DNA from: Natronococcus amylolyticus DSM 10524
Lineage (GTDB): Archaea; Halobacteriota; Halobacteria; Halobacteriales; Natrialbaceae
Direction of reading: 5' to 3'
Length of the DNA stretch: 53,489 nt
NCBI RefSeq assembly: GCF_000337675.1
Contig: NZ_AOIB01000017.1
Span: forward strand, 1-53,489
The position numbers and the translations under genes are program-made. Below are positions 1-53,489 of the stretch, piece after piece (position 1 is the first letter of the stretch; every line of letters starts with the position of its first letter). Below the pieces are notes generated by a model. That model saw only the letters and a list, made by a program, of their open reading frames with translations. It ran no database searches and was not told the origin of the DNA.

Positions 1-1935
1 CCCGCCGATCATCGCGCCACCCCAGAGGAGCATCACTCGTGGGTCGCCGCGGACGAGGCCGCGCTCCCTGGCGGCCGGCCAGCTCCAGTACAGAATCAGC
101 GGAGCGACGGCGATGATCGCGAGGATCGTACTGACCTTCACCATGAAGATCAATACCTCGACAGGGTGGAGTGCGATGACCAGCCCCGCCTCGTTTAGGA
201 TCTCTGTGATCTCCGCCGTCGAGTCCGCGGCGGCGATTTCTTCTTCGCTCATGTCCGTGACCTGGGCGAGGGCCGCGTCCGGTACGCGGTCGACGAACTG
301 GGTGAGGACGACGCCGAACCCACCCTGGTAGAGCGCGACGAACGTCCCGCCGAGCACGATCATGAACACGCCGACGATGTAGAACATCTTCGAGGTGAGG
401 CTGTTGAAGATAAAGGCGAGGTCGTAGGCGTAGCCGCCGACGTCGTCCTCGGTCGTCTCCTCCTCGGTGAAGGCGTCGAGCATTCCAGCGGCGGTACTCG
501 AGAACAGCCCGCCCTCCTCTTCCTCGTCCGCTGTGGCGGCGCTGCCGCCGGCAGCGCTCCCGGCACCCGCACCGACGTTCGAGTCGGCGCCCGGACCGTC
601 GTCGGACCGCTGCTGTTGTTGCTGTTGTTTCTGCAGCCCGTCGTACCGGTCGAGGATCGCCTGGGCCTTCTCCCGGTTGTCGTCGTACATCGCCTGCCGG
701 GACTGGTCGAGGGCCTCGTCCTCCTCCATCTCGAGGAAGACCGGTGCGGGGACGTCCTCGATGTCCTCGGCCGCGAGCGTCTCGAAATCGACGTCTTCGG
801 CGGTTTCGGCGGTCCGGATATCGTCTTCCCGTGGATAGACGGGCGACTGCAGGACCTTCACCGTGTAGCCGAGCAGGATGAGCCCGCCCACGGTGGTAGC
901 GGCGATCGCGGCGATCGCCAGCAGACCGAGTACGCCGTAGTCGACGTACAGTTCCCAGAACCCGACCGTTCCGCCCTCGGGCTGGAGCCACGCCGGCAGG
1001 TTCGGATACACTTCCTGATTGACGAACGCGAACCCACCCTGCACGATGAACACTACCGCAGCGATGGCCACGAGGGCGATAACGCCGAGGAACTGGAGGA
1101 GCCGCCGCTTCATCAGTCCGGTTCCGGTATCGAGTTCGGCTGCACCCCGACGGCGGATGTTGGTGACGACCTTTGCCAGTCCGAGACTGAAGACGTACAG
1201 CGCAAACAGCGGCATCGCCCACATGATCAGCGTGAACGGGTCCGGCGGGGAGAACATCGCCCCGAAGACCGTGATGGCGACCGCCGCGTGGCGCCACTTG
1301 TCCCGGAACATCTCGTAGGGGACGATCTCCGTGTAGGAGAGCACACCCATGAACAGCGGCATCTGGGCCGCGAGGCCGAACGAAAGCGTCAGCAGCGCGA
1401 TAAACTCGGTGAACTCGGTGATCCCCCAACTGGGGTTGACGCCGGCGTCGAACGCGACCGCACCGAGGAAGTCGAACGCGAACGGGAAGAAGATCGCGTA
1501 GGCGTAGAAGACGCCGACCCAGAACAGCACGAACGACGCCATCGCGAAGCTGGCCATGTGAAGCCGCGAGATCGGAACCTTCGAGCGGAAGCCGCGCTCG
1601 CGGAGTTTCTGACGGGAGAAGTACAGGAGGGCGGGGATCGCGACGATAATCCCGACCAGCATTCCGATCTTTGCCTGCAACAGGATGACCTCGAAGGGGG
1701 TTCGAGTAATGATCTCGGTCGCGTCGGCGACCACCTGATTCATCTCCGAAGTCGCCGTCTGCTCGAGGAAGTCCCAGATCCAGATCCGCAGGGCATAGAA
1801 GGATCCGAGGAAGCCGGCGACGAAGACGATAAACACCTTCTGGAGGTGCGTCTGGAGGCTCGAGAGCATCGCGCCGATCGTCTCCCGACCAGTGTTGATA
1901 GCGCGGGCCGTGTCCTCGTCGACGGCAGAACTCAT
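1..1935 (-). CDS. tatC2: Twin-arginine translocase TatC, double-domain form (TatCt), 3' end outside window
   Basis: TatC is the polytopic receptor of the Tat pathway, which exports folded proteins; haloarchaea route most of their secretome through it. In-frame translation gives 645 residues without a stop, so the C-terminus lies beyond position 1. The first half (about residues 20-270) is a complete TatC-like six-helix unit. It is followed by two more hydrophobic segments, a Gln-run and Gly/Ala linker (LQKQQQQQQRSDD near residue 445), and then a second TatC-like unit with similar helices. This fused architecture is the known haloarchaeal TatCt type. The start ATG at 1935 begins MSSAVDEDTAR and is divergent from the single-domain tatC at 2079, a typical pairing. 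Several Tat substrates lie in the same window (16.5, 20.9, 41 and 42 kb). Confidence 0.93.
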   Translation of the reverse strand, partial: MSSAVDEDTARAINTGRETIGAMLSSLQTHLQKVFIVFVAGFLGSFYALRIWIWDFLEQTATSEMNQVVADATEIITRTPFEVILLQAKIGMLVGIIVAIPALLYFSRQKLRERGFRSKVPISRLHMASFAMASFVLFWVGVFYAYAIFFPFAFDFLGAVAFDAGVNPSWGITEFTEFIALLTLSFGLAAQMPLFMGVLSYTEIVPYEMFRDKWRHAAVAITVFGAMFSPPDPFTLIMWAMPLFALYVFSLGLAKVVTNIRRRGAAELDTGTGLMKRRLLQFLGVIALVAIAAVVFIVQGGFAFVNQEVYPNLPAWLQPEGGTVGFWELYVDYGVLGLLAIAAIAATTVGGLILLGYTVKVLQSPVYPREDDIRTAETAEDVDFETLAAEDIEDVPAPVFLEMEEDEALDQSRQAMYDDNREKAQAILDRYDGLQKQQQQQQRSDDGPGADSNVGAGAGSAAGGSAATADEEEEGGLFSSTAAGMLDAFTEEETTEDDVGGYAYDLAFIFNSLTSKMFYIVGVFMIVLGGTFVALYQGGFGVVLTQFVDRVPDAALAQVTDMSEEEIAAADSTAEITEILNEAGLVIALHPVEVLIFMVKVSTILAIIAVAPLILYWSWPAARERGLVRGDPRVMLLWGGAMIGG

Positions 1936-1961
1936 TTACTGATGAGTTGTAGCTGACATCC

Positions 1962-1972
1962 GGTTATCAACC
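1962..1972 (-). promoter_or_regulatory. Probable TATA box for tatC2
   Basis: On the minus strand the palindromic GGTTGATAACC is centred about 32 nt upstream of the tatC2 ATG. This fits the usual spacing of a haloarchaeal TATA box for a leaderless mRNA. It is inferred from position and AT content only. Confidence 0.4.
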
Positions 1973-2045
1973 TTTCGTGTACGAAACGGGCGTCTCGAGA
2001 AACGACGGCCGCCTGTCTGCGGTTTCGGGTGACCGTAAGAAAAGG

Positions 2046-2052
2046 CCTATAA
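2046..2052 (+). promoter_or_regulatory. Probable TATA box for tatC1
   Basis: CCTATAA lies about 27-33 nt before the ATG at 2079, the expected distance for leaderless transcription. A second AT patch (CTATCTATAT) sits immediately before the start and is too close to act as the TATA element for this start. Confidence 0.45.
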
Positions 2053-2078
2053 CTGGCGGGCTATCTATATCTCGATAG

Positions 2079-3191
2079 ATGTCGGACGAGTCGGCGACCG
2101 ATGGGGACGTCGAACCCCCCGAAGAGCCGCGGGACGAGCCCGAGGACGGTGCCTCGAGCGACGCGGATCCTGCGCTCGACGCCGACGACGAGATAGAGCC
2201 TGGCGACGACGACGATGACACAGCCGAAGTAGACGACGGTACGGCCGACGCTGACGAGATGACGGCCGATGTCGACGACGACACAGCCGATAGCGACGAT
2301 GTGGCGGCCGACACTGATGACGAGGCCGACGCCGATGGCGCACTCGAGACCGCCGACGACGACGAGCCCGAACTCGAGACCGACGGCGAGGGGGTCGTCG
2401 GCGACCGGCCGGAGGAGTCGGATACGACCTACCCCGACCCCGACGAGGACGTCGGCGGGATCTCGACCCCGCCGGACGACGAGGAGATGCCGCTGGCCGA
2501 CCACATCGAGGAGATGGTGCTCCGGCTGGCGGTCGTCTTGCTCATCGGTTCGGCCGGGACGGCGATCGGACTGCTGTGGGCATCCCAGGCGATCGATCAC
2601 GTCTGGAACAACGTCTTCCCCTCCCAGTTCGAGCAGGTCCCGCCGCCGCATATCTACCACCCGCTCGAACTGTGGTTGACCCGGATCAAGCTCTCGGCGC
2701 TGCTGGGGATCATGGTCGCGCTGCCGATGTTCGTCTACCAGTGTTACCTGTTCATGAAGCCGGGGCTGTACCCCAACGAGCGCAAGTACTACCTCGCGGC
2801 CGTCCCGACCAGCGTCGTCCTCGCGGGGTTGGGGATGATCTTTTCGTACCTGCTGGTGTTGCCGATCCTCTTCCAGTACTTCACGTTCTACGCCGAGGGG
2901 AGCGCGGGAATCGCCTACGCGCTCGGGGACACGTTCAATCTGATCATCACGCTGACGGGCTTTCTCGCCATCGTCTTTCAGATTCCGCTGTTCATGATGC
3001 TCGCGATCATGATGGGCGTGACGACCCGGGAGTGGCTCGCGGACAAGCGGCTGTACTTCTGGGCCGGTTTCGCGGGACTGGCCTTCCTGTTTACCGTGGA
3101 CCCGACGATGATGGCCCCCATTCTCGTCGCGATCACGATGATCCTGCTGTTCGAGGGAACCCTGTTACTCCTGAAATGGACGGGCAGATAG
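2079..3191 (+). CDS. tatC: Sec-independent protein translocase TatC, single-domain form with acidic N-terminal extension
   Basis: The 370-residue protein has a normal TatC core from about residue 140 (MPLADHIEEMVLRL, the conserved cytoplasmic start) to the C-terminus. It has six predicted membrane helices and the conserved loop with PPPHIYHPLELW and a KPGLYPNERKYY motif typical of TatC. The first 130 or so residues are an Asp/Glu/Ala/Thr low-complexity extension not found in bacterial TatC (about 250 aa); acidic tails of this kind are common in haloarchaeal proteins. A TATA-like box at 2046 supports the ATG at 2079. It is divergent from tatC2, and both would serve the same export route. Identification is firm; the role of the extension is unknown. 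Confidence 0.95.
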   Translation: MSDESATDGDVEPPEEPRDEPEDGASSDADPALDADDEIEPGDDDDDTAEVDDGTADADEMTADVDDDTADSDDVAADTDDEADADGALETADDDEPELETDGEGVVGDRPEESDTTYPDPDEDVGGISTPPDDEEMPLADHIEEMVLRLAVVLLIGSAGTAIGLLWASQAIDHVWNNVFPSQFEQVPPPHIYHPLELWLTRIKLSALLGIMVALPMFVYQCYLFMKPGLYPNERKYYLAAVPTSVVLAGLGMIFSYLLVLPILFQYFTFYAEGSAGIAYALGDTFNLIITLTGFLAIVFQIPLFMMLAIMMGVTTREWLADKRLYFWAGFAGLAFLFTVDPTMMAPILVAITMILLFEGTLLLLKWTGR

Positions 3192-3526
3192 CCCTTCCCG
3201 GCTAAATCCTCGCCGAAACCCTCGAGCCCCTGGCGCGACCGTTCCCGGCTCTCACCTGCTCTCCGGCCGCCTCGAGTCCGTCCGATTCCGCTAGTTGCCG
3301 TTGAGAATCGTCGCTCGAGTGCGAACTCCGTCCGCATATATCTCCTTATACAGATTGTAGTCGATTGGAGATCCGACGTTCGCCGCCGAATGTGGTGTGG
3401 AATAGAACGTCCGTTAACGGTTACAGTTATACGAGTTAGGAACATGCGGATGAAACATGAATGCGTCTCCATCCGGAGGAAAAGGACACGAATTAGAGTA
3501 CGATCGTCGTATCGGGGTGGTCGGCG
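3192..3526. other. Intergenic region upstream of the nitrite/sulfite reductase
   Basis: This 335-bp stretch holds no credible gene. It is AT-richer towards the reductase and contains a perfect 10-bp palindrome CCGTTAACGG (3411-3420) followed by a possible TATA element (AGTTATACGAG, about 3425). These suggest a regulated promoter with a leader of roughly 70 nt before the GTG start. Confidence 0.4.
3411..3420. promoter_or_regulatory. Palindrome CCGTTAACGG, candidate operator
   Basis: A perfect 10-bp palindrome sits just before a TATA-like AGTTATAC stretch and about 107 nt before the reductase start. Its position suits a regulator site for an assimilatory gene. No binding protein can be named from sequence. 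Confidence 0.3.
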
Positions 3527-5299
3527 GTGGCGCATAAGAAAGAGGACCAGAAGGCGGACTGCTACGGTGACGAGGTTCGCGAACACATCCTCGAGTTCGC
3601 CGAAAGCGGCGGCTACGAGGCGATTCCGGAGGACGAACGCGAGGAGTGGTTCACCCGGTTCAAGTTCTGGGGGCTGTTCCACCAGCGCGACGGCCAGGAA
3701 TCGTACTTCATGATGCGGCTGACCAACGCCAGTGGCGTTCTCGAGCCCGGCCAGCTACGGGCGATCGGCGAGGTCGCCCGCGACTACGCCGCGGGTCCCG
3801 TCGAGAACCCCGAGTTCGGTAACGGCTGGATCGATCTCACGACTCGGCAGTCGGTCCAGCTCCACTGGCTGAAACTCGAGGACGTCCCCGAGATCTGGGA
3901 GACACTCGAATCGGTCGGTGTCTCCTCCAGATCCGCAGGTGGGGATACGATGCGTAACATCTCCGGGTCGGCGCTCCACGGCAAGGTCGAGGAGTACGTC
4001 GACTCGGGCCCGCTACTCGAGCGGTTCCAGGAGGAACTCCGCGGGGACGACGCCCTCGCGAACATGCCCCGGAAGTTCAACATCAGCGTGACGGGCTCGA
4101 AATCGGGCTGTGCACAGGACTCGCTCAACGATATCGGCTTCGAGCCGGCGCGTAAGGAAATCGAAGGGGAGACTGTCAAGGGATTCAACGTCCGCGTCGG
4201 CGGCGGCCTCGGCGGTCGCCAGCCCCGTGCTGCGAGCCCGCTCGACGTCTTCGTCCGCCCCGAGAACGCTTACGAGGTCGGTCGCGGTCTCGTCGAGCTC
4301 TACCACGAGCACGGCAACCGTCAGAACCGTTCGAAGAACCGCATGCGGTTTTTCGTCGAGGGCTGGGGCGAGGAACGGATCCGCGAGACACTACAGACTC
4401 AGTACGTCGACGTCGAACTCGAGACCGCGGGCGAGAGCTTCCGCGAGGAGTACACCTACAACGCCGGCAAACCCGCCGACGCGGGGAAGCGCGATCACGT
4501 CGGCGTCCACGAGCAGCAGGGCGAGGGCATACACTACGTCGGCCTGACGGTCCCGGTCGGCCGCATGCCCGCCGAGGACGCCCTCGAGCTCGCCGATCTC
4601 GCCGACGAGTACGGCTCCGGAGAGCTGCGACTCACGCGCCGACAGAATCCCGTGATCGTCGACGTTCGGGAGGACGTCCTCGAGGAACTGCTCGACGAGC
4701 CGCTGCTCTCCGAGTACCGCCCCGAGCCGAGTCCCTTCGAGCGCGGCGCGATGGCCTGTACCGGCACCGAGTTCTGCTCGATCGCGCTGACGGAGACGAA
4801 AGCCCGGATGGCTCGGATGCTGCGCTGGCTCAACCGAAACGTCGACCTGCCCGACGACGTCGGGACGATCAAGATGCACTACTCGGGCTGTACCGCCGAC
4901 TGCGGACAGGCCATGACCGCCGACATCGGACTCCAGGGGATGCGCGCCCGCAAGAACGACGAGATGGTCGAGGCGTTCGACATCGGCGTCGGCGGCGGCG
5001 TCGGCGAGGAGCCGTCGTTCATCGAGTGGGTTCAGCAACGGGTTCCCGCCGACGAGGCCCCCGGCGCGATCAAGAACCTGCTCGAGGCGTTCGCTGCCCA
5101 CCGCGAGGCGGGGCAGACGTTCCGCGAGTGGGTCGAGGCGACCGGAACCGAGACGCTGATCGAGTGCTGCGAGCCCGAGGAAACCGACTTCGAGGCACCG
5201 TACATGGCCGACGCCAAGCAGTCCTGGTATCCGTTCGCTGACTCCGAGTCGCTGGCGGAGGCGACCGCGAAGAGTTCGATGGTCCCCTCTGACGACTGA
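3527..5299 (+). CDS. nirA: Ferredoxin-dependent nitrite/sulfite reductase (siroheme and [4Fe-4S])
   Basis: This 590-residue cytoplasmic enzyme catalyses six-electron reduction of nitrite to ammonia or sulfite to sulfide. It has the duplicated NIR/SIR architecture: two ferredoxin-like halves plus two siroheme/4Fe-4S domains. The cluster ligands are visible as CTGTEFC (C-x5-C) followed by CTADC (C-x3-C) around residues 410-465. The arginine-rich siroheme motif LTTRQSVQLHWL is near residue 105 and RLTRRQNPVI near 365. The start is the GTG at 3527; a stop lies at 3494-3496 in this frame and no ATG fits. No nitrate reductase (narB/nasA) or siroheme gene is beside it, so nitrite versus sulfite specificity cannot be settled here. 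A role as assimilatory nitrite reductase is the more usual haloarchaeal annotation. Confidence 0.88.
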   Translation: MAHKKEDQKADCYGDEVREHILEFAESGGYEAIPEDEREEWFTRFKFWGLFHQRDGQESYFMMRLTNASGVLEPGQLRAIGEVARDYAAGPVENPEFGNGWIDLTTRQSVQLHWLKLEDVPEIWETLESVGVSSRSAGGDTMRNISGSALHGKVEEYVDSGPLLERFQEELRGDDALANMPRKFNISVTGSKSGCAQDSLNDIGFEPARKEIEGETVKGFNVRVGGGLGGRQPRAASPLDVFVRPENAYEVGRGLVELYHEHGNRQNRSKNRMRFFVEGWGEERIRETLQTQYVDVELETAGESFREEYTYNAGKPADAGKRDHVGVHEQQGEGIHYVGLTVPVGRMPAEDALELADLADEYGSGELRLTRRQNPVIVDVREDVLEELLDEPLLSEYRPEPSPFERGAMACTGTEFCSIALTETKARMARMLRWLNRNVDLPDDVGTIKMHYSGCTADCGQAMTADIGLQGMRARKNDEMVEAFDIGVGGGVGEEPSFIEWVQQRVPADEAPGAIKNLLEAFAAHREAGQTFREWVEATGTETLIECCEPEETDFEAPYMADAKQSWYPFADSESLAEATAKSSMVPSDD

Positions 5300-5337
5300 T
5301 CGACACCGTCTTTCAGTGCCCTTCCGCGAGACGTCGG

Positions 5338-5697
5338 CTACCGGTGATCGGCCGTTCGCCGGCGTGCGTACTCGAGCGCTTCCTCGAGGGTCCCCGGTCC
5401 GTCGTAGCGCGCGGAAAACAGCTGCATGAACTCCAGCGCGATCCGGTTACAGCGATCGAAGGTGAGCACGGTTCTGACCGGTTTCGTTTCGGAGAGCTCC
5501 AGTCCCGGGTAACTCGTCGTCGTGAGCGCGTAGCCGGGGTGGGAGTCGCCCTCGAGGGAGGCAGGGGCGACCTTCACCCGCAGGTCGTCGGACTCGTGGC
5601 GGTAGGTCAGGTACCGCAGTTCCCGGTCGCTGTCGGTCGTGTTATAGTTTCGCTCGGTTTCGATCCTCCACGGAGACGGCACGTCCTCGTCGTCCAT
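5338..5697 (-). CDS. Conserved haloarchaeal protein of unknown function
   Basis: A 119-residue soluble, mixed-charge protein (start MDDEDVPSPWRIETERNY) with no signal peptide or membrane helix. A predicted alternating strand pattern in the middle (RELRYLTYRHESDDLRVKV) and a helical C-terminus (TLEEALEYARRRT) suggest a small compact alpha/beta fold. It is convergent with the reductase gene, 38 bp apart, and appears monocistronic. The acidic composition and codon use match the neighbours, so it is probably a real gene. I do not recognise a family and assign no function. Confidence 0.7.
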   Translation of the reverse strand: MDDEDVPSPWRIETERNYNTTDSDRELRYLTYRHESDDLRVKVAPASLEGDSHPGYALTTTSYPGLELSETKPVRTVLTFDRCNRIALEFMQLFSARYDGPGTLEEALEYARRRTADHR

Positions 5698-5849
5698 CGG
5701 CAGTTGCTACCCACCGAAAGGCTACGTCCGTATCGACTTGTGCAAAATTTCCGTACGCTTGAATAGAACTACCTCATCTTTCGAGTTTCACACCCAAAGC
5801 CGATTATACACTGGACGGATGGCTAAGAGACATCGAACTCAGTGGACGA

Positions 5850-7094
5850 TCAGCGATCGACCTCGCTCGCGAGTAGGGTGAGATAATCCTCGAGCAACCG
5901 CGGGAGGAGGAACTGTTCGCGGACGGTTTCCCGACCCCGTTCTCCTAACCGATCCCGTAGTCCGTCGTCCTCGAGGAGCCGAACGAGGCGATCCGTCGTC
6001 GCCTCGGTGTCCTCGGGGTCGACGAGGTAGCCGTTCTCGTCGTCCTCGACCTGGAGCGGGATGCCGCCGACGTTCGAACCGACGACCGGCGTCTCCTTCC
6101 ACAGCGTCTCAGAGACGGTCAGCGCAAACCCCTCCCGAAGGGATTTCTGGACGCCGACGTCGGCGCTTCGCTGGATGAGGTTGATTCCGACGTCCGGCAG
6201 GTTCGTCAGGAGGTGGACGTCCTCGTCGGTCTCGGTTTCGGCTTCGACCTCGCGGTAGACCTCGATTCCCTCGGGATCGTCGTCGGGCATCCCGCCGGCC
6301 AGCACGAGCTGAGCGTCGGGTACTGTCTCGCGGACGTTCCGGTAGGCCTCGACCACCCCGAGCGGGTCCTTCCAGGGGTCGAACCGAGACACCTGTACCA
6401 GCAGCGGTCGGTCGACATCGAAGGGGTACTCGCTCGGATCGCTTCCCTCGAGACCGTCCGGAAGCTCCTCGAGCGGCCGATTCTTCTCGGTGAAGGGGTC
6501 GATCGCGGGGTGGACGATCGCGGTTTCCTCGTCGGGGACAGCCTCGGCGTACGTCGGGTGGCTGACGATGGTTCGATCGATCGGCTCGAGCCAGGAACGG
6601 ACGAACTCGAGGTAGGCGTCGGCCGCCGTCGTCAGGTCGATGTGACAGCGCCAGAGCAAGCTCGTGTCGGGATACCGCTCGGCGAGAGTCGGAGCCATCC
6701 CGAGGGACTGCGGATCGTGGAGGACGATCGCGTCGTACCGCTTCTCGAGCGCCCTCGCGTTCTCGCGGGTGACGCGCCGATAGGTGTCGCGCATCTCGTC
6801 GGTGAGCGTAGTGTGGTCGCCCTGCAGCCCGTTGTGGATGGTCTTGGTGACGTCGTAGAACTCGTCGGGGGCATCCATGACGTACCAGTCGACGTCGACG
6901 CCGACGTCCCTCGAGAGAGGCACCAGCGCGTGCAGGATCTCGGCGACGCCGCCGCCGTCGGCGGTCGTGTTGATGTGAGCGATTCGTTTACCGTCGAGTC
7001 GGTCTGCCCGATCGCGGATATTGTCCCGTCGGTCGGGACCGAGGACGTCCTCGTAGGCCGACAGCCGTCGATCCGTCGTTTCTACGGAAAGCAT
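5850..7094 (-). CDS. treT: GT4 glycosyltransferase, probable trehalose glycosyltransferring synthase (TreT type)
   Basis: At 414 residues this matches archaeal TreT (about 415), which joins NDP-glucose and glucose to make trehalose. The N-terminal GT-B Rossmann domain opens with RIAHINTTADGGGVAEILHAL (residues about 52-72), the glycine-rich acceptor region seen in TreT/trehalose phosphorylase relatives. The C-terminal donor domain has SRFDPWKDPLGVVEAYR, then KSLREGFALTVSETLWKETPVVG with the GT4 E-x7-E pair. Trehalose is a compatible solute, so a cytoplasmic osmolyte role is sensible for a halophile. It stands alone, about 150 bp from its downstream neighbour and 98 bp from larE. Another GT4 sugar specificity cannot be excluded. 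Confidence 0.82.
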   Translation of the reverse strand: MLSVETTDRRLSAYEDVLGPDRRDNIRDRADRLDGKRIAHINTTADGGGVAEILHALVPLSRDVGVDVDWYVMDAPDEFYDVTKTIHNGLQGDHTTLTDEMRDTYRRVTRENARALEKRYDAIVLHDPQSLGMAPTLAERYPDTSLLWRCHIDLTTAADAYLEFVRSWLEPIDRTIVSHPTYAEAVPDEETAIVHPAIDPFTEKNRPLEELPDGLEGSDPSEYPFDVDRPLLVQVSRFDPWKDPLGVVEAYRNVRETVPDAQLVLAGGMPDDDPEGIEVYREVEAETETDEDVHLLTNLPDVGINLIQRSADVGVQKSLREGFALTVSETLWKETPVVGSNVGGIPLQVEDDENGYLVDPEDTEATTDRLVRLLEDDGLRDRLGERGRETVREQFLLPRLLEDYLTLLASEVDR

Positions 7095-7192
7095 TCGTCG
7101 TGCGGATAGTTCACACGCCCTGTCGGATCACTGTTTCTCACGTTTTCGGACGGATCCACTCGAGAGGCTCGATCAGTTGTGGCTTCGAGGCG

Positions 7193-8059
7193 TTACGACG
7201 ACTCCGATGCGAACACGTCGTCCTCGACGTTTCCGTCGTCGACGTCAGCCTCCGTGGCGGGACTGACGCTTCCGGTTCGGTAGCCGTGCAGATCGAGGGT
7301 GACGTGGTCGAACCCGATCTCCGAGAGCTCCTCGCGGACGGTCTCGACGAACTCGAGTTCGAGCGCGCGCTCGAGTTCGTCCGGCGCGACCTCGATCCGG
7401 GCGAGCCCGTCGTGGTCACGCACGCGGAACTGGTCGAATCCCCACTGACGAAGCAGCGCTTCGGCGCGTTCGACGCGGCCGAGTCGTTCCTCGGTCACCT
7501 CGAGCCCCGTCGGGATGCGCGAGGAGAGACAGGCCATCGACGGTTTGTCGGCGACCGAGAGACCGTAGCGGTCGGCGATCTCTCGGACCTCTTCCTTGTC
7601 GATCTCGTGGGCCAGAAGCGGCGAGTGGACCTCGAGCTCTTCGACGGCCTGCAGGCCGGGTCGGTGACCAGCACCCGGATCGTCGGCGTTGGTCCCGTCA
7701 CAGACGGTTTCGATTTCGAACTCGCGGGCGGTCTCTATCATCTCCCCCAGCCGCATCGTCCGGCAGTGGTAACACCGGTCGTCGTCGTTCTCGACGAAGG
7801 CGTCGCTCTCGAGTTCGGAGAACTCGACGAGTTCGTGGCAGATGCCGATCTCGCTTGCGACCCGCTTTGCGTCCTCGAGTTCGGCCTCCGGCAACGTCTC
7901 GCTTCTGGCGGTGCAGGCGACCGCGTCCTCGCCGAGGGCGTCGTGAGCGAGCGCGGCCACGACGCTCGAGTCGACTCCCCCGGAGAACGCGATCAGTACG
8001 CCGTCGCGCTCGGCGAGGTCGGCGCGTGCGGCCTCGAGTTTCGCCTCGAGCGTTGTCAT
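7193..8059 (-). CDS. larE: ATP-dependent sacrificial sulfur transferase LarE
   Basis: LarE supplies sulfur to the nickel-pincer nucleotide cofactor of lactate racemase-type enzymes. The 288-residue protein has the PP-loop SGGVDSS at residues 26-32, DGTNADDPG at about 121-129, and a cysteine in SMACLSSRIP (Cys177), aligning with the sacrificial Cys176 of Lactobacillus LarE. It also carries CYHC (Cys96/Cys99). Together the three cysteines resemble the LarE subgroup proposed to hold an Fe-S cluster, which would let sulfur come from a cluster rather than from the protein. The start is the ATG at 8059 (MTTLEAKL); upstream codons to 8152 are open but run into a palindromic repeat. A NicO-type nickel transporter lies 1.7 kb away. 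larB and larC are not in the window. Confidence 0.88.
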   Translation of the reverse strand: MTTLEAKLEAARADLAERDGVLIAFSGGVDSSVVAALAHDALGEDAVACTARSETLPEAELEDAKRVASEIGICHELVEFSELESDAFVENDDDRCYHCRTMRLGEMIETAREFEIETVCDGTNADDPGAGHRPGLQAVEELEVHSPLLAHEIDKEEVREIADRYGLSVADKPSMACLSSRIPTGLEVTEERLGRVERAEALLRQWGFDQFRVRDHDGLARIEVAPDELERALELEFVETVREELSEIGFDHVTLDLHGYRTGSVSPATEADVDDGNVEDDVFASESS

Positions 8060-8111
8060 GGCCCCTCGTTCGAACCGAACGGGCAAAAACGCGTTGTCGT
8101 TCCGACGGCTC

Positions 8112-8193
8112 ATACGGATTGCTGTAACGATGTACCGGCGCAACCGCCGCACGTGTCGCGGTTACGCCGGTACTGACTTACAGTAAACCGTAT
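8112..8193. repeat. 82-bp imperfect inverted repeat between larE and its upstream neighbour
   Basis: The two 41-nt arms meet at 8152/8153. The inner 21 pairs differ at only three positions (GTACCGGCG at 8132-8140 pairs with CGCCGGTAC at 8165-8173; AACCGC pairs with GCGGTT). The outer arms, starting ATACGG and ending CCGTAT, share further blocks including CTGTAA/TTACAG. Overall about 32 of 41 positions pair. It sits in a non-coding gap, upstream of larE and just after the stop of the next gene. It looks like a mobile palindromic (MITE/REP-like) repeat or a bidirectional terminator/attenuator; only a genome-wide copy count can tell. Confidence 0.75.
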
Positions 8194-8215
8194 CAGTGGT
8201 CGCGGAGCGAGTTAG

Positions 8216-8566
8216 TCACGTTGCTCCTCGCCCGTGACTCCGAGGGCAGTCGCGAGCGCCCGCGGGGACCTCGTCGCCGGCCATCCGTTCGTCGAACCAT
8301 CGTCGACGCTCGAGAACGACCGCGTCCTCGGTCTCGTGGAGCCCGTCGAAACGGTCCCAGGGGAGGAACCGAGTAGTGATGGTTCCCGACTCCTGGTACC
8401 GGAGTCCCTGCTCGCAGGCCTCGTACACCCGGGACCGTCGCACGCTTATTTGCAGGATGACGACCGCCACGACTCCAGCGGTCAGAAGACTTGAGGGGAG
8501 TCCGTACAGCGTGCCAACGAACGCGCCGATCGACCCGACGCCGAACAGGAGCGTGGCGGCGTGCAT
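8216..8566 (-). CDS. Small membrane protein of unknown function
   Basis: A 116-residue protein with two N-terminal membrane helices (about residues 3-21 and 26-42). A soluble tail follows, whose strand-rich stretch (EQGLRYQESGTITTRFLPW...GLHETEDAVVLERRRWF) resembles the PH-like pattern of small bPH2/DUF-type membrane proteins; that resemblance is tentative. It lies 33 bp downstream of another small membrane gene on the same strand, so the two are probably co-transcribed. The C-terminal 20 residues are Arg/Gly-rich and may be poorly conserved. No catalytic motif is visible. Confidence 0.6.
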   Translation of the reverse strand: MHAATLLFGVGSIGAFVGTLYGLPSSLLTAGVVAVVILQISVRRSRVYEACEQGLRYQESGTITTRFLPWDRFDGLHETEDAVVLERRRWFDERMAGDEVPAGARDCPRSHGRGAT

Positions 8567-8599
8567 TCGTCGCCGCCTCCGCCGGTCGCGGGTCGCAAC

Positions 8600-8980
8600 C
8601 TAGCAGGTCCTCGAGTCGCCCGCGGCACCCTCGGCGTAGACCCGGGTACCGAGGATCCAGACGACGAGTCCGAGCGCCACCAGCCCGAGCAGCGAGAGTC
8701 GTATCGCCAGTGCGACGTCGGCGATTCCGCCGTCCTCGAGGATCGTCGTGGCGACGGTCGGTACCAGCGGACCGACCACCGGCACCGCGAGCAGCCGTCG
8801 ACGGCCCGCTGCGACCCACACGTCGGAACGGCTGTCGAGTGCAACGGCGACCGTCACCCACGCGAGACCGAAGACGAGAATCGACCTGATTCCGCCGATA
8901 CCGATCGCGGTGCTCACGAGGAAGCCAAGCACTCCAGCGTAGGCGCCGGCCGTGACCGACGGCCAGTCGACTGCGTTCAC
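8600..8980 (-). CDS. Small four-helix membrane protein of unknown function
   Basis: A 126-residue hydrophobic protein with about four membrane segments (residues 10-28, 34-50, 62-80 and 88-110) and very short loops. It starts MNAVDWPSVTAGAYAGVLGF at 8980. It precedes the two-helix protein ending at 8216 by 33 bp, making a likely two-gene unit. The glycine/alanine-rich first helices resemble generic haloarchaeal integral membrane proteins, but no family can be named. The gene upstream is divergent. Confidence 0.6.
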   Translation of the reverse strand: MNAVDWPSVTAGAYAGVLGFLVSTAIGIGGIRSILVFGLAWVTVAVALDSRSDVWVAAGRRRLLAVPVVGPLVPTVATTILEDGGIADVALAIRLSLLGLVALGLVVWILGTRVYAEGAAGDSRTC

Positions 8981-9114
8981 ACCTCGAACGTGACACCTTA
9001 CTGCAACAAGTATTCTCTCGAGTTCTCGTCGCCCCGTGGTCGTTCGTCGGGCTAGCCGTCCACTGCACGCCGGACGGTTAAGTTCGTGTTCGCGGTAGGT
9101 ACCAGGAGAGCACT

Positions 9115-9684
9115 ATGACCGTCTCCGAACGACTTCGACGACTGCGGTCGAGAAAGGGTTCCTCCGACGTTACCGGAGCGACGGCCGAGCAGTCACGAGC
9201 CGAACACGCCGCGCGCGCGGCGGTCCGTGGGATCCAGGCGGGAATCGTCGCGACGCTGATTATGACCGCGTTCCGACTCCCGATCCTGCGTTCCCTGCCG
9301 CCGTCGGCGAACTTCTGGTCGACGTACGTCAGCGGCAACGATCCCGAGGACCACCCGGTTATCGGGCTGATCCTCCACCTCGTGTACGGAATCCAGGGCG
9401 GAGTGATCTTCGGCGCACTGTTCGCCCTGTTCGACGCCGACCGCTCGATCGAACCCGAACAGCGCGGCCTCGTCTGGGGCTCGGTGTTCGGTATGGGGCT
9501 GTCGGCCTTCGGCTCCCAGATCATGCTCAAGGAGCTGCTCGACATCCGTCTCGAGTCCGACGAGCTCGCGCTGTTCCACGCCGCTCACCTCGTCTACGGA
9601 ATCTCGCTTGGCGCCTGGGTCGGTTCGCGGACGGAGGGCGTCGAGGATCCCGAAGAGGAGTACGAGTACGACGACGGGAACTGA
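9115..9684 (+). CDS. Conserved haloarchaeal membrane protein (DUF6789/YqhR-like)
   Basis: A 189-residue protein with a basic N-terminus (MTVSERLRRLRSRKG) and about four helices: GIQAGIVATLIMTAFRLPIL (about 40-60), IGLILHLVYGIQGGVIFGALFALF (about 83-105), RGLVWGSVFGMGLSAFGSQIM (about 118-140) and LFHAAHLVYGISLGAWVG (about 152-170). The G-x-x-A-T-x-x-M-T first helix and the repeated HLVYG motif in helices 2 and 4 suggest an internal duplication like the DUF6789/YqhR group. The family name is tentative. The acidic C-terminal tail (EDPEEEYEYDDGN) is typical of a halophile. Function unknown. Confidence 0.75.
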   Translation: MTVSERLRRLRSRKGSSDVTGATAEQSRAEHAARAAVRGIQAGIVATLIMTAFRLPILRSLPPSANFWSTYVSGNDPEDHPVIGLILHLVYGIQGGVIFGALFALFDADRSIEPEQRGLVWGSVFGMGLSAFGSQIMLKELLDIRLESDELALFHAAHLVYGISLGAWVGSRTEGVEDPEEEYEYDDGN

Positions 9685-9798
9685 TTCCCTCTGCGTTGTT
9701 ACTCCGAATATCTAGTTTAACAAGGATTAGCAGCCGTATTACGACTATCGGGTCCGAAACATAACAACCAGTATGCCCGTCGACGGCCCAGCGGCGGT

Positions 9799-10644
9799 AT
9801 GGAACTGGGCCTCGTCGCCGGCGTCGTTCTGATCGGCTTCGTCCACGGCGTGTTGCCGGACCACGGCTGGCCGATCGCGGCGACGTACGCGCTGAATCGT
9901 AACCGACGCTGGCTCGCCGGACTGGTGGCGGCGTCGATCCTCGGCATCGGCCACCTGATCAGCAGCGTCGCGCTCGTGCTCGCGTACTTCTGGTTCAGCG
10001 CGTTCGCCGAGTTCGCCGAGGGACCGTGGCTCCGGTACGTTGCCGGAACCCTGCTGATCCTGCTGGGTATCCACGAGTATCGCCACGGCGGACATGGCGT
10101 ACACGAACACGACGATCACGAGCACGGCGAGGGCCATAGTCACGAGCACGACGACGAACGCGGCGAAGATCACGATATCACACACGGCCACGACGCGGAT
10201 CACGGCCATCACACCAACGGCGGCGTCGACGCTATCGGGCCGGGAGACCACGCTCACCACGACGCCCACGATCACGAAACCGATCGCAGTCTTCTCGAGC
10301 GGATCCGCGCCGCGCTTCCCGGCGGTGGCGGCCACCAGCACCTGAGCGAGGAACACGCCGAACGGGGGCTGGTCGCGCTCGGAACGACCGCACTCTTGCT
10401 CGGCTTCGCTCACGAGGAGCCGATCCAGATCCTGGCGATCTGCGTCGGCACCGACGCCTGCCTCGAGCTTATGCTCGTCTACTCGCTGGCCGTCATCGTC
10501 GCCATCATCGTCCCGACGCTACTGTTGATCGCGGGCTACGAACACTACCGCGAGCGGATCGAGCGGCTCACCCCGTACCTGCCGACAATCACCGCCGTCG
10601 TGCTGATCGGTATGGGACTGGCGTTTATCGCCGGGGTCCTCTAA
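9799..10644 (+). CDS. NicO-family nickel/cobalt transporter with long histidine-rich loop
   Basis: A 281-residue integral membrane protein. Helix 1 carries the NicO signature H-x-x-x-P-D-H (VHGVLPDHGWP, residues about 14-24), and helix 2/3 has LGIGHLISS. Around residues 96-158 is a cytoplasmic or external loop packed with His, Asp and Glu (HEHDDHEHGEGHSHEHDD and further HGHD runs), expected to bind Ni2+ or Co2+. Three further helices follow, including LLGFAHEEPIQIL. RcnA/NicO relatives move Ni/Co across the membrane; direction cannot be read from sequence. The stop overlaps the convergent gshA stop by three bases. Nearby larE makes a nickel-related role attractive. Confidence 0.82.
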   Translation: MELGLVAGVVLIGFVHGVLPDHGWPIAATYALNRNRRWLAGLVAASILGIGHLISSVALVLAYFWFSAFAEFAEGPWLRYVAGTLLILLGIHEYRHGGHGVHEHDDHEHGEGHSHEHDDERGEDHDITHGHDADHGHHTNGGVDAIGPGDHAHHDAHDHETDRSLLERIRAALPGGGGHQHLSEEHAERGLVALGTTALLLGFAHEEPIQILAICVGTDACLELMLVYSLAVIVAIIVPTLLLIAGYEHYRERIERLTPYLPTITAVVLIGMGLAFIAGVL

Positions 10645-11735
10645 TCGATCGTCGCAGCCAACTGTTCGACGTCGGACTCGAGCCGGCTCGCGTACTCGAG
10701 GCGCAGCTCGCGGGCGTCGCTTTTCGTCACGTACTGCCGGCCGCCGATCTGGGTCGCGATCGGATGGTAGTCGGTGACGGAAAAGCCCATCCGATCGAGG
10801 TAGTTCACCACGGGGGTCGACTCGAGGCCCTTTCCGATCGCCGCGCCGGCGAGATCGAAGACGGTGTCGTAATCGGGGAGTTGAACCCCCTCGCCGGTGA
10901 CGTAGCCGGTTGCGTCGTCACGACTGCCGTCGCCGATCTCGACGTTCGTCTCGTGGATCGTCTCCATCACCGCGTACAGCTCGTCGGCGAGTCGCAGCAG
11001 TTGACTCGGAAGCGCCGCGTCGGGCGAGCGCCACTCGACGGTCGGCATCTCGTCGCGCAGTCGAACTGGCGTCCAGACGACGTCGTCCGCGGAGAAGTTT
11101 TCGGCAATCGCGTCCCCGTCGACGCCAGCTGCGAGCGCTTCCTCCTCGAACTCCTCGAAACACCGCTCGAGTCGGCGCGACCACTCGCCGACGCTCTCGA
11201 CGTAGTTCCAGAGCTGGCCGTGTCGCGGAAACTCGGCGTACGCCTCCTTTCGATAACAGTGGGCTCGCGCGCTGTTCGCGACGCGTTCGCCCTGATAGTA
11301 CGGCGAGGAACTGACGAGCGCGAGGGCGGGGTCGAGCGCGATGAGCGCGTTGAGCTGGTCGGTTACGTTTCGCTTCTCGAAGTGGAGGTGCGTTCCGGCA
11401 CAGTAGCTCGCGTACTCGAAGTTCGATCCGAGGACCTCCCGCTGGATCCGCCCGCGCTCGCCGGGCCGGCGCTCGATCCCGTCGCAGTTGATGGGGGTCC
11501 CCAGCGGAACGAGACCCTTGTCGATTCGGTCGGCCTCCGCGAGCACCGCCTCGAGCTGTTCGACAAACGTCGTCCGAAGCTCCGCTATTGACCCGCAGGG
11601 AGGAGTCTTCAGCTCGAACAGCGGTTCGACGAACTCTCGTTCGGTGTACTCGGAGACGTCCGCGAGCGATTCCGGCGGGGTGAGTTCGCCGTCGTCGTCG
11701 ATCACCCAATACTCGACTTCGAGACTCGTGTTCAT
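10641..11735 (-). CDS. gshA: Glutamate-cysteine ligase (gamma-glutamylcysteine synthesis)
   Basis: A 364-residue member of the GCS2/carboxylate-amine ligase family. Haloarchaea accumulate gamma-glutamylcysteine instead of glutathione and make it with this enzyme from Glu, Cys and ATP. The N-terminal strand with SLEVEYWVIDDDGEL supplies the acidic metal/substrate residues. GTHLHFEKRN (about residues 113-122) and MPTVEWRSPDAALP (about 237-250) are the conserved catalytic blocks of the family. It is cytosolic with no signal peptide. The ATG at 11735 (MNTSLEVEYW) is at the family-typical position. It is convergent with the NicO gene, with the stop codons sharing bases. No second-step glutathione synthetase is present, as expected. 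Confidence 0.92.
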   Translation of the reverse strand: MNTSLEVEYWVIDDDGELTPPESLADVSEYTEREFVEPLFELKTPPCGSIAELRTTFVEQLEAVLAEADRIDKGLVPLGTPINCDGIERRPGERGRIQREVLGSNFEYASYCAGTHLHFEKRNVTDQLNALIALDPALALVSSSPYYQGERVANSARAHCYRKEAYAEFPRHGQLWNYVESVGEWSRRLERCFEEFEEEALAAGVDGDAIAENFSADDVVWTPVRLRDEMPTVEWRSPDAALPSQLLRLADELYAVMETIHETNVEIGDGSRDDATGYVTGEGVQLPDYDTVFDLAGAAIGKGLESTPVVNYLDRMGFSVTDYHPIATQIGGRQYVTKSDARELRLEYASRLESDVEQLAATID

Positions 11736-12095
11736 TCTCAGTTGAGAGGGAGGTGGCTGCTCGCTTCGTGCGGTTAGAACGTCCTCGATACAGACCCTTC
11801 TTCAATGGAATGAGGGCGTGTCTCGCAGAAGCAGTCGTGCCTGCACCAGCCTGCCGTATACCCGACAACCATACGGAGGGGCTTGCCGATCCTCGTGGAA
11901 GTGCCGGCTACGGCTGCGGCGTTCGTGGGCCGTGACGTAGCTGCCCTGACGACGCTGTCCGTTCGGAGCTGAACGATCCGTGGGGCGCCTCGTGTGGGGG
12001 AAGCGACGGCGTCAGCGAACTCACGGCACCTGCAGTTTCGTCGTTCCCGCACGCGCTGCTGGTATATTGCGGTCGACTTCGGCGAGTCGTTCCGA
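11736..12095. other. Intergenic region between gshA and a small membrane gene
   Basis: This 360-bp stretch has no credible gene. Short open frames here are Arg/Ser-rich and mostly antisense to neighbouring genes. A lone TATA-like GGTATATTG occurs near 12060 with no suitable start behind it. The gshA promoter must lie in the first 80 bp, but I see no clear TATA box at the leaderless distance. Confidence 0.4.
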
Positions 12096-12338
12096 CTACG
12101 CGGCCTTCGACGTCGAGGTGTCGGGGGAGTCCGAGGAGTCGTCCTTTCGGAGCAGCCCGACGACGCCCTGTGCGACCATCCCGATAAGGACCCACTTCCA
12201 GGCGAGGACGGCGACGCCGAGCATTAGCCCCGCCCGAACGTAGTTTCCGCGGTCGACCGCCCGCTTGGCGCTTTTGAGTATCGAGACGACGGCGAGCGAC
12301 CGCGTCGCGGTCGAGCCGAAGAGCTTCTTCAGTACCAT
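12096..12338 (-). CDS. Small single-helix membrane protein, unknown function
   Basis: An 80-residue protein. Its N-terminus is basic and amphipathic (MVLKKLFGSTATRSLAVVSILKSAKRAVDRG), followed by a hydrophobic segment AGLMLGVAVLAWKWVLIGMVAQGVVGLLRK (about residues 36-65) that forms one or two membrane helices. It ends in an acidic Ser/Asp/Thr tail. The length and composition match small conserved haloarchaeal membrane proteins that I cannot tie to a named function. It is divergent from the MutS-like gene, about 210 bp away. Confidence 0.65.
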   Translation of the reverse strand: MVLKKLFGSTATRSLAVVSILKSAKRAVDRGNYVRAGLMLGVAVLAWKWVLIGMVAQGVVGLLRKDDSSDSPDTSTSKAA

Positions 12339-12546
12339 AGCTCTACTTGCGGAGTGAGGAGAATAACGAGCGACCCGGAACGCGCAAGCTTCGAGCTATC
12401 GCGCTCAGGTCGCCGTAGACCGTACCGTGCCGGATCACTCGCGTCTCCGCCCCGCGGCACGATAGCCGTGCCCACTGTTATCATCTCGGACGCTTCTCGG
12501 ACGCGAGGCTTTTTCTCACTCCGCTCTGATACGCCGCTCGAGAACG

Positions 12547-14568
12547 ATGGACCTCGAGTCGATCCCGGGCGTCGGCGAAAAGACTGCCCGGTCGCTGTCG
12601 GCCCTCGACGATCCCGAGCGAGCGCTGCGAACGGGCGACGTCGCGGCGATCGCGGCTGCACCCGGTATCTCGCAGGGCCGGGCCGCCCGCATCGCGCGCG
12701 GGGCGATCCGCCACGAGCACGACGATCCAGGTGCGTTCCTCGCGACCGATCGGGCGCGCGAGGTCTATCGGAGCGTGCTCGGACTGCTCAAGGAGCGGAC
12801 CGTGACCGACTACGCCGCCCAGCGCCTCGAGACGCTGTATCCGAGTTCGCGGCGCTCGCGGATCGCGGAGGTCCAGGCCTTCGCGAGCGAGGCGATCGAG
12901 CGCAACCCCGACCCCGAGGTGCTCGAGGCGCTCGAGGGCGTCGAACCGCTTCGCGAGTCCGGCGACGTCCGGGTGCGCGAGCGCTGTCTGGCGACGACCG
13001 ACGCGGAACGCTATACCGAGGCCAAGGAGGCGATCCCGGAGCTGCCGGTCGAGATCGTCGAGGATGCACAGGGACTGGCCGAACTCGCCCGCGGCTACGC
13101 GACGGTGATCGCGATCGACGAATCCTTCGCCGGCATCGCCGTCGAGGGCGACGTCCGCGTCGAGCCGAACGCGCTCGAGAACCCCGCCGAGATCGTTCCC
13201 GAGCGGTCGCTGGCGTTCTTCGCGCGCAACCGAAACCGACTCCGGGCTGCCATCGACGTCGACCGTACCGTCGGTCTCGGATCGGAGTGCGATCTCGACG
13301 CGCTCGAGGATGGGCTCTCCCGGCTCGACGAGGACGGGACGGTCGCGGGCGACGCGGAACTCGACAGACTGACTGCGGCCGCCGACGACGTCGACGCCGC
13401 AACGGGAACGGCTGAGAACGTCGCCAACGACCACCTTCGGGAGGCGATCCGCGAACAGGACGTCACCATCGAGGGGTCGGACCTGCTCTCGCTGGTCGAA
13501 CGCGGCGCGGGTGTCGACTCGCTGCTGTCCCGGGAGCTGGCGGACGAACACGCCGCGGCCGTCGAGGCCGCTCGCGACCACGTGATCGACGCGCTCGCCC
13601 TCGAGTCCGGAGAGGAAGAGCTGGCTCGGCGGCTCTTCACCGACGAGCCGACGTTTCCGGTCGAACGCGACGAGGACGCGCTCGGTCGGCTTCGAACCGA
13701 GCTGACGACGGCCAAAGAGCGGCGTGCGAACCGCCTCAAACGGGAGTTAGCGGCAGATCTCGCCGACCGACGCGAGGGGGCGCGCCGACTCGTTCGCGAC
13801 GCCCTCGAGCTCGACGTCGAACTCGCAATCGCCCGCTTTGCCCGCGAGTTCGAGTGTACGATGCCGGCGGTCGTCGACGAGGAGGTCGGGTTCGCCATCG
13901 ATGGAGGGCGCTCTCCGTTGCTCGACGAGTCGACCGAGGCGATCGATCCCGTCGACTACGAGGTCTCCGGCGTCGCTCTGCTCTCGGGCGTCAACAGCGG
14001 TGGGAAGACGTCGACGCTGGATCTCGTGGCGAGCGTCGTCGTGCTCGCACACATGGGGCTGCCGGTTCCGGCGGAGCACGCACGCGTCCAGCGGTTCGAC
14101 GACCTCCACTACCACGCCAAGACCCAGGGGACGCTCGACGCCGGCGCGTTCGAGTCGACGGTCCGAGAGTTCGCGGAGCTGGCCCAGAGCGGCGAGGGCT
14201 CGCTCGTGCTCGTCGACGAACTCGAGAGCATCACCGAGCCCGGCGCCAGCGCGAAGATCATCGCCGGCATTCTCGAGGCCCTCTCCGGAAACGGCGCGAC
14301 CGCGGTGTTCGTCTCCCACCTTGCGGACGAGATTCGGGAGATGGCCGGCTTCGACGTGACCGTCGACGGCATCGAGGCGGTCGGACTGGTCGACGGGGAA
14401 CTCGAGGTGAACCGCTCGCCGGTGAAGAATCGACTGGCTCGTTCGACGCCGGAGTTGATCGTAGAGAAACTCGCCGAGGAATCGACGGAGACCCGTCCAC
14501 AGTCGGACGGCGGGGCGTCAGCTCGATCGGGATCGTTCTACGCGGACCTTCTGGAAAAGTTCGATTAA
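12547..14568 (+). CDS. MutS-family ATPase with N-terminal helix-hairpin-helix (MutS5-like)
   Basis: The 673-residue protein begins with a helix-hairpin-helix element (LESIPGVGEKTARSLSAL and a second hairpin AAAPGISQGRAARIARG, residues 3-58), a DNA-backbone-binding module. The middle is a long helical core/lever region like that of MutS. The C-terminal ABC-type ATPase has Walker A GVNSGGKTST (about 480), a signature region, Walker B SLVLVDELES (about 555) and a switch histidine in VFVSHLADEI. The N-terminal mismatch-recognition domain of MutS and the Smr nuclease of MutS2 are both absent. It fits archaeal MutS5-like proteins linked to recombination or branched-DNA handling. It is monocistronic, so substrate and partner remain open. 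Confidence 0.82.
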   Translation: MDLESIPGVGEKTARSLSALDDPERALRTGDVAAIAAAPGISQGRAARIARGAIRHEHDDPGAFLATDRAREVYRSVLGLLKERTVTDYAAQRLETLYPSSRRSRIAEVQAFASEAIERNPDPEVLEALEGVEPLRESGDVRVRERCLATTDAERYTEAKEAIPELPVEIVEDAQGLAELARGYATVIAIDESFAGIAVEGDVRVEPNALENPAEIVPERSLAFFARNRNRLRAAIDVDRTVGLGSECDLDALEDGLSRLDEDGTVAGDAELDRLTAAADDVDAATGTAENVANDHLREAIREQDVTIEGSDLLSLVERGAGVDSLLSRELADEHAAAVEAARDHVIDALALESGEEELARRLFTDEPTFPVERDEDALGRLRTELTTAKERRANRLKRELAADLADRREGARRLVRDALELDVELAIARFAREFECTMPAVVDEEVGFAIDGGRSPLLDESTEAIDPVDYEVSGVALLSGVNSGGKTSTLDLVASVVVLAHMGLPVPAEHARVQRFDDLHYHAKTQGTLDAGAFESTVREFAELAQSGEGSLVLVDELESITEPGASAKIIAGILEALSGNGATAVFVSHLADEIREMAGFDVTVDGIEAVGLVDGELEVNRSPVKNRLARSTPELIVEKLAEESTETRPQSDGGASARSGSFYADLLEKFD

Positions 14569-14627
14569 CGTATTAGTCCTCGAATATGAAAATTGAGAAA
14601 AAGAGTACTTTCGGGCCACGAGACGCT

Positions 14628-14651
14628 GTTAACCGGGAGATAATAAGGTGG
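14628..14651 (+). promoter_or_regulatory. AT-rich promoter element shared with the deacetylase gene at 17.6 kb
   Basis: The 24-bp element begins GTTAA, contains GAGATAATAAGG and ends GTGG. An almost identical element (GTTAA...GAGATAAATAGG...GTGG) occurs on the minus strand at 17655-17678, before the first deacetylase. About 20 of 24 positions agree. The ATAATA core is a plausible TATA box. It lies about 145 nt before the chosen phosphodiesterase start, so either the leader is long or translation starts further upstream. Confidence 0.5.
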
Positions 14652-14794
14652 TCCGGATCCACCCTTCGAAGCGAAACGGCTGGTTCGGATCGATATCGGT
14701 CTGCGATGAACGAACACCTCGACATTACAACATGGAACGGAGCGCGCGGACCTCTCAGCACGACGAAACTGAATCGGACGACGAATCCACCGGC

Positions 14795-16414
14795 ATGAAC
14801 ACGCTACTGATCGGGATCGACGCGGGAAGTCTTTCGGTCTTCGACGATCTCGACGCGGACACGGAGATCCCGACGATCCACCGGCTCTGCACGGAGGGGA
14901 CGAGCGCACCGCTCGAGTCCCAGATTCCGCCGTGGACGCCGAGCGCCTGGCCCTCGATGTACACGGGCGTGAACCCGGGCAAACACGGCGCGTTCGGTTT
15001 CGTCGGCTACGACGGTTACGACTGGCACGTCACCAGCACCGACGACGTCAACGAACACACCGTCTGGTCGCTGCTCGACCGCCACGGCTACTCGAGCGTC
15101 GTCGTCAACGCACCGATCACCCACCCGCCAGAGGAGTTCGACGGTGCCTTGCTCCCCGGATTCATCGGTCCGGAGGATCCGGACTGTCATCCCGACGGCC
15201 TCCTCGAGGAGGTTCGCGACGCGATCGGCGACTACCGCGTGTACCCGTCGTACTCCCGGGATGACGATACGCTCCCTGACTCCGAGAAAATGACGGAGTA
15301 CCGAAACCTGATCCGGATGCGCGGCGCGGCGTTTCGGTACCTCGCCGAGGAGTACGACCCCGACTTCGGGTTCGTCCAGTTCCAGAAGACGGACACGGTC
15401 TTCCACGAGTTCTTCGGCGACGAGGAGAAGGTCCGATCGGTCTACGAGACGACCGACGAAGAGATCGCCGCGATCCTGGAACGGTTCGACCCCGATCACG
15501 TGTTCGTCGCCAGCGATCACGGGATGGGCGAGTACGACGGCTACGAGTTCCGCGTTAACGAGTTCCTCCAGGACCGCGGCTATGTCGAGACGACGACGAG
15601 CGGGAAGGGGATGCCGTCCTGGACGCCGATGCGCCGCAAGCTCCGGGAGGGCGAGGAGTCCGAAACCTGGGAGCCGAGCTTCACCGAGCGCGCCGCGGCG
15701 GTCGCCGCCGAGCGGTTCGGGATCACGGCTCGCGACGTCGGTGTCGTCCTGGAGCGCGTCGGCCTGGCCGAGACTGTCAAGGAGTTCGCCCCGGGTGGGG
15801 TCGCACGGACCGCGAACGAACAGGTCGACTTCGAGAACTCGCAGGCCTACGTTCGGGCCCGTACCGAACTCGGCGTCCGGATCAACCTCGAGGGGCGCGA
15901 CCCCGAGGGCGTCGTCTCGCCGGACGACTACGAGCGGGTCCGCGAGGAGCTCATCCGCGAACTCGAGGACGTCGAGACGCCGGACGGCGACCCGATCTTC
16001 GAGACCGTCGCGCCGCGCGAGCGGTACTTCCACGGCGAGTACGCCGAGGATGCGGTCGACATCGTCACCGTTCCCGCCGACTTCGATCACGCCATCTCCG
16101 AACAGCTCGGCGAGGACTACTTCGGTCCGGCCGAGCCCTGGAACCACAAACTCGACGGGGTGTTCGCGGCTGCGGGCGCGGGCGTCGACGAGGACGAAAC
16201 GTTCGAGCGTGCTCATCTGTTCGACGTCGCCCCGACGATCATGGCCTCGTTCGGCCTTCCCTACAGCGACCGAATGGACGGGAGCGTGATTCCGGTCGTC
16301 GAACCGACCGAGGCGACGTCGTACCCCGCCTACGACGGCAAGGGAGAACCGAACCAGTCCGAGGTCGACGAGGAAGTGACGGACCGACTGGCTGATCTCG
16401 GCTACATGAACTAA
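14795..16414 (+). CDS. Alkaline-phosphatase-superfamily phosphodiesterase/nucleotide pyrophosphatase-like protein
   Basis: A 539-residue protein of the type I phosphodiesterase branch. The first strand ends LLIGIDAG (metal Asp8), followed by the nucleophile region PPWTPSAWPSMYTGVNPGKHG (about residues 45-65). The second metal-site block is FVASDHGMGEYDGYEF, and QKTDTVFHEFFGD supplies another D/H pair. There is no signal peptide, so it should be cytoplasmic. The ATG at 14795 places the first strand directly at the N-terminus; starts at 14735 or GTG 14648 would add a polar tail. Similar enzymes occur in haloarchaeal glycan loci and may act on lipid- or nucleotide-linked phosphodiesters, but the substrate here is unknown. 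Confidence 0.8.
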   Translation: MNTLLIGIDAGSLSVFDDLDADTEIPTIHRLCTEGTSAPLESQIPPWTPSAWPSMYTGVNPGKHGAFGFVGYDGYDWHVTSTDDVNEHTVWSLLDRHGYSSVVVNAPITHPPEEFDGALLPGFIGPEDPDCHPDGLLEEVRDAIGDYRVYPSYSRDDDTLPDSEKMTEYRNLIRMRGAAFRYLAEEYDPDFGFVQFQKTDTVFHEFFGDEEKVRSVYETTDEEIAAILERFDPDHVFVASDHGMGEYDGYEFRVNEFLQDRGYVETTTSGKGMPSWTPMRRKLREGEESETWEPSFTERAAAVAAERFGITARDVGVVLERVGLAETVKEFAPGGVARTANEQVDFENSQAYVRARTELGVRINLEGRDPEGVVSPDDYERVREELIRELEDVETPDGDPIFETVAPRERYFHGEYAEDAVDIVTVPADFDHAISEQLGEDYFGPAEPWNHKLDGVFAAAGAGVDEDETFERAHLFDVAPTIMASFGLPYSDRMDGSVIPVVEPTEATSYPAYDGKGEPNQSEVDEEVTDRLADLGYMN

Positions 16415-16537
16415 CCGACGCTCGGGTCTACCGAATTCGAGCAAGGCGGCTACAGTGCGTGGTTTCCGAGTGACCGCGTCGGCTCGAGAGAGCCGCTTCC
16501 GGCTCGAATTTTGGCCGATCGACCGTGGCTCGAGCGC

Positions 16538-17632
16538 CTACACCGAATCGGACGTTGCGGCCGTGATCGCATCCGTAAGCGTGACGACCGTCAAGTCACG
16601 TTCCTCAACCCACTCGAGCATCTCGCGGATCCCGTCCTCGTCGACCTCGTCTTTGAACGTGTGGGCGCCCACGATACCGATGGCATCCTGTGCGGCGACT
16701 TCGTCGAGCTGTTCCTGGATGTCGAGGGGATCGGTGAACTCGATGAAGTAGTCCCGGTGGGTGTCGAACGGATCGAACTCCTCGCGGTCGTTGAGCATCG
16801 ATCCCGGGTTGACGTTCGCGATGCCGTCGTAGTACTCGCTTGCGAACTCGATCGTCCACTCGTCGCAGACGTCGTACGGGGCCAGCAGCGTATCGACTTC
16901 GAACCCCCACTCCTCGAGTTGTGCCTTCGAATCACCGAGAAACTCGTGCATGAGTTCCTCGGGGTAGCGCTCGACGGTCTCGCCGGCAGCGAACGATTCA
17001 CCGATGGGCTCGTCGAACTCGAGGTAGCCGCCGATCTCGTCGCTATCGGAGGCGACGACGGTCCGAACGACCGAGTTCTCCCCGTCGGTGATCTCGATAT
17101 CGTACTCCAGGTGGAAGCCGTGGTTTCGTTCCTCCGGGTAGACACGCGTGTCGTCCGGCTCGACGTCTTCGACGAGTTCGAACTCGCCGAGGGCGGTGTG
17201 TGCGGTCGTGTGGGAGTTGATCTCCCAGCCGGCCTCGGCGAGCTCCTCGAGGTGCTCGACGTCCATCCAGTCGTTGTCGTTGAAGTCCTCGCGGCCGACC
17301 CACTCGGTGACGATACCCGTACTCGCAGGTGCGTCGAACTCCTGGTGGACGGGAAACGCCTGCTCGTAGTCCTCCATCGGCCCGTCGTCGTAGGTAAACA
17401 CCACGGCTCCGCCGTCGATATCCGGAACGTCCTCCGTTTCTTCCTCCTGCTCATCCGTCTCGTCGCTCTCGTCGGACTGGGCTGCGTCGTCTCCGTTCGA
17501 ACCGTTCTCGTCGTCATCGTTCGGGTCCTCGTCCCCGTCTCCGGCTAGACTATCGAGACAGCCCGCAGTCGCTCCAAGCGTGCCGGCACCGATGGTGCCG
17601 AGGAGTACTCGGCGTGTTGCCTTCTCGTTCAT
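16538..17632 (-). CDS. Tat lipoprotein polysaccharide deacetylase (NodB fold) with an insertion
   Basis: The 364-residue protein starts with a twin-arginine lipoprotein signal (TRRVLLGTIGAG...ATAGC, lipobox Cys25) and a 45-residue Asp/Glu linker, so it is anchored outside the cell. The carbohydrate esterase 4 motifs follow: FTYDDG (residues 79-84, general base and metal Asp), HTTAH (141-145, metal His pair) and APYD (251-254). The gap between motifs 2 and 3 is about 105 residues, longer than in typical NodB domains, and includes a strand-rich acidic insertion. The C-terminal GIVGAHTF carries the last catalytic histidine. It likely removes N-acetyl groups from an extracellular glycan. It is divergent from the flippase gene. 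Confidence 0.88.
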   Translation of the reverse strand: MNEKATRRVLLGTIGAGTLGATAGCLDSLAGDGDEDPNDDDENGSNGDDAAQSDESDETDEQEEETEDVPDIDGGAVVFTYDDGPMEDYEQAFPVHQEFDAPASTGIVTEWVGREDFNDNDWMDVEHLEELAEAGWEINSHTTAHTALGEFELVEDVEPDDTRVYPEERNHGFHLEYDIEITDGENSVVRTVVASDSDEIGGYLEFDEPIGESFAAGETVERYPEELMHEFLGDSKAQLEEWGFEVDTLLAPYDVCDEWTIEFASEYYDGIANVNPGSMLNDREEFDPFDTHRDYFIEFTDPLDIQEQLDEVAAQDAIGIVGAHTFKDEVDEDGIREMLEWVEERDLTVVTLTDAITAATSDSV

Positions 17633-17654
17633 CGATGATAGTTGATAGTTCTAC

Positions 17655-17678
17655 CCACCTATTTATCTCTCGATTAAC
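17655..17678 (-). promoter_or_regulatory. Promoter element of the deacetylase gene, matching 14628-14651
   Basis: Read on the minus strand it begins GTTAATCG, holds GAGATAAATAGG and ends GTGG. Its ATAAATA core lies about 28-38 nt before the ATG at 17632, the distance expected for a TATA box of a leaderless transcript. Its near-copy before the phosphodiesterase gene suggests common regulation. Confidence 0.55.
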
Positions 17679-17799
17679 TGTAGTCTCTGGTCGCTCGGCA
17701 AAAATCGCTCGAGACGCTCCGACAGCGTGAGGACCGCTGATGCTACTCGAGCCCGCTACCAGTCGTTCTCGTACGGTAACTGACCTGATCTTAATGCGG

Positions 17800-17809
17800 T
17801 TATAATAAG
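17800..17809 (+). promoter_or_regulatory. Probable TATA box upstream of the flippase gene
   Basis: TTATAATAAG lies about 95-103 nt before the GTG start of the flippase, implying a leader of roughly 70 nt. Its ATAATAAGG core recurs in the phosphodiesterase promoter element. Confidence 0.4.
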
Positions 17810-17902
17810 GCCATCCCGACACAGAGCTTCGAACACTGTGGGTGCCACCGGACTACTACTAGCTGTGAGAGCCGTCCGACGGCGTCGCTCTCGGGGGAAC
17901 CT

Positions 17903-19543
17903 GTGAACCGAACCCTCCCTGGCGATGATCTCTCCGTCGGTACTGCTAACGTCGTTGCTCTTCTCGTGGGATTTGTCACGATACCGGTTCTGTTCCGACT
18001 GCTCGGTCCGTCCGGGTTCGGCGACTACGCGTTTCTGCTATCGGTGTTTGCGATCTACATGATCTTCGTCAGTTCCTGGATCACAGACGGCGTCCGAACG
18101 TTCCTGGCGGAGGACCGGCCGACATCCGACCGGGAGCCGTACGTGATCGGGTTCTATCTCCGACTCGCGGTGTTGTCCGCGCTTACTGGCGCCTTCGTCC
18201 TGTTTCTGGGCTCTCGAAACGGATTCGTTGCGACGCTGTTCGGCGAGGAGTACACGACCTACTTCTACGGTCTGGCGCTGTTGGTGATCTCCGTCCAGTT
18301 CCAGTCGTACTCTCGAAAGACGCTTCTGGGACTCGGTCTCGAGCGACACTCCGACGCCCTCAGCGTCCTCAACAACGTCGTGTTCGTCGTGGCCGCGGTT
18401 CCACTCGTCTATCTCGGTTTCGGTGTTTCGGGGGCTCTGGCGGGTTACGCGCTCTCGAGCATCGTCTGCGGTATCGTCGGTCTGGCCCTGATTCACGGCC
18501 GCGTGTCGCTCTCGAGCGTGTTTCGAATACCGCCACGGGAGTTTCCACGCAAAAAAATGCTCACGTCCGCCTCGACGAGCGTCGCGCTTCTCTTCTTGCT
18601 CGCCTCGCTCTACCACATCGATATCGTGATGCTTCAACAGTTCCGCGAGAGTTCGGCGGTCGGCAACTACCGAGCGGCGCTGTTCCTGGCCGAGTTCCTC
18701 TGGTTCGTCCCGATCGCTCTCCAGACTGCGTACGTCGTTCCGACGTCCGACCTGTGGTCTCGAAACCGGCTCGACGAGATTACTGCTCTCGCGTCGAAGA
18801 CGACCCGCTACACACTCTTGCTGACTGCGGCCGTAGCGGTCGTAATCGCCGCGCTGGCCGACGTCGCAGTCCCGATTTACTTCGGTCCCGACGCCACGCC
18901 AGCGATCGGTCCGGCGCTGTTACTGCTGCCCGGTGCGCTCGGATTCGCTCTTGCACGACCCGTCCTCGCGATTTCGCGAGGGGAGGGTACGCTTCGCTAT
19001 CCGGTTCTTGCGACCGCTGGCGCCGCGGGGATCAACGTCGCACTCAACTACCTGCTGATTCCACGGTACGGAATGCACGGTGCGGCGTTCGCGACCACTA
19101 TCGGCTACGGATCGATGTTCGTCTTTCACTGGCTTTCGGCACAGCAGATCGGCTTCGATCCGCTCGCCGATGCACGACTCGTCCGAGTAGCGGCGACGAC
19201 CGCCTTCGCTGCGGTGCCGACGTTCGCCCTTGCGACGGTAGTCACAAACCCGTGGCTTGCGCTGCTTCTCGTCCCTCCGTTTGGACTTCTCGTCCATCTC
19301 GTCTTCGCCGTCCTCACCGGAGCGATAGAACCCGCAGAGCCGTTCGGGGTTCTCGCCGAGCTTCCGTCACCGGCAGGTTCCCAGGCCGAACTCATCCGCG
19401 AGCGCCTCGAGGGCGTCAACGGCGACCTGACCGTTGTGGGCTGGTTCCAGAGCATGCTGTTTCTGGCCGGCGTGACGCTTCTGTTGTCGGGGGTTCTCCT
19501 CGCGACGTTCGGACCGGATACAGGGGTTCCGATCTTTGGGTAG
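17903..19543 (+). CDS. Polysaccharide/oligosaccharide flippase, Wzx (RfbX/MATE-like) family
   Basis: A 546-residue polytopic protein with about 14 membrane helices spread over its length. The N-terminal block GTANVVALLVGFVTIPVLFRLLGPSGFGDYAFLLSVFAIY is typical of Wzx-type flippases, which move lipid-linked saccharides across the membrane. The sequence TYFYGLALLVISVQFQSYSRKTLLGLGLERHSDALSVLNNVVF also matches the family. The last 90 residues add a cytosolic loop and two more helices. The start is GTG at 17903; the frame is open upstream but offers no other start. It is followed after 130 bp by a GT2 gene, with which it probably forms the assembly/export pair of the island. Confidence 0.88.
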   Translation: MNRTLPGDDLSVGTANVVALLVGFVTIPVLFRLLGPSGFGDYAFLLSVFAIYMIFVSSWITDGVRTFLAEDRPTSDREPYVIGFYLRLAVLSALTGAFVLFLGSRNGFVATLFGEEYTTYFYGLALLVISVQFQSYSRKTLLGLGLERHSDALSVLNNVVFVVAAVPLVYLGFGVSGALAGYALSSIVCGIVGLALIHGRVSLSSVFRIPPREFPRKKMLTSASTSVALLFLLASLYHIDIVMLQQFRESSAVGNYRAALFLAEFLWFVPIALQTAYVVPTSDLWSRNRLDEITALASKTTRYTLLLTAAVAVVIAALADVAVPIYFGPDATPAIGPALLLLPGALGFALARPVLAISRGEGTLRYPVLATAGAAGINVALNYLLIPRYGMHGAAFATTIGYGSMFVFHWLSAQQIGFDPLADARLVRVAATTAFAAVPTFALATVVTNPWLALLLVPPFGLLVHLVFAVLTGAIEPAEPFGVLAELPSPAGSQAELIRERLEGVNGDLTVVGWFQSMLFLAGVTLLLSGVLLATFGPDTGVPIFG

Positions 19544-19637
19544 GAATCGTCCGTCCCAGCGGAAGCCGATCCTGTCGGAAACCGGATCGGAACGGTGGTC
19601 GCCCCCTCTCGTCCTGCTCGAAACGCGGTTAGTCCGT

Positions 19638-19647
19638 CGATAATAAA
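19638..19647 (+). promoter_or_regulatory. Probable TATA box for the GT2 gene
   Basis: CGATAATAAA lies 27-36 nt before the ATG at 19674 and supports a leaderless start there rather than at the GTG at 19662. Confidence 0.45.
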
Positions 19648-19673
19648 GCGCCGGTGGGCCCGTGTCGAACGAA

Positions 19674-20648
19674 ATGGCACTGGTTAGCGTCATTATTCCG
19701 ACGTACAACCGGGAGGAGACGGTTTCGAGAGCGATCGACAGCGTCCTCGAACAGACGCATGAGGACCTTGAGGTCCTCGTGGTCGACGACGGATCGACCG
19801 ACGACACCGCAGCGGTTCTCGAATCCTACGATGACGATCGGGTGCGGCCGATCTACCATGAGACGAATCAGGGGGCGAACGTCGCGCGGAACACGGGCAT
19901 CGAACGCGCCCGGGGGAAGTACGTCGCCTTCCTCGACTCCGACGACGAGTGGCGCCCGGAGAAACTCGAGTCTCAGCTCGACGTTCTCGATGAGCGTTCC
20001 GAGGAGTGGGTCGCAGCCTACTGCGGCTTCGCGTTCGAACTCACCAGCACCTCCGATAGGTTTCGCGGTCTGGCCGCCAGCGTTCTCTCTCGCGCGGACG
20101 GTCAGCCGCAGATGGAGGGAGGGGAGGAACTCATCGGCGAGATACTCGCCGACAACGTTCACACGGGCGCCGGCTCGACGCTGATCGTCCGAACCGACGT
20201 CGCGAGAGACGTCGGCGGATTCGACGAGACGCTCGACCGGTTCCAGGACCCCGAGTTCGTCCTGCGGATTCTCGAGGTCGGGAAGCTCGCCTACGTCGAC
20301 GAACCGCTCGTCGTCCGCGAGGAGACGGGGACGCCGCCCGCGGACACCATCAGACGAGCCGACGAACAGTATCTGTCGCTGTACGCCGACGAGGTCGATC
20401 GGTTCGAAGACGAGGGGTACGAGATCCGCTCGAGCCACGACCTCGTGCTTGCAAAGAGCTACTTCAGTGAGGGACGTCCCGCTCGTGGCTGCTGGCACCT
20501 CCTCCGTGCCGGGCCCGAACTCCGTCACCTGCCGGGTGTCCTCTGGTCGGCCGTCTCCGGGGCCCGACGGCGCCCGTTCCCGTTTCTCGCTACCGGTTTC
20601 GTCCTCGTCGTCGCGCTGATCGGCGGGTGGATCGGACTTCGTTCCTAA
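19674..20648 (+). CDS. GT2 family glycosyltransferase with C-terminal membrane helix
   Basis: A 324-residue GT-A enzyme. The N-terminal nucleotide-binding strand ALVSVIIPTYNREETVSRAI is followed by VLVVDDGSTDDT. The DXD-type metal motif lies in FLDSDDEWRPEKL, with NQGANVARNTGIERARG before it, the classic GT2 order. The processive Q-x-x-R-W motif is not seen, so single sugar transfer is more likely. The C-terminus has a hydrophobic anchor (FPFLATGFVLVVALIGGWIGL). The ATG at 19674 is chosen because a TATA-like GATAATAAA lies about 30 nt upstream; a GTG 12 nt earlier is possible. It is downstream of the flippase and likely builds the same glycan; donor and acceptor are unknown. Confidence 0.88.
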   Translation: MALVSVIIPTYNREETVSRAIDSVLEQTHEDLEVLVVDDGSTDDTAAVLESYDDDRVRPIYHETNQGANVARNTGIERARGKYVAFLDSDDEWRPEKLESQLDVLDERSEEWVAAYCGFAFELTSTSDRFRGLAASVLSRADGQPQMEGGEELIGEILADNVHTGAGSTLIVRTDVARDVGGFDETLDRFQDPEFVLRILEVGKLAYVDEPLVVREETGTPPADTIRRADEQYLSLYADEVDRFEDEGYEIRSSHDLVLAKSYFSEGRPARGCWHLLRAGPELRHLPGVLWSAVSGARRRPFPFLATGFVLVVALIGGWIGLRS

Positions 20649-20925
20649 CGGACAAAACACTCCTATCGTCTCGAGGGCCCGACGGAGCGGTCCCTCGATT
20701 TCTGTGTCGCTGGTGGCCTGCTCGAGACGGTGATCAGTTCACCGATTCGGCCGCTTCCGAAATCAGACCAGATTCAGGTGCGAGGATGTACCGGCTGTGG
20801 CTACTGGCAGTCCGGCCATCCGCGATATATCAACCGACGCCGACCGAATCGTACGCGAGAAAGTGCTCTCGGCGTTGGAAAAAACATAGAGCGAAGAGAG
20901 AAAAAGCGGTCGCCGTCGTCGCCGA

Positions 20926-22281
20926 TCAGTGGCCTTCGCGGCGCATCTTCCAGAGGTCGTCGAAGTCGATGACCTCGACGTCGGACTCGTCGATGTACTC
21001 GAGGAGTTCCTCGTAGTCGTCCACATCCATCGTGTTGTCTAGATCGAAGGCGTGGAAGTTCAGGACCGTACACTGATTGTGCTCGACCGCAGTATCGATA
21101 CAGTCCATCGCGATATCGAGATCGTGGCCGATCGTCCGGGGCATCACCAGCGGATCGAAGCCGTGGACGCCCATGAGGTTCGGGCTGCCGGACTGGTTGA
21201 ACCCGCCTGCGTAGTAGTAGTTCGAGGCGATCTCGAGCACCCGATCGTCGAAGTCGTTATGCGGGAAGACGAGGTAGTGGCCGCCCTCGAGTTCGTTGTT
21301 GACGGCCCAGTTCTTGTCCGTATTTATTGTGTCGTCGAGTTCCGCGTCGTCGAGGTCAGTCCATTCGGTATGGGTTCCGTGAGCGACGATCTGGTCGCCG
21401 GCCTCCTGGCGCTCGAGGACCTGCTCGATCGTCATGACCTCGTCGCGCTGGTCTCTGGTCCACTGACGGACGACCGCCTGAACGGCGTTGACGTCGTACT
21501 CGTCGTGGAGATCACCGGCCGGTTCGTAGAAGTCCTCGAATCCGTCGTCCCAGCAGAGGATGACGTATCCCTCGTCTGGTTTCTCGTGGGTGCGCAGGTC
21601 GTCGAACCACACTTCGGCTTCGTCGCCGGTGTTGTGGACGACGAGTCTGATCTCGTCGATCGCGTCCTGCTCGACCGGCGTCGTGCTTTCGTCGGCGAAG
21701 CCGGGACACATCCGGAACCAGCCGGGGGTCTCGTCGCCGTAGGAGATCGACTGGAGCATGTAGCTCGCGTGCCCGCCGTAGATGTCCCGAACCTGGATCT
21801 CGAGGGCGATGTTGTGAGGCGTGGTCGTCTGAACGGCCACCGAGAGATCGAGGTCGTCCATGTCGGTCGCCTCGTCCAGCTCCGTCGCGACGACGGCGTT
21901 GTCCTCGTCCTCGGCCATGAGGCGAATACTCTGGTCGCCGTCGAAGGCGTACTCGTCGTCCATCTCCGCTTCGCCCTCGAGGATCGTCCAGTCGTCGTCG
22001 GTCTCGAAGTCGTTGAGCTGGTCGCCGGGCTGTCTGAACTCTTCGCGGCTGTTGTACTCGGTTTCGACCTGGAGCTCGGGCGATTCGACCTCGTCGCCGT
22101 TTTCGCCGTTACCGTCGTCGTCGCCGTTACCGTCGTCGTCGCCGTTACCGTCGTCGTCGCCGTTACCGTCGTCGTCATCCTCGTCGGAGAGGAAATCCGT
22201 ACAGCCAGCCATGGCCGCCGCGAAGGCCGTTGCACTGGATGCTGCGAGGAACCGTCGTCGAGTGTTCCGTCGTTGGGTCAT
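20926..22281 (-). CDS. Tat lipoprotein polysaccharide deacetylase-like protein with N-terminal carbohydrate-binding-like domain
   Basis: A 451-residue protein with a Tat lipoprotein signal (NTRRRFLAASSA...MAGC, lipobox Cys27), then an Asp/Gly/Asn linker made of GDDDGN repeats (residues 40-60). Residues about 85-235 form a strand-rich jelly-roll-like domain (DFETDDDWTILEGEAEMDD ... AEVWFDDLRTH) resembling carbohydrate-binding modules. The NodB domain follows: ILCWDDGFED (241-250), AHGTHTEW (300-307, a variant of H-x-x-x-H) and FPHNDFD (339-345). Spacing between motifs is normal. It probably binds and deacetylates an extracellular polysaccharide. It is convergent with the GT2 gene, 277 bp apart. 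Confidence 0.84.
   Translation of the reverse strand: MTQRRNTRRRFLAASSATAFAAAMAGCTDFLSDEDDDDGNGDDDGNGDDDGNGDDDGNGENGDEVESPELQVETEYNSREEFRQPGDQLNDFETDDDWTILEGEAEMDDEYAFDGDQSIRLMAEDEDNAVVATELDEATDMDDLDLSVAVQTTTPHNIALEIQVRDIYGGHASYMLQSISYGDETPGWFRMCPGFADESTTPVEQDAIDEIRLVVHNTGDEAEVWFDDLRTHEKPDEGYVILCWDDGFEDFYEPAGDLHDEYDVNAVQAVVRQWTRDQRDEVMTIEQVLERQEAGDQIVAHGTHTEWTDLDDAELDDTINTDKNWAVNNELEGGHYLVFPHNDFDDRVLEIASNYYYAGGFNQSGSPNLMGVHGFDPLVMPRTIGHDLDIAMDCIDTAVEHNQCTVLNFHAFDLDNTMDVDDYEELLEYIDESDVEVIDFDDLWKMRREGH
22105..22176. repeat. Four perfect 18-bp tandem repeats coding a GDDDGN linker
   Basis: The unit GCCGTTACCGTCGTCGTC is repeated four times without a mismatch at 22105, 22123, 22141 and 22159. 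It lies inside the deacetylase gene and encodes the linker between lipid anchor and folded domains on the minus strand. Perfect copies imply recent or ongoing slippage, so linker length may vary between strains. Confidence 0.9.
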
Positions 22282-22609
22282 TGCTGACTCCGGCTAGCGA
22301 CAGCAATGGTATTATTATGGAGCCAATAGGCCCCCGGAATCGTTCAGTTGAGAATCTTATATGAGTGTTAGCTCCGGAGAATACTGCTGATAGAGCCACC
22401 AGATAGCCCGATAGCCTTTTAGCGGAGGACTGTTTATTGGTGGCACACACCTAGTTCACTTTGTGACCCGCTTAGTGGAACTATAGTTAATGGTGGCTCG
22501 CTCCCAGTGTGGTGTAGTTCGACGTGTGCGTGTTGTCGCCCTTCCGGTTGACAAACGGTGTTGCCGGTCGCGACTCCACGCCACAGTCACGCAGTGAGAT
22601 GGTCTCGAG
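22282..22609. other. Divergent promoter region between deacetylase and asparagine-synthase-like gene
   Basis: This 328-bp, relatively AT-rich stretch has no gene. On the minus strand CCATAATAATACC lies about 25-40 nt before the deacetylase ATG, a plausible TATA region. Two similar short blocks, GTTTATTGGTGGC (about 22431) and GTTAATGGTGGC (about 22485), face the plus-strand gene. They resemble the ATAxxAGGTGG part of the shared island promoter element. Confidence 0.4.
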
Positions 22610-24298
22610 ATGAATACGGAACTCTTCGGCGTATTTGGCGGTACAGAAGCGTTCACCCGGTTTCGATCGACGGACGAGTTCGACGAAGTACTCGTTGGCC
22701 CGTCGATAACTGTCGGGATCAGGGATTTTGGGCTCGGAACTCCCGGCTGGACGGCGAGCTACGACGGTGAAAACGGTTGCTGTGTTATCTGGGGCGAGGT
22801 GTACGTTCCCGGCCAAGAAACGAACGCTGCCCGCTGGTTCCTCGATGCCTACGAACGCGACGGTACCGAGGCGCTGGCCGAGCTCAATGGCTCCTATCTC
22901 GCGGTCCTCGATACACCGGACGAGACGTTCGTCGCGACCGATTCGATCCGCTCGCGTGAGTGTTTCTACACGGATGCCCCCGGGGTTCGTGTGTTCGGCA
23001 CCGACTCCGCAACGGTCGCAAAAACCGTTCCCGATCCCTCGTTTTGTCGGGACGGTATCCTCGAGTTTCTTCATCTGGGCGTTGCACTCGGCGAGAAGAC
23101 GAGCGTCGAACAGCTCTCTCGGCTCCCGATCGACAGTCAGTTGCGGGCATCGTCGGTTACCGACCTCGAGCGATTCATCTACGATACCAAGGAGTTCGAC
23201 TACGCCGGAGCGCTCGCGAGCCGACTCGAACGGGCGATCGACCGTCGATCGATCCTCCCCGGACGAAAGGGGCTGCTCCTCTCTGCGGGATACGACTCCC
23301 GAACGCTACTCTCCCAGCTCCCGGATCTCGAACACTGCTACACGGTTGGTAACTCCACGGCCCAGGAGGTCGTCGGCGCCAAACGCCTCGCAGCGCAGTA
23401 CGGTGCCGACCACACTGCGTTCGGACCCGACGAGCGCTACCTCTATGCCGACGGGTCGAAGGTACAGTACTCACAGGGAATCAAGGAATCACTGCATATC
23501 CACCACGCAGGGTACACCGACGAAATCGACGTCGATACGATCTATCACGGCCTGCTGTGCGATACCTTCTTCCGTGGTCACTTCACTGCTCACGTCGACC
23601 TCGAGATGTTCGGCAAACGGGTTCCGTTCGAACGACTCGATCCCGACCCCGATCCGATCGACGTTCTCCTCTCACGGTTCGGTTACAGCCAGGCGACGAG
23701 TCAGGAGCTTTCCGAGCGGACCGCCTTCGACGTCGATCCCGAATCGTTCGTCAGACAGGCCGTCCGAACGGAGTTCGAATCGGTCCTCGATCGCTCCAAC
23801 TCGATCCAGAACGCGCTCAGCTGCTGTGGAATCGCTAACCAGCCGTCGATGCCGTTCCACACCCAGCTTGCCGACAACTTCTTCGCGTCGTTTTTGGCTG
23901 CGGACACGGAACTCCTCGACTGGCACCTCCGCGCGCCGCCAGCCGAACGGTCCACGGACACCTTTCTCGAGGCATGCAAGCAGATCGATCCCGAGATGCT
24001 TCGACACCGACCGCCGGACCGACCACACGATGTTACGCTGTTCAACGAGATGGAACGGTTCGTTCGCCGCAAGGCACCGTTTTTTGACTCCTTCGAATCG
24101 CCATGGCCGAACCGGAAACAGCTCTTTACCAGGTACAACTTCGATCAGCGACTGCTGCCGGAGTTCGAACACGTCCACGATCTCCCCGCCAGACACAAGC
24201 TTCGCCTCAACGACTTTCTGGGGTGGGTCGAGAGCTGGGACGAGAGCGCGGATCAGCATCTGAGATGGATCGATCAGAACTCCTCCTTCGCCCAATAG
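22610..24298 (+). CDS. Asparagine-synthase-like protein lacking the glutaminase cysteine
   Basis: The 562-residue protein has the two-domain layout of asparagine synthetase B. There is an N-terminal Ntn-like domain (residues 1-140, with ELNGSYLAVLDTPDETFVATDSIRSR) and a C-terminal PP-loop synthetase domain with LLLSAGYDSRTLL (residues 222-234). Residue 2 is Asn (MNTELFGVFGG), so the nucleophilic Cys2 needed for glutamine hydrolysis is missing. The PP-loop reads SAGYDS instead of SGGxDS. It may use free ammonia, or have another acyl-adenylating role. Related proteins in O-antigen loci (WbpS type) amidate uronic acids, which fits the nucleotide-sugar dehydrogenase in the island. A true asparagine synthetase role is unlikely. 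Confidence 0.8.
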   Translation: MNTELFGVFGGTEAFTRFRSTDEFDEVLVGPSITVGIRDFGLGTPGWTASYDGENGCCVIWGEVYVPGQETNAARWFLDAYERDGTEALAELNGSYLAVLDTPDETFVATDSIRSRECFYTDAPGVRVFGTDSATVAKTVPDPSFCRDGILEFLHLGVALGEKTSVEQLSRLPIDSQLRASSVTDLERFIYDTKEFDYAGALASRLERAIDRRSILPGRKGLLLSAGYDSRTLLSQLPDLEHCYTVGNSTAQEVVGAKRLAAQYGADHTAFGPDERYLYADGSKVQYSQGIKESLHIHHAGYTDEIDVDTIYHGLLCDTFFRGHFTAHVDLEMFGKRVPFERLDPDPDPIDVLLSRFGYSQATSQELSERTAFDVDPESFVRQAVRTEFESVLDRSNSIQNALSCCGIANQPSMPFHTQLADNFFASFLAADTELLDWHLRAPPAERSTDTFLEACKQIDPEMLRHRPPDRPHDVTLFNEMERFVRRKAPFFDSFESPWPNRKQLFTRYNFDQRLLPEFEHVHDLPARHKLRLNDFLGWVESWDESADQHLRWIDQNSSFAQ

Positions 24299-24401
24299 TT
24301 CCGCTTGTAAGAGGACTTTTCGCACTCTGTAAAATGTTTATGCCCGGTTTGAACACGTGAACAAACGGCCGCAACAGATTTATCGCATGCTATCGAGAGC
24401 A

Positions 24402-24410
24402 TATTTATAG
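24402..24410 (+). promoter_or_regulatory. Probable TATA box for the gene at 24435
   Basis: TATTTATAG lies 25-33 nt before the ATG at 24435, supporting a leaderless start at that codon rather than at the GTG 12 nt upstream. Confidence 0.5.
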
Positions 24411-24434
24411 TACCAGACGTGTGTGATTCGCAAT

Positions 24435-24968
24435 ATGCGTCTGACGCCGTTTCGAAAGAACTCTTCCTCGGACTCGAGTGGCGACGAGTCCACCGTTCAA
24501 GCGTCGACGTCTGTTAGAGTGTTCGAATACAACGAATCGTCGATCGTGTCCAACGACCGCGAGACCGACACGTCGACAACCGGAGCGCCGGCCGAACTCG
24601 AATGGAACGTCGTTTCTCTGCTCGAATCACGCAACGGACCCGTGACGATCGACGAGATCGCGGATCAGCTCTATGAAGCCAGTGGAACCGACGACGTCGA
24701 AGCCTGGGGCGACGTACACGAACGCCTCTCACAGACCGACTTGCCTGCACTCGACGCCTCAGGGGTGGTCGAGTACCGCCCCGAACGTGGAACCGTCGAG
24801 CTCACCGACGACCACTCCTCCGACCGATGGCGCTATCCGATCGCGCTCGCGTTTGCGGTCTCGTTAGCGCTGCTCGTCTCACCGATCGTCTTCGAGATCA
24901 CGGCGGCCGTTTCGATCGTTGGCCTGCTGGTTGCCTGTCTCGGGACCGTCGCTACCATCTACCGGTAA
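24435..24968 (+). CDS. Winged-helix (DUF7344-like) protein with C-terminal membrane helices
   Basis: A 177-residue protein with a Ser/Thr-rich N-terminus, then a winged-helix-like segment (LEWNVVSLLESRNGPVTIDEIADQLYEASG ... VHERLSQTDLPALDASGVVEYRPERGTVELTD, about residues 50-130), and two C-terminal hydrophobic helices (WRYPIALAFAVSLALLVSPIVFEITAAVSIVGLLVACLGTVA). The layout matches haloarchaeal DUF7344 proteins, presumed membrane-linked regulators. It is convergent, with a 16-bp gap, with a second protein of the same architecture. It is likely a regulator of the surrounding glycan genes, but its DNA target is unknown. Confidence 0.7.
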   Translation: MRLTPFRKNSSSDSSGDESTVQASTSVRVFEYNESSIVSNDRETDTSTTGAPAELEWNVVSLLESRNGPVTIDEIADQLYEASGTDDVEAWGDVHERLSQTDLPALDASGVVEYRPERGTVELTDDHSSDRWRYPIALAFAVSLALLVSPIVFEITAAVSIVGLLVACLGTVATIYR

Positions 24969-24984
24969 CGACGACGAGAGGGGC

Positions 24985-25575
24985 CTATCTGACGTACTGA
25001 CCGATCGTCAACGTCGTGAACATTAGCAGGATCAGTGCGCTCAGACCAATACCCGTGATGATCGAGAGCAGCGGCAGTTCGAAGATCGCTCCCAGAAGCA
25101 AAACCGCACCCGCACCGGCAGCACCGATGTAGTAATCGTCCCAGTCCGTTCCTCCCTCCTTTCCGGTGGCGGCGGCCGAGTTCGTGTTCGAATCCGCATT
25201 GAGGTAGTAATCGAGCTGCCGGGCGAGCGGGCGCCGCTCGACGACGCCTCGGTTCTGCTGGTAGTCGATAATACCAGCCTTGTCCAGTTTCGGAAGGTGT
25301 GACTGATACAGTGGGATGTATACGCGCTGGCGCTGGTCCGAGGTTAGCTCCTGTACGGTCGTCTCGTTCTCCCAGGCGGCGACCTGCTCGGCTACGTCAC
25401 GCATCCGTACCGAGCCATCCGTCTCTTGCAGATACTCGAGAACCATCCGTCGGCGCTCGTTCTGAAGAATATGGAAAATCTCGTCGACCGGAAGTTCTTC
25501 GTCGTCGGAGACGATATCTGCTTCGCGGTCCTCACCCCGGTTTCGTTCCTCTGTAACGGTCTCTGTCGAACTCAT
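24985..25575 (-). CDS. DUF7344 winged-helix protein with C-terminal membrane helices
   Basis: A 196-residue protein. After an acidic N-terminus comes the winged-helix core LPVDEIFHILQNERRRMVLEYLQETDGSVRMRDVAEQVAAWE, then the conserved QRVYIPLYQSHLPKLDKAGIIDYQQNRGVVE (about residues 83-113), hallmarks of the haloarchaeal DUF7344 family. Two membrane helices close the protein (YYIGAAGAGAVLLLGAIFEL and LLSIITGIGLSALILLMFTTL). Such proteins are thought to act as transcription regulators tied to the membrane. It has its own TATA box upstream and is convergent with the shorter relative at 24435. Confidence 0.85.
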   Translation of the reverse strand: MSSTETVTEERNRGEDREADIVSDDEELPVDEIFHILQNERRRMVLEYLQETDGSVRMRDVAEQVAAWENETTVQELTSDQRQRVYIPLYQSHLPKLDKAGIIDYQQNRGVVERRPLARQLDYYLNADSNTNSAAATGKEGGTDWDDYYIGAAGAGAVLLLGAIFELPLLSIITGIGLSALILLMFTTLTIGQYVR

Positions 25576-25984
25576 CGCGTTGATCAGTCCGACTCATGGA
25601 CCAGTATTAAAGCATGAAAATCGTCCATAGATGAACGGTTTTACTTCACCCAAATCCGTACTAACCCACCCGTTCAGACTGTTTCATATCATGTACTGTG
25701 TGTGTACAGCCGTTGAGAAGGCTTCTTTCTTCATAACTGGGCTATAACGAATCGCGTTCGGAACTATTACAGACGGGCGTCCTCCATCCGTCCTATCGAG
25801 TCGCGGCTTCCGAAGCAAGATCGGTGTCGACCTGGACTGTATTTTGATGGGTAGTGAAAACAACGAAAATAAAGCCGGATCGTGTTTCTCGTCACGCTGG
25901 GTTCGGACGCTCACACCGGGTCGGTCTCCGCAGCCGTCGCTTATATGACCGATAACTAAACGCTCGAGAACCACAGGACCTGTA
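25576..25984. other. Divergent intergenic region between DUF7344 and DUF1616 genes
   Basis: A 409-bp gap without a credible gene and AT-richer than its surroundings. It holds the TATA box of the minus-strand DUF7344 gene near 25608 and, towards the DUF1616 gene, TTATATGACC (25941-25950), about 35-44 nt before its ATG. The middle contains several short A/T runs (for example TATTTTGATGG near 25840) and nothing else recognised. Confidence 0.4.
25605..25612 (-). promoter_or_regulatory. Probable TATA box for the DUF7344 gene
   Basis: On the minus strand CTTTAATA lies 30-37 nt before the ATG at 25575, the typical spacing for a haloarchaeal leaderless promoter. Confidence 0.45.
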
Positions 25985-26977
25985 ATGAGCGACTCCGATT
26001 GGTGGTTCTTCGATCTCACACTTGTCATCGCAGTAACCGGGTTCGTCACGTTCGGTCTATTCACGCCGATCTCGGGGGCGGTTCGAGTTCTGTTGGGGAT
26101 TCCGCTGTTGCTGTTTCTTCCCGGCTACGCTTTCATCTCTATCCTATATCCGGACGCGTCGGAGGCAGGATACCGATCGTTCGACGACGAGACTCGAGAG
26201 CCGAACCGAGCCGAGCTGAACAACGGCGGACTCCAACCGATCGAACGGTTCGTTCTCTCGGTCGTCGCCAGTATCGCGATCGTTCCGGCAGTCGCGCTCG
26301 CTGCGACCGTAACGCCGTGGGGGATCACGATTCTCCCGGTGCTCGCCGGAACGGCACTCGTGACGATCGCGTTCGCGCTGGTGGGGATCGTTCAGCGGTA
26401 TCGGTGTCCTCCGAACCGCCGATACACTCCCTCGCTATCGGGCGCTCCACTCCTGTTCTCGAACGCCGGCGACTCGTTCAGCCGATCGGATCCGAGTACC
26501 AGGCCGTACAACGTGATGTTTCTCGCCGCGTTGCTCGTCCTGGCGGCCGTCGCCGGATTCGCCGTCGCAAGCCCACCCGACCACGACAGCTACACCGAGT
26601 TCTACCTCGAGACGGAGGAAGTCGACGGTGACACCGAGTACCTCTACGACGAGTCGCTCTCTGCGGGCGAGACGGAGTCGGTGACCGCCTACATCGCAAA
26701 CGAGGAACACGAGGAGCGATCGTACGAGACGGCAGTCGCGTTACAGGACGTGAGCTACGACAACGATAGTGTCTCCGTCGAGGACCAGGACGTTCTCACG
26801 ACTGACTCTGCAACCGTTGACCACGGCGAAACTCACGAGCAATCCCTCGAGTTCGAACCGACGATGACCGGTGACGACGTCCGTCTGGTCTTGTACCTCT
26901 ACGAGGGCGAGGCGCCGGACGATCCGGACGAGGAGAGCGCCTATCGAACGATCAAGCTCCCGGTGACTGTTTCATAA
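25985..26977 (+). CDS. DUF1616 family membrane protein
   Basis: A 330-residue protein with the archaeal DUF1616 arrangement. Four to five membrane helices lie in the N-terminal half: residues about 9-27, 33-53 (VRVLLGIPLLLFLPGYAFISIL, the conserved FLPGYA motif), 86-108 and 112-135, with a further helix near 178-198. An extracytoplasmic strand-rich domain follows (residues 205-330, with acidic residues dominating) and ends TIKLPVTVS. DUF1616 proteins recur in archaeal surface-glycan gene clusters but have no proven role. This gene stands alone, with a TATA-like element about 40 nt upstream. Confidence 0.85.
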   Translation: MSDSDWWFFDLTLVIAVTGFVTFGLFTPISGAVRVLLGIPLLLFLPGYAFISILYPDASEAGYRSFDDETREPNRAELNNGGLQPIERFVLSVVASIAIVPAVALAATVTPWGITILPVLAGTALVTIAFALVGIVQRYRCPPNRRYTPSLSGAPLLFSNAGDSFSRSDPSTRPYNVMFLAALLVLAAVAGFAVASPPDHDSYTEFYLETEEVDGDTEYLYDESLSAGETESVTAYIANEEHEERSYETAVALQDVSYDNDSVSVEDQDVLTTDSATVDHGETHEQSLEFEPTMTGDDVRLVLYLYEGEAPDDPDEESAYRTIKLPVTVS

Positions 26978-28348
26978 CGCTCGGAACCGCCGATCCGCTA
27001 GCAAACTGCCCTGTTGCTCGCTTCGCACTCGCGTTCTCGAGTCCGCTATTATGGCCTCTCTTTCTTCGAGGAGAACATTCTGCCATCGTCGGGCGTAGCC
27101 GACTGCTTTGGGGATCGACGTTCTCTCCCGTTTGCGGGGGGCTCCGATACCATCTACACGAGTTGTGTTCGGTAGCGATACGGCTCTCAGACGAGTACCG
27201 GTTCGTAACACGAGTACGCCGAAGCGGTTACACTACCCGAATCCACAGTATCGGGTCTCTTGAAATCGGAACGTTCGAGACACACCCTCGAGTCGCTGTG
27301 GTGTCTCGGCCAGCAAGATCGCTTCGCGTCCCTGTTCGAGGACAGGAGTACCGGCGGTGTGGCTCCGCCAGTCGCTCTCTCATGCCGACCGGATACAAAC
27401 CAGCAACTATCCTCCGTGCAGTGCTGTGAGAAAGCCCACTGTTTGCCGCGAGGAGGGGGTCGCCCAGACTATGCGGAACGGTTCTGTCGTCGTGAGGTGA
27501 CTGTAGTGGCCGAATCTTGCCGTTCGCTCGCTCTATCGGTACGGTGAGTTGGCATCCGATACCGACGAAACCGTGAGTGAATCGATAGCCTGGCGTTCGT
27601 GCAGCCTTTCGGTATCGGTTACGACTGTTACCATCGCGATATCGGAGTCGGACTCCGTTCTCTCGATACTACGGCGCTACGCCTCTGTTCACCGCCGTTT
27701 GCGATTCGCCAGCCGATCCTACCCTCGCAGATTGATCTCGACGCCAATATAGACCCGTGACTGTCGTCGTACTCGAGTGCTCGTTCGTTCCGCACCCTCC
27801 GTACGACAGCGGACCGAATTCTTCCTTCTCCGACGACCGAAAGAGCACGAGCGGAAAGCGGACTAACTCGAAGCCTTCGAACTCGACCGCTCGAACGACG
27901 GCTACTCACTCGATTGGCATCGAACTCGGCGCTGACTTCACCCGACCCACCCGATCCTTGCTGCGATCTTTCTTCGAGCAGCAACCGGCCCGGCCTCGCA
28001 TGAGGTAACTGGTCGCGACTCCGTGAGCGGCGTTCTACTCTCCGCGAAGCGTCGCCTCCTCGAGCCGGAGCTGAGGCAGTCCATCCAACGGACGATGGGG
28101 GCGATATCGAGGCTACAACCCCGTCGGGGAAGGGAGACTCTTCGTCGCCGATTATGGAAGAACCACCGATCGTCTCTCGCTACGAAGCTGCAAGAATCGC
28201 TCCATGGCGCCGGCTGTAGTAGGCATCTCGCTCGAGCCTCTTCGAAGAATTTCAACTGCCGCCGTCGATGATCTCAAAAACCTTCTCTCGGCTGACCGAC
28301 GGGACCTCCGACGATACCGATGTCCGATGCGGTTACGAAACGGTTAGA
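26978..28348. other. 1.37-kb stretch with no credible gene
   Basis: Neither strand offers a reading frame with haloarchaeal character. The open frames of 60-118 codons are rich in Arg and Ser, poor in Asp and Glu, and lack recognisable motifs. Base composition is more AT-rich and the CTCGAG hexamer is rarer than in flanking genes. The sequence might be a decayed gene pair, an untranslated RNA locus, or a long 3' region between the convergent DUF1616 and GT-C genes. I found no inverted-repeat ends or transposase fragment. Confidence 0.5.
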
Positions 28349-30340
28349 CTACTCCTGTGCCGGCGACGGGGTACAGAAGCGCACGTCGCCGTTGTCGTAC
28401 ACGGACGACTGTGTCGTCCGGCAGATGCGCTCCTCGGTCGGGTTATCGGAGTAGCCCGGTCCGTCCTCGGCGCTACTGAAGTACGTCGCGTCCTCCGACT
28501 GGGTCGTTCGGTAGACGACGTAGTCGTGTTCCGCGTAGCCATCCTCAGGGAGGATTATCGACGTGGTCGACGGATAGGCCCCGGTTCGCTCGAACACTGT
28601 CTGGTAGGGATGATCGGTGTGAAGCTGTTGATCCGGAGTGATCTCGGATCCCGCAGGCGAGCCGGTCATATCGCCGATCGTGTCTACCGCCGCGAGCTCG
28701 GACTGATCGTAGGCCAGCCGCTCGTGCTGGTCGGAGAACACCGGGCTGTCCGGGTTGCTTTCGGCGGCGAGCATCATCCCAGCCGGGTACAGCAGGACGA
28801 TTACCAGGAGGAGAGCAACGACCGGTGCGGGCGAGAGGTTCCGGCTGAGCGTCCGCAGTCCGATCGCGCCGATAATCGCCATCAACGCATAGAGGAAGGC
28901 AAACCATCGCGTCGGAACGAAGTTCTCGATTCCGAACATCGGTAGCCCGAGCACGAACACGAGCATGATTCCGCTTCCGAGCACCAGCGTGAACACCGAT
29001 TGCTCGGCGCGTCGGCGATGGACGACGTAGAGACTTCCCACGAGCATCAGACCGAACAGCATGAGAAAGCCGAGTTCGTTGACGTAGGGGACGATCTGAT
29101 CGAGCACCGTCGTCCCCGTGTCGGGAACTGCTGCATCTTCGTCACCCGTTGCGCCCGGCGATGCGAGTTCGAGGAATCCGGCGCTTTCCTCGAGCGTTTC
29201 ACCGAACCAGCCGAGGACCGTTCCCAGGAACGAGTCGTCGCGGTACGGCGTCAGAGACCAGACGAAAATCGCGAGACCGAAGTTGAACACGAGGAGCCCG
29301 ATCAGGTTGACCGGTTTCTTGGTCCGGAAGACGCTCGTATCGAGTCTGGTCAGTCCCAGCGGGCCGGTCATAAAGAGGACCTGAGCCAGGAACGCGGCGC
29401 CGAGAAGAACCAGTACGATGAACGTCGATATCTGGTGTGTCAAGATAACCGCGACCGAGAGGAAAACGAGAAACGCGAAGTCGCGGCTCGTGTACTCGAT
29501 ACGCATCACGCGGATCAGGGCGTACACGATCGCGAGGAAAAAGACGAGTCCCATGCTGGTCGGGATGAGATGAACTCCCCACATAACGGTGTAGCTGGCA
29601 ACCGAGAACATCGCGGTCGCAAGGGTCGCCCACCGCGCCGGAACCAGAAGGTTGGCTGCGGCGTAAACGACGAGAATCGAAAGCGGCATGGCAATCCCCA
29701 TCGAGAGGTACAGCCCCATTCGCAACGAGACGTCGTAAACGAGCGTCGATGCGATGACGTACAGGTGGAAGAACGGCGATCCGAAGTGCTTGTCATAGGA
29801 GATCGCTCCGAGCGACTGTTCCAGGTAGACTGCCTGGGTGAGCTCCGTCATGTGCGTCCAGACGTCGATCCCGATGTATCCTGGCGTCGTGTACAGCGCG
29901 GTAAACCGGAAGACGAACGCGAACAACACGAGCTGAAACAGAAGGATTCCGCGATGGAAGTCACGGTCGCTCGTGAACAGTATCTGTCCGAACAGTAACG
30001 TCCCGACAACGCTCGAGATGGCGAAAAACAGCGGTGTCCGGGTGCCCTGCAAAACCGTCACGAGGATCATCACTGCCATTCCGACAGTGACGATACTCGG
30101 AAGCGCCATCGCAGCCGGCGTTGATAGTGTCGGCAGCGTCCGCTCGTTTTCGTTCTGGTGGACCGCGAGGAGATACAGCGCACAGCCGAGGCCGACGACG
30201 ATCGGGATCGTGTTGATGTAGATTTGGGACGCGAAAAACCGCAGCGGGAACAGCAACAGCGCGGCGATCAATCCGGCGATCGCCGCTGTCGTGTCGAGTC
30301 GCAAGGGTCGCACGTTCGACAGCGACATTTTAGATGCCAT
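28349..30340 (-). CDS. Polytopic GT-C type glycosyltransferase-like membrane protein
   Basis: A 663-residue protein with about 13 membrane helices covering residues 15-560 and a soluble C-terminal tail. The first large external loop contains GYIGIDVWTHMTELTQAVYLEQSLGAI, an acidic D-x-W-x-H site like the catalytic loop of GT-C enzymes (PMT/ArnT/GT39 type) that use polyprenyl-linked sugar donors. A second outer loop holds LLASPGATGDEDAAVPDTGTT-like acidic sequence. The ATG at 30340 (MASKMSLSNVRPL) overlaps the preceding GT4 gene by 11 bp, which indicates translational coupling and a shared pathway. Likely role: transfer of a sugar on the outer membrane face. A polymerase (Wzy-like) role is the main alternative. 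Confidence 0.72.
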   Translation of the reverse strand: MASKMSLSNVRPLRLDTTAAIAGLIAALLLFPLRFFASQIYINTIPIVVGLGCALYLLAVHQNENERTLPTLSTPAAMALPSIVTVGMAVMILVTVLQGTRTPLFFAISSVVGTLLFGQILFTSDRDFHRGILLFQLVLFAFVFRFTALYTTPGYIGIDVWTHMTELTQAVYLEQSLGAISYDKHFGSPFFHLYVIASTLVYDVSLRMGLYLSMGIAMPLSILVVYAAANLLVPARWATLATAMFSVASYTVMWGVHLIPTSMGLVFFLAIVYALIRVMRIEYTSRDFAFLVFLSVAVILTHQISTFIVLVLLGAAFLAQVLFMTGPLGLTRLDTSVFRTKKPVNLIGLLVFNFGLAIFVWSLTPYRDDSFLGTVLGWFGETLEESAGFLELASPGATGDEDAAVPDTGTTVLDQIVPYVNELGFLMLFGLMLVGSLYVVHRRRAEQSVFTLVLGSGIMLVFVLGLPMFGIENFVPTRWFAFLYALMAIIGAIGLRTLSRNLSPAPVVALLLVIVLLYPAGMMLAAESNPDSPVFSDQHERLAYDQSELAAVDTIGDMTGSPAGSEITPDQQLHTDHPYQTVFERTGAYPSTTSIILPEDGYAEHDYVVYRTTQSEDATYFSSAEDGPGYSDNPTEERICRTTQSSVYDNGDVRFCTPSPAQE

Positions 30341-31319
30341 GATACGTTTCCTCCCTATCGTCAGTTCGTTCGAGGGATAACTCCGTCGCATCGCGTCCCC
30401 GGTCCTCGAGGACCGCTCGATAACACTCGACGAGGCGATCGCCCATCGACTCGAGACTCAGTCCGTCGATGGCCTCACGACCGTTCGAGCGTCCGGAGCC
30501 GGCGAGAACTGATTCGAGTCCCGCCGCGAGCTCGCGGTCGTCGTCGCTGACGACGCAGTTCTCGAGGCCGCCGATCGTCTCGTCGACGAAACCGACGTCG
30601 GTCGAGACGACAGGGATGTTACAGGCGGCGGCCTCCTTGACAGCCATCGGCCCGGCCTCCCGCTCCGAGGTCACGAGCAGCAGGTCGCTCGCGTTCATGT
30701 AGTACGGCATCTCCCCGTAGGGAACGCCGTCGATCGTTCGCACCTCGAGATCCGCGTCGGCACGGTCGGCGATGCGCTCGGCCCGCGGATAGTCCTTCTC
30801 GCTTCGATCCGGGTCGTACGGGAACAACGCGATTCGCTCGTCTTCGTCCCAGCCGACGCGTTCGCGAGCGTCCTCGCGTGGGATCGGTCTGAACAGTTCC
30901 GTATCGATGCCGAACGGAATCTCGACGTGGTCGACGTCGAGTTCGCGTGACATCGCCGGGCTCGGAACGATCGTCGCGTCGGCAAACCGGGCGCCGTACC
31001 GGCTGATCGTCTCGAGCCAGCCCATGTCGCTCATCAGGTCGGTACCCCAGAGACTCAGCACCACCGGACGCCTCGGCTGGGCGAGTGCAAACGGTGCGAC
31101 GAGACCGTAGTGTCCGTGAACGATGTCGTAGTCGTCCGCCCAGATGTGGGAGAGCACCTTCGGATGAAACCGAAGGTAGTCGATCGGTGTTCGAGGCGAT
31201 TCGGCGGTGTAATCGCCCGGAACGCCGACGACGGTACAGTCGATCCCCCGGTTTTCAAGGACCGAGATCTGCTGTTCGAAGAACGAACGCGTGGTGGTGA
31301 TGAGGTGGAGTACGTGCAT
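30330..31319 (-). CDS. GT4 family glycosyltransferase
   Basis: A 329-residue GT-B enzyme without membrane segments. The N-terminal domain starts MHVLHLITTTRSFFEQQISVLENRGID and includes DIVHGHYGLVAPFAL, the acceptor side of GT4 enzymes. The donor domain has VPSPAMSRELDVDHVEIPFGIDTELFRP, then LLLVTSEREAGPMAVKEAAACNIPVVSTDVG with the E-x7-E pair. It is located 6 bp after the DUF354 gene and overlaps the GT-C gene by 11 bp, so the three are one operon. It probably adds a hexose to the cytoplasmic lipid-linked glycan; donor sugar not determinable. Confidence 0.88.
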   Translation of the reverse strand: MHVLHLITTTRSFFEQQISVLENRGIDCTVVGVPGDYTAESPRTPIDYLRFHPKVLSHIWADDYDIVHGHYGLVAPFALAQPRRPVVLSLWGTDLMSDMGWLETISRYGARFADATIVPSPAMSRELDVDHVEIPFGIDTELFRPIPREDARERVGWDEDERIALFPYDPDRSEKDYPRAERIADRADADLEVRTIDGVPYGEMPYYMNASDLLLVTSEREAGPMAVKEAAACNIPVVSTDVGFVDETIGGLENCVVSDDDRELAAGLESVLAGSGRSNGREAIDGLSLESMGDRLVECYRAVLEDRGRDATELSLERTDDREETYHGI

Positions 31320-31325
31320 GTCGTG

Positions 31326-32393
31326 TCAGTCGGCGTTGGCGGCGACCGTCGATCGGTCCGAGTCGGTCGTCAGGACGGTCTCGAGTTCCCGGACGATGAC
31401 GTCGGTGACGTCGACGCGGTCGGCGAGCAACCGGTCCCGTCGGCGCCGCCAGGTCTCCTCGTCGCGGTTTTCGATGATCGACACCGCCTTCTCGAGGGAG
31501 CGGGCGTGACGACCCTCGTCGTTGAAGTTGAACACGAGTCCGTACTCGTCCTCGAGCTCCTGCATGTATCCCAGCGAGAGGGAGTTCACGTAGACCGCAG
31601 GCGTTCCAAGTATCGCAGCCTCGGCGGCCGTCGTTGCACCCTCGCCGATGAAACAGTCCGCGTACGCGAGCAGGTCGTGTATCTGATCCGGCGACGTCGT
31701 CATCCGGTTGGCCTCGAGCTCGTCGGGAAGGGGAACCTCCGAGGTGATCAGCACGGTCGCCCCGGCGTCCTCGAGCCGTTCGACGGCTTCTATCGGATCG
31801 TTGAACCCACCCTGCCCCATATCGTGCGAGGAGTCCCAACTACTCAACCGCATCACGACGAACGTGTCGTCCGGCTCCAGTCCGGCTTCCTCGAGGACCG
31901 TCGGATCGGGTTCGAACCGATCGGGGTGAAGGTAGGCGAGTTCGTGGTAGCCGGGGTACTCGACCTTCTTCGACCCGATGTCGCCGTCGTAACACTCCGG
32001 TGTACAGATGATGTCGGCGAACGGGTACGCGAGCATCTTGATGAGCGTCGCGTGTTCGGTGTCGTAGAAGACGACGCTTTTCGCGCCGACAAGCTTTGCG
32101 ACGTGAGTCGCGGCGGGGCCACCGATGGCCGTAATAACGTCAGGCTTGATCTTCCGCGCTCGGGCCAGCAGTCGCGCCTCGTAGGTCGCCTGTACCCTCG
32201 CGAGCGAGAACAGGGAGTCGGACTCGCCGGCCAGAATCTCGTGGTCGATGTCGTAGGACTCGAGTAGATCCCTGACGACTTCGTTCTCCCGCGCGAAGAC
32301 GTAGACGTCGTTCCCATCCGCCTCGAGTTCCGCGATAGCGTGTTTGAAAAAGTGGACGTGGGCCGGGTGCTGGATCGTTACGATGACGCGCAT
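31326..32393 (-). CDS. DUF354 family protein, GT-B/MurG-like
   Basis: The 355-residue protein has the DUF354 pattern: MRVIVTIQHPAHVHFFKHAIAEL at the N-terminus, KPDVITAIGGPAATHVAKLVGAKSVVFYDTEHA (about residues 83-115), and a C-terminal LLAYADCFIGEGATTAAEAAILGTPAVYVNS that mirrors the donor-site helix of MurG and UDP-GlcNAc 2-epimerase folds. DUF354 genes are common in archaeal glycan loci. The enzyme is cytosolic, probably a GT-B glycosyltransferase or sugar epimerase. It is second in the operon behind the nucleotide-sugar dehydrogenase (146-bp gap) and first of the tightly linked three. Confidence 0.85.
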   Translation of the reverse strand: MRVIVTIQHPAHVHFFKHAIAELEADGNDVYVFARENEVVRDLLESYDIDHEILAGESDSLFSLARVQATYEARLLARARKIKPDVITAIGGPAATHVAKLVGAKSVVFYDTEHATLIKMLAYPFADIICTPECYDGDIGSKKVEYPGYHELAYLHPDRFEPDPTVLEEAGLEPDDTFVVMRLSSWDSSHDMGQGGFNDPIEAVERLEDAGATVLITSEVPLPDELEANRMTTSPDQIHDLLAYADCFIGEGATTAAEAAILGTPAVYVNSLSLGYMQELEDEYGLVFNFNDEGRHARSLEKAVSIIENRDEETWRRRRDRLLADRVDVTDVIVRELETVLTTDSDRSTVAANAD

Positions 32394-32539
32394 CTATCGA
32401 CTCACCCTGCCCCTATCGGCTCTCGTAGTGTCGACGCCCGTCGCTGTCGAGAGGGCCGTGACCTTCGTATCGAGTGCGAACGCCGACGCCGGTAACTTCC
32501 TCGGTCGCGTCCCGCCTCGGATCGTATGACCGCGATACA

Positions 32540-33913
32540 TTATATTCTCCTGTAGCTGAAGCCCTGGTCGGTTGCATCGTCGGCGTCGAACGCCCCTGGA
32601 ATATCGACCAGTGCAGGGGAATCGTTGAGCGCCGTCGCCATCGTTCCGAGATCGAGTTCGTCGAACTCCGCGTGCGGAGTCGCCATGAGAACGCCGTCGA
32701 AGCCCGCAAACGAGAGCGAGTCCTGCACGTCGATTCCGAACGACCGTTCGACGGCGTCGTCGTCCGCGTGGGGATCGTAGCCGACGACGTCGACGTCGAA
32801 CTGCTGGAGCCGATCGATCACGTTCGTGATCTTCGAACTCCGAATGTCGCCCACATCCGGCTTGTACGATAGTCCGAGCACGAGTATCCGACTCTCACAG
32901 AGGGTCTTGTGTCCGTCGTTGAGCGCCTTGATCGTGAGATCGGAGATGTGATCCGGCATCGACTCGTTGACGCTCCGGCTCGTGAGAATCAGTTCCGGAT
33001 CGGCACCGGCCTGTTTCGCCCGATGAGCGAAGAAGTACGGGTCGACCGGAATACAGTGGCCGCCGACCAGTCCGGGCTGGTAGTCGTGGAAGTTCCACTT
33101 CGTTCCCGCGGCCTCGAGCACGTCGTGCGTGTCGATCCCCATCTCTTCGAGCGCCATCGAGAGCTCGTTCATCAGCGCGATGTTGACGTCGCGCTGGACG
33201 TTTTCGATGACCTTGCACGCTTCCGCGACTTCGATCGACGGCGCCCGGTGGACGCCCGCGTCGACGACGGACTCGTACAGCGTCGCGACGTCCTCGAGGA
33301 CGGTATCGTCCTGTCCACCGACGACCTTGACGACGCTGTCGAGCGAGTGCTCGCCGTCGCCGGGGGTCGCTCGCTCGGGCGAGTACGCGAGGTAGAAGTC
33401 CTCGCCGGCCTCGAGTCCGGATGCGTCCTCGATGGCCGGCGCGAACTCCTCGCGCGTGACCCCCGGATACACCGTCGACTCGAGGATTACCGTCGTTCCA
33501 CGTGTCAGGTGCGTGCCGACGGTCTCGGCGGCGCTTTCGATGAACGCGAGATTCGGTCGTTCGCCCTCGACGGGCGTCGGGACCGTAACGAGCACGTAGT
33601 CGGCGTCGCGTACCGCGGCCGAGTCGGTCGTATAGCTGATGTCACCGTCGAGGATTGCTTCGTCCGAGAGATCCCCGGTCGTATCGACCCCGTTCTGTAG
33701 CGTCTGGACCTTCGAGTCGTCGACGTCGAAACCGACGACGTGGTAGTCTGCCTGTGCGAACCCGACCGCGAGCGGGAGCCCGACGTAGCCGAGCCCGACG
33801 ACACAGACGGTCGCATCTCGAAGGCTTCCCTCTGCCGACTGGGTGAGTCCGTCCGGCCGATCGCTCTCTGGTCCGTCAGTTCGTCTCTCGGTGTCGCTGA
33901 GTGGTGGGGTCAT
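32540..33913 (-). CDS. UDP-sugar 6-dehydrogenase (nucleotide sugar dehydrogenase, WecC/TviB/WbpA group)
   Basis: A 457-residue enzyme that oxidises a UDP-hexose (often UDP-GlcNAc or UDP-ManNAc) to the uronic acid with two NAD+. The Rossmann motif VVGLGYVGLPLAVGF spans residues 38-52. The catalytic lysine lies in EACKVIENVQRDVNIALMNEL (Lys234), and the nucleophilic cysteine in PGLVGGHCIPVDPYFF (Cys287). The UDP-binding C-terminal domain follows (LGLSYKPDVGDIRSSK). The P-x-x-V-G-G-H-C-I-P-V-D-P form is typical of the N-acetylhexosamine-specific branch rather than UDP-glucose dehydrogenase. A 30-residue polar N-terminal tail is unusual. It leads the minus-strand glycan operon. Confidence 0.9.
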   Translation of the reverse strand: MTPPLSDTERRTDGPESDRPDGLTQSAEGSLRDATVCVVGLGYVGLPLAVGFAQADYHVVGFDVDDSKVQTLQNGVDTTGDLSDEAILDGDISYTTDSAAVRDADYVLVTVPTPVEGERPNLAFIESAAETVGTHLTRGTTVILESTVYPGVTREEFAPAIEDASGLEAGEDFYLAYSPERATPGDGEHSLDSVVKVVGGQDDTVLEDVATLYESVVDAGVHRAPSIEVAEACKVIENVQRDVNIALMNELSMALEEMGIDTHDVLEAAGTKWNFHDYQPGLVGGHCIPVDPYFFAHRAKQAGADPELILTSRSVNESMPDHISDLTIKALNDGHKTLCESRILVLGLSYKPDVGDIRSSKITNVIDRLQQFDVDVVGYDPHADDDAVERSFGIDVQDSLSFAGFDGVLMATPHAEFDELDLGTMATALNDSPALVDIPGAFDADDATDQGFSYRRI

Positions 33914-34215
33914 GGTGGTGTGTTACGTGCCCGACGCCGCCGACGACGCGCGTCGGAGTCTGTGTGCCAGACGCCCTCGAGACGGCTGACACGCTTCACT
34001 CGAACACAGACAATCTCATCGGTTTACTATAGAGCCGATAAACTGCCCCGTCACACGTCGTTCGGATTCGTCAACAGTCTAGCTCCCTCTTGACCCTCAC
34101 TCACCCTTGGTTTCGCTTCTCAGACCCTGTCATCTTATTTCGCTGTTAAGCAAATCTGTTTGACCGCATAATGAAGTTGGATGTCATATTGTGTGCTAAT
34201 ACGACCGATGTGAAT
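33914..34215. other. Divergent region between sugar dehydrogenase and membrane HTH genes
   Basis: About 300 bp with no gene. It contains a perfect 12-bp palindrome CGACGCGCGTCG (33944-33955) close to the dehydrogenase start, and an AT-rich inverted pair GTTTA...TAAAC (about 34022-34042) flanking a TATA-like CTATAG. These are candidate operator and promoter elements for the glycan operon. Confidence 0.4.
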
Positions 34216-34905
34216 ATGTTCTCTCACGGTCGGTCATACCCGAGTCTAGCAACCATGGAGCCCAGAACGATCGATACCGTATCCGAATCCGTCTCTAGCG
34301 ACGTACTGGTTACCGTCGGCGAGGTACACGTAGCCGCGTTCCTCTCGTCGCCCGACGGCGCAACAGTCCGGTCAGCAGCGGCGTCTCTCGCTGCCAGCAT
34401 CAGTGTCTCTCAACCCGTCCAGTTTCTGGGCGGGACGCCAATCTGGGAACTCGCACTTGTCGGCGCTGCAGTGGTGATCATCGGCGTACTCATCGGAGCC
34501 CGCCTCCTCGAGGCGCTCTCGAACCGCGATGTTACGATCGACCCTGCGGCGTTGGTGTCTTCCGACGACGACGAACGGGACGACGAACCGACAGAGGAAG
34601 AGCCGACCCACACGTACGAGACGTACATTTCACCGGACACACCCGACGAACTTCTGAGCGACAGGGGACAGATCATCCGGATACTCGTCGAGAACGACGG
34701 CAGGACGTACCAGTATCGGATCGTCGAGGAAACCGGCTGGTCGAAGTCCAAGGTCAGCCGGCTGCTCTCGGAGATGCACGATCGAGGGGAAATCGGCAAG
34801 GTCTCGGTCGGTCGCGAGAACGCGATCGTTCTCGCCGACCACGGACCTGGGGGCTCACCGGAGACCGACGACCCGTCGGTAACGGTTACAAAGTCTCCGC
34901 AGTAG
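34216..34905 (+). CDS. Membrane-anchored helix-turn-helix regulator
   Basis: The protein is 229 residues from this start. An extracytoplasmic N-terminal part of about 75 residues precedes one membrane helix (IWELALVGAAVVIIGVLIGARLLEAL). An acidic linker follows, then a C-terminal winged-helix domain (DRGQIIRILVENDGRTYQYRIVEETGWSKSKVSRLLSEMHDRGEIGKVSVGRENAIVL), the form seen in many haloarchaeal membrane HTH proteins. Start choice is uncertain: ATGs at 34171, 34216 and 34255 are all in frame. The middle one is favoured by a TATA-like TCATATT about 28 nt upstream. It lies between the glycan operon and glmS, divergent from the operon, and may sense envelope state. Confidence 0.78.
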   Translation: MFSHGRSYPSLATMEPRTIDTVSESVSSDVLVTVGEVHVAAFLSSPDGATVRSAAASLAASISVSQPVQFLGGTPIWELALVGAAVVIIGVLIGARLLEALSNRDVTIDPAALVSSDDDERDDEPTEEEPTHTYETYISPDTPDELLSDRGQIIRILVENDGRTYQYRIVEETGWSKSKVSRLLSEMHDRGEIGKVSVGRENAIVLADHGPGGSPETDDPSVTVTKSPQ

Positions 34906-35446
34906 CCGACGGAGCCGACGTCGCTGGGTATCTTCTCTCGCGTTTCAGTAAATATGCAGACGAACCTCGTTTTGGCCGCTGTCCTCCCTACTAACCGATT
35001 CTAGACGTGTTTGCGAACCGGCCATGCTGGCACGCTTAGTGGTCGAATAAGGATGCGTCGTGTCTCTGCAACAAAGTGCAGCCGTTCGATCGAGACTCCG
35101 GTTCGTCTCATTGTGGTTAGTTAGTTACCGTTCTCCGAACTGCCGAACGTGGTCTATCGTGCGCTCTCACTGCACGATAAGATAATATTACTGATGAGAC
35201 GCGGAGAAATGGTGAAACGGGACGGCCGTTAGTGGTTATCCGATCCATAGTAATGGGCTATGTCGGCAACGTATCGGGTAACGCCGGGTCGATGTGCAGG
35301 GACAGAAGACCCGGGAGGATTAGATCTATGACACGTTACAGAACTGCACGCCGTAGCGGCGTACCGAACCGACGTTCGACCGACCCGGCCCGCTCTGTTT
35401 GTGGCCCCTCCTCGGTTGCCGGAGCCGTCCCGGAGGTACTCGGCTA
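34906..35446. other. Long intergenic/leader region upstream of glmS
   Basis: A 541-bp gap. It contains a perfect 8-bp inverted repeat with a 9-nt loop at 35155-35179, immediately followed by GATAATATTA (35181-35190), a good TATA candidate. If this is the glmS promoter, the leader is about 230 nt, long for a haloarchaeon. A short frame ending TAATG at the glmS start (35253-35447) is Arg/Ser-rich and not credible as a gene. Confidence 0.45.
35155..35179. promoter_or_regulatory. Inverted repeat TATCGTGC-N9-GCACGATA, candidate operator
   Basis: Perfect 8-bp arms with a 9-nt spacer directly abut the AT-rich GATAATATTA, about 270 nt upstream of glmS. The geometry fits a dimeric regulator site at a promoter. 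It could alternatively be a stem-loop terminator for the upstream HTH gene, although no T-run follows. Confidence 0.45.
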
Positions 35447-37252
35447 ATGTGTGGTATCATTGCACGAATTGGATCCGACGACGCGGCCGACACGTTGCTG
35501 ACGGGACTCGAAAACCTCGAGTACCGCGGCTACGACTCTGCGGGGATCGCGGTCCAGAACGGTTCGGGTGTGAAGGTGCACAAGACGTCCGGCGAGGTTT
35601 CGGACCTCAAATCGAAGCTGAACTACCTGCCGACCGGTAACGTCGGCATCGGACACACCCGCTGGAGTACTCACGGTCCGCCGACCGAAGAAAACGCACA
35701 CCCCCACACCGACTCCGCCGGTGACGTCGCCGTCGTTCACAACGGCGTCATCGACAACTACGCGGAGCTTCGGACGGAACTGGCAGAGAAGGGACACGTC
35801 TTCCAGAGCGATACGGACACCGAGGTCATCCCGCACCTGATCAACGAGTACCGACAGGAGCTGCCGACCGAGGCCGCGGTGCGCAAGGCAGTCGAGACAC
35901 TCGAGGGAAGCTACGCGATCGCGGCGATCGTCGAGGACGAAGACCGCGTCTACGCGGCGCGAAAGGGATCCCCCCTGGTACTCGGCCTCGGAACCGACGA
36001 CTGGTTCCTCGCCAGCGACGTTCCAGCCTTCCTCGATTACACCGACGAGGTCATCTACCTCGAGGACGGCGACGTCGTCGTTCTCGAGCCCGAGTCCTAC
36101 GAGATCACCGATCTCGAGGGTGAGCCGGTTCACCGCGAGACCGACACCGTCGACTGGGACCCAGAAGACGCCGGTAAGGGTGAGTACGACCACTACATGA
36201 AAAAGGAGATCCACGGCCAGCCGACCTCGCTCGCGAACACGATCGAGGGTCGCGTCGAGGACGGCGAGGTCGACATCGAGTCGCTGCCCGCCGGCACCTT
36301 TACGAACGTCGAAGAGGTCCAGTTCGTCGCCTGCGGGACCTCGTACCACGCTGCGCTGTACGGTGCCCAGCTGCTGAAGGCGTCGGATATCCGCGCGGAA
36401 GTGATCCGTGCGAGCGAGTACGACTCCGCCTCGGGTCCCGTCGACGAGAACACCCTGACTATCGCAGTTACGCAAAGTGGTGAAACCGCCGACACGCTGC
36501 AGGCGATCCGCAAAGCGGCTGACCGCGGTGCACGAACGCTGGCGGTTACGAACGTCGTCGGTTCGACGATCGCCCGCGAGACCGACGACGCGATGTACAT
36601 CCGCGCCGGCCCCGAGGTTGGGGTCGCCGCGACGAAGACGTTCTCCTCGCAGGCGGTCTCGCTTGCGCTGGTCAGCCAGCGTATCGCGGCCGACATCCCC
36701 CACGCCGATCAGGTCGACGACGTCGACGTCATGCTCGAGAGCCTCGAGGACCTCCCGTCGCAGGTCGAGGAGATCCTCGAGACCACCGACGCCGAACGAC
36801 TGGCGAAGCAGTACATCGACAGTGACGCCTTCTTCTTCATCGGCAACGGGCTCGGACACCCCGTTGCGCTCGAGGGGGCTCTGAAGTTCAAGGAGATCAC
36901 GTACGAGCACGCCGAAGGGTTCGCCTCCGGCCAGCTCAAACACGGTCCCCTGGCGCTCGTCACGGAACGGACCCCGGTCTTTGCGGTCTGCACCGGCGGC
37001 GACGACGGCAAGACGAAGACGAACGCGATCGAGGCACAGACCCGAGGCGCGTCGATCGTCGCCGCCTCGCCGGACGACCACCCCGTCGTCGACGCGGCCG
37101 AGGCCCATCTCTCGGTTCCGGACACGCATCCCGTCTGGGCCGGGCTGCTCGCGAACGTCCAACTGCAGTTGGTCTCGTACTATGCTGCGGATCTGCTCGG
37201 CCGACCGATCGACAAGCCACGTAACCTGGCAAAGAGCGTCACGGTCGAGTAG
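35447..37252 (+). CDS. glmS: Glutamine--fructose-6-phosphate aminotransferase (isomerizing)
   Basis: The 601-residue enzyme makes glucosamine-6-phosphate from fructose-6-phosphate and glutamine, the entry to UDP-GlcNAc. The start ATG at 35447 exposes the catalytic cysteine as residue 2 (MCGIIARIG). The Ntn glutaminase domain continues with LENLEYRGYDSAGIA, GHTRWSTHG and VHNGVIDNY. The isomerase half has two SIS domains: QFVACGTSYHAALYGAQLLK (about residue 290) and FFIGNGLGHPVALEGALKFKEITYEHAEGF (about 465). The conserved C-terminal PRNLAKSVTVE is intact. It is monocistronic with a long upstream region. It supports the glycan island by supplying amino-sugar precursors. Confidence 0.96.
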   Translation: MCGIIARIGSDDAADTLLTGLENLEYRGYDSAGIAVQNGSGVKVHKTSGEVSDLKSKLNYLPTGNVGIGHTRWSTHGPPTEENAHPHTDSAGDVAVVHNGVIDNYAELRTELAEKGHVFQSDTDTEVIPHLINEYRQELPTEAAVRKAVETLEGSYAIAAIVEDEDRVYAARKGSPLVLGLGTDDWFLASDVPAFLDYTDEVIYLEDGDVVVLEPESYEITDLEGEPVHRETDTVDWDPEDAGKGEYDHYMKKEIHGQPTSLANTIEGRVEDGEVDIESLPAGTFTNVEEVQFVACGTSYHAALYGAQLLKASDIRAEVIRASEYDSASGPVDENTLTIAVTQSGETADTLQAIRKAADRGARTLAVTNVVGSTIARETDDAMYIRAGPEVGVAATKTFSSQAVSLALVSQRIAADIPHADQVDDVDVMLESLEDLPSQVEEILETTDAERLAKQYIDSDAFFFIGNGLGHPVALEGALKFKEITYEHAEGFASGQLKHGPLALVTERTPVFAVCTGGDDGKTKTNAIEAQTRGASIVAASPDDHPVVDAAEAHLSVPDTHPVWAGLLANVQLQLVSYYAADLLGRPIDKPRNLAKSVTVE

Positions 37253-37975
37253 GACCCGTTCCGATCGATCCTCCCGCAATCCCTCGATATACGCTTCTAT
37301 TTTCCTCCGTCGCAGTCTTCCGACCCTGATAGTGGCTCCCGAGTTCTAAGCCGCGGTTCGGCAACGAGTCGAGCGCATCGTCGCCTCGTCCTCGTGAGCC
37401 GTCGGATCGATTCGACTCGACCTGCTTCGGAGCGGTGCCCAGTCCGATTCGCCGATGGCTGCCACTGGACGTTTTCGACTGCGGGACTTCCACCGGCGAC
37501 TCGAGAGCATCCGGAGCGATACTACTCTCTTTGCAACGTTCTGTACGAGCGCCGCGTTCGAGACAATCCCGCTTCGACGCGTGGGGGCGCTACCGGCCCG
37601 CGAAGGACCGATGCCAGCCCCACGGCAGTAGTCCCCCGTTCCGGAGACGGGCCGTGCTCTCGCGGCCGGCTCTCTCGGGAGGGCTGCGACAACCGTTTCG
37701 GCGAGTGTTCTCGGAGATTTCTCCAGCGCGACAACCGGCAGTGGATCGTTCGTTCCCGTTCGAGCGCCGCGAAGACTACGATCGATCGTCGAGTCGCCCA
37801 CTCGAGTTCGGCCTTGATTCCGGATCGTATCCACTACGATCTCCCCGAGGTGTGTTCGGCCGCGTGGCAGGTGCGTTCAGAAACGGCACCCGTCTCGAGC
37901 GAGACGCAGAACTGAACGCTCGGGTCAACTCACTCTTCGTTCGACTGCGAAAAGGAAGCGCGCTACGCTACCGCG
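37253..37975. other. 723-bp intergenic region after glmS
   Basis: No credible gene on either strand; open frames are Arg/Ser-rich with no motif. A T-rich stretch (CTTCTATTTTCC, about 37291) shortly after the glmS stop is a probable archaeal terminator. The rest separates two convergent genes, which is a large distance for this genome, and holds no repeat that I can see. Confidence 0.4.
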
Positions 37976-38677
37976 TTATTCGAACCAGTTCCCGTCGTCA
38001 TCGTCATCATCGTCGTCGTCGTCATCATCATCGTCGTCGTCATCATCATCATCGTCGTCGTCATCATCATCGTCGTCGTCGGTGTCATCGGCATCATCGT
38101 CGTCGGCATCATCGGCATCGTCGGCCGCGTCATCGTCGGCATCGTCGGCCGCGTCGTCGTCGGCATCGTCAGCGTCGTCGTCACCGAATACGTCGTCATC
38201 GAACGGCGCATCGTCGTCAACGTCGTCCGTACCGGTGTCGTCAGCCGGGACGTCGTCAGCGTCGTCGTCACCGGCATCGTCGGCCGCATCATCGTCAGCT
38301 CCGGCATCGTCAGCCGGGGTGTCGTCGGCATCATCGGCGTCGGCCGCATCATCGTCTCCGGCATCGTCGGCACCGTCGTCAGCCGGAGCGTCGTCCGCAT
38401 CACCTTCCCCGGCGTCGTCATCACTCTCGTCTACGTCGTCACCGCCCTCGTCTTCGGTGTCAGTCTCGTCGCTTTCGTCCTCGTCGCTCGGCTCGTCCGG
38501 TTCGGTTTCCCCCTCGATTTCCTCGTCGTCTACTCCGGTAATCGCATCGTCGATCCCCGATCCGCTTGCGGCGAGTGCGATTCCGGCGACGAGAAACCCG
38601 ATTCCGGCAACGATCAGGAGGAGCTGGGCACCGGTCGAGACCGAGCGCGTGTTCTGCTGTGGACTCGAGTGACTCAT
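37976..38677 (-). CDS. Extremely Asp-rich membrane-anchored protein ending in 29 consecutive aspartates
   Basis: A 233-residue protein. A short Ser/Gln-rich N-terminus is followed by one membrane helix (AQLLLIVAGIGFLVAGIALAASG, about residues 17-39). About 190 residues of Asp, Ala, Glu and Gly follow, arranged in ADDA/PADD-type degenerate repeats, then 29 uninterrupted Asp and a conserved-looking GNWFE terminus. The ATG at 38677 (MSHSSPQQNTRS) is preferred; an in-frame ATG at 38719 would add 14 residues. Orientation by charge suggests the acidic tail could be either side of the membrane. Cation binding or a hydrated surface brush are reasonable ideas, not shown. No homologous family recognised. 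Confidence 0.7.
   Translation of the reverse strand: MSHSSPQQNTRSVSTGAQLLLIVAGIGFLVAGIALAASGSGIDDAITGVDDEEIEGETEPDEPSDEDESDETDTEDEGGDDVDESDDDAGEGDADDAPADDGADDAGDDDAADADDADDTPADDAGADDDAADDAGDDDADDVPADDTGTDDVDDDAPFDDDVFGDDDADDADDDAADDADDDAADDADDADDDDADDTDDDDDDDDDDDDDDDDDDDDDDDDDDDDDGNWFE
37994..38080. repeat. GTC/ATC trinucleotide repeat encoding poly-Asp
   Basis: Twenty-nine successive GTC or ATC triplets on the plus strand (GAC/GAT aspartate codons on the minus strand). They are arranged in blocks of three or four ATC alternating with three or four GTC, giving a higher-order period of 18-21 bp. This pattern implies slippage or unequal crossover of an 18-21 bp unit, and the length may vary between strains. 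Confidence 0.9.
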
Positions 38678-39100
38678 ACTACCGGTGTGCGCTGTGCGGT
38701 GCGTTTTCTCTTCCGACACGTTCCTCGTGACCGACGAACTGGTGTCTCATAACGCCGTTGATCGCGACCGGCGTGGCTCGACCGACCAATCCGGACGGTC
38801 GACGCCGCTCGCTTCGCGTCGTAGCCGTCCGCCTCGAGAGGAAGGCCCTGCCGGCGCTCGGCCTGATCTCGTGTGTGCCACGACGAGATAGCTGGTCCCA
38901 TTGGAGGCTACTTGCGGTGTACGACGTTTCATTATACGGCCGTTAAACGGACCTCGGGGTTTCCTCCCTCCGTGTCAGCACCGAAAACGCGGGCGGGGGA
39001 GTAGGCGGTCGAATACACGCGTTCGCGGGGGGGGGGGGCGTTCCGGACACGGAGCCTGCCTCGCAAACAACTAAGTAACTACGACAGCGTGGTGAAAGTA
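38678..39100. other. Intergenic region upstream of the orc gene, possible replication origin
   Basis: This 423-bp gap contains an AT patch CATTATACGGCCGTTAAACGG near 38932, a run of 12 G at 39027-39038, and two G-rich blocks preceded by AAAACG or TTCGCG (about 38982-39038). Haloarchaeal origins lie next to orc1/cdc6 genes and have origin recognition boxes with G-strings. These sequences match that only loosely, so the origin call is a suggestion. Confidence 0.35.
39027..39038 (+). repeat. Run of 12 consecutive G upstream of orc
   Basis: Twelve uninterrupted G residues follow ACACGCGTTCGC and end about 62 nt before the ATG of the Orc1/Cdc6 gene. It is the longest mononucleotide run noticed in the window. 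G-strings accompany haloarchaeal origin recognition boxes; homopolymer length error in assembly is also possible. Confidence 0.8.
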
Positions 39101-40231
39101 ATGGCTGACGACCCCGAGGAGGGGATGTTGTCGTGGGACGAATCCGTGTTCAGAGACGAACACGTCTTCGAGATCGACTACGTACCCGAGACGTTCAAAC
39201 ACCGCGACACGCAGACGCAGAACCTCACGTACGCGCTGCGGCCGGCGGTGCGCGGATCCCGCCCGCTGAACGTTATGGTTCGGGGACCGCCCGGAACGGG
39301 AAAGACCACGGCGGTCCAGAAGCTGTTCGACGAGGTCGGGACACAGACCAGCGACGTGCGGACGATTCGCGTCAACTGCCAGGTCAACTCGACGCGGTAC
39401 TCGGTGTTCTCGCGGCTGTTCGAGGGCACCTTCGACTACGAACCGCCGTCGTCGGGGATCTCGTTCAAGAAGCTGTTCGGCCAGATTGCCGATAAACTCG
39501 TCGAGGACGACCGTGTGTTGGTCGTCGCACTCGACGACGTCAACTATCTCTTCTACGAGAACGAGGCCTCGGACACGCTGTACTCGCTGCTCCGTGCCCA
39601 CGAGGAGTACCCCGGTGCGAAGATCGGTGTCATCGTCGTCTCCTCCGATCCGACCCTCGAGGTCATCGACGAGCTCGACTCGCGGGTACAAAGCGTGTTC
39701 CGGCCCGAGGAGGTCTACTTCCCAGTGTACGACCAGCCCGAAATCGTCGACATCCTCGACGAACGGGTCCGAAAGGGGTTTCGCGACGGCGTTATCTCGC
39801 GAAACACCGTCGAGCGCGTCGCCGACCGGACGGCCGAGAGCGGCGACCTCCGAGTCGGAATCGACCTCCTGCGCCGCGCGGGACTCAACGCCGAGATGCG
39901 TGGGAGCCGAACCGTCGAGATGGAAGACGTCGACGCGGCCTACGAGAAGTCGAAGTACATCAACCTCTCCCGGAGCCTCTCGGGACTATCGGACACTGAG
40001 CGGGCGCTGCTCGAGGTCATCGCCACCAACGACGGCGGACAGGCTGGAGAGGTGTACGAGACCTTCCACGAGGAGACGGCACTGGGGTACACGAGGTACT
40101 CCGAAATTGTCAACAAGCTCGACCAGCTCGGGCTGATCGACGCCGACTACGCCGACATCGAGGGCCGAGGCCGATCGCGTTCGTTGTCGCTGTCCTACGA
40201 CAAGGAGGCCGTCCTCGATCGACTCGAGTGA
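39101..40231 (+). CDS. Orc1/Cdc6 family replication initiation protein
   Basis: A 376-residue AAA+ initiator. The N-terminal MADDPEEGMLSWDESVFRDEHVFEIDYVPE leads into the ATPase: Walker A VRGPPGTGKTTAV (residues about 60-72), Walker B VVALDDVNYLF, where LDDVN replaces the more common LDEID, and sensor 1 IVVSSDP. A sensor 2 region and a C-terminal winged helix follow (LSDTERALLEVIATNDGGQAGEVYETFHEETALGYTRYSEIVNKLDQLGLIDA). The ATG at 39101 is preferred over GTG at 39089 because paralogues usually begin MADDP. The LDD-type Walker B places it in a divergent Orc subgroup. An autonomous origin beside it is plausible. Confidence 0.92.
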   Translation: MADDPEEGMLSWDESVFRDEHVFEIDYVPETFKHRDTQTQNLTYALRPAVRGSRPLNVMVRGPPGTGKTTAVQKLFDEVGTQTSDVRTIRVNCQVNSTRYSVFSRLFEGTFDYEPPSSGISFKKLFGQIADKLVEDDRVLVVALDDVNYLFYENEASDTLYSLLRAHEEYPGAKIGVIVVSSDPTLEVIDELDSRVQSVFRPEEVYFPVYDQPEIVDILDERVRKGFRDGVISRNTVERVADRTAESGDLRVGIDLLRRAGLNAEMRGSRTVEMEDVDAAYEKSKYINLSRSLSGLSDTERALLEVIATNDGGQAGEVYETFHEETALGYTRYSEIVNKLDQLGLIDADYADIEGRGRSRSLSLSYDKEAVLDRLE

Positions 40232-40503
40232 GCTGTAACCCGGACGGATGGGGTGTTACCCGAACTGTCCTCGAGCTGTCGGACGATGGCCGAGTGACGG
40301 TCGGTTAGTGACTCGGCGCATAGTTCTTCGAGATGTTGGCATCCCTGCCTACGGAAATTTTCGAGGAAATGTTCCCCAGGTCGCCGACGAGAATGGGCAT
40401 CCCAGCTCGTTATCAGCCGGTTTGAACAGTACGGGTTCGAGGACCCGATCGACGGAAACGACTGACGTCGACGTCACGGATCGAACGCTCCGAGAGCGGC
40501 AGT

Positions 40504-40773
40504 TCAGGCCTGCTCGAGACCTTCGCGGTACTCTTCGGCGGTCTCGAGAGCACTTTCGAGATGTTCTTCTGTATCACCCTCGGCGCGCTCACTGAGCTGT
40601 CGCACTCCGTTCAGATGCTCGTCCATGAGCGCGTGGTCCGGCTCGTGGTCGCCGACCGTGTAATCCTCGAACGTGTTGACGTACTCACGGATATCCTCGC
40701 GGAGACCGTCGTCGTCTGCTGTCTTGGCCGCCTTCTCGAGATCGTCGCGTACCTGCGTCAGTTCTTGAGCCAT
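40504..40773 (-). CDS. Small coiled-coil haloarchaeal protein (DUF7553-like)
   Basis: An 89-residue, strongly acidic, almost entirely helical protein. It starts MAQELTQVRDDLEKAAKTADDDGLREDIREYV and has heptad-like spacing of hydrophobic residues in two helices (residues 2-33 and 48-87), joined by a turn with VGDHEPDHALMD. No cysteine, no membrane helix. Its size and pattern match a widespread haloarchaeal protein family of unknown function; the DUF number is tentative. It is transcribed divergently from the DUF4397 gene, with about 215 bp between. Confidence 0.8.
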   Translation of the reverse strand: MAQELTQVRDDLEKAAKTADDDGLREDIREYVNTFEDYTVGDHEPDHALMDEHLNGVRQLSERAEGDTEEHLESALETAEEYREGLEQA

Positions 40774-40990
40774 ACCTCACTCCATGACGGTCCGACTCAT
40801 AACGGTTGGCCAGACATCAGCCCCGCTATGAGGAGTGGGTCGCCGTCGCGGCCGGCGTTCACGGATCGTGTATCCGGCAGCTTCTTTCTGTAGGGTACCC
40901 GTACACGATCGTTGCCGACGATAATGTCGAGAGTTCCTCGAGTACTGACTAACGGCTTTTTCCCGTCCCGCTTCCCGGCTACGGTTGCAA

Positions 40991-42004
40991 ATGTCCGTAT
41001 CACGACGCACGACGCTAAAAGCGATAGCTGTAGCGGGTGGACTGGGTGCAACCAGCGGTACCGTCTTCGCGAAAGGCGAACACGAGGACGATGAACGACC
41101 GGCAGACGACGCAGCCGACGAACCGGCTGCCGTCTCCGCCGCAGTTCGCGTCGCTCACTTCTCGCCCGACGCGCCGAACGTCGACATCCTTGTCGACGAC
41201 GAGCAGGTGCTCGCGGACGTTCCCTACGGCGCCGTCTCGCCGTACCTGGAACTCGAGCCCGGAACCTACACCGTCGCGATCACGGCGGCCGGCGACCCCG
41301 AAGCCGTCGTCTTCGAGGACGAGGTCGAGGTCGCCGAGGGGTTCGCCACGATCGCCGCGATCGGCGAACTCGAGGCCGAGACGTTCCGGCCGGAGATCCT
41401 GGTCGACGCCGAGCCCCTGCCAGAGGATGCCGAGGACGACGCGGCGTTCGTCCGTGTCGCACACTTCTCGCCCGACGCCCCCGCCGTCGACATCTACGCC
41501 GACGAGGAGCCGCTGGTCGAGGGTGTCGAGTTCGAGGACGTCTCGGAGTACCTCGCCGTCCCCGCCGGTGCGTACACCCTTTCGGTCCGTCCCGCAGGTG
41601 AAGAGGAGGAAGTGGCGTCGTTCGACGTCGAACTCGAGGCCGAGTCGATCACGACGGGGTACGCGATCGGCTACCTCGAGCCACCCGAGGAGTTCGCCGA
41701 CCGCGAATTCACCGTCGAACTCGTCGTCGACGGGCCGGCGGCTGACGCGGAGGAAGAAGAGCCGGAAGACGATCACGAGGACGAGGCCCCGAAGGACGAG
41801 GTCGACGAGAAAGAGGATGAGAAGGAGGTCGACGAGAAAGAGGATGAGAAGGAAGTAGACGAGAAGGGTAAAGATGAGGCCCACGACGACGCGGCCAAGG
41901 AGAAGGAGCCGGCCGACGGAAAGAACGGCGTCGATGAGAAGGAAGCCGCGAACGGCAAGGACGCGGCCAACGGAAAGAAAGCGGCACCGGACCACCAGTG
42001 CTAG
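40991..42004 (+). CDS. Tat-exported DUF4397 protein with two repeats and a Lys/Glu/Asp-rich tail
   Basis: A 337-residue secreted protein. The Tat signal SRRTTLKAIAVAGGLGATSGTVFAKG ends in an A-x-A site without a lipobox cysteine, so release rather than lipid anchoring is expected. Two DUF4397 beta-sandwich repeats follow, each opening with VRVAHFSPDAP-VDI (about residues 53 and 153) and containing EL-PGTYTV/VPAGAYTLSV. From about residue 250 the tail is low-complexity, with EVDEKEDEK repeats and ANGKDAANGKKAA, and the last residue is Cys. DUF4397 proteins are surface or secreted proteins of uncertain role. The ATG at 40991 is chosen over an upstream TTG. Confidence 0.88.
   Translation: MSVSRRTTLKAIAVAGGLGATSGTVFAKGEHEDDERPADDAADEPAAVSAAVRVAHFSPDAPNVDILVDDEQVLADVPYGAVSPYLELEPGTYTVAITAAGDPEAVVFEDEVEVAEGFATIAAIGELEAETFRPEILVDAEPLPEDAEDDAAFVRVAHFSPDAPAVDIYADEEPLVEGVEFEDVSEYLAVPAGAYTLSVRPAGEEEEVASFDVELEAESITTGYAIGYLEPPEEFADREFTVELVVDGPAADAEEEEPEDDHEDEAPKDEVDEKEDEKEVDEKEDEKEVDEKGKDEAHDDAAKEKEPADGKNGVDEKEAANGKDAANGKKAAPDHQC
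41801..41869. repeat. 27-bp tandem repeat in the tail of the DUF4397 gene
   Basis: Units start at 41801, 41828 and 41855 and encode VDEKEDEKE. The first two are identical and the third is partial and diverged. The repeat lengthens the charged tail and is probably made by slippage. Confidence 0.85.
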
Positions 42005-42095
42005 CTGACCAGTAGGCGACGGGCCGATCCGGCAGTCTCCCGTCGAGCGACCCGAGCTCCTTCGTCCGGTTTTCGACCCCTTCGATCCCGGCAGC

Positions 42096-43316
42096 TCAAC
42101 CGTAGGCGACGACGTGGCTGTGTCCGGTCCCCACGAACAGCTCGCCGTCGACCGGCGCGAGCGCCGACGCGCTGGCGACCTGGACGCTGTCTCCCTGGAG
42201 ACCGCGCTCCCATCGGCGCTCGCCGTCCGTTGGATCGATCGCGACGAGACCGGTGTCGTCGGCGTCACCGCCGACGAGAAGTGTCTCTCCCGCGGCAGCC
42301 AGGATCGGTCGTTCCCATTCGGTCTCGAGCTCCCAGCCGATCGTCCCCTCGCGATCGACCGCCATCAGCACACTCGGCTCATCGGTGTTGTCGTCCCAGC
42401 CGCCGCGACCGACGTGGAAGATCGCTCGGTTGCCGACGATTACCGGTGAGGTGACGTAGGCGCCAGGGAACTCGCGTTCCCACTCGAGCTCGCCGTCGTC
42501 GAGCCGATGGGCCTGCAGCCGCGCGGAGTCGTCGTCGAGCGACCAGTAGCGGGCGCCGACGAAAACTCGATCCTCCCAGACGACGGGGAACGTTCCATGA
42601 CCCTCACCCGACGCTTCCCAGCGCGGCTCCGGCTCGCCGTCGTCGAACCGTACCGATTCCGTCGGGGACTCGTACGCGGTGAGTCCCGCGTTCCCCCGCA
42701 GCAGCCGATCGCCGTCGATCGCGCTCGCCCCGTACCCTGAGAGACGCCAGCGTTCCTCACCCGAGTCGGCGTCGTACGCGGTGAGGCGGCCGTCGTCTCC
42801 CCGGTAGAGCGTCTCGCCGTCGAGGTGGAGCCACACGCCGTGAGATGTCGATCCGCTCTCCCCGGCGGTCTCCCAGTCTCGTTCACCCGTTTCGATATCG
42901 TAGGCGGCGACGTCTCCGTCCTCTGCCGTCGTGTACACTGTGTCGTCGCCGAGTGCGATCGCGGCGACGTCGGCGTCCTCGTCCTCCCACCGACCGCTTC
43001 CGTCGTCCCGTTCGAGCGCGACGAGACTCTGACTCGTCTCCGCCTCGCTGCCCGCGACGACGACGTCCTCGCTGACGGCGAGTCCACCGACGTCGCGACC
43101 CGGCGAATCGAGTTCAACCCGCCAGCGCTCCACGGGCTCGTCGGGAACGGTCGCGTCGGCGTTGTGGCCCGTGTTCTGCAGGTCGTACCGCGAGAGCCGC
43201 CAGCTGTCCGGATCGGTCTCGAGCGTGCTGAACGAGTGCCCGCTCGAGAGACAGCCCGCGACGGCGGCCAGCCCGGCCGACGCTCCCGTCGCGAGCACGG
43301 CACGTCTGGATGGCAT
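42096..43316 (-). CDS. Tat lipoprotein with PQQ-like beta-propeller
   Basis: A 406-residue exported protein. Its Tat lipoprotein signal is [22 protein letters not shown] (lipobox Cys22). About six to seven PQQ-like blades follow, each with the A/G-x-D-x-x-[TS/D]-G-x-x-x-W pattern: [55 protein letters not shown] and [14 protein letters not shown]. The family includes BamB-like scaffold proteins and quinoprotein dehydrogenases; no dehydrogenase active-site features are seen, so a surface scaffold or binding role is more likely. It is divergent from uvrB, about 120 bp apart, and convergent with the DUF4397 gene. Confidence 0.88.
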
Positions 43317-43437
43317 ATCACCGCCACTACACGTTCGCGGTATAGCCTTTCGGGTCCTCGCGGATCGCTCGAGATCTCACGGGCGCCCGCGCGGTGCATG
43401 CGAGCGCGTCAAGTGTGTCGAGTCCGTGATTCAGATG

Positions 43438-45492
43438 ATGAGTGACTCTCGAGGTCCCCTCCAGCCGGACCGTCCCGAGGCCGCCCAGCCGTTCGAGGTC
43501 GACGCGCCGTTCGACCCCGCGGGCGACCAGCCCGAGGCGATCGAGGAGCTCGCCGAGGGGTTCCGGTCGGGTGCGGACAAGCAGACGCTGCTCGGCGTGA
43601 CGGGGTCGGGCAAGACAAACACGGTTTCGTGGACGATCGAGGAGATCCAAAAGCCGACCCTCGTGATCGCCCACAACAAGACGCTGGCGGCACAGCTCTA
43701 CGAGGAGTTCCGGAGCCTCTTTCCGAACAACGCCGTCGAGTACTTCGTCTCCTACTACGACTACTACCAGCCCGAAGCCTACGTCGAGCAGACCGACACC
43801 TACATCGACAAGGACGCCTCGATCAACGACGAGATCGACCGCCTGCGCCACTCCGCGACCCGTTCGTTGCTAACCCGCGAGGACGTCATCGTCGTCGCTT
43901 CGGTGTCGGCGATCTACGGCCTCGGTGACCCGCGTAACTACATCGACATGTCGATGCGACTCGAGGTCGGCGAGGAGACCGGGCGCGACGAGCTACTGGC
44001 GCGGCTCGTCGACCTGAACTACGAGCGCAACGACGTCGACTTCACGCAGGGCACGTTCCGGGTCCGGGGCGACACGATCGAGATCTACCCGATGTACGGT
44101 CGCTACGCCGTTCGGGTGGAACTCTGGGGCGACGAGATCGATCGCATGGTCAAGGTCGACCCCCTCGAGGGCGAGACCCAGGGTGAACAGCAGGCCGTGC
44201 TCGTCCACCCAGCAGAACACTACTCCATTCCGGAGACGAAACTCGAGCGGGCGATGGACGAGATCCGCGACGACCTCGATTCGCGAATTTCGTACTTCGA
44301 GCGCCAGGGCGACATGCTCGCCGCCCAGCGCATCGAGGAGCGGACCACGTTCGACCTCGAGATGATGCAGGAGACGGGCTACTGCTCGGGGATCGAGAAC
44401 TACTCGGTCTACCTTTCAGATCGGGAGTCCGGCGAGGCGCCCTACACCTTGCTCGACTACTTCCCCGACGACTTCCTCACCGTCGTCGACGAATCCCACG
44501 TGACCCTCCCCCAGGTCCGGGGTCAGTACGCCGGCGACAAGTCCCGGAAGGACTCGCTGGTCGAGAACGGTTTCCGGCTGCCGACGGCGTACGACAACCG
44601 CCCGCTGACCTTCGAGGAGTTCGAGGCGAAGACTGACCAGACCCTCTACGTGAGCGCGACGCCGGGCGACTACGAGCGCGAGCACAGCGATCAGATCGTC
44701 GAACAGATCGTTCGCCCGACCCACCTCGTCGACCCCGAGATCGAGGTCTCGCCCGCCAGCGGCCAGGTCGACGACCTGATGGACCGAATCAACGAGCGCA
44801 TCGAACGCGACGAGCGGACCCTCGTGACGACGCTCACCAAGCGGATGGCCGAGGACCTCACGGAGTACCTCGAGGAGTCCGGCGTCGACGTTGCGTACAT
44901 GCACGACGAGACCGACACCCTGGAGCGCCACGAGATCATTCGCTCCCTTCGACTGGGTGAGATCGACGTCCTCGTCGGGATCAACCTCCTGCGGGAAGGG
45001 CTGGACATTCCCGAGGTCTCGCTCGTGGGAATTCTAGACGCCGACCAGGAGGGGTTCCTGCGCTCGGAGACGACGCTCGTCCAGACGATGGGGCGTGCGG
45101 CCCGAAACGTCAACGGCGAGGTCGTCCTCTACGCCGACGACCCGTCGAACGCGATGGAGTCGGCGATCGAGGAAACTCAGCGACGTCGCGAGATTCAACA
45201 GGAGTACAACGAGGAACACGGCCTCGAGCCGACGACGATCGACAAGGCGGTCGGCGAGACGAATCTCCCGGGGAGCAAGACCGACACGACCGAGGTGTCG
45301 GGTCGCGAACTCGAGGACGACGAGGAGGCCGCCCGCTACATCGCGGAACTCGAGGATCGGATGGAAGAGGCGGCAGGAAACCTCGAGTTCGAACTGGCGG
45401 CCGACATCCGGGATCGGATTCGAGAGGTGCGCGAGGAGTTCGCCCTCGAGACCGAGGACGAGGGGATCGCACCACCGGCCGAGGAGTTCTGA
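43438..45492 (+). CDS. uvrB: Excinuclease ABC subunit B
   Basis: The 684-residue damage-loading helicase of nucleotide excision repair. Walker A is in [17 protein letters not shown] (about residues 43-59). The beta-hairpin that probes DNA is [15 protein letters not shown]. Helicase motifs follow: [16 protein letters not shown]-like motif [41 protein letters not shown] and [14 protein letters not shown]. The C-terminal UVR domain ([35 protein letters not shown]) contacts UvrC. Start ATGs at 43435 and 43438 are adjacent and cannot be separated. uvrC lies 3 kb downstream; uvrA is not in the window. Confidence 0.96.
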
Positions 45493-45520
45493 ACAACTCA
45501 CCCGCCCCTCCGAGACGTCT

Positions 45521-46882
45521 TTACTCGTGTTCGGTATGGTCGGCGCGTTCGGGACGGGCCTCGTGCTCGCCGTGATCGCCGCGGAGGTGTTCGATCGCGT
45601 GGAGTTCGACGACCGGGACGATCTTCGCGACGCCTAGGAAGAAGAGGACGACCATCCCGATCGTTCCCGTGATCGAGGAGAACTCGATCAGGCTCGGAAA
45701 GTACGTTCCCGGCGTCGCTCCGTAGATCTCGAAGCTGGGGTGGAAGAAGCCCTCGACAACGAACAGTACCTTCTCGATCAGCGTCGCGAACAACACGAGA
45801 AGAGCCGCGGCGATGGCTCTTCCCTTGGAGAACAGCGCCGGTCGGATCGTCTGTGCGAAGATGTACGCGAGGACGCCGAAGACCAGCCCCATCGAGAGGA
45901 GGTAGATCGGGTGTGCGAGCCGCGCGGTCGCCGCGACGTCCAGGTCCACGGGCGCGAAGAAGCCGCCGGCCACGTTCTGCTGGAGCTGCAACCAGAGAAA
46001 GAGCAGGCAGAAGAAGCCGAGCCACAGCAGCAGTCCCCGGAAGACGTCGTCGGTGATGATGTGATCCCAGTCGTAGGCCCGGCGGAAGGCGAACGACAGC
46101 AGGATGACGCCGCTGATCGCCGAGGTCAGCGCGATGGTGAGAAACTGCGGCCCCTGTACGCCGCCGAACCAGATCGGGTACGTCGGCAACACCGCGAACA
46201 GCCACGGGATCACGCCCCCGTGAAGCAATAGCGGCGCCATGATGATGATCGCGAGTGCGAGCCACCAGACCATCCGCTGGACGATCTCGTCCTCCCGCTC
46301 GCTGTAGCCGATCGTCAATCCCCTGTAGATCGGTTCGAAGCGAGTCGGCAGCTGGTCGCCCAGTCGGGAGACATCGTACCTGAGCGTGAGTCCGAGATAC
46401 GTCGCCGTCAGCACGAAGTACGCCGTGATGACGGTCACGTCCCACACCAGCGGCGACGCGTGGACGGTGATGTGGTAGTGCCCGAGCACGCTCGTGACCA
46501 TACGATCCGGCCGACCCATGTGGACGAGGATGAAAAAGCCCGCCGCGGAGAGCCCCGCAATGGTCAGGAGTTCGGCCAGTCGAGCGACCGGCATGTACCG
46601 GTCCATCCCCAGCAGTCGGACGGCCGCCGAGAGGATGATTCCGCCGTGGGCGATCCCGACCCACCAGATGAACGCCCCGATGTAGACGCCCCAGGTAACC
46701 CCACCCCCAGTCCCCCAGTCCGAGAGGCCGGTAACGATCAGGCCCTCGGCGAGCTGGTAGGCCCAGCCGATCAGAAAGATCAGGAGCGCCAAACCGGCGA
46801 CGCCGAACAGGATGAAGTACGTCGTCGTGGTGTTCTTGATCGGGCGGAGAATGTCCGCTTCGGTAGGCGCTTTCGTGCTCAT
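45521..46882 (-). CDS. NrfD/PsrC family membrane subunit, apparently without partner subunits nearby
   Basis: A 453-residue integral membrane protein with about ten helices. It has the NrfD fold, the quinone-interacting membrane anchor of polysulfide, nitrite and DMSO-type reductase complexes. Diagnostic stretches are GGVTWGVYIGAFIWWVGIAHGGIILSAAVRLL (about residues 59-90), FILVHMGRPDRM and IYRGLTIGYSEREDEIVQRMVWWLAL. A His-rich tail (IEHLRGDHGEHEARPERADHTEHE) is unusual. In other genomes a 4Fe-4S ferredoxin subunit and a molybdopterin subunit are adjacent; neither is found here on either side. It is convergent with uvrB (28-bp gap). Confidence 0.86.
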   Translation of the reverse strand: MSTKAPTEADILRPIKNTTTTYFILFGVAGLALLIFLIGWAYQLAEGLIVTGLSDWGTGGGVTWGVYIGAFIWWVGIAHGGIILSAAVRLLGMDRYMPVARLAELLTIAGLSAAGFFILVHMGRPDRMVTSVLGHYHITVHASPLVWDVTVITAYFVLTATYLGLTLRYDVSRLGDQLPTRFEPIYRGLTIGYSEREDEIVQRMVWWLALAIIIMAPLLLHGGVIPWLFAVLPTYPIWFGGVQGPQFLTIALTSAISGVILLSFAFRRAYDWDHIITDDVFRGLLLWLGFFCLLFLWLQLQQNVAGGFFAPVDLDVAATARLAHPIYLLSMGLVFGVLAYIFAQTIRPALFSKGRAIAAALLVLFATLIEKVLFVVEGFFHPSFEIYGATPGTYFPSLIEFSSITGTIGMVVLFFLGVAKIVPVVELHAIEHLRGDHGEHEARPERADHTEHE

Positions 46883-46969
46883 TGTGCTAACTCTTCACAC
46901 CCTCATGCCGACCGGTTACTTCCATCCGACCGGTGAGCATGCAAGCACCCCTTTAAGCGATCGACATCG

Positions 46970-47452
46970 CTACAGCTCGAGCGTGTACACCACCTCCCGA
47001 CGCATCTCGTCGCCGATCTCGACCTCGCCCTCGCCGGTTCGCTCGAAGCCCAGCTCCTCGTAGAACGCCCGACCGCCCTCGTTCGAGGCGAGGTCGATCG
47101 CCCGCATCCGGCTCATGTTGAAGTCCTCGAGATCCTCGCGGAGTCGGTCGTGGAGCGCCGTGCCGACTCCCTCACGCTGGTGGTCGGGGTGGACGTACAT
47201 CCGCAGGACGTCGCCCTCCTCGCCCTGCACGACGCCGTGAGTGAAGCCGGCGATCTCGCCGTTGCTTTCGGCGACGAGCACCGCCGTACCGGGCTCCGAG
47301 AGCGCTCGCTCGAGCTCCTCGTCGCCGTACCAGTCGTCGATCGTCTCGTCGACGACCTCGCTCGAGAGTTCGTCGTAGGTGTCGTGCCAGGTCTCGCGGG
47401 CGAGTTCGCGGAGCGATTCGCGGTCGTCGGCCGTCGCCGGTCTGATCTCCAT
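46970..47452 (-). CDS. GNAT family N-acetyltransferase
   Basis: A 160-residue GNAT-fold enzyme. The N-terminal strand MEIRPATADDRESLRELARETW is followed by VLVAESNGEIAGFTHGVVQGEEGDVLRMYVHPDHQREGVGTALHDRL. The acetyl-CoA pyrophosphate loop is Q-R-E-G-V-G-T-A (about residues 106-113). The C-terminal AFYEELGFERTGEGEVEIGDE is the usual last strand block. The ATG at 47452 gives the family-typical length; upstream frame opening runs into the SUI1 gene and lacks protein character. Acceptor unknown. Confidence 0.88.
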   Translation of the reverse strand: MEIRPATADDRESLRELARETWHDTYDELSSEVVDETIDDWYGDEELERALSEPGTAVLVAESNGEIAGFTHGVVQGEEGDVLRMYVHPDHQREGVGTALHDRLREDLEDFNMSRMRAIDLASNEGGRAFYEELGFERTGEGEVEIGDEMRREVVYTLEL

Positions 47453-47519
47453 GCCGCGCGCTACGGTAGCGAGGACCAAAGCTATACTCGCAACTCGAGT
47501 TGCACCGATCCAACCGAAG

Positions 47520-47816
47520 TTACGCTTCGACGTCGAACCCGCGCTCGCGAAGCAGCGCCGGCACGCGGTCGCGGTGGTCGCCCTGCAGCTCGATCCGTCC
47601 CTCGTCGACGGTGCCGCCGGTTCCCACCGATGATTTGAGATCCGAGGCGATCGACTTGACCTCCGACTTCGGCAGGTCGAACCCCTCAACTATCGTCACC
47701 GGTTTGCCGTACCGGCGCTTCTCCATGCGGATCGACAGCAACTGTTCTGCCGCCTCGAGGTCGCCGTGGCTGTCGAGTTCGTCAAGCAGATCGTCGATCG
47801 ACTCGTCGTTAGACAC
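47520..47816 (-). CDS. SUI1-family translation initiation factor (aIF1 paralogue)
   Basis: A 98-residue protein with a complete SUI1 domain: LSIRMEKRRYGKPVTIVEGFDLPKSEVKSIASDLKSSVGTGGTVDEGRIELQGDHRDRVPALLRERGFDVEA. The RRYGK...TIVEGFD and TGGTV...IELQGDH blocks are diagnostic of eIF1/aIF1/YciH, which monitors start-codon selection on the small ribosomal subunit. Unlike canonical haloarchaeal aIF1, there is no N-terminal zinc-binding cysteine cluster; instead a short acidic helix (SNDESIDDLLDELDSHGDLEAAEQ) leads in. The GTG at 47816 is the likely start; the ATG 27 nt upstream lacks support. It is divergent from a small membrane gene. Confidence 0.85.
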   Translation of the reverse strand: MSNDESIDDLLDELDSHGDLEAAEQLLSIRMEKRRYGKPVTIVEGFDLPKSEVKSIASDLKSSVGTGGTVDEGRIELQGDHRDRVPALLRERGFDVEA

Positions 47817-47948
47817 GTAGTACCAATCGGGGTCGGAGCGCAAAACCCTGTCCCCGGATCGAACGACCGCCGATCGTCAGGATCGACACCCTCGTGGTCC
47901 GCCGCTCGAGGCCCGACGGTTCATACGGACGGAACACGACTCTTCGCC

Positions 47949-48458
47949 GTGCTCCGTCGCGCCCGCGAACTCGGACCGCCGGTGTTGGTACCGCTCGCCT
48001 GGACGTTCGTCGTCGCAGCGCATCTCGGCGTCGTCGCCGTTCGGACGCTGTTCATCGCACACGTCGTCATGAGCGCGCTGTTGGCCGTGTTCGCGGTGAC
48101 CGGCCGATCGGATATGCGACGCGGGACGCTGCTCGTCTGGTGGCGTCTCATCGTCGTCGGCCTGTTCGTGACGCTGTGTGGAACGGCGGGATTCCTGCTC
48201 GAGCCGGTTGCCACCCCCCTCCAAGGGATCGCACTGTTCGGCTGGATGCTCCTCCCGGCTGTCGGCTTCGTCGACACGGGACGGCGCGTCCCGAAGGGAA
48301 CGTGGATCTACCTCGGGGGAGCCGCGGCCTGTGGCCTCGGTGCGGTCGCGTACGCGGTCGGCGTCGCCGCTGCCACCGATTCGATCGCGGTCGCGGGACT
48401 CGTCGCGGTCGGTCTCGGCCAGACCGCCGGAATCCTCGACGCCGCGATCCGTTACTGA
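47949..48458 (+). CDS. Conserved five-to-six-helix membrane protein, unknown function
   Basis: A 169-residue hydrophobic protein starting at GTG 47949 (MLRRARELGPPVLVPLAWTFVVAAHLGVV). Predicted helices are at about residues 12-30, 33-50, 65-82, 90-105, 117-135 and 143-162. A few charged loops (GRSDMRRGT, DTGRRVPKG) give positive-inside character at both. The frame is open further upstream, but that part is unlike a protein N-terminus and overlaps the SUI1 gene. Convergent with uvrC, eight bases between stops. No family recognised. Confidence 0.65.
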   Translation: MLRRARELGPPVLVPLAWTFVVAAHLGVVAVRTLFIAHVVMSALLAVFAVTGRSDMRRGTLLVWWRLIVVGLFVTLCGTAGFLLEPVATPLQGIALFGWMLLPAVGFVDTGRRVPKGTWIYLGGAAACGLGAVAYAVGVAAATDSIAVAGLVAVGLGQTAGILDAAIRY

Positions 48459-48466
48459 CACCGTCG

Positions 48467-50230
48467 CTACAGCCGTGATTTGATCGTCTCTGCGGTCTTC
48501 TCGCCGACTCCGGAGACGCTCTGGAGATCCTCCGGACTGGCCTCGCGAACGTTCTCGACGCTGCCGAAGCGGCCGAGCAGTCGCTTTCTCGTCTCTGGAC
48601 CGATCCCGGGAACGTCGTCCAGCACCGTCGAGACGTCGTCACGGATCGTCTGGTGGTACTGGACCGCAAAGCGGTGGGACTCGTCTCGAACCCGCTGGAG
48701 GAGGTGGAGGTGGGGCGCGTCGTCCGGCCACGACAGACTTCGGTCGGGCGTCACCACGCGCTCCTCGGCCTTCGCGAGCGCCACGACGGGCACCTCCCAG
48801 CCGACATCCTCGAGCGCGTCGCGGGCCGCCTCGAGCTGGCCCTCGCCGCCGTCGATCAGCAGCAGGTCGGGGTCGGGCCGATCGTCTCGGCCCTGGATGG
48901 CCCGGCGGGCGCGCCACTCGAGCAATGTCTTCATGTTCGCGTAGTCGTCGTTCTCGTCGGTGAGTTTCTTCCGGCGGTAGTCGGCCTTCTCGGCGTTGCC
49001 GTCGACGAAGGTGACGTCGCTTCCGACCGCGAACTTCCCCTGGGCGTGGCTCACGTCGAACCCCTCGATCCGCTCGGCCGACTCGATCTCGAGGGCGTCG
49101 GCGAGCATGGCACACTCGTCACGTCCGCCGACGTTGCGCCGGGCGTTCTTGAGCGCGAGGTCGACGAGTTTGGCCTCGCGACCTGCGCCGGGGACGCGAA
49201 CGGAGACGCCTTCGGCCTCGAGCCAGGCCGCGACCTCGTCGTCGCCGTGGCGCTCGGGAAGGAGGAGGGCGTCCGGAAGGTCCCGTTCGGCGTAGTACTG
49301 GACGAGGAAGGCCGCGAGGACGGCGGGGACGCCTCCCGATTCGATCGCGTCGGTGCCGTCGCCCGGCTCCGAGCCGGGCGCCTCGAGCGTGTGTCGGTCC
49401 CGATCGACGAGCTTCCCGTTCTCGGCTCGCAGGCGGGCGACCGTGGCGTCTCCCCCCTCGATCGCCACGCCCAGCACGTCGACGGCGCGCTCGTCGCCGG
49501 TCGACTGGACGGCCTCGCCGCCCTCGCCGTGGAACGCCTCGACGGTCTCGAGGCGGTCCCGCAGGTTCGCCGCGCGCTCGAAGTTCTGGTCCTGGGCGGC
49601 GGTCTCCATCTCCCGGCGCAGCGGATCGGCGAGGATCCCGGTCTCGCCCTCGAGGAAGCGCTCGACGGCAGTGACGTCCTCGTCGTAGCTCTCGAGGTCG
49701 ATCTCCCGAGTGCAGGGGGCGGTACAGAGGCCCATCTCGTAGTCGAGACACGGTCGATCCCGCCCGGAGTACTTGTGGTCCGAACAGCCCCGGACGCCGT
49801 ACGTCTCTCGCAGCGCCTTCACGACGACCTCGACCTGTCGTTTGCTTGTGTAGGGGCCGAACACCGTGGCGGACTCGTCGGGATCGCGTGTGATCTCGAT
49901 CCGGGGGGCCTCGTGGTCCGTAAGCTGGACCATCGGGTACGATTTGTCGTCTTTCAGCCGGACGTTGTACCGGGGCTGGTGGCGCTTGATGAGGTTCGCC
50001 TCGAGCAACAGCGCCTGCGTCTCGGTGTCGGTGACCGCGATCTCGATCTCGTCGGCGCGATCGACCATCCGTCGGATGCGGGCGCTTCGCGGGTCGGCGT
50101 AGGAGCGAACTCGGCTCCGGAGGTCGACTGCCTTCCCGACGTACAGCGTCGTCCCCTCGGTACGAAACTGGTAGACGCCCGGCTCCCGCGGCAACGACGT
50201 CGCACGCTCGCGAACCCCCTCGGCGTTCAT
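48467..50230 (-). CDS. uvrC: Excinuclease ABC subunit C
   Basis: The 587-residue dual-incision nuclease of nucleotide excision repair. The N-terminal GIY-YIG domain reads [31 protein letters not shown] (residues about 14-45), for the 3' incision. The UVR domain [28 protein letters not shown] (about 205-232) binds UvrB. The RNase H-like endonuclease for the 5' cut includes [24 protein letters not shown] and [13 protein letters not shown]. The tandem helix-hairpin-helix at the C-terminus is [47 protein letters not shown]. The ATG at 50230 is the family start. It forms a repair pair with uvrB nearby but is transcribed in the opposite direction. Confidence 0.96.
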
Positions 50231-50380
50231 CGGCGGGCCTAGGGCGGCGGGGGGTTTCAGCCTGACTCCTCGCGGTCGACGGGCGGCGGGCTCGTCGATC
50301 GCTCCGACTCGGGATCGGTTCGAGCCGACTGCCGGAGCGGACGCGGTACATTCTCGGTGCTGGACCCACCAGACCGGGGT

Positions 50381-50638
50381 ATGAGCGAGGAGATCCGCTG
50401 CTGGCTGGTCGAACGCGAGTACGACGACAAGGGACTGGTGACGCTAACGTATGCGACGCCCGACGGCGAGTCGGTCTATCGGCGGGAGCTGGCTGCGTCG
50501 GCCGCGTCGGGGGTGACGGCCGCGAAGGAGCTCACGCCCGATAAGCTCGAGGGGGTCGCGGACGAGGAGACCCGCGACCGGTACGCGACGGAGGCCGATC
50601 GAACCGCGTCGAACTACGATCCCGACGAGCCGATCTGA
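50381..50638 (+). CDS. Small conserved haloarchaeal protein, unknown function
   Basis: An 85-residue acidic protein (start [39 protein letters not shown]). A predicted three-stranded N-terminal sheet ([31 protein letters not shown]) is followed by two helices. There is one cysteine, no signal and no membrane helix. Composition and length fit a genuine haloarchaeal gene rather than noise. The ATG at 50381 is preferred over one 24 nt upstream. It lies between divergent uvrC and the ABC operon; no function can be assigned. Confidence 0.7.
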
Positions 50639-50725
50639 TTCGGCGTTTTTCACTGTCCCGGAAAGGAATATTACGCCGAGTGGCAATCCTTATCGGGAAA
50701 CGGTGTCTTCACTCGGCCACCAACC

Positions 50726-51646
50726 ATGCCCGCTATCACGGTCGACGGGCTGACCAAGACGTACGGTCAGACCCTCGCGCTCGACGATCTCTCCTTCGAG
50801 GTCGAGGAGGGTGAGGTGTTCGGCTTCCTCGGACCGAACGGGGCCGGCAAGTCGACGACGATCAACGTCCTTCTGGATTTCGTCCGTCCGACGGCGGGAC
50901 GAGTCGAGGTGCTCGGACTCGACGCACAGACCCACAGCCGCGAGATCCGCTCGCGGACCGGGGTGCTCCCCGAGGGGTATCGGACCTACGAACGACTTAC
51001 CGCTCGCCAACACCTCGAGTTCGCGATGGACTCGAAGGGCGTCGACGACGACCCCCAACGGCTGCTCGAGCGGGTCGATCTGGCCGACGCGATCGACAAG
51101 AAGGCCGGCGGCTACTCGAAGGGGATGGCCCAGCGGCTCATGCTCGCGATGGCGCTCGTCGGCGAACCCGAACTCCTCATCCTGGACGAGCCCTCCACGG
51201 GACTGGACCCCAACGGCGCCCGCGAGATGCGCGAGATCGTCCGCCAGGAGAGCGAACGCGGCGCGACGGTCTTCTTCTCGAGTCACATCATGGAGCAGGT
51301 CGAGGCCGTCTGCGACCGCGTCGGCATCCTCCGCGAGGGCGAGATGGTCGCCGTCGACTCCGTCGCGGGGCTGCGGGAGTCGGTCAGCGACGGGACGGTG
51401 TTACGGGTCACCGTCGATCGGCTCGACGACGACGCCATCGAGGCGGTTCGCTCGCTGCCCGACGTCTCCGAAGCCACCGTCGAGAGCGAGGCGCCGCCGA
51501 CGCTCGCGGTCCGGGTCGACGGCTCGAAGACGGACGTGCTCTCGGCGCTCGAGAACCAGGGCCTTGAGGTCCGTGACTTCTCGACCTCCGAGGCGTCGCT
51601 CGAGGAGGTCTTCCAGTCCTACACGACGGAGGTGGGTGCCCGATGA
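50726..51646 (+). CDS. ABC transporter ATP-binding protein
   Basis: A 306-residue nucleotide-binding subunit of the ABC-2/NatA-DrrA type. Walker A is GFLGPNGAGKSTTINVLL (about residues 34-51), the signature is YSKGMAQRLMLAMAL (about 132-146), Walker B is LLILDEPSTGLDPNGAREM, and the switch histidine is in VFFSSHIMEQVEAVC. The last 90 residues form the regulatory domain usual for this class (LRVTVDRLDDDAIEAVRSLPDVSEATVES). Its stop overlaps the next start by four bases (ATGA), so it is coupled to the permease. A TATA-like CCTTATCGG lies about 35 nt upstream. Substrate unknown. Confidence 0.93.
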   Translation: MPAITVDGLTKTYGQTLALDDLSFEVEEGEVFGFLGPNGAGKSTTINVLLDFVRPTAGRVEVLGLDAQTHSREIRSRTGVLPEGYRTYERLTARQHLEFAMDSKGVDDDPQRLLERVDLADAIDKKAGGYSKGMAQRLMLAMALVGEPELLILDEPSTGLDPNGAREMREIVRQESERGATVFFSSHIMEQVEAVCDRVGILREGEMVAVDSVAGLRESVSDGTVLRVTVDRLDDDAIEAVRSLPDVSEATVESEAPPTLAVRVDGSKTDVLSALENQGLEVRDFSTSEASLEEVFQSYTTEVGAR

Positions 51647-52620
51647 GTACCGAGTCCGAGACGGAAACCGGAACGGCCGACCGCGGGACGACGGCGCCCT
51701 CGAGTTCGATCAACCTCGAGAGCGTTCGCGCCGTCGCGAAGAAGGACTTCCAGGATTCGGTTCGCTCGTGGCTGTTCTGGGGACTGAGCCTCTTTTTCTT
51801 CACGCTGCTGGTCGCGACGACGGGCGTCGTCTCCTACTTCGGCGAGGACATCGCGGCACAGGGAGCGACGACCGACGTACTCGTCGGCTTCGTCAGCGAG
51901 ATCACGCGGCTGATCATCCCGCTGATCGCGCTGATCCTGGGCTGGAAGGCCATCGCCGGCGAGCGCGAGTCGGGCAGTATCAAGATCCTGCTCTCCCTCC
52001 CCCACTCGCGCAAGGACGTGCTGCTCGGGAAGCTCATCGGACGCTCGGCGGTGCTGTCGCTGTCGCTTACCATCGGGTTCGTCCTCGCCGCGGCCGTCGT
52101 CGCCGTCCTGCTCGGCGGGTTCGACGTCGGCGACTACGTCGGCCTGCTCGCAGTCTCGATCCTCTACGGAATCGCCTACACCAGTATCGCCGTCTCCCTG
52201 TCCTCGCTGACCCGGTCGACGACGATCGCTGGCGCGGCGATGTTCGGCGTCTTCATCCTCTTCTACGTCGTCTGGAACGCGCTGACGTCCGTCGCGTCGC
52301 TGCTGGCCGAGCGAGGGATCCCCTTCTTCGAGACGATCAGCTACACGACCGAAATGCAGGGCCAGGAGGTCGAACTCGAGCGGCTCCCTGACTGGGTGTA
52401 CTTCGTCGTGAACCTCGATCCCGGGGAGGCCTACGGCCGAACGCTGACGCTCGTCACGGACACCGACATGATCGAGCTTCAGGCCCAGCTCAACGAGGAG
52501 ATGTTCGGGGGCGACCTTCCCTTCTTCCTGCAGGACTGGTTCGCGCTCCTGATCCTGGTGTTCTGGATCGTCGTCCCGATCGCCGTCGCGCTCTACCGGT
52601 TCGACCGGGTCGACCTCTGA
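51643..52620 (+). CDS. ABC-2 type permease (NosY-like)
   Basis: A 325-residue membrane subunit. An N-terminal acidic tail and a cytoplasmic helix (ESVRAVAKKDFQDSVRSWLFW) precede six helices, beginning GLSLFFFTLLVATTGVVSYF. The conserved LILGWKAIAGERESGSIKILLSLPHSRKDVLLGKLIGR block (about residues 88-125) is the hallmark of NosY/ABC-2 permeases. An external loop between helices 5 and 6 (about 220-290) is long and acidic. Translationally coupled to the ATPase gene at 50726; together they form a complete two-gene exporter. What it moves is not visible. Confidence 0.9.
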   Translation: MSTESETETGTADRGTTAPSSSINLESVRAVAKKDFQDSVRSWLFWGLSLFFFTLLVATTGVVSYFGEDIAAQGATTDVLVGFVSEITRLIIPLIALILGWKAIAGERESGSIKILLSLPHSRKDVLLGKLIGRSAVLSLSLTIGFVLAAAVVAVLLGGFDVGDYVGLLAVSILYGIAYTSIAVSLSSLTRSTTIAGAAMFGVFILFYVVWNALTSVASLLAERGIPFFETISYTTEMQGQEVELERLPDWVYFVVNLDPGEAYGRTLTLVTDTDMIELQAQLNEEMFGGDLPFFLQDWFALLILVFWIVVPIAVALYRFDRVDL

Positions 52621-52721
52621 GCGGCGGCCGATTCGATCGTCAGCGAAATTTTTCTGATGTCGAGACTATCACGGCGACGTGACCGGAAACTTAGGGTCGC
52701 GCCGCCAGTACTCAAATCCGA

Positions 52722-53489
52722 ATGACACGTTGTATCTTCTACGGCGGCAAGGGCGGCGTCGGGAAGACGACCTGCGCGGCCGCGACGGCGACCCAACTGG
52801 CCGACGGCGGATTGAAGACGCTCGTCGTCTCGACGGACCCCGCACACTCGCTGTCGGACTCCCTCGAGGCCGATCTCGGTCCCGAGCCCCGAAAACTCGA
52901 GCGGGGAGCCGAACCCTCCCTCGAGACCGACTCCGATGGCGAGGCCGAACTCGAGGACGCGGCCGACCTCTGGGCCGCCGAAATCGATCCCGAGACGCGC
53001 CAGGAGCGCTACGAGGAGCTCGCACGGGCGCTCGCGGCCGACCTGCGCAGCGCGGGCATCCGGCTCGACGACGAGGAGGTCGAGCGGATCTTCGCCGCCG
53101 GGACGCCCGCGGGCGGCGACGAGATCGCCGCACTGGACCTTCTGGTGGAGTACGTCGACTCGGGCGACTGGGACGTCGTGGTTTTCGACACCGCGCCAAC
53201 GGGCCACACGCTGCGGTTGTTCGACACGCCCGCGGTGGCGGGCCCGTTCCTCGAGACGCTCGGCTCGCTTCGCGGGCAGGCCAGACGGATCGGCACTGCG
53301 GCCCGTTCGGCGGTGCTGGGTCCGATGTCGATGTTCGGGGGGAGCGGAGACGGGGCCGACCTCGAGGCGTTCCGGGATCGTCTCGAGCGCTCCCGAGAGC
53401 TGCTGCTCGACACCGAGCGGACGGAGTTCCGGGTCGTCCTTACGCCCGAGGGGATGGCGATCGCCGAATCCGAACGCCTCGTCGAGAAA
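52722..53489 (+). CDS. ArsA/Get3-family ATPase, 3' end outside window
   Basis: The first 256 residues of an ArsA/Get3-type P-loop ATPase, open to the end of the window. The deviant Walker A FYGGKGGVGKTTCAAATA (residues about 6-23), switch I VVSTDPAHSLSD and switch II VVVFDTAPTGHTLRLFDTP are all intact. Family members insert tail-anchored proteins or pump arsenite; the deciding C-terminal features lie outside the window. In haloarchaea this form is common without ars genes, so a Get3-like role is favoured. The ATG at 52722 is 26-34 nt after AAACTTAGG, which fits a leaderless promoter. Confidence 0.9.
   Translation, partial: MTRCIFYGGKGGVGKTTCAAATATQLADGGLKTLVVSTDPAHSLSDSLEADLGPEPRKLERGAEPSLETDSDGEAELEDAADLWAAEIDPETRQERYEELARALAADLRSAGIRLDDEEVERIFAAGTPAGGDEIAALDLLVEYVDSGDWDVVVFDTAPTGHTLRLFDTPAVAGPFLETLGSLRGQARRIGTAARSAVLGPMSMFGGSGDGADLEAFRDRLERSRELLLDTERTEFRVVLTPEGMAIAESERLVEK

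Follow-up and report, generated by a model that had tools for sequence, protein, structure and literature searches.

What does a protein with the two-domain layout of AsnB do in a polysaccharide locus when its glutaminase domain has no catalytic cysteine? The gene at 22610..24298 (+ strand) raises this question in the window, by which we mean the whole stretch of DNA analyzed (53,489 nt). We examined it by gene-calling, family models and comparison of orthologues and their loci.

A divergent member of the AsnB superfamily

The gene encodes an AsnB-like protein of 562 aa, as judged from the open reading frame, family scores, orthologues and profiles. Profile alignments divided it into an altered N-terminal Ntn-type domain (residues ~1-190) and a PP-loop ATP pyrophosphatase domain (residues ~195-562). 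The predicted protein begins MNTELFGVFGG, so that residue 2 is Asn, and the segment MNTELFGVF (22610..22636, +) has no Cys at the nucleophile position, whether this is residue 2 or 3. An alternative upstream start exposing a Cys had been considered in the preliminary description of this DNA; an in-frame TGA at 22595-22597 lies 12 bases 5' of the ATG, with just GAT GGT CTC GAG in between, and no upstream start can therefore expose a Cys. The PP-loop LLSAGYDSRTLL occupies residues 223-234 (23276..23311, +), and HGLLCDTFFRG at residues 313-323 (23546..23578, +) is the equivalent of SGEGSDEVFGG in AsnB. The reading frame is thus real, and the residue 2 other than Cys, the AsnB layout and the PP-loop were correctly described.

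The protein scored narrowly under the threshold of the Pfam Asn_synthase model (16.8 vs 21 bits) and reached 28.1 bits against the 267.1-bit cut-off of TIGR01536 (asparagine synthase), scores which mark it as a divergent superfamily member. A phmmer search of the PDB with the single window protein returned nothing, and a profile was needed. The profile of 44 orthologues matched beta-lactam synthetase (BLS; 1jgt) best (E 4.6e-5, residues 57-275), followed by human ASNS (E 0.002), CarA (E 0.04) and AsnB (E 0.23). With hhalign it matched a profile of haloarchaeal paralogues over 486 columns (E 2.5e-44, residues 28-529), and the paralogue profile matched the hydroxyamidotransferase 7ylz, 1jgt and AsnB 1ct9 at 1e-34 to 1e-24. 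These PDB matches and the paralogue alignment bear out the AsnB-superfamily ancestry first proposed. By sequence profile, the protein has the superfamily's SxGxDS PP-loop, downstream PPi-loop Asp, and Ntn-type and synthetase domains; an AlphaFold2 model from ten sequences was not reliable (mean pLDDT 37.8).

Loss of the glutaminase nucleophile across the family

The window protein has one residue more before FGVF than E. coli AsnB (MNTEL-FGVF vs MCSI-FGVF), which places the catalytic Cys position at residue 3 and not at Asn2. Residue 3 was Thr in the window protein and Lys or Arg in 34 of the 44 orthologues, and no aligned orthologue (0/44) had Cys at residue 2 or 3. AsnB Asn74 aligned with Trp61, an aromatic position (Trp, Phe or Tyr) in 43/44 orthologues, and Gly62 and Glu63 of the glutaminase pocket were retained. 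Since a Met preceding Asn, Lys or Arg usually stays on, no Ntn processing is expected. The absence of Cys from the whole alignment and the aromatic residue in place of Asn74 confirm the loss of the nucleophile.

The gene had also been taken for an altered, Cys-less AsnB, and this needs qualification. The loss extends through the family, but it is not peculiar to this gene: no MC start was found among the N-termini of the haloarchaeal AsnB-like paralogues examined, indicating that haloarchaeal AsnB-like proteins share the loss of Cys and that it does not set the gene apart. The two-domain AsnB-like proteins of the same genome (e.g. L091, L092, L093 and L003) and their relatives (L105-L124) lacked an MC start and carried SGGxDSR. 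No protein of this genome reached the asparagine synthase cut-off. The paralogues (~570-640 aa) resemble the window protein in their near-full-length profile match, their lack of Cys2 and their SGGxDSR PP-loop; they differ in forming a separate clade and in their identity, which is about a third or less and thus clearly separated from the 45% or more of the orthologues. All 44 orthologues grouped in one clade (support 0.59; 0.995 with two sister paralogues).

Orthologues at E<=1e-30 were present in 121 of 391 sampled Halobacteria genomes, and those with at least 45% identity in 84/125 sampled Natrialbaceae (manual count). Among close relatives, dN/dS was 0.05-0.13 in both domains, indicating similar purifying selection and an N-terminal domain that is not decaying. 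With this distribution and this constraint, the Cys-less state is far beyond chance. No relatives were found in viral contigs (two scans), and in the literature searched we found no description of this haloarchaeal family.

Retention of the ATP site in the synthetase domain

The synthetase domain was invariant in all 44 orthologues at G227, D229, S230 and R231 of the PP-loop and at D318, D432, E253, E293, H298, H313, R395, W438 and H439. For G227, D229, S230 and Asp318, invariance held down to ~41% identity. The PPi-loop SGEGSDE of AsnB corresponds to SGLYAD in the paralogues and to HGLLxDT in the orthologue family, with Asp kept and Glu replaced by Leu; this mapping was built on the paralogue profile and 7ylz because hhalign to AsnB misaligns past the PP-loop. 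In the motif alignment, Leu315 took the position of AsnB Glu348, and Leu was found there in 37/44 orthologues. BLS has Tyr348 at this position, part of a catalytic set that comprises a Tyr348-Glu382 dyad and Lys443. The Tyr is thus not conserved, and equivalents of Glu382 and Lys443 could not be placed. No Lys matching AsnB Lys449 was seen in the orthologue alignment, in a region that aligns poorly. With Leu at the Glu348 position and no match to Lys449, the known mechanism of catalysis cannot be taken for granted, and neither the AsnB nor the BLS active site appears to be simply retained.

Compared with E. coli AsnB (1ct9), the protein shares the two domains, FGVF near the N-terminus, the PP-loop and equivalents of Asp351 and Asp405, but lacks Cys1, has Trp/Phe/Tyr for Asn74 and Leu for Glu348, and reaches 28 of 267 bits. 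BLS (1jgt) and CarA (1q15), which work without glutamine hydrolysis, have the same AsnB fold with a PP-loop synthetase domain. Unlike BLS, the window protein is archaeal, lies in a glycan and not an antibiotic locus and has Leu at the Tyr348 position, and their similarity amounts to only ~25 bits.

A conserved glycan gene cluster

We gene-called 54 orthologue loci, 50 of them non-redundant, covering ~10 kb to either side as far as the contig reached, and more in the window. Upstream of the AsnB-like gene, the window carries a polysaccharide flippase (Polysacc_synt; 17903..19543, +; a neighbour in 28 of the 50 loci), a GT2 glycosyltransferase (19662..20648, +; 25/50) and a divergently adjacent polysaccharide deacetylase (20926..22281, -), which was present in 25 loci and was the opposite-strand upstream neighbour in 19 of the 50. 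Directly 3' of the gene lie two convergent genes for DUF7344 putative regulators (24519..24968, +, and 24985..25575, -; the latter in 35/50 loci). They are followed by genes for a DUF1616 protein (25985..26977, +; 26/50) and a conserved hydrophobic protein of 663 aa with no Pfam match that is probably a multi-pass membrane protein (28349..30340, -; 28/50). A GT4 glycosyltransferase (30330..31319, -; 30/50), a DUF354 glycosyltransferase-like protein (31326..32393, -; 33/50) and a nucleotide-sugar 6-dehydrogenase (32540..33913, -; 30/50) come next, and GlmS (glutamine-fructose-6-P transaminase; 35447..37252, +), with an MCGII start, closes the cluster in the window. The UDP-sugar 6-dehydrogenase first noted for this glycan locus therefore belongs to the same cluster. 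A GCS2 (glutamate-cysteine ligase family 2) protein is encoded outside it, at 10641-11735 (-).

Further neighbours among the 50 loci were a DPM-like GT2 (28), GlmS (16), archaeal GlmU (9) and archaeal GlmM (7), and the models for the last three scored above cut-off for members of these loci. In 14 loci, glmS was the immediate same-strand upstream neighbour, at a gap of -4 to 154 nt. No DPM-like GT2 was found in the window itself; such proteins are alike only in general kind to AepG, the dolichol-phosphate glucuronosyltransferase of the acidic EPS of Haloarcula hispanica (PMC9943897). A DUF354 homologue (E<=1e-60) occurred in every genome with the AsnB-like gene (121/121) compared with 84/270 without it (Fisher p ~2e-45, not corrected for phylogeny), and the 84 genomes with a DUF354 protein alone mark the AsnB-like step as optional.

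The best specific match of the window's dehydrogenase was TviB (UDP-GlcNAc C6 dehydrogenase), which was the nearest specific model for all 7 dehydrogenases tested, the window's included. Because the dehydrogenases score under the TviB equivalog cut-off (338 vs 592 bits for the window's), HexNAc specificity is likely, not proven. A dehydrogenase of this kind fits N-acetylhexosaminuronic acid; WbpS amidates sugars of this class. Judged from its sequence and its neighbours, the gene product is a Cys-less AsnB-like enzyme, conserved in haloarchaea and linked to the synthesis of HexNAc-uronic-acid polysaccharide, for which amide formation is the predicted chemistry.

Predicted function and alternative explanations

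The AsnB fold, the intact ATP site, the missing glutaminase and the surrounding HexNAc-uronic-acid cluster point to a protein that forms an amide on the carboxylate of the uronic acid. We put at about one half the probability that this member of the AsnB/beta-lactam-synthetase superfamily is an amide synthetase dependent on ATP but not on glutamine, acting on the C6 carboxylate of a HexNAc-uronic acid. GlmS, GlmM, GlmU and the TviB-like dehydrogenase would make UDP-N-acetylhexosaminuronic acid; the AsnB-like enzyme would adenylate the C6 carboxylate of the N-acetylhexosaminuronic acid, and the activated carboxylate would be joined to an amine, with free ammonia the simplest choice and an amino acid or amino sugar possible. 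Part of the acidic haloarchaeal surface polysaccharide would thereby become a uronamide or substituted amide. Gene deletion in P. gingivalis showed that the AsnB-type WbpS makes uronamides (PMC7468200), archaeal ManNAcA carries threonine at C6 in Methanococcus voltae (PMC2952790), and in the AS-like enzyme PesC ammonia can replace glutamine (PMC13060819). We found no direct evidence that Natronococcus glycans contain a uronamide.

The idea of a sugar amidotransferase thus stands in part. Superfamily, missing Cys, PP-loop and a locus with a uronic-acid-forming dehydrogenase agree with it, but its assignment to the WbpS type was not supported: eps_aminotran_1 (TIGR03108) gave no match to the window protein even at E<=1, and the best relative of solved structure was beta-lactam synthetase. 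TIGR03108 weakly matched 16/44 relatives. The protein and WbpS/WbqG have in common the superfamily, the presence of a HexNAc-type 6-dehydrogenase in the glycan locus and the proposed amidation of the carboxylate of a uronic acid; WbpS, in contrast, is described as glutamine-dependent, and the window protein has no Cys. If the proposed amide synthetase is real, the gene set of GlmS, GlmM, GlmU, TviB-like dehydrogenase, DUF354 and GT4 transferases, flippase and AsnB-like protein predicts, for about a third of the sampled Halobacteria genomes, surface glycans that contain amidated HexNAc-uronic acid. The biosynthesis of haloarchaeal acidic exopolysaccharides is little understood (PMC9943897), and a glutamine-independent AsnB-like enzyme is directly testable.

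The most tenable alternative, though an unlikely one, is a ligase for larger amines. It would adenylate a carboxylate (of a uronic acid or an amino acid, e.g. glycine) and pass it to an acceptor, either an amino acid or the glucosamine that the neighbouring GlmS provides. Amines, not ammonia, are the substrates of lasso cyclases and of beta-lactam synthetase, and the latter is the closest structural relative of this glutaminase-less protein; the 14 loci with glmS directly upstream and the adjoining polysaccharide deacetylase also agree with a larger amine. The bond would resemble the N-glycyl-glucosaminyl bridges of Halococcus morrhuae walls (PMC4187196), and Methanococcus has an amino-acid-substituted uronic acid (PMC2952790). 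However, the BLS Tyr348 is not conserved, and some of the GlmS genes have GlmM and GlmU genes nearby, suggesting that GlmS serves UDP-GlcNAc synthesis. A more speculative and unlikely reading would be a haloarchaeal class of AsnB-fold amide synthetase with a new kind of active site, lacking both Cys and Glu/Tyr348 but with a number of invariant His residues. Such an enzyme would draw its carboxylate from a GlcNAc-uronic-acid polymer, and the amine might be an amino acid or glucosamine. The surface polysaccharide of haloarchaea would then carry a modification or cross-link that has gone unrecognised, and the gene would give a genetic handle on how archaeal wall bridges form.

The protein could instead have lost catalysis or serve in regulation, binding nucleotide but forming no amide, perhaps as a partner of GlmS or of a glycosyltransferase. 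The Cys and the Glu348 equivalent are lost, no Lys449 equivalent is recognisable and the gene is linked to glmS, but the invariant PP-loop residues and Asp318, together with many family-specific invariant His, Arg and Glu in the synthetase domain, make this improbable. Amidation of poly-gamma-glutamate for the poly-gamma-glutamine wall of Natronococcus (glutaminylglycan), described from N. occultus (PMC4243693), was rejected as very improbable: all 9 Natronococcus genomes carry the gene, but so do many other genera, too wide a distribution for this role, and the genome has no PgsB-type poly-gamma-glutamate synthase and no other wall-synthesis candidate was found. A true asparagine synthetase using ammonia, to which the distant 28-bit TIGR01536 match could point, is scarcely credible and was rejected, given a score far under 267 bits, the absence of the gene from 270/391 Halobacteria and its glycan-pathway link.

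Several glmS-like genes occur in the same genome (e.g. C31:306786-308659 and C33:32581-34455), the one on C31 seemingly split over two frames, which may reflect a frameshift or an error of assembly. Four loci have another AsnB-like gene directly upstream of the first on the same strand (gap -4 to 56 nt), encoding Cys-less, more canonical proteins of 641-643 aa (L055:7161-9086, with the next gene from 9083 on; L067:7186-9114, from 9111 on; L068:7104-9029; L069:7081-9012, from 9012 on). The overlap of 1-4 nt in three of the four suggests that these pairs are translationally coupled. Some loci add, near the AsnB-like gene, a PF14397 sugar-transfer-associated ATP-grasp protein and a PKD-domain protein of the AstE/AspA type (L059:4885-6045; L046:12568-13767), neighbours that would also fit glycan amide chemistry.
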